Part shown: in pieces, positions 1 through 33,276 of the stretch
Layout: each line of letters starts with the position of its first letter
Numbering within the stretch: position 1 is the first letter of the stretch
Origin: a virus
Length of the DNA: 33,276 nucleotides
IMG/VR virus record: IMGVR_UViG_3300015202_000034
Coordinates: 1-33,276 of that record
Reading direction: 5' to 3' (one strand)
Notes under the pieces: generated by a model
The model's database searches: none
What the model was told of the DNA's origin: nothing
The model's input: the letters and a program-made list of their open reading frames with translations, nothing else
Program-made: the position numbers and the translations under genes

Positions 1-235
1 AAACAATGAGCACTATAACTAACGACCTTAACACAATCTTAACATCGCCCTTTTACCCTACAGCTCAAAGCCATTGTATTAGCTTTAATCAAACACATAA
101 GCTAAGTACCTGATTCCCCTATAGAGCTTGACGCCCGAAACCTAGGTTAAGGGTAACACGGCTTTTCGACCTTGTCTAACAAAAAATGACTTTGCTTGAT
201 AAAAAGATTTAGGCTAGTATTGATTAAGAGGTAAC
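1..235. other. Left-edge non-coding region upstream of helicase
   Basis: No convincing gene was found. A 35-codon plus-strand frame starts at 6 and stops at 111-113, but the window edge hides any ribosome site and the peptide has no recognisable feature. An SD site AAGAGG lies at 226-231, just before the helicase ATG. TTGCTT (192-197) and TAGTAT (215-220), 17 bases apart, resemble a weak sigma70 promoter, but they would start transcription on top of the ribosome site, so I do not call one. The real helicase promoter is probably further upstream or outside the window. Confidence 0.4.
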
Positions 236-1546
236 ATGCTTAGACTTACCGTTGATAACTCTTATAGCAAGATCGAAGGTTTGACGCCCGAACGCTTTAA
301 GGCGCTTCGTAAAGAGCTGTCTTATGAGGTAGACCCTCAGCAAGCGTTCTATATGGGCGGCCACAGGCCTCGCAGCCGTACCCTACTCGATGCTAAGGGC
401 GGGTTTCCCACAGGCCTATTACGCCGCGTTAAAGCGTTTTTAGGCGATGTTGCGCAAACAGACCTACGCACGGTGCCTAAAGAGACTGTTTGGCTTGATT
501 TAAAGCTAGGGGCGGTTACCCCATACCACGCTCAGCTAATGGCCGCCTTGACCGCATTAGAGCGCGAGAGGGGCATTATATCAATGCCCACCGGCACCGG
601 TAAAAGTCTTGTCATTGCACTTTTGCTTCACGCTCATCAAGTTCGGACTTTGATCGTGGTGCCAACGTTGGAACTTAAACGCCAGCTTAACGATACTTTG
701 CGCTTATTGTTTGGAAAAACCGTAAATTCGTGCGTTACGGTCGAAAACATTGATTCTAGCGCTTTGGATAAACATACCGGTTTCGATATGTTAATCATTG
801 ACGAGGGGCACCACGCCGCCGCTAAGACGTATCACAAGCTAAACAAGCTGGCGTGGAAGGGTATTTATTACCGTTATTTTCTCACCGCCACGCCGTTTCG
901 TAATCAAGAACACGAACAGCTTTTGTTTGAAGCTATCGCCGGCGATGTAATTTACAAACTTGGTTATGCAGACTCGGTTGTTAAAGGCTACATTGTACCG
1001 GTGGAGGCTTATTACATAGAACTGCCTAAAAACCGCGTTACGGGTGTCACCTGGGCGCAGGTGTACAAAGAGCTGGTTACGCAGAATGAAATGCGTAATG
1101 GCGTGATTGGGGCTATTTTAAAAGATTTGAACCGGGAAGGTAAAGCCGTCCTTTGTTTGGTTAAAGAAGTCGCCCACGGCAACTTGCTTAGCGAGCTGTC
1201 GGGTGTGCCATTTGCCAACGGCGCTGATGACGATAGCCGAGATTATATCCGTCAGTTTAATAGTGGCGGAATTAAAGCGTTAATTGGAACGGTTGGCATT
1301 ATTGGCGAGGGTGTTGACACAAAGCCCTGTGAGTACGTTATTATAGCCGGACTAGGTAAAGCCAAAAGTGCCTTTATGCAACAAGTTGGGCGGGCGGTTA
1401 GAAATTACCAGGGCAAAGAATCGGCCAAAGTTATGTTGTTTCGAGACGCCAGCCACAAATGGACCTTGACTCATTTTAACGAGCAAGTTAAAATTTTAAA
1501 AGACGAATATCAAGTTGTGGCCATTAAACTGGAGCCTAAAAAATGA
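236..1546 (+). CDS. DEAD/DEAH-type superfamily 2 helicase
   Basis: ATP-dependent nucleic-acid helicase, probably used in phage DNA replication, recombination or branch migration in the cytoplasm. All main SF2 motifs are visible: Walker A PTGTGKS (residues 118-124), Walker B IIDEGHH (187-193), motif III TATPFR (217-222), GTVGIIGEGVD (351-361, motif V region) and motif VI QQVGRAVR (382-389). The first ~95 residues form a short extra N-terminal domain, as in UvsW-like and type III restriction-like helicases. At 436 aa it is somewhat shorter than T4 UvsW (about 500 aa). The ATG is preceded by AAGAGG. It overlaps the next gene by an ATGA junction, so the two are probably translated together. These two genes are the only ones on the plus strand. 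The exact substrate (dsDNA, forks, R-loops) cannot be read from sequence. Confidence 0.93.
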   Translation: MLRLTVDNSYSKIEGLTPERFKALRKELSYEVDPQQAFYMGGHRPRSRTLLDAKGGFPTGLLRRVKAFLGDVAQTDLRTVPKETVWLDLKLGAVTPYHAQLMAALTALERERGIISMPTGTGKSLVIALLLHAHQVRTLIVVPTLELKRQLNDTLRLLFGKTVNSCVTVENIDSSALDKHTGFDMLIIDEGHHAAAKTYHKLNKLAWKGIYYRYFLTATPFRNQEHEQLLFEAIAGDVIYKLGYADSVVKGYIVPVEAYYIELPKNRVTGVTWAQVYKELVTQNEMRNGVIGAILKDLNREGKAVLCLVKEVAHGNLLSELSGVPFANGADDDSRDYIRQFNSGGIKALIGTVGIIGEGVDTKPCEYVIIAGLGKAKSAFMQQVGRAVRNYQGKESAKVMLFRDASHKWTLTHFNEQVKILKDEYQVVAIKLEPKK

Positions 1547-1962
1547 GCAAACGGCCTAATAACACGCCTACGTGCTGTGACACGCCCGCTAAATGGATTG
1601 AACAAACTCAAAACTTAGCTTATTTCTATTGTAGTGTTTGTAAAACAGAGCCCAAAGACGTTTTAGAACACCTGCCTTTTGGGCCCATGAATTTTGATAA
1701 TAAGGCTTTAGACACTCACGCAGCCGGCTACTCAGGCTATGACCCGTTTTGGGCAGGTAACTCTGTGCCAAACACGCCGCCACCAGTAAAAAAACTAATG
1801 ATTCACGATCTTCGTGTTGGCATGCGAGTTAAAAACAAAGTTCGCGGGGTCGAAGGATCTGTGTGGTCAATCAACCTTTTGTTAAGCTTATTAGCGGTGG
1901 TATGGGACGGCGACGTCGGTGAAACCGAATGTTTTCCTAGCGAAATTACGCTTGTACCGTAA
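1543..1962 (+). CDS. Hypothetical protein, N-terminal Cys pairs and SH3-like C-terminus
   Basis: Unknown 139-aa protein translationally coupled to the helicase (ATGA overlap). C11-C12 and C30-x2-C33 lie in a short aromatic segment and could bind zinc. The C-terminal part (about 93-139) reads DLRVGMRVKN...GSVWSIN...VVWDGD, the alternating pattern of a small SH3/KOW-like beta barrel. This pairing suggests a nucleic-acid-binding accessory factor of the helicase, but that is inference. Its 3' end overlaps the 3' end of the opposing DUF5675-type gene by 17 bases, with no terminator hairpin visible between the converging units. Confidence 0.75.
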   Translation: MSKRPNNTPTCCDTPAKWIEQTQNLAYFYCSVCKTEPKDVLEHLPFGPMNFDNKALDTHAAGYSGYDPFWAGNSVPNTPPPVKKLMIHDLRVGMRVKNKVRGVEGSVWSINLLLSLLAVVWDGDVGETECFPSEITLVP

Positions 1963-2341
1963 GCGTAAAACTATCAACTCCAGCTTGAAGGGCCATAAAA
2001 TCATGAAACAAAACTTTAGAATTTGTAATCATTGTCCCTTGCTTGCTAGTCGACAAGCCGTCTCCAACAAGAATGCAGCCATCCGAGTCTTTGTTCCAAT
2101 TTCCGACGTGAAACAGAATACCGCTATGACCTTCAACACCCGTCACTTCAAACGTCTCAAACGCAATACCGTCATGCAACTTGTGCGTTCCGCGAACACA
2201 CTTATAGACGCCGGGTTGGAGCTTAGGTTTGCTATCGTAGCTATGCTCAATGGTGTTTGCAATAATACGCGAGCTACCACTAATTAATTCAGATACAATA
2301 CCATCGGCTTTATAAGCAATACGGTTTAACTTTAAGTCCAT
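1946..2341 (-). CDS. DUF5675-type protein of the lysis cassette
   Basis: 131-aa protein matching the DUF5675 pattern as I remember it: a Pro-Gly turn before a Tyr (LQPGVYKC, residues 41-48) and the signature GILFHVGN (74-81) followed by DSDGCILVG (85-93). The function of this family is not established. The spaced His78, Asp85, Gly88 and Cys89 recall the His/Cys arrangement of L,D-transpeptidase (YkuD) active sites, so a role in cutting or modifying peptidoglycan is possible, but this is inference. No signal peptide is visible. It is the last gene of the minus-strand late operon; its ATG overlaps the protease stop by one base (TAATG). No classical lysozyme, amidase or transglycosylase is visible in the window, which makes this gene a candidate lysin. 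Confidence 0.75.
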   Translation of the reverse strand: MDLKLNRIAYKADGIVSELISGSSRIIANTIEHSYDSKPKLQPGVYKCVRGTHKLHDGIAFETFEVTGVEGHSGILFHVGNWNKDSDGCILVGDGLSTSKQGTMITNSKVLFHDFMALQAGVDSFTLTVQA

Positions 2342-3075
2342 TACATGTCCTTTAAGAACGCTTGAATATCAACTAAACGCACAAAACGGCCAAACGGGTC
2401 AGAATTAGACGTTGCCGAAGCGATACCAACCAATTGTCCTTGAGCGTTAAACAATGGGCCTCCAGACGAACCAGGCATAATAAACGGGGTCGCAATGACT
2501 TCTGTGGTTTGAATCATGCAAATTTTATAAGCACTTCCCGTAAACATATCAACACCGTTGGCAACAACAGATTTAGGCGCGTGCGCTAAACAATCGTCAA
2601 GTTGCGCTTGCGTAGCAATGATACCGGTATTAAAACCAATGATTTCTTCTTGAACTAGCTCGCCGTCGGTCCTAAACGCCTTAAAACCGTGCCCGTGCGT
2701 AATAGCTTTAACTTGTTCGTGATCTTCAATGCTACTTGCCACAGTAACGCTTTTGCTACCCATAGCAGTTAAGATAAGCAAATCGGCGTTGTTGTCTTCG
2801 GCAATAAAGCTAATAACGTGCGGCATGCCGTCTTCATCAATGGCTAACATTTGGTTATTAGAATCTAAAAGTAGTTTACAATGAGCCGCTGTTAAAGTAT
2901 ATACGTTGCCTTTAGGCGACTTAACTTCGACCCCTGTGCAAGATGAACCTTCGACATTGACAAGCTTGACAATGCGCGCTCTGAGATAAGCATCCGACGA
3001 GTGCAAGTGCTTTTGATTAAGGGTAGCTACTAATAGAGCAAGAACGATGGCTAAAATAACTGCTAATTTACGCAT
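2341..3075 (-). CDS. Secreted trypsin-like (S1/chymotrypsin-fold) serine protease
   Basis: 244-aa serine endopeptidase. Residues 1-20 form a signal peptide or membrane anchor (MRKL then a hydrophobic stretch), so it should act in the periplasm or at the outer face of the inner membrane. The triad is visible: His65 in LTAAHC, Asp98 in NADLLIL, and Ser204 in GSSGGPLFN followed by GQLVGIAS. C46 and C66 are placed for the usual disulfide next to the catalytic His; C162 and C186 may form another. It lies between the holin-like gene and the DUF5675-type gene, which suggests a role in lysis or envelope disruption. Trypsin-like proteases are not standard lysis proteins, so superinfection exclusion or processing of a surface protein are alternatives. 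Confidence 0.9.
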   Translation of the reverse strand: MRKLAVILAIVLALLVATLNQKHLHSSDAYLRARIVKLVNVEGSSCTGVEVKSPKGNVYTLTAAHCKLLLDSNNQMLAIDEDGMPHVISFIAEDNNADLLILTAMGSKSVTVASSIEDHEQVKAITHGHGFKAFRTDGELVQEEIIGFNTGIIATQAQLDDCLAHAPKSVVANGVDMFTGSAYKICMIQTTEVIATPFIMPGSSGGPLFNAQGQLVGIASATSNSDPFGRFVRLVDIQAFLKDM

Positions 3076-3093
3076 AATACCTTCCTGGTAGTC

Positions 3094-3318
3094 TTATTGA
3101 TCTTCTGTCTTTTTAATTTCACGATATTTTTGAACAACTTTAGCGCTAAACGCGCTTCCAACAAAAACGGCTGTTACTTGAGCCACGCCGCCTAGGTCTT
3201 TACCTTGATAAATACCGTAGCAAGCGACCCCCGCCCCCACGAGTACCGAAAACAAAGACATAAGACGCATGGTGCTAACGTTGCTCGACTCGGACAATAG
3301 CTCTTTAATAAACTTCAT
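3094..3318 (-). CDS. Holin-like two-span membrane protein
   Basis: 74-aa protein with a polar N-terminus (MKFIKELLSES), a first membrane segment at about residues 17-36 (MRLMSLFSVLVGAGVACYGI), a short GKDLGG turn, a second at about 43-61, and a charged C-terminal tail (KYREIKKTEDQ). Size and topology fit a small phage holin that permeabilises the inner membrane at the end of infection. It sits between a coiled-coil membrane protein and the secreted protease. Two-span phage membrane proteins can have other roles, so the holin call rests partly on gene position. Confidence 0.7.
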   Translation of the reverse strand: MKFIKELLSESSNVSTMRLMSLFSVLVGAGVACYGIYQGKDLGGVAQVTAVFVGSAFSAKVVQKYREIKKTEDQ

Positions 3319-3320
3319 GC

Positions 3321-3563
3321 TTACCTCACAAACAATTCAATGGCGGCGGCTAAGGCTGCAAAAAGACTAATAAGTTTAAAAGCGCCCACAATCATATTAT
3401 GTTGACTTTTTAATATCTCAACCGCCGCTTCATTAGCGAGGGAACGTCTTTGATGTTCGTCCAATATTATGGACTGCTTTGCCAAAGTGACGTTAATAGA
3501 CGCTATATCGTCTGCAATTGAATCAACTTTATTTTCAATTCGGTTTTCGCGCGAGCCGTCCAT
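3321..3563 (-). CDS. Coiled-coil protein with C-terminal membrane anchor (XhlA-like)
   Basis: 80 aa. Residues 1-52 are polar and predicted helical or coiled-coil (heptad-like IENKVDSIADDIASINVTLAKQ). Residues about 56-78 are a single hydrophobic membrane segment ending in FVR. This layout matches haemolysin XhlA-type proteins, which work beside holins in some phages. It begins the lysis-like cassette, 2 bases upstream of the holin-like gene. A spanin-like role is possible but there is no lipobox. The sequence supports only a tail-anchored coiled-coil protein; function is inferred from position. Confidence 0.65.
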   Translation of the reverse strand: MDGSRENRIENKVDSIADDIASINVTLAKQSIILDEHQRRSLANEAAVEILKSQHNMIVGAFKLISLFAALAAAIELFVR

Positions 3564-3567
3564 GATA

Positions 3568-3921
3568 TTATCCTGCGATTTGAAGGTTAATTGTTATGGT
3601 GCCGGGCAAGCCGTTTGCGTGCGTCCAAACAGCCCTAATGTATTGATAACAAAGCTCTGTTTTTAAAATGGCAGTAGTTCCCGCGCCTACGACGCTTACC
3701 GTTGCCCCTGTGATGTCAAACCAATGAATTGGCTGCCCAGAGACCGACTGTTGTACGACGATGTCATTAGAGGCTTGTAGCTTTAAAACACCCGTGCTCG
3801 TACCGGTAGTTACAACTTGAGCCGAACAAACAAATATCTGATCGGCTAAAATCGGCTGAGTGCTTAGTTGATCGATGCTGGCATCGGCTTTTGATATCGT
3901 TACTATGGTCGCTGATTTCAT
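3568..3921 (-). CDS. Small beta-rich virion protein
   Basis: 117-aa protein, mostly short alternating hydrophobic/polar strands, with a pattern typical of small phage neck or fibre beta-sandwich proteins: LADQIFVCSAQVVTTG...GVLKLQASND...IHWFDITG...YQYIRAVWTHANG...GTITINLQIAG. It resembles the 128-aa protein at 11009-11395 in layout (VQVS/LQAS strand, then an IRxxxT strand near the C-terminus), suggesting paralogous domains. It is the last structural gene before the lysis cassette. Its ATG overlaps the stop of a small Cys-rich gene (ATGA). Likely a decoration, neck or adhesin component; exact role unknown. Confidence 0.65.
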   Translation of the reverse strand: MKSATIVTISKADASIDQLSTQPILADQIFVCSAQVVTTGTSTGVLKLQASNDIVVQQSVSGQPIHWFDITGATVSVVGAGTTAILKTELCYQYIRAVWTHANGLPGTITINLQIAG

Positions 3922-4094
3922 GGGGTTTCCTTTTTAATACTATTAGTTAAAACGCACCTGTGGCAGACAATACGGTAATTGACGTTTTTAATTTTGATAT
4001 GCTGGCCGTATTTGTGAAAACCATAAAAATGCTTAAAACAGTGTGGGCAGTCGGTTACAAACGTTTTTCTAAAAAAAGCTATTAATTTGCGCAC
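3918..4094 (-). CDS. Small zinc-ribbon-like protein
   Basis: 58-codon frame filling the gap between two structural genes. It begins at a GTG one base after the upstream stop and ends in a TGA that overlaps the next gene's ATG (ATGA). Its sequence has two Cys pairs, CPHC (from about residue 16) and CHRC (about residue 45), separated by ~25 residues rich in His, Tyr and Lys, which fits a small zinc ribbon. GTG is the only plausible start: the frame is open only a few codons upstream and I see no strong SD, so translation would rely on coupling. The exact gap filling and paired cysteines support a real gene. Function unknown; it may bind nucleic acid or be a minor virion or late regulatory protein. 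Confidence 0.55.
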   Translation of the reverse strand: MRKLIAFFRKTFVTDCPHCFKHFYGFHKYGQHIKIKNVNYRIVCHRCVLTNSIKKETP

Positions 4095-4095
4095 G

Positions 4096-4674
4096 TTAGT
4101 TGTTTGTTTCTATAAAAAAATTCAGTATAGGATTTGCAATAGCCAACGTTGACGCCGATACTTTAGCACTAATTTTGTCTTTAATATTAATGACGATGGC
4201 CAGCTGATAAGAAGACGCAATGTTGTTAGAGGTTATAACGGCTTGTGTTACCATTGTCCCGTTGATTAAAATATCGTACGTTACCGTGCCGGTAGCGGTT
4301 CCAGAAAAAGACCAGGCTTTAAGTAAACAAGGTTCGGCGGCGACAAAAGGGGACGTACTCGAAGAAATCCCGATCATACATTGCAAAAAAGTACCAACGG
4401 CGGGTGTGCCGTTGTACCCCATTTGTAAAAGAAAACGACTATTTGCACAACTACCGTTTTGAATGTAGCTAACGCCGTCGGCAATTGAGAGGTTTGCAAC
4501 GCCGTTGTTGATTATTACTTTACCGGTATTGATGGCCGTTACAATGTCGCTTGATTGAGCGTGATCCGGGTAATCTGAGGGCTGGATGGTAAACGTGCTA
4601 TTAGCAGAGATGTTTAACCCTAGGTCGTTAATAAAATAATCGGCTGCGTTGGGGTTAATAATAAGTTTTTTCAT
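4096..4674 (-). CDS. Virion protein, probable fibre/neck component
   Basis: 192 aa from ATG 4674, which lies directly after the upstream TAA; a TTG at 4689 would add five residues and is less likely. The N-terminal half (KLIINPNAADYFINDLGLNI...FTIQPSDYPDHAQSSDIVTAI, then GKVIINNGVANLSIADGVSYIQ) is a pattern I recognise from phage structural proteins of unknown function. The C-terminal half (GTFLQCMIG...LLKAWSFSGTATGTVTYDILINGTMV) looks like a jelly-roll or lectin-like beta domain. It belongs to the cassette of small beta-rich late proteins and is likely part of the adsorption apparatus. Confidence 0.65.
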   Translation of the reverse strand: MKKLIINPNAADYFINDLGLNISANSTFTIQPSDYPDHAQSSDIVTAINTGKVIINNGVANLSIADGVSYIQNGSCANSRFLLQMGYNGTPAVGTFLQCMIGISSSTSPFVAAEPCLLKAWSFSGTATGTVTYDILINGTMVTQAVITSNNIASSYQLAIVINIKDKISAKVSASTLAIANPILNFFIETNN

Positions 4675-4675
4675 T

Positions 4676-5149
4676 TTAAGAAGTCGCAATCAAAAAGTTA
4701 ACGGCAAGTGAGTTTGATGACCCTGAGGCACACATTATTGATAAACCGTCTCCCGGCGCTACTACAATCGTTAGACCGTTTGTAAAACCGACCGTGGCGC
4801 CGGCTGGAAGCGTTATAGAGGAAATGCTAGCGCCGCTTCGCATAATAGAAAATACGACTATTCCCGCATTTGCTGCTGAAACTGAAACAGACATTGCAAC
4901 TATTTTGCCTGTCTCCGGAACCACATAAGGTGTTAAATTTGAAGTAGTACCGCCGCAGAATCTAACGTAGCTACCAGCGGTTGTTCCGCCAGTTTGAGTA
5001 AAGGAGACACAATACCGAGTTGCTTGACCTCTAGCCGTGGCCTTTGCTTCTTCAACAGCCGATTGTACGTCAGTTGCAGTAAAACCGTCCGTTGAGCTAT
5101 CAAACGGTACGGACGACGCTACGGCTGTCATAAAGATTTGAGCGCTCAC
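4676..5149 (-). CDS. Virion protein with jelly-roll-like C-terminus
   Basis: 157 aa. The N-terminus carries VPFDSSTDGFTATDVQSAVEEA (residues 14-35), a linker motif common in phage tail fibre and neck proteins. The rest is beta-rich (SYVRFCGGTTSNLTPYVVP..., GIVVFSIMRSGASISSITLPAG, GDGLSIMCASG), like a small jelly-roll. The second half resembles that of the 192-aa downstream protein in strand pattern, suggesting duplication or shared function. It overlaps the upstream gene by four bases (ATGA). Likely a component of the host-recognition structure; ligand unknown. Confidence 0.65.
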   Translation of the reverse strand: MSAQIFMTAVASSVPFDSSTDGFTATDVQSAVEEAKATARGQATRYCVSFTQTGGTTAGSYVRFCGGTTSNLTPYVVPETGKIVAMSVSVSAANAGIVVFSIMRSGASISSITLPAGATVGFTNGLTIVVAPGDGLSIMCASGSSNSLAVNFLIATS

Positions 5150-5454
5150 CCGGCCTCCAAAACTCGAACATCGGTGGTGGCGGCGGCTATCAAATAAATA
5201 CGAACTATGGAATTAATCGAAATAACAAAAGTTTGGTTCTTAAAAATAGGCTGCCCAGTAGCAATAGTAACCCCCGCCGTCGTGCCCCAGTATATAGGGC
5301 CCGTCGTGGGGGTAATAATGATTAAACGCCTAGTAACGAGTACCGTAGCACCCCCCAGGGCCTCAGAAGCCGTAGTAGTGACGCTCTGCGCTCTGTATTG
5401 CGCCGACGACTCAATTTCATCTACAACTTTGAGGTCTAGTTGGGTGGAAGACAT
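5146..5454 (-). CDS. Small beta-rich virion protein
   Basis: 102 aa, with an N-terminal polar tail (MSSTQLDLKVVDEIESSAQYRAQSV) then beta strands: ATVLVTRRLIIITPTTGPIYWGTTAGVTIATGQPIFKNQ, and SIVRIYLIAAATTDVRVLEAG at the end. I recognise this as a recurring small phage structural protein of unknown function. The start overlaps the upstream stop by one base and the end overlaps the next gene (ATGA). The MSSxQL opening is shared with the upstream 354-aa protein, which may mean both dock on the same partner. Confidence 0.65.
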   Translation of the reverse strand: MSSTQLDLKVVDEIESSAQYRAQSVTTTASEALGGATVLVTRRLIIITPTTGPIYWGTTAGVTIATGQPIFKNQTFVISINSIVRIYLIAAATTDVRVLEAG

Positions 5455-6518
5455 TACAGCTCAGTTCCCGAAATGGTCGAAAACGCGTCTTGTGCACTAA
5501 TAGCTTCTAAGTTGGTGATAACAATACGAACCACGGCGCCCGCGCCTGCGTCCAAAACAACCAACTGATCCATATCAATTGAAATGTTAGGCGACGCAAC
5601 TGAGCTAAAAGCTGTATATACAACGTTTGTAAACGTAATGCCGTCTGGAGACGCGATAACGTCAATACGAATCATGCCCGCGCTAGAGGCAAAAAACTTC
5701 TTGCCATAAAACGTTTTAGTAGCCGTAACTGTGTAGTTATGGTTAGTTGTCGCACCCGCTGCTACGGCGGCTGTCGTGTTGTATTTGTTAACGGGCGTTC
5801 CGGCCAACTGTGATGCAAACGTAACCGGCAAAGGGTTTGTGTTGCTTACAAACGCGCCCGAAGTGGTAATTTGAGCTGGTAAAGCATTAGTTGCAGATGG
5901 TATAGCGCCCGCTACTTGCGCTATATTGCTGTTCCAAGGAGTTGGGTTAGCGGCACCTTGGTTTGCAACAACGGTATCAAGCGCCGCTGTCAAAGGACGA
6001 ATAATCAAACGACCCGAAGCATCTAACTGAATGGCCGACTGTTGTGCAGCCGTCAAAGTTGGCAACGCCGTGTTATATTGACCGCCAGCCAAAGACGAGT
6101 TAGCCGCCACAGTACCAGGTACGACAGGGCCATCTGACAAGTCTTTAACCGAGATTGTCGATTGATCAGACGCAATGACGACTGGCAAACTAGTTGCCGA
6201 GACTTTTTGTCCCAACGTAATGCTAGCGCCTGCGGAGTCTTTAATGTTAGCCGTGACAACGTCTGTGGCTGTCAAAGCACGCACTTGCCGAGGGTCGACT
6301 TGTACGCCGGCAACGTCAATACCGACGTCTAGGGCACGCTGAGCGCCGCTAGATTGCGACGTAATGACGTTACCAGAGCCGTCGTCTAACTTAACGGTGA
6401 TACGGCCTGTACTATCGACACTAAGGGCTTGGGACGGCGTTGTGCCGTCTACAATCTTAGCGGCTACATCGCCATTGCTTAGGGTTTTTACGGGTAGGGG
6501 TAATTGACTTGATGACAT
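5454..6518 (-). CDS. Virion adhesin-like protein, modular
   Basis: 354 aa. The N-terminal half contains repeating short modules of a kind common in phage neck and fibre proteins: ALSVDSTGRITVKLDDGSGNVITS, LPVVIASDQSTISV and QLDASGRLIIRPL. The C-terminal ~110 residues form a separate beta domain (NYTVTATKTFYGKKFFASSAGMIRIDVIASPDG...VVLDAGAGAVVRIVITNLE), resembling a carbohydrate-binding-like sandwich. The DGxGNVITS module is shared with the 169-aa protein at 6705-7214. Probably part of the adsorption apparatus. It is compositionally like its neighbours (Ala, Thr, Val, Ser-rich), with no sign of recent transfer. Confidence 0.7.
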   Translation of the reverse strand: MSSSQLPLPVKTLSNGDVAAKIVDGTTPSQALSVDSTGRITVKLDDGSGNVITSQSSGAQRALDVGIDVAGVQVDPRQVRALTATDVVTANIKDSAGASITLGQKVSATSLPVVIASDQSTISVKDLSDGPVVPGTVAANSSLAGGQYNTALPTLTAAQQSAIQLDASGRLIIRPLTAALDTVVANQGAANPTPWNSNIAQVAGAIPSATNALPAQITTSGAFVSNTNPLPVTFASQLAGTPVNKYNTTAAVAAGATTNHNYTVTATKTFYGKKFFASSAGMIRIDVIASPDGITFTNVVYTAFSSVASPNISIDMDQLVVLDAGAGAVVRIVITNLEAISAQDAFSTISGTEL

Positions 6519-6703
6519 TAGTTAGTTCTTTCTTCTAATTGTTTAATTTTTTCTAATAGAATAATTTCAGTGGCGTCTTGTTTGGCCATTGCCTCTTCCA
6601 AGCGCTTAATTTCATCGCGTTTTTGTTCGATGATATAATCCATTTCAGCTTTTGCGGCCCCGACTCTAAGGAGTTCGGATTTTAATCTTTTGTGTTCTAA
6701 CAT
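6518..6703 (-). CDS. Small coiled-coil protein
   Basis: 61 aa from ATG 6703, which has a good SD (GAAGGAAG) inside the end of the upstream gene; a TTG at 6718 would add five residues but has no site. The protein is almost entirely charged heptads (KRLKSELLRVGAAKAEMDYIIEQKRDEIKRLEEAM...LLEKIKQLEERTN), so it should form a coiled-coil dimer or trimer. It sits between two beta-rich virion genes, where a small chaperone or trimerising linker for fibre assembly would make sense, but no function can be assigned. Confidence 0.7.
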   Translation of the reverse strand: MLEHKRLKSELLRVGAAKAEMDYIIEQKRDEIKRLEEAMAKQDATEIILLEKIKQLEERTN

Positions 6704-6704
6704 A

Positions 6705-7214
6705 TTAACTTCCTTCAATTATTTGAATACGAGCATTAAATTTACAAACGTCTAAACCTGAATTAAAGCCTCTAACTTCAATAATGTCTGTTTGAACTAG
6801 AGCCAGACCCGAACCAAAACTTAAAAACGTATTATACTGAGTGTAGTAGAGATAGTTTTTGTCTATTGCCACGCCGTTTTTATAGATTCTAACTTCACCG
6901 ATATTAGACCCGGACGCGTTTACGAGTTGCAACACAGCCGAAGTTACTAGCACCGTGTAGCTAACAATTGCGGTTTCAACGCCTATTGGCACGTTTGTAA
7001 TCTCCGCATAAACAAGCTTTCCCGTCCCGCCGTTAATGTGTACGTTTAAAGCACCAGCTGTTGACGTTATAACGTTACCCACACCGTCATGTATGTTTAC
7101 GTTAGCCGCAGTCCCCGAACCCGTGGTGTTGACGTTAATCGAGCCATCGGGGTTAACCAAAAGCTGATCATCACTACCGCCATGAAATCCGTTTTTGATC
7201 TGCGTTGCAGCCAT
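6705..7214 (-). CDS. Virion protein with DGxGNVITS module and beta domain
   Basis: 169 aa. The N-terminal part (GGSDDQLLVNPDGSINVNTTG...NIHDGVGNVITSTAGALNVHINGG) uses the same repeated beta module as the 354-aa protein. The C-terminal part (KLVYAEITNVPIGVETAIVSYTVLVTSAVLQLVNASGSNIGEVRIYKNGVAIDKNYLYYTQ...) is a jelly-roll-like domain with an exposed Tyr-rich loop. The ATG overlaps the upstream stop by one base. Probably a fibre- or neck-associated adhesin subunit. Confidence 0.65.
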   Translation of the reverse strand: MAATQIKNGFHGGSDDQLLVNPDGSINVNTTGSGTAANVNIHDGVGNVITSTAGALNVHINGGTGKLVYAEITNVPIGVETAIVSYTVLVTSAVLQLVNASGSNIGEVRIYKNGVAIDKNYLYYTQYNTFLSFGSGLALVQTDIIEVRGFNSGLDVCKFNARIQIIEGS

Positions 7215-7558
7215 TAGCGAAAGCCCATGCCCATAAACACGCAGTTCAAATACCCGTTTGTAATAGGCGCGGCTGTCATCGACCTAACGCTCACCCGTAC
7301 CAAAGCCGGTATAACGACAAATGCGCGAGATGTTTGACCTCCGCCTATAATCGTTACCAACACTTCTGAACCCACCGCACCCGTGTAGACGCCTACAAAA
7401 TCGCCCGTGCTGTCAATGTAATCAATAGCGTGCGCAGCTTTAAAACCTACGTTAGCGATCACTTGCAACGTAGGGTTTCCAGCGCCGGGAATAGGCGTGA
7501 CTGAGGTGTTTAACACCCTAGGCGCGTCTAAAAAGGCGATTGGAAACAAGTTGTTCAT
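7214..7558 (-). CDS. Small beta-rich virion protein
   Basis: 114 aa, beta-rich: NPTLQVIANVGFKAAHAIDYIDSTGDFVGVYTGAVGSEVLVTIIGGGQTSRAFVVIPALVRVSVRSM...YLNCVFMGMGFR. No recognised catalytic motif, signal peptide or membrane span. It lies immediately downstream of the 653-aa adhesin (TAAATG junction) and overlaps the next gene. This size and position suggest a baseplate-, neck- or fibre-associated decoration subunit. Function otherwise unknown. Confidence 0.6.
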   Translation of the reverse strand: MNNLFPIAFLDAPRVLNTSVTPIPGAGNPTLQVIANVGFKAAHAIDYIDSTGDFVGVYTGAVGSEVLVTIIGGGQTSRAFVVIPALVRVSVRSMTAAPITNGYLNCVFMGMGFR

Positions 7559-9520
7559 TTATGTAGACCGCTTGAATGTGACTTGGTTAAGATATCCGAG
7601 CCCGTTCGCCCCGAAAGCTGATACTGGGGTGTCAGAATAAATGCCAACCGTGTCGCCCACCAAAACGGGAATCTCAATAGTCCCGCTCGTTGCGTAGTTC
7701 GCGACAGGTGAGGTTGCGATGTAACCGCTACCCGTTCCGTTCTTCTTAACGTAAATTGAGGCCACCGCAGAATTTACGCAGAATACCACATTGATGGTTA
7801 GTTTACCGCTAAAGTTGGCCGTCATTAATCCCGTGCTTATTGAGAAACAACCGTGCGTATCCTCAACCTTGGTGTCGTATTTAATAACCGCGTTCGCTGC
7901 GACCGATTGGTTTGTCGTCAGTCCATACGTCGCGCAGATTCGTTCACTTGCAGCGATTACCGAAGATCCAGAAGACATTTTTTCAATGTTTAAAACTGAA
8001 ATTTCTGCCCCTGTACCGTCACCACGAAGGTAAACAGAGTTGCCAGAATTGTAGGTAAAAATTTCAATTTTTTGACCCGCATTAAGTTGTTTTAGCGTTT
8101 GAAATGATATGCCTACACCGAAGGAGGCTATACTAGTTGAGTTGCTAAGGGAAACGTAAAACCCGTCAATGTAAACTCTAGCGTCGTTGCTAGAGTTAGC
8201 GGTTTGCCCCGGGTAAGAAACTTGTCCAAATATATTATAAAAACCCGATTCTTGAACAATATACCAAGAATTTGCGCTGTCATATCCACCAACGGTGTCA
8301 ATGTGCGGCGAGTTAAAAATAACTTTGTTAAGACCAGTATTAGCTAGACTAGTGGAGCCCCCTGCTATTGTAGCGTTAGCTGCTACAACTCTCCCACTAG
8401 TGCTTGAACTCATCTGGACGTTTGACGACCAGCCGAGGATTGGAATTGTCCAAGAAAGCGAAACCCCGGTATTAGATGCAATACCATTTCCGTTAGCATA
8501 CGCAAATCCAGTTGTAGTAGAAGAAGCAAGGCCCAGTTGAATATAATTTTGATTTGCAGCCGCACTTGATACATACCCGGAAAACGCTCCAGGAGTATTT
8601 AACGCGTAAAAACCGATAATATTACCTTGTGTAGTAAGTTTTGAAATGTCGGCTACTACATTTGCATTAGCTCCGGCGTAACCCAAAGTAATTTGAGCGG
8701 GCGTTGCGGTTGAAGTACCGCCCGTAAAAGTTCCGTGAACTTCTAACGTGTCGCCAACACGTCGAGATTGAAAAACAGGGTTAATGATTGTTCCAAAACC
8801 AGTAATAGTTGGAGTGTATTGAACCCAATCGGTAACTACGGCCCCAATAAGTGTCGCTTGAGGACCTAAGAACATGTCATCAAAATACATTGTTACAGCG
8901 CCAGCCGTTGGGTTTGCGTTGTAAATGACAAAACAAATTTGAGTTGTGTTAAAGTTTGTTTGACAAGTGCCGGTAGCTGTGCCGACGCCCGTACCTTGAG
9001 TCATAGCAAAGTTGCCTGCTAGCGTCAACCAAGAGCTATTTGTAACGTCATAAACCGCTACCCCAAAGCTATTAGCTAAAGTGCCCGAAAAATTAACGTT
9101 AGCCGTGCCAACAACTGCTTGATATGCAAGTCTAAAAGTTAATACTTTTGCTTGATCCGCAATATCAATGTTATAGACTTGCGTAGCAATCATGTCGCCT
9201 AGGGTCGTAGCCACTGTTGAAACATAAGCCAAAGACGCCGTGCCCAGGAGTGGGTTTGTAGCCGTTGAAGCAATACTTAAGTTTGCAGACGCGCCTGAAC
9301 CAAAAGTAGGTAAACCAGAAGGAATGCCGTTTACAAGCGTTCCAACGTTACCTAAGCTAACACCCGTGGTTAAACCGTTTTCAAAGTTACCATAAGAAAT
9401 GTAGTTCTTAGGGCCATTGTAACTAACAAGAGCGCCGTTTGATAACAATTCGCCGGGTTGAAGGTTGTTTGCGTAAACTGGACCAAAACCTACAGGTGAG
9501 GGAGCTGGTACTGCACCCAT
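7559..9520 (-). CDS. Large adhesin / tail fibre with C1q/TNF-like domains
   Basis: 653 aa, the largest adhesin candidate. A short N-terminal attachment region (to ~30) is followed by a carbohydrate-binding-like sandwich (about 38-225, starting NYISYGNFENGLTTGVSLGNVG and ending in MYFDDMFLGP, the classic end of a CBM/jelly-roll module). Then comes a domain with WVQYTPTITGFGTI...SRRVGDTLEVHGTFTGG (about 234-370). The C-terminal part carries two C1q/TNF-like jelly rolls: about 380-518 (GGYDSANSWYIVQESGFYNIFGQVSY...LNAGQKIEIFTYNSG) and 522-653. This layout fits a trimeric receptor-binding protein that recognises surface glycans. The ribosome site is weak (AGG), so translation may be coupled to the gene upstream. 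Confidence 0.8.
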   Translation of the reverse strand: MGAVPAPSPVGFGPVYANNLQPGELLSNGALVSYNGPKNYISYGNFENGLTTGVSLGNVGTLVNGIPSGLPTFGSGASANLSIASTATNPLLGTASLAYVSTVATTLGDMIATQVYNIDIADQAKVLTFRLAYQAVVGTANVNFSGTLANSFGVAVYDVTNSSWLTLAGNFAMTQGTGVGTATGTCQTNFNTTQICFVIYNANPTAGAVTMYFDDMFLGPQATLIGAVVTDWVQYTPTITGFGTIINPVFQSRRVGDTLEVHGTFTGGTSTATPAQITLGYAGANANVVADISKLTTQGNIIGFYALNTPGAFSGYVSSAAANQNYIQLGLASSTTTGFAYANGNGIASNTGVSLSWTIPILGWSSNVQMSSSTSGRVVAANATIAGGSTSLANTGLNKVIFNSPHIDTVGGYDSANSWYIVQESGFYNIFGQVSYPGQTANSSNDARVYIDGFYVSLSNSTSIASFGVGISFQTLKQLNAGQKIEIFTYNSGNSVYLRGDGTGAEISVLNIEKMSSGSSVIAASERICATYGLTTNQSVAANAVIKYDTKVEDTHGCFSISTGLMTANFSGKLTINVVFCVNSAVASIYVKKNGTGSGYIATSPVANYATSGTIEIPVLVGDTVGIYSDTPVSAFGANGLGYLNQVTFKRST

Positions 9521-9521
9521 G

Positions 9522-11009
9522 TTATGCCTGCTTTATTGTGTAGGGCGCTGACGCCGTTGTTGAGATTACAGAGATGGCTTCGGTTGAAACAAATCCAGCT
9601 TCTTGGACAAAACCCGCGTACGGCAACAAAGGAATAGAAGGTTGTGCCGTAACAGCCGTAGTCGTAAAGTTAATCCAGATCGTAGCCGAAGGGCTCGTGT
9701 TTTGAATATACAAATACTTGCGCGTTGCGTTTGCGGCAACAGCGGTTGTGGCTGTTGAAGGCGTTACAGATGTTGTGCCAGACCCATCGGTAATTGTACC
9801 TTTTGTTGGCGTAGCAGACACCGAACCTGAGTCGATAACCGCGTGAAGGCTTGTTCCAACGGGCTGAACGACGGTAACCGAAGTCAAAGGTGTCAAAGTC
9901 GTCAACTGCGCAGCCGTCAATACGACAGGCACAGACGCCGCTGCTAAAGCTTGACCTAAAGCCGGTGTTTTAGAGTCGATTGAAGCTAACGAAGTGTTGG
10001 CCGTAGCTTGGTTAGCCGACGTTGCAGCACCTGTTGGCAAAGCGCTTGAGTCGACAACCGTGTGAAGGTTAGTGCCCGTTGCTTGAGTGACGGTGACGCT
10101 TGTTAAAGGCGTTAAAGTCGTTAATTGAAGGGCCGTTAACACCACGGGTGTTGAAGCCGCCGCTAATGCTTGCCCTTGAGGTGGTATATTAGTCGCTATA
10201 GTCGTGAGGCTTGCGTTACCAGAAGTCTGTAAAGCCGATGTTGAAGCGCCAGCCGGCAAAGGTAAAGATTGAACCGTGTCAATCTCTAAACGTCCAACCG
10301 CGTCTGTGAGCAAATTACGTTTTAAACCGCCTGCATCTACTCCAGCGACACCCATGGGGTTAAGCGTGGGCGTGGTACCTACAGCCGATGCTCCTGAAAC
10401 TACGATGTTGCCCGAAGTTCCAATAGCTAGCGTGTTGCCGCCCGACGAGAGGCTGCTAACCGCTACAGTGCCAGATACGGGTTGAGTAGCTGGAAAATTA
10501 GATACGGAAATGCTACCAGAGTCGACAACCGTATGGAGGTTAGTGCCAACAGGTTGAGTAACACTCACAGTTGTTAACGGGGTGAGGGCGGCTAATTGTG
10601 CCGAAGTCAATACGACGGGTACAGACGACGCTGCTAAAGCTTGGCCCAATACTGGAGTTTTGCCATCAATAGATGCCAAAGACGTATTAGCTGTGGCTTG
10701 GTTAGCCGATGTTGAAGCACCTGGTGCCAAAGGAGAATCAGATGCCAAGATAACGCGCTGAGTGCCTGTGCTAGACGCTCCAGCTCCCGCTGTTACTGCG
10801 TTGCCGGCGATTTGAACTAAGTTCTCAGGCAAAGGCGAAGACGCTACAACTGTCGCTGGAAGCGGCGTGGTAGGTGAAACAGGCGTTAATTGCCCTGTTC
10901 CATTAATAAAACCAATTTCAGTTGCCGAAGTTGGAGCGGTACTGCCATTTGTTCCAACGGAAGCGTTTGAACCGCCACCCGCTGGTGGCCAAAAATACGA
11001 CTGTGACAT
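9522..11009 (-). CDS. Repeat-containing virion protein
   Basis: 495 aa, Ala/Thr/Val/Ser-rich, with no catalytic motif. Three near-identical ~70-residue repeats lie at about 97-168, 252-322 and 327-396; each contains an ATSANQATANTSLASID-type segment, LGQALAAASVPVVLT, LTPLTSVTV and GTNLHTVVDS. Between repeats 1 and 2 are VSNFPATQPVSGTVAV and a DAGGLKRNLLTDAVGRLEIDT module. The last ~95 residues form a distinct beta domain (RKYLYIQNTSPSATIWINFTTT). Such repeats are common in phage neck and fibre proteins and could set fibre length. Starts with a TAATG overlap to the upstream gene. Confidence 0.75.
   Translation of the reverse strand: MSQSYFWPPAGGGSNASVGTNGSTAPTSATEIGFINGTGQLTPVSPTTPLPATVVASSPLPENLVQIAGNAVTAGAGASSTGTQRVILASDSPLAPGASTSANQATANTSLASIDGKTPVLGQALAASSVPVVLTSAQLAALTPLTTVSVTQPVGTNLHTVVDSGSISVSNFPATQPVSGTVAVSSLSSGGNTLAIGTSGNIVVSGASAVGTTPTLNPMGVAGVDAGGLKRNLLTDAVGRLEIDTVQSLPLPAGASTSALQTSGNASLTTIATNIPPQGQALAAASTPVVLTALQLTTLTPLTSVTVTQATGTNLHTVVDSSALPTGAATSANQATANTSLASIDSKTPALGQALAAASVPVVLTAAQLTTLTPLTSVTVVQPVGTSLHAVIDSGSVSATPTKGTITDGSGTTSVTPSTATTAVAANATRKYLYIQNTSPSATIWINFTTTAVTAQPSIPLLPYAGFVQEAGFVSTEAISVISTTASAPYTIKQA
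9822..10721 (-). repeat. Three in-frame ~210-bp repeats within the 495-aa virion gene
   Basis: Repeat units at about 10506-10721, 10044-10256 and 9822-10031 encode the three protein repeats (SANQATANTSLASID ... GTNLHTVVDS). Units 2 and 3 are nearly adjacent; unit 1 is separated by ~250 bp of unrelated coding sequence. DNA words such as the segments encoding GQALAA, PVVLT and LTPLT recur with a few silent changes, so this is a coding duplication, not recent enough to be identical. It could recombine to change copy number. Confidence 0.75.
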
Positions 11010-11395
11010 TATGATAAACCCTTTGTCTGAATCGTAATTTTACAAGTGCCTGTGCCTGCGTTAGCTGGCGTATAAGCTAATCGAATAGCATTAAATGGCA
11101 CTTGGTTTAAAGAGATAGCTATTGTATCGTTTGCAGCGGCTACGGTTGGAATACCGCTAAGCGTGAGTGTTGTCCAAGTTCCTGGATTTGCCGGAAGGTT
11201 GGAACCCTGGGGAGGTGGGGCATAATCCTCAGATACTTGAACTGAAAATGCACCGGTTGAATCTGTTGTCGTAACGTTAATAACATACGCGACATTGTCG
11301 ACGTAGGTAATAACAGTAGCAGCGGAGGTGAAGGGGGTAGCCAAGCTTTGCCCAGAGGCAAGTATGACTGGTAATAGGGCACGTTTGCTCGACAC
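11009..11395 (-). CDS. Small beta-rich neck/decoration-like virion protein
   Basis: 128 aa. It starts at GTG with a strong SD (AAGGAG, 6-base spacing), the first gene after the 11435-11457 element. Pattern: LLPVILASGQSLATPFTSAATVITYVDNVAYVINVTTTDSTGAFSVQVSEDYAP...GTWTTLTLSGIPTVAAANDTIAISLNQVPFNAIRLAYTPANAGTGTCKITIQTKG. I recognise this small beta-sandwich type from many phages, near neck or tail genes, with unknown function. It is similar in strand layout to the 117-aa protein at 3568-3921. Likely an assembly or decoration component. Confidence 0.7.
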   Translation of the reverse strand: MSSKRALLPVILASGQSLATPFTSAATVITYVDNVAYVINVTTTDSTGAFSVQVSEDYAPPPQGSNLPANPGTWTTLTLSGIPTVAAANDTIAISLNQVPFNAIRLAYTPANAGTGTCKITIQTKGLS

Positions 11396-11434
11396 AACAG
11401 ACTCCTTATGGGTGTGGGGTGGTAACCCCTAGTC

Positions 11435-11457
11435 TCAATTATGACTTTCAGTCACGG
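11435..11457 (-). promoter_or_regulatory. Conserved hairpin element, copy A (putative late promoter or processing site)
   Basis: Minus-strand core GTGACT-GAA-AGTCAT then AATTGA. The two halves can pair in a 6-bp stem (one G-U) with a 3-base loop. It differs from copy B (17735) at one of 23 positions and from copy C (24204) at four. It lies in the gap before the 128-aa virion gene and overlaps the last codons and the TGA stop of the 1012-aa gene. CATAAT inside it resembles a -10 box (5 of 6), but no -35 is seen. No T-run follows, so it is not a terminator. A GGGG...CCCC hairpin lies just downstream, at about 11415-11430. Confidence 0.6.
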
Positions 11458-14400
11458 TTGTTACGGTCGGACTCAGCGGATTGAGGCCCGGTTTGGTAAC
11501 TTTTAGCGTTTTTGTCCATTGTTGTCGCGGTCTTAGCTCCGCCCTTCATCTTACCGCCGCCTTGTTGCGGGGGCGATTGGGTGGGTTGTGGCTGGGCGGC
11601 CATAATGGATAATGGCGTCATAGTGTTGTCCATAGGCTGGCTTAAGAACATGCTATACGACACTCTGGTTTTATATGGCATGTCATGCCCTTGTTGTTGC
11701 GCCGTTGCCATTTCAGTAGCCATTTTTTGAACCGCAGAACCGTAAAGTGAAGGCCATAATGCTTTATAATCAACAATATCAGTGCTTTGCAACGTACCAT
11801 CTTTGATGTGCTGAAATACTACATTCGGATTAATAGCAATATCTTGACCGCGCTGGTAACGGGCTTCTTGAGCATTTGACACGGGTACTTTTTTGTCCAT
11901 TAACCCGAGTGTTTTTTCTTGAGGCTTAATACTTGACAAATAATGTAGTTGGCTGGCGGCGGCTGTTGCCAAAGCACTTTGATGATCGGGAAAATAATGC
12001 TGCAAGCTACTGTTAGCTATCCGGTCGATTTGGTCTTGAGGTTTGTTTTGATTTTCAGCTACAAGTTTATCTAGCTTTAAACGTGCCATTTCTGTTGGCT
12101 CGCGGTGAAGCATAATCGTGCCAGTTGAAAACAAACCCTTTACAGCTTTGCTTAAGTTTTTATCGCCGGCTGTAATAGATGAAACATAAGAACTTGCCGT
12201 TTTAAACGCCTCAGCGTTAGGCCCTTGTTCGCTGCCCATAATCTTAGCCGCAAGTGTGCGTAATAACTTAGGGTTTTCGCCTGATATTTTTTCTAAGTTA
12301 GCAACATGAGAATCAAGAATTTTAGCAATTCCTGAGGGCCCCATTCTGTCGGCCATTGCTCCTGAGACAGCACCCATTGCGCCGCCGATAAAGCCCCCAC
12401 CAAGCCCGCCAGTTAATGTAGTACCTATGCCGGCTGCCACAGCTCCATACAAGTTAACGTGCTTAGAGCCGCGAGTTGCGTCCTTTGTAAACGCTTCCTG
12501 CAAGCGCATTAGATCCATGATTTGCGGAATTGACTTGCCTTGCAACCCAGGTATTTGAGACAAGATTGTCTCGTTTGCAATGTTTTTACCTGGTTTTTTA
12601 AGACTGTTTAGTTTGCCTTGTAGGTTTTGAGAAGTGACGCCTTTTAGTTCGTCCTTCGCAGCTTGGGCCGTTTGCAGTTTAGTTTGTGCATCGGCTAATG
12701 CTTTATATTGCTCAGATTGTTCTAAAGCGGTCTCTAAGGCTGCTTTAGTCCTAGGGTGTTTTAAATCCGCTAGTTGATCGGCGGTTTTTTGAGCTTCACC
12801 ATATTCTGGCAGGGCTTTCATCAGTTTGTTTCGAAGATCGCCGTTTGCGTAGGGTTCAATGTCGTGTACGAATTTTGAGCCCGTCGAGTCTTCAAGCTGA
12901 CGAAGCAAAGGCATGTCGTTTTTAAACGCATCTGGATTTTTAAGAGACTTAATGCGCGTAGTAGCGCCTTCTTCTGTTCCGTATTTTTTTAACTTACCCA
13001 GTAATTGCGAGTCTTTAGCCAAAGGTTTCATGGCTTCACGGTACTCAGGCACGGCGTCTTTTAACGTGTCATCCAGGTGAAAACGAAGTTCTTTGTATGA
13101 GTTGCTTAAACCTTTATCAAAAGTTGAAGCATTAAAGTCGTATTTTGATATCTTATCAAGACCTTGAATCATTTTCTTAGCGTCGGGACCGGACATTAAC
13201 GCGCCGTGTTGAGCTTGAACGTTTTTGGCATACTCTTCGATTCTGTCGGCTTGACTTCTCGCCTCTAGAGTCGTTTCGGAGCGCAATTCGTTTGCAACTT
13301 CGGCGGCCTTATCGATAAACGGCTTTGTTGGAATACTAATGCTGCTATTGTCTAACAAGTCGTAGCTAGCTGAGCTGGCGTCAATAACTTTGCTTCGTAA
13401 AGCGTCTACCGCTCCCGCCGCTCGGTTACCCGTGTTCATGGCTTGAGACAATAAATCATTGGCAAGTTTGGTTTGAGACTCTTTTAAAGCTTGCTTAGCT
13501 AAATTGCTAGCGCTTGCCGCGTCGGCGCCTTGTTCTCTTAGCTGTTGTTGTGCCGTGCTTTCAAACTCTTTAAACGAAGCTTTAGCTTCCGATACAGACA
13601 TTTTACCAGACTCGACCGCGTCCGATATACCACCGATATGATCTAGGGCGTGCTCATAAACTTCTTGGTATTCTGGAATACTTTTAATGTCGGCGTGGTG
13701 TTTTAGATAAGCAGATATGTCGTCTTCTGACACCCCGCCAAACGTGCTTAGCGCTTTTTTAAGAATAGGCCGCATAGTAGCGACGCTTTCACCATCGGCT
13801 AGTCCACCAGCTGTCTTTAAAGCTAAAGACTCTAACCCTCTTTGTAGAGGTTTTTGAAACGTAGCCTTCCACAAAGGACTAACAACGCCCCCGACAAGGC
13901 CGCCAAACCCTGCGCCAAAAGCAATGTCTGCGCCAACGTCGCTTAAAGCGGTCTCGGCGCTTAGACTTGGATCAGACATCATTTTAGCTGTTTTATCGCC
14001 GGCGCCTATGACGGCCATTTCCGCCGCTGATCGCAAAGCACCGTTTGCAGCTCCTGCAAGTAAACCTTTACCAGCGATAGCGGGCACTGCATGGCCTGCG
14101 GCGTTAGCCAAGCCCCCTACGCCCGTCCCCGTAAGGCTACCGCCTATAAGGCCCGCAGCTTCGCCCGCGCCTGTTGCAATGGGACTATCTTCTGTTAAGC
14201 TTTTAGCTTGCTCAGGCGTTTCGCCCATTTTACTAGCGATCCACGGCAATGCTGGACCGGCTAAGCCCGTACCCACGCCTCTAGAAAAAGCACTTAAAGT
14301 GCTCATGCCTGGGATGTCGCTTATGCGGTCTCCCGCAGATTGCTCAGCTTGTGCCTCAGGTATAAAACCTGCGGGCACTGCTTGAGAACCGTTTGTTACA

Positions 14401-14486
14401 CCCGGTGAGGCGCCCTCAGACGGTGCCATAGCGTTGGCATCTGATTCTGAGATAAAACCTTCGGGCATTGGAGCTGCGTCTGCCAT
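11448..14486 (-). CDS. Large internal virion / DNA ejection protein candidate
   Basis: 1012 aa, third and largest of the ejection-like proteins. The N-terminus has two PxGFI motifs (residues 8-12 and 38-42), a feature I associate with phage ejection proteins. Residues ~60-210 contain Gly/Ala-rich hydrophobic segments able to insert in membranes (AGEAAGLIGGSLTGTGVGGLANAAGHAVPAIAG-type). The middle is long charged helices (about 215-640, many KSL, EALE, QKTADQLADLK segments). A second Gly-rich hydrophobic segment lies near 680-715 (GAVAAGIGTTLTGGLGGG). The C-terminus is Pro/Gln/Lys-rich. Its place after the 363- and 703-aa genes parallels T7 gp14-gp15-gp16. No lytic transglycosylase motif is apparent. 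SD AAGGA precedes the ATG. Confidence 0.65.
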   Translation of the reverse strand: MADAAPMPEGFISESDANAMAPSEGASPGVTNGSQAVPAGFIPEAQAEQSAGDRISDIPGMSTLSAFSRGVGTGLAGPALPWIASKMGETPEQAKSLTEDSPIATGAGEAAGLIGGSLTGTGVGGLANAAGHAVPAIAGKGLLAGAANGALRSAAEMAVIGAGDKTAKMMSDPSLSAETALSDVGADIAFGAGFGGLVGGVVSPLWKATFQKPLQRGLESLALKTAGGLADGESVATMRPILKKALSTFGGVSEDDISAYLKHHADIKSIPEYQEVYEHALDHIGGISDAVESGKMSVSEAKASFKEFESTAQQQLREQGADAASASNLAKQALKESQTKLANDLLSQAMNTGNRAAGAVDALRSKVIDASSASYDLLDNSSISIPTKPFIDKAAEVANELRSETTLEARSQADRIEEYAKNVQAQHGALMSGPDAKKMIQGLDKISKYDFNASTFDKGLSNSYKELRFHLDDTLKDAVPEYREAMKPLAKDSQLLGKLKKYGTEEGATTRIKSLKNPDAFKNDMPLLRQLEDSTGSKFVHDIEPYANGDLRNKLMKALPEYGEAQKTADQLADLKHPRTKAALETALEQSEQYKALADAQTKLQTAQAAKDELKGVTSQNLQGKLNSLKKPGKNIANETILSQIPGLQGKSIPQIMDLMRLQEAFTKDATRGSKHVNLYGAVAAGIGTTLTGGLGGGFIGGAMGAVSGAMADRMGPSGIAKILDSHVANLEKISGENPKLLRTLAAKIMGSEQGPNAEAFKTASSYVSSITAGDKNLSKAVKGLFSTGTIMLHREPTEMARLKLDKLVAENQNKPQDQIDRIANSSLQHYFPDHQSALATAAASQLHYLSSIKPQEKTLGLMDKKVPVSNAQEARYQRGQDIAINPNVVFQHIKDGTLQSTDIVDYKALWPSLYGSAVQKMATEMATAQQQGHDMPYKTRVSYSMFLSQPMDNTMTPLSIMAAQPQPTQSPPQQGGGKMKGGAKTATTMDKNAKSYQTGPQSAESDRNNRD

Positions 14487-14498
14487 TTAACATCCTTG

Positions 14499-16610
14499 TT
14501 ACTTTGCAGGTACGTAACCTGTTTGGCCGTTGACTGTAATCTTTTTCATTAACCGGCCACCGATGGTTTTAGTCTCGGCTTTTTCGGGACCACTAGATTG
14601 AGGCAACGCCGCCGAATTGTGAATACCAACGCTTTCTAAAATGCGCTTGTACTCATCGGTTTTAATTTTTTGTATTGTTTGTATTTTTGGAACAGAGCTA
14701 AAATTTGCCCAAAGTGCCGAAGGGTCCCCGCCGACTTGGTCGCCGATAAAAGTAGCCTCTGAGGGCTTGTAAACCCCGTCATGCTGTACTTGTTTAACGA
14801 CACCGATTAGCTGGCCGTGAATAGAAGCGGCCTCAGCTTTTACGCTTGGGTCCAGTTGAGACCAACTTACGCCGCTGTATTTTTTAGACAGCTCTAATGA
14901 ACGGTTCATTAAATCGTTCATGTTTTTAATGTTTACGATGCCTTGTTTTGTTTGCTCAGGCACCGCAATGTTTGCGTCCCCAACCCCAGGTATGTGCTTA
15001 GCTTCTAAGTCTTCGGCTAATTTTTCATGCCCGCTTAACCGTAACACTCTATTTTTGCTCGCAAAAGCTTGCTCAGCGTCCGGCGTTTGTCCGTTAGAGC
15101 CTCCCGCGTAGCTCATAAGGGCGCCAGATGCGGCGGCGCGGTTCAAAAGATTATAGTTTTCGCTGTTAACTTGAGACGAAAGCATAGCCAGTTGGTTTTC
15201 GGCTTGTTGCCTTTGGGGGCTGCCTTCCGGGTATTTTTTAGTCTGGTCAACAATCGTTTGCAATGCGATACGGTTAGCGCGCACCTGGGCTAAAGAGTCG
15301 ACGCGAGCATCGGCCTCAGCGTTAGCGCCTCTGGCTTGAGCTAAAGCAGCTTTGCCTTGTTGCCCCATAAGGCCGGCTTGTGCTTTTTGTAACTCGTGCT
15401 CGTGCGTCAAACGTACGAGGTTTTGAGCATTTGACGCCGAAGTCTTTTGAGCATCCAAATCGTTTGTGATGGTGTCTTGCATTGCTTTAAGCACCGGGTT
15501 TTCTGTGTGCGTAAGACCCGCACCAAAACCGCCCACTAACAATCCAAAAAGCGTGCCAATTTTACCAAGGGTGTCTTTTTTAGCAAATAACGATTGAAGA
15601 GTCTCTGGCTTAATCGTTTGATTAGCCAAAGCTTTTGTAAGATTGTCGTCTTCTTTTTGTAACGATTGTCTTTGTTCATGGTAATGATCGTCAACGGTTT
15701 TTTGCGCAGGAGTTGTTGACGCGGGCATTGGAGGAGCGCTTTTGTCGGGAGCGCCCGCAGGTGTTTGATCTTGAGAAGCCGCATCTTGAACGCCGGGCTC
15801 TTGAGATGCTTGTACAGTTGCCGGTTGACCGTCAGGGCTTGCAGGCGGGGTGTTAGTCGGCGCAATGTCCGGGGCACCGCCCATAGTTGGCAGGCCTTTT
15901 ACAGCGTTTAAAACGCCGGCGCCTTCGGAACTGCCCCAACCCGAATTATCTGAGTCTGGCGTCGGTTGTGTAGCACTGGGGCCTTGTGGAGTTGGCGTGG
16001 AATCTAACTTTGTCGCTTCACCCATGTGAAACGGATCATTAACAGAATTCATGTCTACAGTTGGTGCCGCAGGCTCTTGCTTTGAGTTTTCATCAAAAGC
16101 TTTTTCTTCTTGAGCAACGTCACCGCCGTCTGCTAGCTTAACAGGACCGCCACAACCTAGACAAAACTTAACGTGCCTGCGGTCGCTAACGTGAACTTCG
16201 CCGCCTGTAGCGTCGCAAACAGTAACCGCACCCCAGCCAGCGCTAGGGCGTGTGACGCATTTACTATCCTCTGGGCTTGAAGTTCTTTGATCAACTTCGC
16301 CGCCTTGGGCTAGTTTCATCGTAACTTTGCCATTTTTAGACGCAGCCCCGTTGATTGCAGTAATAGCGCCGTTGCCTGTGTTTGGTCTGCTTTGAGGTGC
16401 GGCGGCTAAATGCTTTGCTTGATCAGTTTGCATAGGCGTCTGGGCGTCTGTTGCAATGCCTTTTAATGCGCCGAGTTGTGCTTGATGTTCTTTACTTAAA
16501 GCACCGTGGGCTAACAGAATTTCATGCCCGTCTGGGTGACGTAATGTAGTCGAATGGGCGTCAGATCGAACGTGTTGAAACTTAGAAAAATCCATTTTAG
16601 CCGGCTTCAT
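14499..16610 (-). CDS. Internal virion / DNA ejection protein candidate
   Basis: 703 aa. The N-terminus MDFSKFQHVRSDAHSTTLRHPDGHEILLAHGALS is a pattern I recognise from uncharacterised phage proteins of this gene neighbourhood. Residues ~105-170 include LAQGGEVDQ, a Cys-rich stretch ending in KFCLGCGGPVKLADGGDV and further Gly-Gly-acidic modules like those of the 363-aa neighbour. About 170-310 is Pro/Gln/Ser-rich low complexity. From ~310 on it is mostly helical, with one hydrophobic Gly-rich segment (IGTLFGLLVGGFGAGLTH, ~350-367). The last residues (GRLMKKITVNGQTGYVPAK) form a separate short motif. Probably packaged in the head or delivered with the DNA; role inferred from order and composition. 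Confidence 0.6.
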   Translation of the reverse strand: MKPAKMDFSKFQHVRSDAHSTTLRHPDGHEILLAHGALSKEHQAQLGALKGIATDAQTPMQTDQAKHLAAAPQSRPNTGNGAITAINGAASKNGKVTMKLAQGGEVDQRTSSPEDSKCVTRPSAGWGAVTVCDATGGEVHVSDRRHVKFCLGCGGPVKLADGGDVAQEEKAFDENSKQEPAAPTVDMNSVNDPFHMGEATKLDSTPTPQGPSATQPTPDSDNSGWGSSEGAGVLNAVKGLPTMGGAPDIAPTNTPPASPDGQPATVQASQEPGVQDAASQDQTPAGAPDKSAPPMPASTTPAQKTVDDHYHEQRQSLQKEDDNLTKALANQTIKPETLQSLFAKKDTLGKIGTLFGLLVGGFGAGLTHTENPVLKAMQDTITNDLDAQKTSASNAQNLVRLTHEHELQKAQAGLMGQQGKAALAQARGANAEADARVDSLAQVRANRIALQTIVDQTKKYPEGSPQRQQAENQLAMLSSQVNSENYNLLNRAAASGALMSYAGGSNGQTPDAEQAFASKNRVLRLSGHEKLAEDLEAKHIPGVGDANIAVPEQTKQGIVNIKNMNDLMNRSLELSKKYSGVSWSQLDPSVKAEAASIHGQLIGVVKQVQHDGVYKPSEATFIGDQVGGDPSALWANFSSVPKIQTIQKIKTDEYKRILESVGIHNSAALPQSSGPEKAETKTIGGRLMKKITVNGQTGYVPAK

Positions 16611-17701
16611 TACTTAGCCTTTTTAGGAAGTGTTTTGCCATCTTTTGCAAGAATAGCTTCAACAAACTTGTGGGCGTCTTTGCCTGGAGTTTTAGATTGC
16701 GTGACTGAACGAGGCAACACAATGCCGCCTTCGTCTAGTTTTTTAGCTACAGTGTCGTTTGCGTATGAGTTTTTAGCGCCGCCGACTTTTGGCGTGCCCT
16801 GAATCTTCTCGCCAGATGTCATTGGGTTGGCGCCTTTTTCTACCGACTTAACTGCCCCCGGTGAAAGGTACCGCTCGCCTGGAGAGACAAGAGCTTGTAC
16901 TTTACCGCCGCTAGCAAATTTTTGAGTCAAAAAGTCTGAAAAATGCGGTACGCTACCGCCTTCGGCTGCCAGCATCATAGCAGCGCCACCACCACCGCCA
17001 CCACCACCTGCCATGCCAGCCGCACTACCTGCACCTTTAGCCAAACCGCCAATAGCCGCCGCTTGGTTACCCAAAACACCCACTGTACCCGCCGAGTTAG
17101 CAGCGTTAACGCTTGCTTGACTTCCAACAGCCGCGTTGTTTTGACCTTGAATTGAATTAAGAAGGTTTTGTTGTTGGCCTTGTGCCGCCTGATTGTACGC
17201 TTGATTGCCTTGGGCTTGTTGTTGAACCTGTTGGCCAGCGATACCGCCCAATTGATTCATGGCGTTTAAGCTTTGGTTTGCTTGCATTGTAGCGGCTTGG
17301 CCTGCGGCCTGTTGTTGGTTAGCCCCGCCTTGCATTGCAGCTTGACGAGCGATTAATGCCGGGTTTGCAGATGAACCGCGTTGGCCTGCCATTAAAGCAG
17401 CTTGATTGGCTGTATTAGCGCCCGTAGATTGTGCTAGTTGCGCTTGTGCGGGGTTAGGGCCTGTGCCGTTGGCGACGCCCTGGAGCTGGTTAAATACGCT
17501 TGATTGGTTACCAACGCCGTTTTGACCCTGTAAAGCTTGAACAAATGCTTGTTGTTGAGCTAAGCCGCTTTGTGTCTGGTCATAAGCCGTAGTGGCTTGG
17601 CCTACTGTAGCCGGGTTTTGAATGTTTGCTTGTGCTGCGCTAGCAAACCCTGTTCCAGCGGCGCCGCCGCCAACACCAAGTAAACCACTAATCGCTGACA
17701 T
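16610..17701 (-). CDS. Gln/Ala-rich internal virion / ejection-associated protein
   Basis: 363 aa, first gene after the copy B element, with an SD (GAGG). Residues 1-25 are Gly/Ala-rich. About 30-210 are extremely Gln/Asn/Ala-rich, helical repeats. A Gly run (~230-240) precedes a C-terminal module: EGGSVPHFSDFLTQKFASGGKVQALVSPGERYLSPGAVK...GTPKVGGAKNSYANDTVAKKLDEGGIVLPRSVTQ. I recognise that module from other phages, where its function is unknown. The order nozzle, GNAT, this gene, then two very large proteins parallels T7 gp12-gp13-gp14-gp15-gp16. CAC-rich DNA (about 16985-17010) encodes the Gly run. Confidence 0.65.
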   Translation of the reverse strand: MSAISGLLGVGGGAAGTGFASAAQANIQNPATVGQATTAYDQTQSGLAQQQAFVQALQGQNGVGNQSSVFNQLQGVANGTGPNPAQAQLAQSTGANTANQAALMAGQRGSSANPALIARQAAMQGGANQQQAAGQAATMQANQSLNAMNQLGGIAGQQVQQQAQGNQAYNQAAQGQQQNLLNSIQGQNNAAVGSQASVNAANSAGTVGVLGNQAAAIGGLAKGAGSAAGMAGGGGGGGGAAMMLAAEGGSVPHFSDFLTQKFASGGKVQALVSPGERYLSPGAVKSVEKGANPMTSGEKIQGTPKVGGAKNSYANDTVAKKLDEGGIVLPRSVTQSKTPGKDAHKFVEAILAKDGKTLPKKAK

Positions 17702-17734
17702 ATATCCTCGTAGGTTTTAGACGCGGCTGTGCGT

Positions 17735-17757
17735 TCAATTATGACTTTCAGTCACAG
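17735..17757 (-). promoter_or_regulatory. Conserved hairpin element, copy B (putative late promoter or processing site)
   Basis: Minus-strand core GTGACT-GAA-AGTCAT then AATTGA, identical to copy A over 22 of 23 bases. It begins inside the last codon and stop of the GNAT-like gene (the TGA lies within GTGAC) and ends 34 bases before the start of the 363-aa gene. Its flanks share nothing with the flanks of copies A and C, so selection appears to act on the 23-nt block itself. No poly-T tail follows. Confidence 0.6.
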
Positions 17758-18192
17758 GGGTAAAGAGATGATAGTTTGAGGTACAAGCTTAAAGCCAAGG
17801 TGTGCTGCCCTTGCCAACACCCCATGATCTTCCGTAAAAGCTATAATACCTTTTAGTTTTAACTGTTTAGCACGTTCTATTAGTTCAGTTACGACCATGC
17901 TAATGCCCTCATGCCTTAAGCCGCTGGACATCTCAGCGTTGCTCACCAAGGTGTCAAGCTGAGCATACCCGCCCTCAACCATGCGCAAGAACCCAACCGC
18001 TATCGGCCCTGAATCGCACCGCGCCACGAAACCGCACTTTGGCAAGCCTTCTGGCGTTATGGCGTCAAAACCAACGTAGTTTTGCGAAAGCAATAAGCTT
18101 TGAACGGTTTTAAACATGTTTGGTGAGTAGTCCATAACCTCAACCAAAGCTTTGTCCTGCTTTTTGAACCCTGTAACCTTTTTTAGCTCCAA
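17752..18192 (-). CDS. GNAT-fold acetyltransferase-like protein (T7 gp13 position)
   Basis: 146 aa from a TTG start. The sequence has the GNAT strand/helix order: ELKKVTGFKKQDKALVEVMDYSPNMF (beta1-alpha1), GFVARCDSGPIAVGFLRMVEG (beta2-3), YAQLDTLVSNAEMSSGLRHEGISMVVTELIERAKQLKLKGIIAFT (motif A region; the canonical R/QxxGxG/A loop is modified to LRHEGIS) and HGVLARAAHLGFKLV (motif B). The TTG lies within the end of the nozzle gene (53-base overlap) and has no good SD. An ATG at 18135 (19 residues later) follows the upstream stop, but using it would remove the first GNAT strand. The degenerate loop may mean the enzyme is inactive, and the position suggests a virion or accessory role like T7 gp13. 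Confidence 0.7.
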   Translation of the reverse strand: MELKKVTGFKKQDKALVEVMDYSPNMFKTVQSLLLSQNYVGFDAITPEGLPKCGFVARCDSGPIAVGFLRMVEGGYAQLDTLVSNAEMSSGLRHEGISMVVTELIERAKQLKLKGIIAFTEDHGVLARAAHLGFKLVPQTIISLPL

Positions 18193-21163
18193 CTACGATG
18201 TTCATGCCCGAAAGGCTAAGGCCCTGACCAGCTTGAACACCGAGTGATGAGTCATAAAGCTCGGTAATTGTAATCTGAAACGTCTCGCATTTCTGCTTTG
18301 ATGGAAAAATTCTGGTTTCAAATACGTTGCTCGGCCCGCCCCAAACAGCGCTAGCTCCCCAAGAAGGGTCGTTACCATAAGGCGGCGAGTAGTTGTCGGG
18401 GGTCACTGTTACATACTGTGACGACGACGTGTTGTAATCGTAGGCAATTTGTACGCTAAGTTTAAAAGGAGTAAAATACGCCCCTAAAAGATACATAAAG
18501 TAAAAACGCTCATAACCCTGTAGTCCGGCTAAACTAATCCAGGAAGTAGTAAACGACAACAACACTGGGGCAGAGCCGTCAATATACGTGTTTGGCTGTT
18601 CTTGATATACAGTACCAGCGCTGTTTAAATAAGTATGGGCGCCTTGGTAAAGGGTTGAACTTACAGCCGATAAGTTTGTAAACGTGCCCCATTGCGAAAA
18701 ATAATAATCATACATTAATGTAATATTAGAGTTAGCTAGTAAAAATCGTATTTGATTAGTCCCAGGTATAACCTGAGCACTTTCAACTAGTTGGTTGTTA
18801 TATGACTCAACCGGTGCGCCGATATATTGTGTTTGAAGGTCTCGACCTAACAACCAAATACCTTTATCCGATTGAAACATAATACCCATGGGCATTAGCA
18901 CAATTGATTTAGGGTTTGTACACCCTACGCTTGAAGTAATAAAAACCGGGTCTGAAAAATCATTGTTGCCGCCCGTGTTGTCTGGTCCATTGCCTGTAAT
19001 GTAGTAGATAGCGTCTTTTTTAAACACAATCAACTTGTCGTCCATAGCTGACAAAGCCGTAATCGCGCCTGTGCTACCTTGAGCGCCCGAAGTGGGAGCA
19101 ACATAGATAGTAAAGAGATCAGACATCTCAACAGGGGTCGCTTGAATGACTTGTTTAGAGTACCACAAAAGGTTTTGATCTTCGGCATCGACTAAAAAAA
19201 GCCTGCTTTTAAACAAGCAAGAGACCGTCGACGCGGGGGCTGCAATGTTTTCAATAACACCGCCCGTTGTGTATAGCAGTGTTTGACCAAGAATTGCACT
19301 GTCTGCCAAAGTGTCGATAATAGTTACAAAGTCAATTGTCGTGTCGTTTAATACAGGCGTTGTAATGCTTGTAAACTGATAATAAACTTGTTGTGCAACA
19401 CTCCAACGGTAGCCCACAATGCGCACCGGGTTAGGTAATACTTTAGACGTAATACGCAAAGTTGGCACGTATATTGTATTTGAGCTGGCCGTTCCCGTTG
19501 TTATTTGACTAAGGGGAATAGACGGGGCCGACCGATGCAAGTTACCTTGATTGTCAGTCCATTCGTAACAAAACCTATAAAAATATGTTTGCGCAGTTAA
19601 AGCACCGCCTGTAACAGACGTTGTAACGGCTAAGTTTTCAGGCCACACGTTAAAGCCATGCTCAACAGGCTTTACGCCGTCGTACATCCAAAGCTTGCCG
19701 CCTGTTAAATGCAGCGTATCTCCAATTTCAGCGCTGTATTGACCAGAGGCGTTTAACGCAAACTCTGCTAAATTAATACCTGTTTGAGTGTAAATGGCGT
19801 TAACGGGCGTTCCTGGAGGCGAATTTGTAGTTTTGTTGACAGTCGCTAAGAAGTCTTTAATAGCATACGGAACGTAATGCGCCCCGTTAAAGAGCGACAC
19901 GTTTGGTAAAACTTGTGTGCTTTGGTACCCGCCCCCGTTTGCGTAGGCAAGGCGAAGGTATACGGTGCCTTTTAAATCAATTAAAAAGTAGGTGGGCTGA
20001 TTGCTTTCACCGTAGGTGACTAAAACGTAGGCAATTCCGTTGTCATAAAAAGCTTTAGACGCTAAGCCAACCGACCTTAAAATTACCACAGGTGTAGATA
20101 AAGCTAAATCGGCTTGTGCGACAGTCAAAAACGAAACGTAATCTGTTTGCGCGTTTGGAGCATAAGAATAAGTGTTTTTAGTCTCGTAAATAATTGATAA
20201 AACGCCTAAAGTAGCTGCGCTAGTTATTTGAGATAAAGACACCCCTGTAACGATTTGAGTCGCAGGGTTAACAACTCCCAAAGTTTGGTTGTATGCTGCC
20301 ACATACATATTGCCGGCTGTTGATGAAGTACCGTCCCAAAACGAAACCCAAACCACCGAAGAAGGCCCTGAAATGTCGGCGGTTAACGATACGAGAGACG
20401 CTGTGTGTGCCAGTATTGTTTTGGCGGCGCTTAATAAAAGCGTCCTAGAAATATAGTTAATTTTAACTGCATTGGCAGATGCGGCCCAAGAAATATACAA
20501 AGTATCGTTTGCAACTACTGCGTCATAACCAGACGTAATGCTTTGTAAATCGGTGCTAACATCCGCAGCGGCTAAAGGGCTTGCGGGCGTTGCAGTTGGA
20601 ATAGCCAAGTAACGAACATGAGGACTACCACTAAAAGTCGACAAAAACGTAATAACAAAATAAGCACCTAAAACAAACACTTTGGGCGAAGAGGCCGTGT
20701 TTTCTAGCAACACACTAGGTACAATTTGTTGTCCTGTGGCCACGTCAGAAACGACGTAATAAGGCAAACCGTTTTGAATGTAAACCGTACACGCAAGGCC
20801 TGTTGCCGATACAGCGGTGTCAATTCCTGTTTGAGAGGCGCTATTTCTAATAATTGACTGTGTTTTTAAACTTACCGACTGAATGCTACCTTGATTAAGC
20901 CATTGATTGGTTTCTTGGCTAAAAGCATACAAATTTGAGCCTGTAGCTAACAAGTTGCCGTTTAAAGTGGTTAACGTTGTTTGAAGTGCGTTGGGTAATT
21001 TTGTAATTTGCCCAAAGCCATTTCGCTTTGTTAGCGCGCCAGTTTTTGTAAAAACCGAGTTTTGGAGAGCAATAAACTTGCCCATTTGAACTTGTTTTGG
21101 GTCGGCCTTGGTGTCTACACCTTGACTAAAGTTAATTGGAACGGCTTGTTTATTAAGAGACAT
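18140..21163 (-). CDS. Tail nozzle / DNA-stabilisation beta-propeller protein
   Basis: 1007 aa. The N-terminus PINFSQGVDTKADPKQVQMGKFIALQNSVFTKTGALTKRNGFG is typical of podovirus tail nozzle or packaged-DNA stabilisation proteins (T7 gp12-, P22 gp10-like). The rest is beta-rich with repeated strand units, and the late segment MSDLFTIYVAPTSGAQGSTGAITALSAMDDKLIVFKKDAIYYITGNGPDN plus CTNPKSIVLMPMGIMFQSDKGIWLLGRDLQTQYIG matches the propeller part of such proteins. It should close the portal channel and form the end of the short tail. Its start overlaps the fibre gene stop by one base. Confidence 0.8.
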   Translation of the reverse strand: MSLNKQAVPINFSQGVDTKADPKQVQMGKFIALQNSVFTKTGALTKRNGFGQITKLPNALQTTLTTLNGNLLATGSNLYAFSQETNQWLNQGSIQSVSLKTQSIIRNSASQTGIDTAVSATGLACTVYIQNGLPYYVVSDVATGQQIVPSVLLENTASSPKVFVLGAYFVITFLSTFSGSPHVRYLAIPTATPASPLAAADVSTDLQSITSGYDAVVANDTLYISWAASANAVKINYISRTLLLSAAKTILAHTASLVSLTADISGPSSVVWVSFWDGTSSTAGNMYVAAYNQTLGVVNPATQIVTGVSLSQITSAATLGVLSIIYETKNTYSYAPNAQTDYVSFLTVAQADLALSTPVVILRSVGLASKAFYDNGIAYVLVTYGESNQPTYFLIDLKGTVYLRLAYANGGGYQSTQVLPNVSLFNGAHYVPYAIKDFLATVNKTTNSPPGTPVNAIYTQTGINLAEFALNASGQYSAEIGDTLHLTGGKLWMYDGVKPVEHGFNVWPENLAVTTSVTGGALTAQTYFYRFCYEWTDNQGNLHRSAPSIPLSQITTGTASSNTIYVPTLRITSKVLPNPVRIVGYRWSVAQQVYYQFTSITTPVLNDTTIDFVTIIDTLADSAILGQTLLYTTGGVIENIAAPASTVSCLFKSRLFLVDAEDQNLLWYSKQVIQATPVEMSDLFTIYVAPTSGAQGSTGAITALSAMDDKLIVFKKDAIYYITGNGPDNTGGNNDFSDPVFITSSVGCTNPKSIVLMPMGIMFQSDKGIWLLGRDLQTQYIGAPVESYNNQLVESAQVIPGTNQIRFLLANSNITLMYDYYFSQWGTFTNLSAVSSTLYQGAHTYLNSAGTVYQEQPNTYIDGSAPVLLSFTTSWISLAGLQGYERFYFMYLLGAYFTPFKLSVQIAYDYNTSSSQYVTVTPDNYSPPYGNDPSWGASAVWGGPSNVFETRIFPSKQKCETFQITITELYDSSLGVQAGQGLSLSGMNIVVGAKKGYRVQKAGQSFG

Positions 21164-22302
21164 TAGTTAATCCGCAGCCAAAGACTTGTATAACTAGGTG
21201 CGTTTCCAACGCCAGACGACGTTGAGCCTACAGAGCCCATAAGTTGCCAACTTCCAGCCAAAGTAATCGCCGAAGGATATTCTCTTGTAGTACTGCAAGG
21301 TATTAAAGAGCTTCCCGCTACAACGGTTCCAAAAGACAAATTTGTAGCGAGGCTGGGACCAAAAATATAAAACGCCATGACGTACGTTCCAACGGCACCG
21401 GGTGAAGAGACCGTTGCGATAGGTACGTTTGTCCCACCACCACCGCCTGTGAGGCCGTAACCCGGAACAATGGTTTGAACCGGTGTAAACGCTAGGTTAC
21501 CTGCTGTAATCGTGCTAGCGGCGATTTCGGTTGTTGTTACGGCTGCGAGCGCGATCTTAGTTGTTGTAACACTTCTGTCAAGAATTTTAACAGTTGTGAC
21601 GGCGTCGGTAGCAAGTTGCGTTGTAGTAATGCCACTTGGCGCCACGCGAATTATGTTTGAAACGATTGTGATCGTGGAACCGTCGACAGTGTACGGTGCC
21701 GACATATTGCCGTTGTTATCTAAAGTGACGATCTTTTGACTTGTTGGCAAAGTAGGCAAAACAATTTGATAGTTAGTTGATAGCCCACCAGGGGGCAATA
21801 ACGTCAAAGCGTACAAGCTGTTGGGGCTTATGTCTCTTAAAGAATAGGCGCCCGCGTCCATGTTGGCTGCGACACCGACGTCGGACTGCCATACAAACGT
21901 GCTAGAAATGGAAACATAAGTAGCTGAGGCCGGTGCAACAAGGTTTGAAATAGACCCTGGCGTGCCGGCAACACCGCCGCCTTGAGTGATTCGAATGTTG
22001 TTACCAAGGCCGTCAACGTAAAACAAATCATTACTTGACTTATAAATAGTATTGTTAGGCGGCATAGTGGCTTGTGCCACCAGTGTGAGGCCGGCGATGC
22101 CCGTTGCAAAATTTGAGTTAAACGTGAGGTTTGAATTGATGTTTAAAGCGCTTGCGGTGATTAATACGCCGCGTCCGGGCGTGTGATCGTGGCCGTCAAC
22201 TAATGTTAAGGACGAGTTAATGTCTGTAGCGTAGTCTGGTCCTGGTTCAATACCAACAACGGGAACAATTAATTGCATGTTAGGGCTGATTACAAAACTC
22301 AT
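21163..22302 (-). CDS. Tail fibre / tail spike N-terminal-type protein
   Basis: 379 aa. The start MSFVISPNMQLIVPVVGIEPGPDYATDINSSLTLVDGHDHTPGRGVLIT is a well-known phage pattern: a virion-binding head with the HDHxPGxGV motif. Strand-rich repeats follow (ALTLLPPGGLSTNYQIVLPTLPTSQKIVTLDNNGNM; SITTTQLATDAVTTVKILDRSVTTTKIALAAVTTTEIAAS is a TTxI repeat typical of fibre shafts), and then a C-terminal beta domain (YVMAFYIFGPSLATNLSFGTVVAGSSLIP). Probably a short tail fibre or its adaptor. Lies between the neck genes and the nozzle gene. Confidence 0.75.
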   Translation of the reverse strand: MSFVISPNMQLIVPVVGIEPGPDYATDINSSLTLVDGHDHTPGRGVLITASALNINSNLTFNSNFATGIAGLTLVAQATMPPNNTIYKSSNDLFYVDGLGNNIRITQGGGVAGTPGSISNLVAPASATYVSISSTFVWQSDVGVAANMDAGAYSLRDISPNSLYALTLLPPGGLSTNYQIVLPTLPTSQKIVTLDNNGNMSAPYTVDGSTITIVSNIIRVAPSGITTTQLATDAVTTVKILDRSVTTTKIALAAVTTTEIAASTITAGNLAFTPVQTIVPGYGLTGGGGGTNVPIATVSSPGAVGTYVMAFYIFGPSLATNLSFGTVVAGSSLIPCSTTREYPSAITLAGSWQLMGSVGSTSSGVGNAPSYTSLWLRIN

Positions 22303-22596
22303 TTAAAAAACCTCCAAGTCGACTACAACGGGGGCCGAAGAAAATAAGACGAGCGTTAGCGCTGGGGTTGGATTTGTGTCCTGAATGTCGTAAATCACCG
22401 CTGCGGCTCTAACTCGCGTGGTTTTCCAGCCAACAAGTTTTTCCCCGAGTAAATGATTTACGACGTTTTGCCCAGACACTAACGCCACGTTTTTTAAAAT
22501 AATGCTTTTGTTTGCCGGGTTGTTAATTACCGGTTCAATAGCAGACGCCCAAGGCGTTGATGAAAGGACCCAAGACATCTTTTGAGGGAGGCGCAT
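22303..22596 (-). CDS. Conserved phage neck-region protein, unknown function
   Basis: 97 aa. The pattern KMSWVLSSTPWASAIEPVINNPANKSIILKNVALVSGQNVVNHLLGEKLVGWKTTRVRAAAVIYD, then ALTLVLFSSAPVVVDLEVF, is one I recognise from many podovirus-like phages, always beside the adaptor and tail fibre genes. No catalytic motif. It overlaps the adaptor gene by one base (TAATG) and precedes the fibre gene (TAAATG). The constant position suggests a structural or assembly role in the tail. Confidence 0.7.
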   Translation of the reverse strand: MRLPQKMSWVLSSTPWASAIEPVINNPANKSIILKNVALVSGQNVVNHLLGEKLVGWKTTRVRAAAVIYDIQDTNPTPALTLVLFSSAPVVVDLEVF

Positions 22597-23645
22597 TAAA
22601 AGCCCCCAATCGAGCCGGAACCTCGAAAGCCGCCGTCCATACCGGCTTGGCGAGCGTCTGCAATAGTGTCGGGGCTGCCTGCGTCTCTGTTCGATGCCGA
22701 CTCTTCAATACGCTTCTCAAGAGCTGCCAGCTGCATTACAAGCGATTCTGTAGGCGACTCTTCTTTTGTTAAGGCGTAGTAGGCGGCTTTAACGATAACG
22801 TATTCGATCCAACCGCTAATACCGATGCTTGTGGTGTCGGTGTCTAATAGTAGTTCTTGGAGCCTTGGAATGTACCAGAGGCGGATTCTTTGACCAGCCG
22901 CCGGCGTTGGGACGAATTCAACGTTGCTACCCATAACGCGGTATTGCATGTTAAAGACGCCGTAGATCGTACTTGCCGTGTTTGGGTAAACAAACTTGTT
23001 TCGATCAGTAAAATTAAAGCGCTGAATGTTAACGTAGCCGTTAGGGCTATTAGTAAGGGCAAGGTCAACCCCTCTCATTTTGTAAAAAGGCGCTGGCGTG
23101 AGTGTTGTTTGATTTAAAGCGTTTGAAAACGTATTAGACCCGTTTGGAAGCGGGTATAAGTAGGTTTGGCCATCGGATGTAAATTCAATTGGAGTTGCGA
23201 GGAAGTAATCTTCGTATGTATTTGTTAATAGGTCGTATAACTCAAACATGGCTTGGTTAATATACCCGCGCCATTCTGGATCACCTACGAATTGACTGTT
23301 AACGCGGTCTGCACGCTGTTGGGCCGAAAGGCGTATCTGACTTAAAGTCATCTCACCTGTGGGGGCTGGAATGGCTGCCAGAGCGTTTGTTGAGGGGCCA
23401 GCGCCATTAGCGTTAATCGCTGTAACCTTGTACCAATACTGTGTGCTTAGCACTACAGCCGTGTCTAGGTATTGTGTCGCTAAAGGGCTACCAGAGACGG
23501 TAGCGATGGTTGTAAACGTGATGTTATCTAAGCTGCGTTGAACAACATAAGACGTAGCGCCGGGAGATAAACTCCACGACGCTAGAATCTGTTGATTAGA
23601 TGTTTGCACAGCAAATTGCTGCGGAATACCGGGTAAAGCTGCCAC
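22596..23645 (-). CDS. Head-tail adaptor with N-terminal fibronectin III domain
   Basis: 349 aa starting at GTG with SD AGAGG. Residues ~5-92 form a fibronectin type III domain (PGIPQQFAVQTSNQQILASWSLSPGATSYVVQRS...TQYWYKVTAINANGAGPSTNALAAIP). From ~97 the adaptor follows: MTLSQIRLSAQQRADRVNSQFVGDPEWRGYINQAMFELYDLLTNTYEDYF, typical of phage neck adaptors (SU10-type), then AAGQRIRLWYIPRL and GWIEYVIVKAAYYALTKEES. The adaptor joins portal to tail; the FnIII domain may decorate the neck or bind surface sugars. Fused Fn3 domains at this locus are seen in other phages, so the fusion is not unique. Confidence 0.8.
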   Translation of the reverse strand: MAALPGIPQQFAVQTSNQQILASWSLSPGATSYVVQRSLDNITFTTIATVSGSPLATQYLDTAVVLSTQYWYKVTAINANGAGPSTNALAAIPAPTGEMTLSQIRLSAQQRADRVNSQFVGDPEWRGYINQAMFELYDLLTNTYEDYFLATPIEFTSDGQTYLYPLPNGSNTFSNALNQTTLTPAPFYKMRGVDLALTNSPNGYVNIQRFNFTDRNKFVYPNTASTIYGVFNMQYRVMGSNVEFVPTPAAGQRIRLWYIPRLQELLLDTDTTSIGISGWIEYVIVKAAYYALTKEESPTESLVMQLAALEKRIEESASNRDAGSPDTIADARQAGMDGGFRGSGSIGGF

Positions 23646-23693
23646 AAAACCTCTGTTATATTAAAGAGTTAGCTCACTAGAGGTTAGTAAAGC

Positions 23694-24116
23694 TTACTCT
23701 CCACCGATAACAATAGACGAATCGCTAAGCATCAGAAGTACGTTTAATGCTGATCCAGAAGCTGGATCGGCCAAAGCACCTGCGGGGCTGAGCGTTTTAA
23801 CAATAATCTGAGTCCCAGCTGGCAGCGAAACGCTTGCGTTTGGTGCGTTTTGGATTTCGACAGTTGAAATGCCAGACAAACCACTAACAGGACTCTGCAT
23901 CGAACCCATAGCTGAAAACAAACGTGTGAAATTTGTCTGTAAATCCAAAGTAATGCGGTATGTTCCAACAGAAACACGCACAATAGATTTAACCATTGAA
24001 CCGACGCTTGATTGTACAGCGCCTGTAGCGCCAATCGTAGCAGTTGCAGTCACCATTACTGGTGCTTTGTGCATTGAATAGATCTTGCCGCCTGAAAGAT
24101 AGTTGCGATTAGCCAT
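23694..24116 (-). CDS. Conserved virion protein, first gene after element C
   Basis: 140 aa from ATG 24116, which has a good SD (AGAGGG, 6 bases upstream); a start at 24149 would add 11 residues and is not favoured. The sequence MANRNYLSGGKIYSMHKAPVMVTATATIGATGAVQSSVGSMVKSIVRVSVGTYRITLDLQTNFTRLFSA is a pattern I recognise from other phages, where the gene sits next to the adaptor. The rest is beta-rich with NAPNASVSLPAGTQIIVKTL. Probably a head decoration or neck protein; no catalytic motif. Confidence 0.75.
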   Translation of the reverse strand: MANRNYLSGGKIYSMHKAPVMVTATATIGATGAVQSSVGSMVKSIVRVSVGTYRITLDLQTNFTRLFSAMGSMQSPVSGLSGISTVEIQNAPNASVSLPAGTQIIVKTLSPAGALADPASGSALNVLLMLSDSSIVIGGE

Positions 24117-24203
24117 AAAAAACCCTCTATAACCCCAGCCTAGTTTCACCGTTAGGCACCTGGGGGAGCCTAAGCGGGCGAGGGTAGAGGGAATCTCCGG
24201 CCT

Positions 24204-24226
24204 TCAACTATGACTTTTCGTCACAG
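24204..24226 (-). promoter_or_regulatory. Conserved hairpin element, copy C (putative late promoter or processing site)
   Basis: Minus-strand core GTGAC-GAAAA-GTCAT then AGTTGA, matching copy B at 20 of 23 positions. The stem is 5 bp with a 5-base loop. Here the element also lies between inverted CCGGCC (24197-24202) and GGCCGG (24229-24234) arms, so a larger hairpin can form around it. It precedes the neck operon (140-aa virion gene, adaptor, fibre). A further inverted repeat, TTAGGC/GCCTAA, lies downstream at 24153-24174. Confidence 0.55.
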
Positions 24227-24245
24227 CGGGCCGGTTATATGCGGT

Positions 24246-24557
24246 TTAAAGGCGTTTTTTGTTAACGAAATCAAGCCTAACGACGCTGTTTTTTTCAAAA
24301 ACGTTTGTAATCACCGAAAAGGGCTTTTTTTCAGTCATCTGGTCTATAACGGGTTTGTTTGCCACGGTTAGCTTAAAGTCTTCCATGCACGCCCAAAGGC
24401 TTACAAACGGCCCCCGTCCTTTTGGATAGCGCTTGTCTCGCCAGCCGAAATTAGACACGGCCCCCACCAAGGGGTGCCCCTCCGGGACCTCGGTGTAAAG
24501 TTCAAAAGAACCAAGCTTAGGCATTAACAAGACTTCTTTTTTCTTGGTGTCAAACAT
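24246..24557 (-). CDS. Hypothetical protein
   Basis: 103 aa, no recognised domain. Basic overall (LYTEVPEGHPLVGAVSNFGWRDKRYPKGRGPFVSLWACMEDF, then SVVRLDFVNKKRL). The ATG at 24557 overlaps the upstream stop (ATGTTTGA), which supports it; Met12 at 24524 is a weaker alternative. It is the last gene of the accessory operon and ends ~20 bases before the copy C element. Function cannot be assigned. Confidence 0.6.
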   Translation of the reverse strand: MFDTKKKEVLLMPKLGSFELYTEVPEGHPLVGAVSNFGWRDKRYPKGRGPFVSLWACMEDFKLTVANKPVIDQMTEKKPFSVITNVFEKNSVVRLDFVNKKRL

Positions 24558-24789
24558 CTAAACCCACAATCGTGTTTAAAAAAGAACCTGTTTTAAGTAA
24601 ATCGCCATCAAAACCAGTGTTTTGAATGCGGCCTAAGACCTTAACTTGCACCTCGTATCTAAAGCCGAAGCTATCTTGGACGATAGTGCGAGATGTTGTT
24701 TCAGTTGATTGAGTATCTTCGCAATCAAATTTACAACCTTCCCGCTCTACCAAATAACCCACAATCTTTTGAAATAGCCAAGTTTTCAT
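24550..24789 (-). CDS. Hypothetical protein
   Basis: 79 aa from ATG 24789, which has a good SD (GAGGG, 6 bases) and forms a TGATG junction with the gene upstream; the TTG one codon earlier is not favoured. Contains C19 and C23 in an acidic segment (EGCKFDCEDTQSTETTSRT), followed by a beta-like region (GFRYEVQVKVLGRIQNTGFDGD). No family recognised. Confidence 0.55.
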   Translation of the reverse strand: MKTWLFQKIVGYLVEREGCKFDCEDTQSTETTSRTIVQDSFGFRYEVQVKVLGRIQNTGFDGDLLKTGSFLNTIVGLDV

Positions 24790-25004
24790 CAATTTCCCTC
24801 CAGCTCAATAAACTTCATGTCAAAAATAATAGCTGCTAATGAGTAATCACTAACGGCTTCCCCAACCACTTCTGGTTGGTCATTCTTTGTAAAGCACACT
24901 CTATAAGTACCGCTGCTAGTCTCTATTAAGCGGATTTCAAAACGAGGTCGGCAAATTAACTTGATTGTTTTCATTAAGCTTTCCCAGTTAACAGTGTTTT
25001 GCAT
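24789..25004 (-). CDS. Hypothetical protein
   Basis: 71 aa from ATG 25004, with SD AGGAG 6 bases upstream. A TTG at 25043 would add 13 residues and overlap the previous gene, but has no ribosome site. The protein is a mixed alpha/beta small domain (ICRPRFEIRLIETSSGTYRVCFTKNDQPEVVGEAVSDYSLAAIIFDMKFIELEG). No family recognised. Member of the accessory operon that includes the subtilase and the sigma-like gene. Confidence 0.55.
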   Translation of the reverse strand: MQNTVNWESLMKTIKLICRPRFEIRLIETSSGTYRVCFTKNDQPEVVGEAVSDYSLAAIIFDMKFIELEGN

Positions 25005-25023
25005 AATATCTCCTATTAAATTA

Positions 25024-25314
25024 TTAAACAGCGCCTTTTTCAATCAACCGCTCAATAACAAGCTTTGTACGATTTTTCAATGACCCAGTCGTCTCTTTAA
25101 CCGGGCCAGCGACTAGTTCAAAACGTTCTTTTGCTTGAGAGTGAAGCTCTTGTTCTAACAAATACGCTTCTGAGTTTTTAAACTCTTCGTTTTCTTGGTT
25201 TTGAAGTTGCAGTTGAACTACCAAAGCCTTTAATTGATCCGTAGTTTGACCGTTTAAACCGTCTACAAACTCTTGTGTAACCCCTTTAGGCAACTTAACT
25301 TTACGAATTTTCAT
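25024..25314 (-). CDS. Small coiled-coil phage protein
   Basis: 96 aa, nearly all helical: KLPKGVTQEFVDGLNGQTTDQLKALVVQLQLQNQENEEFKNSEAYLLEQELHSQAKERF, then GPVKETTGSLKNRTKLVIERLIEKGAV. The closing GPxxET...NRTKLxxERLxEKG pattern is one I recognise in small unassigned proteins of many phages. The ATG overlaps the subtilase stop (ATGA). Function unknown; an assembly chaperone or DNA-linked accessory protein is possible. Confidence 0.65.
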   Translation of the reverse strand: MKIRKVKLPKGVTQEFVDGLNGQTTDQLKALVVQLQLQNQENEEFKNSEAYLLEQELHSQAKERFELVAGPVKETTGSLKNRTKLVIERLIEKGAV

Positions 25315-25964
25315 GGCATTTTCCCCTTATTGTTTACAAATTTTCCTGTGGCAATTGCGGTGCTTATGCTAGTTCCACAAATACTATCAAAACAAAAATT
25401 TTCTTTGTGCTTAACAATAGCACCATAGTTTCCTTTAGACACGCCAGCGATGGGCAAAGAGCCGATTACCTCAAGCCCTTTTAACGGGTAACAAGCTGGA
25501 AAAACATTGCAATTAACGTTTAAGTTTTTATTTTTGTTTCCCGCTGCAACAAACACTTTAACGTTCCTAGACAATGCCTTGGAGATTACCTTAGCCTCGT
25601 ATTGATAGGGCAAAGGACCTTCAAAAGACAAGTTAAGGACGTCTGCTTTTTCTTTTAAAGCATAATCAATAGCCAATACAATTGCAGGCGTGGCTGGGTT
25701 TGTACCAAACACTTTATAAATTAATAGACAATAATCACTATTTTTAGCATTTGCTTCTATAGCGGCTACGATCTTAGTGCCGTGACCTATTAAATCTTCG
25801 CCCACGCGGTTTTTTTGAGTTGTAAAGTCAAAATGTCCTGTTGAACAAAGGTGTTTAAGAGGGCCGTTATACCCCGTGTCAATAACAGCGATCTTGATCG
25901 TTTTGGCTTGCACTTGAGTGGCCACTAGTAACAAAAGTAATAACACTAACAACAGTTTTCTCAT
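25311..25964 (-). CDS. Secreted compact subtilisin-like (S8) serine protease
   Basis: 217 aa. Residues 1-20 are a clear signal peptide (MRKLLLVLLLLLLVATQVQA, cleavage likely after Ala20), so the enzyme should be exported to the periplasm. The subtilase triad is present: Asp29 in IAVIDTG, His61 in GHGT, Ser199 in GTSIST; oxyanion Asn143 lies in AAGN. No propeptide: the mature enzyme begins almost at the first catalytic strand. With ~197 mature residues it is smaller than most subtilases (usually 270 or more). C40, C79, C152, C158, C191 and C196 could form disulfides. SD GGGAG; ATGA overlap with the Cys-rich gene upstream. Target unknown: envelope proteins, other phages' receptors, or lysis. 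Confidence 0.9.
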   Translation of the reverse strand: MRKLLLVLLLLLLVATQVQAKTIKIAVIDTGYNGPLKHLCSTGHFDFTTQKNRVGEDLIGHGTKIVAAIEANAKNSDYCLLIYKVFGTNPATPAIVLAIDYALKEKADVLNLSFEGPLPYQYEAKVISKALSRNVKVFVAAGNKNKNLNVNCNVFPACYPLKGLEVIGSLPIAGVSKGNYGAIVKHKENFCFDSICGTSISTAIATGKFVNNKGKMP

Positions 25965-26431
25965 TTTAAACTCCCGGCTATTAAATCGGTTGTAATACTT
26001 ATCGGTTCGTTTTTTACTAACTTTACTTTATTTTCACTCTTTAGCCCGTCTTCGTTATGCCATTTTGAAAGACTCGATGGGGTGCGGCTTGCTTTGATAC
26101 CGCGTTGGCCATGAATTGAACCATAGTTCTTATTAGCTTTTTCAATAGGACGTAAAAACGCGTGGCACCCGCAAAATGGGCAGTTACCGTCCTTTGTAGC
26201 CGTCACGCGCTGCATACGAAGCCCGTTGCTACGCGCCCTAGCCGCTGTTATATTAGCGCCGGCCATGTCGTTAGCAGGCTCACAATCACAATGAGCCACG
26301 GCTAAAGGGGTTCTAGCTACTGACTCGGGGCTAAATACATAAGCCCCGGTAATAGCAAGCGCCGTTTGGCTATTGTAAACAAAGTCATCTTCTGTTAACT
26401 CTGGCAGTTCAAAATCGTAGTTTTTTTGCAT
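25961..26431 (-). CDS. Cys-rich hypothetical protein following the sigma-like gene
   Basis: 156 aa from ATG 26431 (SD AAGGGA, 7-base spacing); a GTG at 26458 would add nine residues. Two Cys clusters, HCDCE (about 47-51) and CPFCGCH (about 83-89), suggest zinc binding. The rest is polar with basic patches (NKNYGSIHGQRGIKASRTPSSL). It overlaps the end of the sigma-like gene by 37 bases and runs into the subtilase by ATGA, so the three are likely co-translated. Sigma-gene neighbours are often anti-sigma factors, but the HxxxCxxC zinc anti-sigma motif is absent. Function unknown. Confidence 0.6.
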   Translation of the reverse strand: MQKNYDFELPELTEDDFVYNSQTALAITGAYVFSPESVARTPLAVAHCDCEPANDMAGANITAARARSNGLRMQRVTATKDGNCPFCGCHAFLRPIEKANKNYGSIHGQRGIKASRTPSSLSKWHNEDGLKSENKVKLVKNEPISITTDLIAGSLK

Positions 26432-26895
26432 CCAGTTTTCCCTTGTCTGATTAAGCACATTAATTGTTTAAAACTTGCTTTATTAATACCTGTAGCTTCT
26501 GAGGCTTCTGTACATGCGCCGCCATACTCTAATAAAATGGCAAACAAGCGTTGATTTTTAACGCTTAGGCGCACGTAAATTTGCTTATACTCGTCTTTAG
26601 CCTCTATTGCCGCAAACCCTGACTGACATTCGCCTTGAGGCATTGATTGCGAGTCAAGTACTTCGCTGTCGCTTTCAAGGCCGCCAAACTCCCACAACAA
26701 AAACTTGCTTTTTCTGTCTCGATGGTTATTTTTAGCTAGATTAAACGCTTTCCACATAAAATGCTTTTTCTTTAGCCCGTGCGCCAACTGGTACACATAA
26801 GCGCCTTGAATTGCATCTTCTGCGTCCTCAACATTGTGAGTTAGGCGTACAATTTGTTGCAACAAGCTGTCTTTTTTAATAATCACGTTTGTCAC
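26395..26895 (-). CDS. ECF-type sigma-factor-like protein
   Basis: 166 aa, laid out like an extracytoplasmic-function sigma factor: N-terminal helices LLQQIVRLTHNVEDAEDAIQGAYVYQLAHG (about 11-40, with the DAEDAIQ pattern of region 2.1-2.2), a conserved-looking FMWKAFNLAKNNHRDRKSK (46-64, region 2.3-2.4), an acidic linker (70-105), and a C-terminal helix-turn-helix KNQRLFAILLEYGGACTEASEATGINKASFKQLMCLIRQG (113-152, region 4). This would redirect host RNA polymerase to phage promoters. Start is GTG 26895 or GTG 26886 (the second has a better SD, GGTGA). Similarity is by pattern, so 'sigma-like' is the safe term; a HTH anti-repressor is an alternative. Confidence 0.6.
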   Translation of the reverse strand: MTNVIIKKDSLLQQIVRLTHNVEDAEDAIQGAYVYQLAHGLKKKHFMWKAFNLAKNNHRDRKSKFLLWEFGGLESDSEVLDSQSMPQGECQSGFAAIEAKDEYKQIYVRLSVKNQRLFAILLEYGGACTEASEATGINKASFKQLMCLIRQGKTGCKKTTILNCQS

Positions 26896-27091
26896 CCACA
26901 GAAATTCTGTAATTTTGATATGTATAAGCCGCTTGCGCTATTTCTTCGGCGCACTCGATAAAAAATAGATCTAATTCTTGAGAGTCTAAGTCCCGGTCGT
27001 TACCGGCCCAATAAGCCAGCTCGATTACGGGTGCTTTGGAACAGCCTTTGATTTCTGCAATAACTTGCTTGCCTTTAAAAACGTACAACAT
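26876..27091 (-). CDS. Hypothetical protein upstream of the sigma-like gene
   Basis: 71 aa, acidic (ELAYWAGNDRDLDSQELDLFFIECAEEIAQAAYTYQ), with an N-terminal beta hairpin (MLYVFKGKQVIAEIKG). No family recognised. ATG 27091 has a full-strength SD (AGGAGG, 4-base spacing) that can pair with CCTCC located 12 bases upstream, so translation may be controlled (see the hairpin entry). It overlaps the sigma-like gene by 20 bases, so any control here would also affect the sigma-like protein. Confidence 0.6.
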   Translation of the reverse strand: MLYVFKGKQVIAEIKGCSKAPVIELAYWAGNDRDLDSQELDLFFIECAEEIAQAAYTYQNYRISVGDKRDY

Positions 27092-27094
27092 ATA

Positions 27095-27118
27095 ACCTCC
27101 TGACTACTAATCGGAGGC
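27095..27118 (-). promoter_or_regulatory. Ribosome-site-sequestering hairpin
   Basis: On the minus strand, GCCTCC (27113-27118) can pair with GGAGGT (27095-27100), leaving a 12-base loop. The 3' arm is the SD of the 71-aa gene. Such a hairpin would hide the ribosome site until opened by a ribosome, RNase or protein. It lies in the 47-base gap after the 260-aa gene, the only gap of note within this operon. A second inverted repeat (ATAAACT / AGTTTAT) lies just upstream but has no T-run, so it is not a terminator. The pairing is visible; its function is inference. Confidence 0.45.
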
Positions 27119-27138
27119 CCCTGTATAAACTTTAGAGT

Positions 27139-27921
27139 TTATTTTAAAATATAGGCATTAATTGCGGGAATGATCGCTTGTGCTATTTCAGGATTACCGC
27201 CCGACTCTGCGCGGTGGTACCAAACCATAGCCCCTATAACGGGGTGAATGCCAGTACCCACATTCCCAAAGTTGCTTGGCCGGTACTTAGCATAAATCTT
27301 AGCCGCTAGCCGACTAAAAAGCGTAGGCATCGCAGCATTACAGGCAATAAGCGTGAGCACAATAACGTTGTCGTCCACGTCGTCCATTGACCTTTTAGCA
27401 AAGCCTTTGCCGTCCTTCCATACCGGGCCAACGGATGCTGCGGCTGCGAGCAAGAGCAATACGTCGGTAATGAGGGCGATTGGGTAGAGGATTTTATGGG
27501 CACGGGCAAACAAGGGAGCCGCGCGCAAGAGCATAAAGTCCGGAATTTGAAGCGCTTTTGTGCCATTAAGAGTGTTCCTGTAGTTTTGAGCAAAGCCAAA
27601 ACGAAGCATTGTGTAGCCAAAAGTAGTTAAAATAGTCTTTGTAGACTTTGCGACTACATGAGCGGCTAAAGCGGCTACAATCTGGTCTGCGCTTGTAGAG
27701 TATAAAGGTGCGTTTGTGTACCGTGCCCAAAGGCCAATAATAGGCTGTAAAGCACCTTCGGGTGAAATCGCTTTACCACAAAGTAACTCTGTTTTAGTAC
27801 AGTCGTTAATAGGAGGGTCGTCAAACGCTAATAGCGCAGACACTAAAATGCTTGCGCGTTGAAGTTGATCGTTTGCGTCCCCATCGGCTTGAACTGGCAA
27901 GCCATATTTGTCTAAATTCAT
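27139..27921 (-). CDS. Hypothetical alpha-helical phage protein
   Basis: 260 aa, mostly helical. Hydrophobic stretches (RAHKILYPIALITDVLLLLAAAASVG, about 138-165; DNVIVLTLIACNAAMPTLFSRLAAKIYAKYRP, 183-215) could be membrane segments or a buried alpha/alpha core. I recognise the pattern YPxxLITDVLLL ... DxDDNxxxxxLxACxxAMPT ... KIYxKYRPxNFGN ... VIGAMVWYHRAESGGNPEIAQ from uncharacterised phage and bacterial proteins; the conserved WYHRxExGGNPEIA motif suggests an enzymatic or binding site. Function unknown. TAATG overlap with the gene before it. Confidence 0.65.
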   Translation of the reverse strand: MNLDKYGLPVQADGDANDQLQRASILVSALLAFDDPPINDCTKTELLCGKAISPEGALQPIIGLWARYTNAPLYSTSADQIVAALAAHVVAKSTKTILTTFGYTMLRFGFAQNYRNTLNGTKALQIPDFMLLRAAPLFARAHKILYPIALITDVLLLLAAAASVGPVWKDGKGFAKRSMDDVDDNVIVLTLIACNAAMPTLFSRLAAKIYAKYRPSNFGNVGTGIHPVIGAMVWYHRAESGGNPEIAQAIIPAINAYILK

Positions 27922-28118
27922 TAATTGTCCTTATTAATTTGTTTTGGATTTGCGCAAATGTCTATTGTGGTTATTGAGTCTGTGTTTTCGGGCATTTTTT
28001 TAATACAATACTGTACGGCTGCGGTGTACGCATCGTCCCAGTTTGCGGCTTTCGTTTTAAACGTAATATTTTGCGTCGGCCAAACAAACATATACGCCGT
28101 CAAAATTACTGTGCTCAT
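27921..28118 (-). CDS. Small hypothetical protein with hydrophobic N-terminus
   Basis: 65 aa from ATG 28118, with SD GGGGAG 6 bases upstream; the TTG two codons earlier is disfavoured. The N-terminus (MSTVILTAYMFVWPTQN) is mildly hydrophobic and could be a weak signal peptide. The rest contains two cysteines (QYCIKK, DICANP) and is polar. No family recognised. It overlaps the upstream stop region and the 260-aa gene, so it is translated in series. Confidence 0.5.
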   Translation of the reverse strand: MSTVILTAYMFVWPTQNITFKTKAANWDDAYTAAVQYCIKKMPENTDSITTIDICANPKQINKDN

Positions 28119-28120
28119 CC

Positions 28121-28435
28121 TCAACTCCCCTCATCTGGTTTTGCGGTGAGTCGGTCAATGATGGCGAGAAGGCTTTGTGTTTCATGTCGTTGCAATTTCG
28201 ACTCTGTACTTCGTGCCCATGCAACTTCTTTTTGCTCGTTGCCGGTTAGCCCACCCGGTTCAGGTCTTGAGCGTGCGTTGAGGCCTGCGAGATAACCAGA
28301 ACGGAATGATGACCTTTTATCTTGTAACGCTTGGTATATTTCGAGCGGTGGAATCTCTACAGGCTCAGGATAGGCATCAAGAGACGCCACGTTAGCAATC
28401 CAAAACCTATCGTTCTGCTTCTGTTCGTCTGTCAT
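28121..28435 (-). CDS. Hypothetical protein
   Basis: 104 aa from ATG 28435, with SD GGAG just upstream. Charged and polar (DEQKQNDRFWIANVASLDAYPEPVEIPPLEIYQALQDKRSSFRSGYLAGLNARSRPEPGG), ending in a helical ESKLQRHETQSLLAIIDRLTAKPDEGS. The LExYQALQDKRSSFRSGYLAG segment could be a helical binding region. Its ATG overlaps the TGA of the 48-codon gene (ATGA), so the two are coupled. No family recognised. Confidence 0.55.
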   Translation of the reverse strand: MTDEQKQNDRFWIANVASLDAYPEPVEIPPLEIYQALQDKRSSFRSGYLAGLNARSRPEPGGLTGNEQKEVAWARSTESKLQRHETQSLLAIIDRLTAKPDEGS

Positions 28436-28578
28436 AAATCTCCAATATAAAACCAAAACTTAGGCAAAGAAGGCTGTCTAAAAAAGTATAAGCGCTTATC
28501 TTCGTGCATGCAAGCAACTAAATTGTTGTCAAACATAACATAAAGGTAATTGGTTAAAGCATCTTGATATATGCGCAT
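28432..28578 (-). CDS. Small hypothetical protein (48 codons)
   Basis: 48-codon frame from ATG 28578 to TGA, which overlaps the ATG of the following gene (ATGA). Segments include MRIYQDALTNYLYVMFDNN and HEDKRLYFFRQPSLPKFWF; Tyr/Phe-rich. The start lies 3 bases after the stop of the 21-residue micropeptide and inside a 22-bp palindrome. No clear SD precedes it, so translation would be by coupling. The exact linking of three frames makes this more likely real than chance. Function unknown. Confidence 0.5.
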   Translation of the reverse strand: MRIYQDALTNYLYVMFDNNLVACMHEDKRLYFFRQPSLPKFWFYIGDL

Positions 28579-28585
28579 ATATCAA
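28564..28585. repeat. 22-bp perfect palindrome, operator-like
   Basis: Perfect inverted repeat with half-site TTGATATATGC and no spacer. It lies over the stop of the micropeptide and the start of the 48-codon gene. Perfect palindromes this long are rare by chance, and they often bind dimeric repressors or partitioning proteins. The position within an operon argues more for a transcription block or an RNA hairpin than a promoter operator. A 12-bp palindrome, ATAAGCGCTTAT, follows at 28488-28499. Confidence 0.4.
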
Positions 28586-28647
28586 TTTAACTTTACGCAA
28601 ATATAGATCATTGTAATCATATAAACCCAGAAAAAAAACACGCCCAT
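28582..28647 (-). CDS. 21-residue membrane micropeptide
   Basis: Short frame from ATG 28647 to TGA with a near-perfect SD (GGAGG, 4-base spacing). It encodes a short hydrophobic peptide beginning MGVFFFWVYMITMIYI and ending KLN, able to form one membrane helix. It comes just after a 55-base gap below the 101-aa gene and runs into the 48-codon gene. A similar 21-residue hydrophobic peptide is encoded at 31136-31201. Small hydrophobic phage peptides often modulate membrane proteins or trigger exclusion, but no function can be assigned. Confidence 0.5.
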   Translation of the reverse strand: MGVFFFWVYMITMIYICVKLN

Positions 28648-28702
28648 AAAACCTCCGCTTGTGATTAGCTTATAGTATATACGGGCATATTACCAGAAAA
28701 CT

Positions 28703-29008
28703 TTACAGACGATCTTTAAACGTCCCAACTCGATACTTTTTAATAGACACAATTTTAACCATGACGATTTCAGTTGTTCTAATTAACCCTAAAGCCTCTA
28801 AAGTTTGACGTTGAATACACCTGGTGACCTCGTCTAACCCTGGTAACCCCACCCTGTGGGACGTGTCAACTAAGCAGGCATAGTCTTTTGTAACAAACGA
28901 ACCCCGTGTTTTACAGGCGTCTTTTACCTGGTCTAGGATTTTTTTACCATCTTTTATCTGTTGTTGTAAAATTAAGTACTCTTCTAAGACTTTGTTTGTG
29001 AGATCCAT
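28703..29008 (-). CDS. Hypothetical protein
   Basis: 101 aa. The N-terminal half is helical (DLTNKVLEEYLILQQQIKDGKKILDQVKDACKTRG), followed by a beta-rich segment (SFVTKDYACLVDTSHRVGLPGLDEVTRCIQRQTLEALGLIRTTEIVMVKIVSIKKYRVGTF). Resembles small phage DNA-linked proteins of the kind that follow a helical coil, but no family is recognised. TAATG overlap with the gene upstream. Second gene of the operon starting at the 29654-29681 promoter. Confidence 0.55.
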   Translation of the reverse strand: MDLTNKVLEEYLILQQQIKDGKKILDQVKDACKTRGSFVTKDYACLVDTSHRVGLPGLDEVTRCIQRQTLEALGLIRTTEIVMVKIVSIKKYRVGTFKDRL

Positions 29009-29619
29009 TAGTGGCCTGCTTTTTCGGTTGGGGTGTTGTTAAACTCGGCAATTAACTCTACCAGCTCTGTAGATGTCAAGCGCACTGGCAAAGCAAACTT
29101 AACTTCCTTGCCAGATACAATTGCCGACAAGTGAACGACATGTTTTGTCTGAGTAGCAGGCACGGGTGTTTGAGTTGTTTTCATCGGTACTGCGATTGTA
29201 GCAGCTGGCGGTTCAATCGAAAATAAACCAGCCGCTGTCGATGGTAGGTTTGAGTACCGGCGCTGCCTTTGGCTTCTGTCAACCGTTTGCGCCTCCCCAA
29301 TTGCAGCCTTGCCAACTGATTGCAATGTCCAACGTATGTCACTCAGGCCCTTTAAACGCTTTTTATCGTCGTACTGTAGTTTGCCAATGCCAAGGGAAGC
29401 GAAGAAAACAAGCGTTTTTTCAATATCGTCAATAGACAAATCGTAACCAGCTTTAGCCATTGTAATGCGGAGCGGCACAACATTGACCTCAAATCTTGTT
29501 CGCTCGCGCATAGCAAACACATAACAAATGTTTTGCACGTTTTTATTAATGCTCGCCATTTTGCGAAGGGCTTCTGTAATTTGAACTTGGGTCTTTGGCA
29601 GTAATTCAGTCGTTTGCAT
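29008..29619 (-). CDS. Hypothetical protein, possible winged-helix-like N-terminus
   Basis: 203 aa. Residues ~1-105 look alpha/beta (TEALRKMASINKNVQNICYVFAMRERTRFEVNVVPLRITMAKAGYDLSIDDIEKTLVFFASLGIGKLQYDDKKRLKGLSDIRWTLQSVGKAAIG) and may be a winged-helix-like fold. A Pro/Thr-rich linker (~130-165) precedes a small C-terminal domain (VVHLSAIVSGKEVKFALPVRLTSTELVELIAEFNN). First gene of the operon, with SD AGGA upstream of ATG and a sigma70-type promoter ~35 bases before it; this fits an early regulatory gene, but the function is unproven. Confidence 0.5.
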   Translation of the reverse strand: MQTTELLPKTQVQITEALRKMASINKNVQNICYVFAMRERTRFEVNVVPLRITMAKAGYDLSIDDIEKTLVFFASLGIGKLQYDDKKRLKGLSDIRWTLQSVGKAAIGEAQTVDRSQRQRRYSNLPSTAAGLFSIEPPAATIAVPMKTTQTPVPATQTKHVVHLSAIVSGKEVKFALPVRLTSTELVELIAEFNNTPTEKAGH

Positions 29620-29653
29620 GTCATCATCCTTTGTTTTTATCCTTGATTGGATG

Positions 29654-29681
29654 TTTATAGGTAATGCAGACGACGTGCCAA
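29654..29681 (-). promoter_or_regulatory. sigma70-type promoter
   Basis: Minus strand: -35 TTGGCA (29676-29681, 5 of 6 to consensus), 16-base spacer, -10 TATAAA (29654-29659, 5 of 6). It would start transcription near 29647, ~28 bases before the 203-aa gene. It lies directly downstream of the methyltransferase terminator, so it begins a new operon. This is the strongest host-type promoter seen in the window. Confidence 0.6.
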
Positions 29682-29744
29682 GTCCAGCTTTATTGTGTTG
29701 AGTTAGGGTATATAATTGTGACCTTTAACGGCTTTAAAGAGCAT

Positions 29745-29778
29745 AAAAAAAGGCCTAGGGTGTTTAATCCTAGGCCCC
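29745..29778 (-). terminator. Rho-independent terminator after the methyltransferase
   Basis: Minus-strand hairpin GGCCTAGG / CCTAGGCC (arms 29769-29776 and 29752-29759, 9-base loop) followed by TTTTTTT (29745-29751). A textbook minus-strand terminator that closes the operon carrying the methyltransferase. Confidence 0.8.
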
Positions 29779-29785
29779 AACGGTA

Positions 29786-29831
29786 GGCGTGCCATGCTAA
29801 CGCCTCGTTATTTGTACACAATGTGTACGAG
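29786..29831 (-). other. Structured RNA region between methyltransferase and terminator
   Basis: Two adjacent stem-loops precede the terminator on the minus strand: CTCG/CGAG enclosing TACACA-TTGTGTA (29804-29831) and GGCGT/ACGCC (29786-29804). With the terminator hairpin this makes three tandem stems within ~80 bases. The stretch between the methyltransferase stop and the terminator (~95 bases) holds no convincing gene. It may be a structured 3' untranslated region or a small RNA. GTACACA-A-TGTGTAC is also a perfect DNA inverted repeat and could be a protein-binding site. Confidence 0.35.
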
Positions 29832-29872
29832 TCCTTACTAGATGCGCAAATGACCTCCGTTATACATGACTT

Positions 29873-30907
29873 TTAGGCAACTTCTTTGCTGTTTGCAATT
29901 CGTTTTTCAGCAATCTCAAGATATTCTTGTGATAGCTCACAGCCGATGAACTGAAAGCCTAAAGACTTGCACGCGACTCCGGTCGTTCCTGAGCCCATGA
30001 ACGGGTCGAGGACAACGCCGCCTTCTGGCGTAATTAGCTTGATGAGGTATTGCATGAGCTTGATTGGTTTAACTGTGGGGTGATTATTTTCGAGACCGCG
30101 TTCAGACTTCGAAGCTTTCGCGCAGTAAAAAAAGCGAGATGCGCCGCCGCTGTCGCCATAGTCCGTTGACTGACCAAACCCGCCTTCGCCAATGCCAAAC
30201 ATTGACGTTTCCTTTACGGCGGTGCCTTTTTTCTTATTACCGGATGCGTGCAAGTAACTAGTTTGAGCATCAAGTGCCTGCCCAGCTTCTTCGTCCAGAA
30301 TCACGTTTGCGGGCCAGCGGCCTTGGGCATTGGCTTCAGTAGTAATCTCGTTTTTAGCCTTGCCAGATTTAGCCCAGATACCACTTTTGAAAGTTCGTGC
30401 GCAGTTCTTAGCGTGGTCCTCTCCGCTAGCAACCCTGCCTGCATCAATATTCAGCGCGCCAGTACCATACTTAAGCACGTTTGCAGCGACAGTTAACTTC
30501 GCCTCAAGAGGTTTGCGAGCTACAACTATTGGCTCGTTCGCCGGCTTCAACGCAGTCCCAAGACCTTCGTGGGCAGCTTCGCCGGTCTTCTTGCCTACGT
30601 TCATAGACTTTGGAAATCCCGACCCATAAAGCCACATAATTTGGTCACGAATCTCAAAGCCTGCGTCTTCCATGTTAATGACCATGCGGTGATAAGTCCG
30701 AGTCCCGCAGAATGAGAGAACGTGACCGCCTGGTTTAAGGACGCGCAAAACTTCTTTCCAGATTTCAATCGACGGGACTTTGTAGTCCCATTTTTTACCC
30801 ATGAACTTTAGTCCATAAGGAGGATCTGTTACGACTGAGTCGATAGAGTTATCGGGCATATCTTTCATTAAGTCTAGACAATTACCTACTAGTAGGACAT
30901 GGTCCAT
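29873..30907 (-). CDS. DNA methyltransferase (N6-adenine / N4-cytosine type)
   Basis: 344 aa. The catalytic motif IV is TDPPYG (27-32) and the AdoMet motif I is DPFMGSGTTG near the C-terminus (about 299-308), preceded by NHPTVKP (~277-283). The order motif IV then motif I marks the beta class of amino-methyltransferases. It would methylate phage or host DNA, likely to escape restriction. No cognate restriction enzyme is seen, so it is an orphan enzyme. SD GAGGG with 5-base spacing. The middle region (~140-265) is the likely target recognition domain; target sequence unknown. Confidence 0.9.
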   Translation of the reverse strand: MDHVLLVGNCLDLMKDMPDNSIDSVVTDPPYGLKFMGKKWDYKVPSIEIWKEVLRVLKPGGHVLSFCGTRTYHRMVINMEDAGFEIRDQIMWLYGSGFPKSMNVGKKTGEAAHEGLGTALKPANEPIVVARKPLEAKLTVAANVLKYGTGALNIDAGRVASGEDHAKNCARTFKSGIWAKSGKAKNEITTEANAQGRWPANVILDEEAGQALDAQTSYLHASGNKKKGTAVKETSMFGIGEGGFGQSTDYGDSGGASRFFYCAKASKSERGLENNHPTVKPIKLMQYLIKLITPEGGVVLDPFMGSGTTGVACKSLGFQFIGCELSQEYLEIAEKRIANSKEVA

Positions 30908-30922
30908 AAAAACCCTCGTATT

Positions 30923-31114
30923 TTAAAACAATTTTTCCATTACTAATTCTCTAATATACTCGCTGTTTTCGTTGATTTCGTCAAGTTCATCGTCTGTCAT
31001 GTCTCGACCGTCGTATGTGGCGCTGGCTACATAAGCGTCACAGAAATCGGGGTAATCGTTAATGTTAACGCCGTCAAGGTCAACGTTTTCAATTTTAGAG
31101 TAATCTAAAGTCAT
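30923..31114 (-). CDS. Small acidic hypothetical protein
   Basis: 63 aa from ATG 31114 with SD GGAGG (4-base spacing); the TTG at 31135 is not favoured. Strongly acidic: DYSKIENVDLDGVNINDYPDFCDAYVASATYDGRDMTDDELDEINENSEYIRELVMEKLF. It could be a DNA-mimic or a cofactor binder, but no family is assigned. I recall similar MTLDYSxIENVxxxGIDxxDYPDFCDAYI patterns in phage genomes. Sits just upstream of the methyltransferase. Confidence 0.6.
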   Translation of the reverse strand: MTLDYSKIENVDLDGVNINDYPDFCDAYVASATYDGRDMTDDELDEINENSEYIRELVMEKLF

Positions 31115-31135
31115 AAAGCCTCCAGTTAATAGCAA

Positions 31136-31201
31136 TTAGTTGCGGTACAGCGAGATATTGATTAAAAGACCTAAGATGAAAAGCATGATCCAAAAGCTCA
31201 T
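31136..31201 (-). CDS. 21-residue membrane micropeptide
   Basis: Short frame from ATG 31201, which overlaps the TGA of the 85-aa gene (ATGA), to TAA. Encodes MSFWIMLFILGLLINISLY with a short polar end, a clear single membrane helix. It lies between two recognised genes with no gap unused. Same length and hydrophobic character as the micropeptide at 28582-28647, although the sequences differ. Translation would be by coupling to the upstream gene. Possible membrane modulator; function unknown. Confidence 0.5.
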   Translation of the reverse strand: MSFWIMLFILGLLINISLYRN

Positions 31202-31455
31202 AATTGACCTCGTGCTTTCTTAATTGCCTCAATTAATCCGGTCGCATGAACAAGCTTGATCTGTTCGCGCGTTAGTCCAATTTCGTCGAAAATAAGTTTG
31301 AGCACCCGGTCTGATGCCTCAAGCATCTCAGGGGCGGCTGATATGAGACGTGCGTTGGCTTGAATGCCACTATGGCAAGCTGCAATTTCGGTTTCGCCCG
31401 CCATGATCAATCCCCATGTCTCGTCATGCGTCCAAGGTCCCGGTGTGTGTTTCAT
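31198..31455 (-). CDS. HTPGPW-family small phage protein
   Basis: 85 aa, with the hallmark start KHTPGPWTHDETWGLIMAG and NARLISAAPEMLEASDRVLKLI, a widespread small phage protein pattern of unknown function, often found in accessory or early regions. SD AAGGA upstream. The start is clear and the first gene after the major capsid terminator. Overlaps the micropeptide downstream. Confidence 0.8.
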   Translation of the reverse strand: MKHTPGPWTHDETWGLIMAGETEIAACHSGIQANARLISAAPEMLEASDRVLKLIFDEIGLTREQIKLVHATGLIEAIKKARGQL

Positions 31456-31535
31456 TGATTCGATTCCTTTTTGTTTGTTGTTCTGTTAAGTTATCGGACC
31501 TTTGAAATAGAACTTAAGCTTTTAATTCGTATTTA

Positions 31536-31544
31536 AGTATATCA
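31536..31544 (-). promoter_or_regulatory. Candidate extended -10 promoter
   Basis: Minus strand TGA-TATACT: TG dinucleotide (31543-31544) one base before TATACT (31536-31541, 5 of 6 to consensus). It lies between the major capsid terminator and the 85-aa gene, so it could start the downstream operon. No good -35 is visible, so the call is tentative. Confidence 0.4.
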
Positions 31545-31590
31545 CAAAAAGAAAAAGGCCCCAAGGATTGCTCCAAGGGGCCTTAAAATA
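31545..31590 (-). terminator. Rho-independent terminator after the major capsid gene
   Basis: Minus-strand hairpin: AAGGCCCC (31577-31584) pairs with GGGGCCTT (31555-31562), with an inner GGA/TCC stem and a small internal mismatch, followed by a T-rich run TTTTTCTTTTT (31546-31556). It lies just after the major capsid gene and isolates it from the accessory block, as is usual for strongly expressed capsid genes. Confidence 0.8.
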
Positions 31591-31617
31591 AGACGTTTTA
31601 AGTATTATTTATAAAGA

Positions 31618-32919
31618 CTATGCTGACAACTGAACTACACAGTTCCAACCTGGAGCACTACAGATCAAGTTACCGTAGTAACCGATACGAATCTCAAGGG
31701 CGTCTGCGTTACCAACACGGAGGCCTTCGAGACCTTCCATGCCGTAAGTCAAGATGTGTGGAACTTTACCGAGTGAACGGAGTTTCCAAGTTGACATAGT
31801 CAACAAGTATGCTGTCAGGGGTGGGCAAGAACGATCTGCGAGAACCGTAACGCGGCCATAAGCAGATTGGAAGGTGATACCTTCGAATGCTACTTCAACT
31901 TCGTCGTGGTTAACTTGAACGTACTGAACTTTAGCACCCAAAGCGTTAACCAAAGCAGCATAAGACGCGAAGTCCATAATGCAAAGGTCTGGCTTGCCGC
32001 CTTCACGGTTAGTAAATGCGAGTGCGTTAGTCATGCCTTCTTCAATCGTTTGCGCCGAAGCGTTGTAACGAAGACCAGCAAGGCGTGTTGGATCAGCCGA
32101 GCGGTTAACGCCCCAGAATGAGTCGTTAGCCGCAGGTGTTGTTACTGGAATCCAGGCTGCGAGGCCCGAGAGTGCCAAGAACGATCCTGTACCAGCTGCA
32201 CCAGTCGAAGGCAAATCGCCCGCGATAGTGAGGTATGCAGATCCTGTGCCGATTGCCCAGTTAGCCGACAATGTTGCCGACGAAGCTGTTCCAGTTACAA
32301 TACCGTTAGCGCGATCAACCGCAGTGATAATCACTGTGTCAGTTGAAGGAGCGCCGCCGTCTGTAGCCGAAGCGACCAAGAGCATTCCAACTTCAAACGC
32401 AACAATCTGTTGGCTGTTCGAAAGTGGCATGATAACGCCACCTGGAGCTGTGCCGCCAGTTTGTGACGAAGTTGACGCCGATACGCCACGAGTTGCAGTG
32501 CCCGAACCAAAGAGTTCAAATGCAATGTTGTTCGTGATGTTACGGAAGCCGCCGTCCATCTGGAGTTTAGCTGCATCGACAAACGCGCCTGCGTTTGACT
32601 TTGTTTGTTCCATCAAGAGGTTAGTGATTGTCACCAACTGGTAATCTTGAATAACATAAACAAAGTACGAAACGAGCTGAGCCGCTGTTTGTTGTTGTTG
32701 AGCGTTTTGGAAGCTGTGTGAACGACCCTGAGGTGTTCCGTATTCCAAAGGAACTGGAATATATTTTCCAGCAAATCCATCTGGGCTTTCGTCTTTTGGT
32801 ACGAGTGCCAAGAATGGGTTTTCTTTGTAAACTAGATCCTTCATGTATTCTTTATCGTCTTTGTACAATTCTTTCAGCGACGCAATTTGATTGGCGCTGT
32901 TAGCAAATACTGCTGCCAT
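31618..32919 (-). CDS. Major capsid protein (HK97 fold)
   Basis: 433 aa, the shell subunit. The N-terminus LKELYKDDKEYMKDLVYKENPFLALVPKDESPDGFAGKYIPVPLEYGTPQGRSHSFQNAQ matches a common phage major capsid pattern; residues ~80-135 include QDYQLVTITNLLMEQTKSNAGAFVDAAKLQMDGGFRNITNNIAFELFGSG (spine-helix and E-loop-like region). A central beta insertion (~155-265) is seen in this family. The C-terminal part (GGKPDLCIMDFASYAALVNAL...FEGITFQSAYGRVTVLADRSCPPLTAYLLTMSTWKLRSLG) is the P/A-domain. SD AAGGA, 8-base spacing. It is isolated by a terminator downstream. Confidence 0.9.
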   Translation of the reverse strand: MAAVFANSANQIASLKELYKDDKEYMKDLVYKENPFLALVPKDESPDGFAGKYIPVPLEYGTPQGRSHSFQNAQQQQTAAQLVSYFVYVIQDYQLVTITNLLMEQTKSNAGAFVDAAKLQMDGGFRNITNNIAFELFGSGTATRGVSASTSSQTGGTAPGGVIMPLSNSQQIVAFEVGMLLVASATDGGAPSTDTVIITAVDRANGIVTGTASSATLSANWAIGTGSAYLTIAGDLPSTGAAGTGSFLALSGLAAWIPVTTPAANDSFWGVNRSADPTRLAGLRYNASAQTIEEGMTNALAFTNREGGKPDLCIMDFASYAALVNALGAKVQYVQVNHDEVEVAFEGITFQSAYGRVTVLADRSCPPLTAYLLTMSTWKLRSLGKVPHILTYGMEGLEGLRVGNADALEIRIGYYGNLICSAPGWNCVVQLSA

Positions 32920-32974
32920 AATAATTTCCTTTTAATGCTTGTAAACACGCAGACTTAGCACACTGCTTTGTCAT

Positions 32975-32988
32975 ACGCTTGCAAGCGT
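32975..32988. repeat. 14-bp perfect palindrome before the major capsid gene
   Basis: Perfect palindrome with half-site ACGCTTG between the HNH gene stop and the capsid gene. It can form a short RNA hairpin (ACGCT / AGCGT, 4-base loop) but has no T-run. It could be an operator, a weak processing site, or related to the nearby endonuclease. I see no other function for it. Confidence 0.35.
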
Positions 32989-32991
32989 TAT

Positions 32992-33276
32992 TTATTTGTT
33001 GGACTTAGCAATGTTCTCCGCTGCACGAAGATATTGCAGATTCCATGGGACGTGTAGGCCGCTGACATTCTTACCTTTAAGGGGTACGATATGGTCAACG
33101 TGGTAGCCGTCTGGCCTATTAACGTAAAACTGCTTGATCTTTTCCAGTTGACTTTTGGTCAACCATAAAGGGGCAGCGCGTTGTTTCGCCAGTTGATACG
33201 CTCGGGCGTATGCTGTTACCTTGCCTTTGTTCTTTTGAGCCCAAGCTTTGTTATAAGCTTTACGCTTTTCTAGATT
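32992..33276 (-). CDS. HNH endonuclease, C-terminal part (runs off the window)
   Basis: 94 codons up to the TAA; the start lies beyond the right edge. Motif YHVDHIVPLKGKNVSGLHVPWNLQYLRAAENIAKSN has the HNH pattern: His59, Asp61-His62, Asn79, Asn88 (positions in the visible part). A basic helical N-terminal region precedes it (KAYNKAWAQKNKGKVTAYARAYQLAKQRAAPLWL). HNH homing endonucleases often lie near capsid or terminase genes as free-standing mobile genes. Its end lies ~70 bases upstream of the capsid ATG. Confidence 0.85.
   Translation of the reverse strand, partial: NLEKRKAYNKAWAQKNKGKVTAYARAYQLAKQRAAPLWLTKSQLEKIKQFYVNRPDGYHVDHIVPLKGKNVSGLHVPWNLQYLRAAENIAKSNK

Follow-up and report, generated by a model that had tools for sequence, protein, structure and literature searches.

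Repeats before the virion genes of an uncultured phage as very probable late promoters that keep their places but not their sequence among relatives

The late promoters of phage T4 (gp55/gp33) have no -35 box, are read by the host RNA polymerase and serve virion genes, and across T4 relatives they have TATAAATA in common. In the podophages phiEco32 and 7-11, late promoters are read by the host RNA polymerase together with a phage sigma factor, which is recognisable in both phages (PMC8948821). The late element reads tAATGTAtA in phiEco32 and GTAAtg-(16)-aCTA in 7-11, that is, unrelated sequences at similar positions, 6-9 bp from the start (PMC8948821). Here we describe three repeats which are very probably a virus's own start signals for its particle-building genes and whose counterparts in related phages occupy the same places with different sequences.

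The stretch of DNA analysed (the window: 33,276 nt, IMG/VR record IMGVR_UViG_3300015202_000034) covers part of the genome of an uncultured tailed phage (~58 kb). Its tail and capsid proteins gave no match among 50,697 phage records and have 12 and 59 related loci, respectively, in uncultured viral contigs. A host was sought with the capsid protein in genome contigs and none was found, and the terminase of a relative reached only 23-28% against known phages among the matches listed. Fourteen relatives were read and their proteins clustered (cl numbers denote these clusters). The shared core comprises what look like a family-A DNA polymerase, a primase-helicase, SbcC/SbcD-like and RecA-like proteins, as well as terminase, portal, scaffold, capsid and tail proteins. 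Three of the relatives (G014, G016 and G019) are classed as linear in their records, yet the two ends of each share an overlap of 148-1192 nt (92-99% identity); because the ends are near-identical, these three appear to be near-complete genomes. The phage is otherwise mostly uncharacterised, and we noted two protease-like genes with PHROG protease matches in the window (25311-25964 and 2341-3075, both on the minus strand). Separately, in G009, G011, G018, G022 and G026 the neighbouring genes cl49 and cl50, encoding a ~370-aa ATPase-like and a ~385-aa protein, lie between capsid and cl4; a similar-looking ATPase-led pair is annotated in N4 as gp24/gp25.

A motif scan confirmed the three minus-strand copies of the element reported in the initial annotation, at 11435-11457 (P4), 17735-17757 (P3) and 24204-24226 (P2). 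Two of the copies share the 21-nt core GTGACTGAAAGTCATAATTGA without a difference, at 11435-11455(-) and 17735-17755(-); the core of the third copy, GTGACGAAAAGTCATAGTTGA at 24204-24224(-), has 3 differences from the other two. No further copy was found in the window on either strand at up to 3 mismatches, and the core motif gave no match in 100 dinucleotide-preserving shuffles of the window. The gaps that hold the copies measure 52, 50 and 96 nt; as had been described, virion genes follow directly downstream, and all genes concerned are on the minus strand. P4 precedes a cl8-type gene (11009-11395), its first gene and a member of a core cluster. P3 precedes the cl5-cl6-cl7 virion genes (16610-17701, 14499-16610 and 11448-14486), of which cl5, the first after the element, belongs to a core cluster present in 14 of 15 sequences. 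P2 lies upstream of cl4 (23694-24116) and the tail-gene operon which cl4 opens; cl4 homologues also occur in 14/15 sequences. The ATG at 24116-24114 is the start of cl4, most homologues beginning with a MANRN-like sequence directly after a conserved leader. A program-listed start at GTG 24149 (23694-24149) was rejected, since it lies inside that leader and the conserved start is ATG 24116. Other particulars of the initial annotation held as well: the flanks of the copies are unrelated, and in two cases the element contains the stop of the previous gene, P4 overlapping that of ORF 11448-14486 and P3 that of ORF 17752-18192. Its statement that each copy occupies the only notable gap nearby was right about the gaps and wrong about their being unique in the case of the third copy, which has a comparable 48-nt gap close by at 23645.

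Outside the window the sequence itself does not recur: an exact-pattern scan of viral contigs gave 0 matches, and with 3 mismatches the window motif found only chance-like matches in the relatives, which carry different elements at the homologous gaps instead. Late regions sufficient for the comparison were available in 13 relatives, 12 of which have an element of their own of ~20 nt in 3-5 copies, placed before cl22 (P1), cl4 (P2), cl5 (P3) and cl8 (P4); cl22 marks the start of the packaging/head module and falls outside the window. Examples are AAAGACTAAATACCGTAATTGAAC (G006), TGGACTGTATCGCAATATAGAAC (G009), GGGCACTATATCCATATTTGAGG (G010), ATGGACATTTTGACTAACCTGAGGC (G011), AAGCGCGGATGACTAAGTTAGAGC (G014) and CTGACTATACGCCTATGGTAGAC (G022). 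When the motif search was confined to the regions upstream of late genes, 10 of the 14 genomes, the window among them, exceeded their shuffles by 6-33 SD; with 8 shuffles per genome these values are coarse. The signal was weak in G001 and G016, did not exceed the best shuffle in G026, and no significant motif was found in the late upstream regions of G019. When 13 whole sequences were scanned, each with its own matrix, almost all sites were late sites on the late coding strand. G009 departs from this with an additional copy close to P4 and a weak site inside a gene, and G018 with one weak site on the opposite strand. The P4 promoter of G009 with its 3' flank (GGACTGTATCRCAATATGAACCCTAGAG) is present twice, at 42906 and 43514, ~600 nt apart, and the two copies flank an opposite-strand ORF (cl69) whose insertion may have duplicated the promoter. 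Over ~21 positions, mean element identity is 16.3 within a phage, 8.8 between phages and 7.8 for shuffled sequences, and across phages element similarity does not track core-gene similarity. This pattern of same place and different sequence strongly supports the reading of the elements as promoters of virion units. It also provides a natural set of some dozen promoters which differ in sequence and occupy corresponding positions.

The initial annotation had likewise proposed promoters of the virion transcription units, and this part of its proposal stands, while the hairpin, the single-subunit polymerase and the CATAAT box that it attached to them are not supported. The repeats are probably phage-specific late promoters at which the host RNA polymerase is redirected by a phage-encoded factor. 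GAC(T/A) opens the block in most phages, and T-A/T-G closes it. In the window the element would be compact, spanning about -18 to +1 and running from the GTGAC box to ATT|G, the G being the putative first transcribed base; the predicted starts are near 11436 (P4), 17736 (P3) and 24205 (P2). There would be no separate -35 box, and no conserved -35 was found upstream of the elements. Nor is CATAAT likely to be an ordinary -10 box, since relatives do not keep CATAAT at that place. The position of the box was also followed relative to the cl4 leader: of 25 phages, 14 have GAC ~25 nt before the GAT of the leader inside a single +-2 nt window, and the shuffled maximum over all trinucleotides and positions was 11; AGG and TAG also lie at near-fixed distances from the leader. 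The spacing between the GAC box and the G deviates in G014, G016 and G026, which counts against this reading. One element would fire each virion operon, P2 the tail genes, P3 the internal virion genes and P4 the small virion genes, and a fourth copy, P1, is predicted before the packaging/head genes outside the fragment. We infer both the transcription start and the involvement of the host enzyme, which a phage factor would bring to the element. The factor would co-evolve with the element, so that positions stay fixed and sequences differ between phages.

The identity of the polymerase bears on the best surviving alternative, namely that the elements are promoters of a phage single-subunit RNA polymerase of the T7 or N4 RNAPII kind, as the initial annotation had suggested, with a gene that has diverged beyond recognition or is absent from the assemblies. 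The ~20-nt block adjoining a T-A-G-like start (TATAG in G009, G014, G016 and G018) does resemble T7-type promoters, in which a contiguous block before operons likewise adjoins the start, and that class typically has a single, rapidly diverging promoter in each phage. However, a profile search with PF00940 gave 0 matches in 30 relatives, the three near-complete genomes included, while the controls were found (T7 RNAP at 1e-110, N4 gp16 (RNAPII) at 1e-14 and, weakly, N4 vRNAP at 0.007). Even at E<=10 there was none in seven relatives including G014, G016 and G019. The observation that no polymerase gene is seen thus extends from the window, itself a fragment, to its relatives, and no cognate single-subunit enzyme of the T7 type was found in either. 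No unassigned large RNAP-like protein is common to all relatives, a virion RNA polymerase of ~3,500 residues is absent from the near-complete ones, and an Rpb2 model search for a multisubunit RNA polymerase in relatives returned nothing convincing. The GAC-to-G spacing moreover differs between phages. We therefore consider a single-subunit polymerase unlikely. Because no T7-, N4- or multisubunit-type polymerase was found with the controls positive, the host RNA polymerase is the likely enzyme; and because a host sigma would not explain a different sequence in every phage, a phage factor is implied. The data point to a fast-changing, viral factor steering the host polymerase.

Redirection of the host polymerase raises the question of candidate factors, and two proteins deserve mention. 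The first, cl21, has ~130 residues and is encoded by a gene flanked by those for DNA polymerase and terminase; it occurs in all 13 relatives searched, and its region is missing from the window. In its AlphaFold2 model (pLDDT 86), residues 49-132 resemble sigma-region-4 / LuxR-type helix-turn-helix domains with Z of 5-7.4, middling values that may reflect only a common arrangement. Foldseek gave no match for cl21 at E<=0.001, and no convincing family was found among Pfam, NCBIfam and PHROGs when the core small proteins were searched. The Sigma70 region 2 and 4 models (Sigma70_r2, Sigma70_r4_2) had no convincing match. Co-variation of the element with core proteins did not convincingly single out any protein, cl21 giving a partial correlation of -0.04. 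On the basis of the model, cl21 is an unproven candidate specificity factor; it may instead be a small terminase subunit. The second candidate is a 166-aa ECF-sigma-like protein encoded in the window at 26395-26895 on the minus strand. All five of its NCBIfam matches are sigma factors, mostly of ECF type, at E 0.014-0.12 and thus below cut-off, and its sole PDB match is SigW at E=1. No homologue was found in relatives, viral contigs or phage records, and a single-sequence model made without homologues was unusable (pLDDT 39). Its sequence makes it an equally unproven candidate for the factor of the window phage. We tentatively propose, as a possibility short of an even chance, a new small initiation factor, for example cl21, unrelated in sequence to known sigmas, which would direct the host RNA polymerase to a compact -35-less promoter, factor and promoter being rewritten together in each phage.

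The helix-turn-helix domain of cl21 could also be taken to favour a different arrangement, in which a phage activator binds the element and an ordinary host sigma70 promoter lies downstream, as with P2 Ogr at -55 or the Q sites; one motif common to several late operons would suit such an activator. The position of the P1 copies argues otherwise. The end of the matched block and the start codon are ~8-19 nt apart at P1, and the ribosome-binding GAGG of G010 begins at the putative +1, at the end of the block, leaving no room for a -10 and a start farther downstream. Because of this short distance, the start cannot lie far downstream of the element. If the P1 element is the promoter of its operon, transcription therefore starts at the 3' end of the element, which speaks against a remote activator site followed by a -10. 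In agreement with this, no conserved -10 follows the element, and the P2 Ogr layout, in which a host -10 separates the start from a site ~55 nt farther upstream, is not what we found. An activator site is thus quite improbable. A hairpin serving as an RNase III-like processing site or as an N4 virion-polymerase promoter, both raised in the initial annotation, is the least probable reading: the window copies can form a 6-7 bp stem (p 0.02-0.08 vs shuffles), but in the third copy the loop-proximal pair is lost and the hairpin is weaker, nearly all elements of 12 relatives form stems that do not surpass those of shuffles, so that neither a 5-7 bp stem with a 3-nt loop at each promoter nor a conserved stable stem in the transcript is seen, and no protein of vRNAP size or RNAP-like character was found. 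The hairpin was accordingly rejected as a functional feature, and its lack of conservation in relatives makes both N4-type promoters and RNase III sites unlikely.

Much more conserved than the element hairpin is a leader RNA behind the third copy, which the initial annotation did not mention. Aligning the leaders placed it at 24117-24197 on the minus strand, between the P2 element and cl4; in relatives it measures ~80-110 nt. Its outer stem pairs CCCTCTA (24191-24185) with TAGAGGG (24129-24123), which contains the ribosome-binding GAGGG, and it encloses a pseudoknot-like helix that pairs CCCCA with TGGGG. The outer stem exceeds shuffles in 91% of the leaders tested (Fisher 5e-24) and the pseudoknot in 65% (1e-14); the test covered 23 leaders, the best helix being sought in each, which the shuffling allows for. 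In the leaders of relatives (e.g. L034, L031, L050, L059 and L068) CCTC pairs with the ribosome-binding GAGG before the ATG, and a GGTGAG is conserved. No match to the leader was found in Rfam among the sources searched. The leader is thus a separate candidate regulator behind one promoter.

Taken as late promoters read by a redirected host polymerase, the elements predict as many as four such promoters in each genome of a family for which no cultured relative was found here. If the factor is confirmed, they would offer orthogonal promoters ready for use and a case in which to test how promoter specificity changes without a phage RNA polymerase. Compared with known systems, the likeness to the hairpin promoters of N4 vRNAP is limited to the small-loop hairpin possible in the window copies; the hairpin is absent in relatives, there is no virion polymerase, and the genes served are late rather than early. 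T7-type promoters share the ~20-nt block ending at a TA-G start and the single consensus per phage before operons, and differ in that an RNA polymerase gene was not found here and the box-to-start spacing varies between phages. The late promoters of T4 are alike in lacking a -35 box, in serving virion genes and in using the host polymerase, as is probable here, and unlike in that the sequence here differs per phage. With phiEco32 and 7-11 the present phages share similarly placed, unrelated late promoters and, as we read the data, reliance on the host polymerase. They differ from them in having no canonical sigma common to the family and in a block which adjoins the putative start. By analogy, the present case would work like phiEco32 and 7-11, and it is not filed as a member of that group, in which the defining factor is a sigma that here is only a candidate; a further difference is that the divergence here extends across about a dozen related phages.
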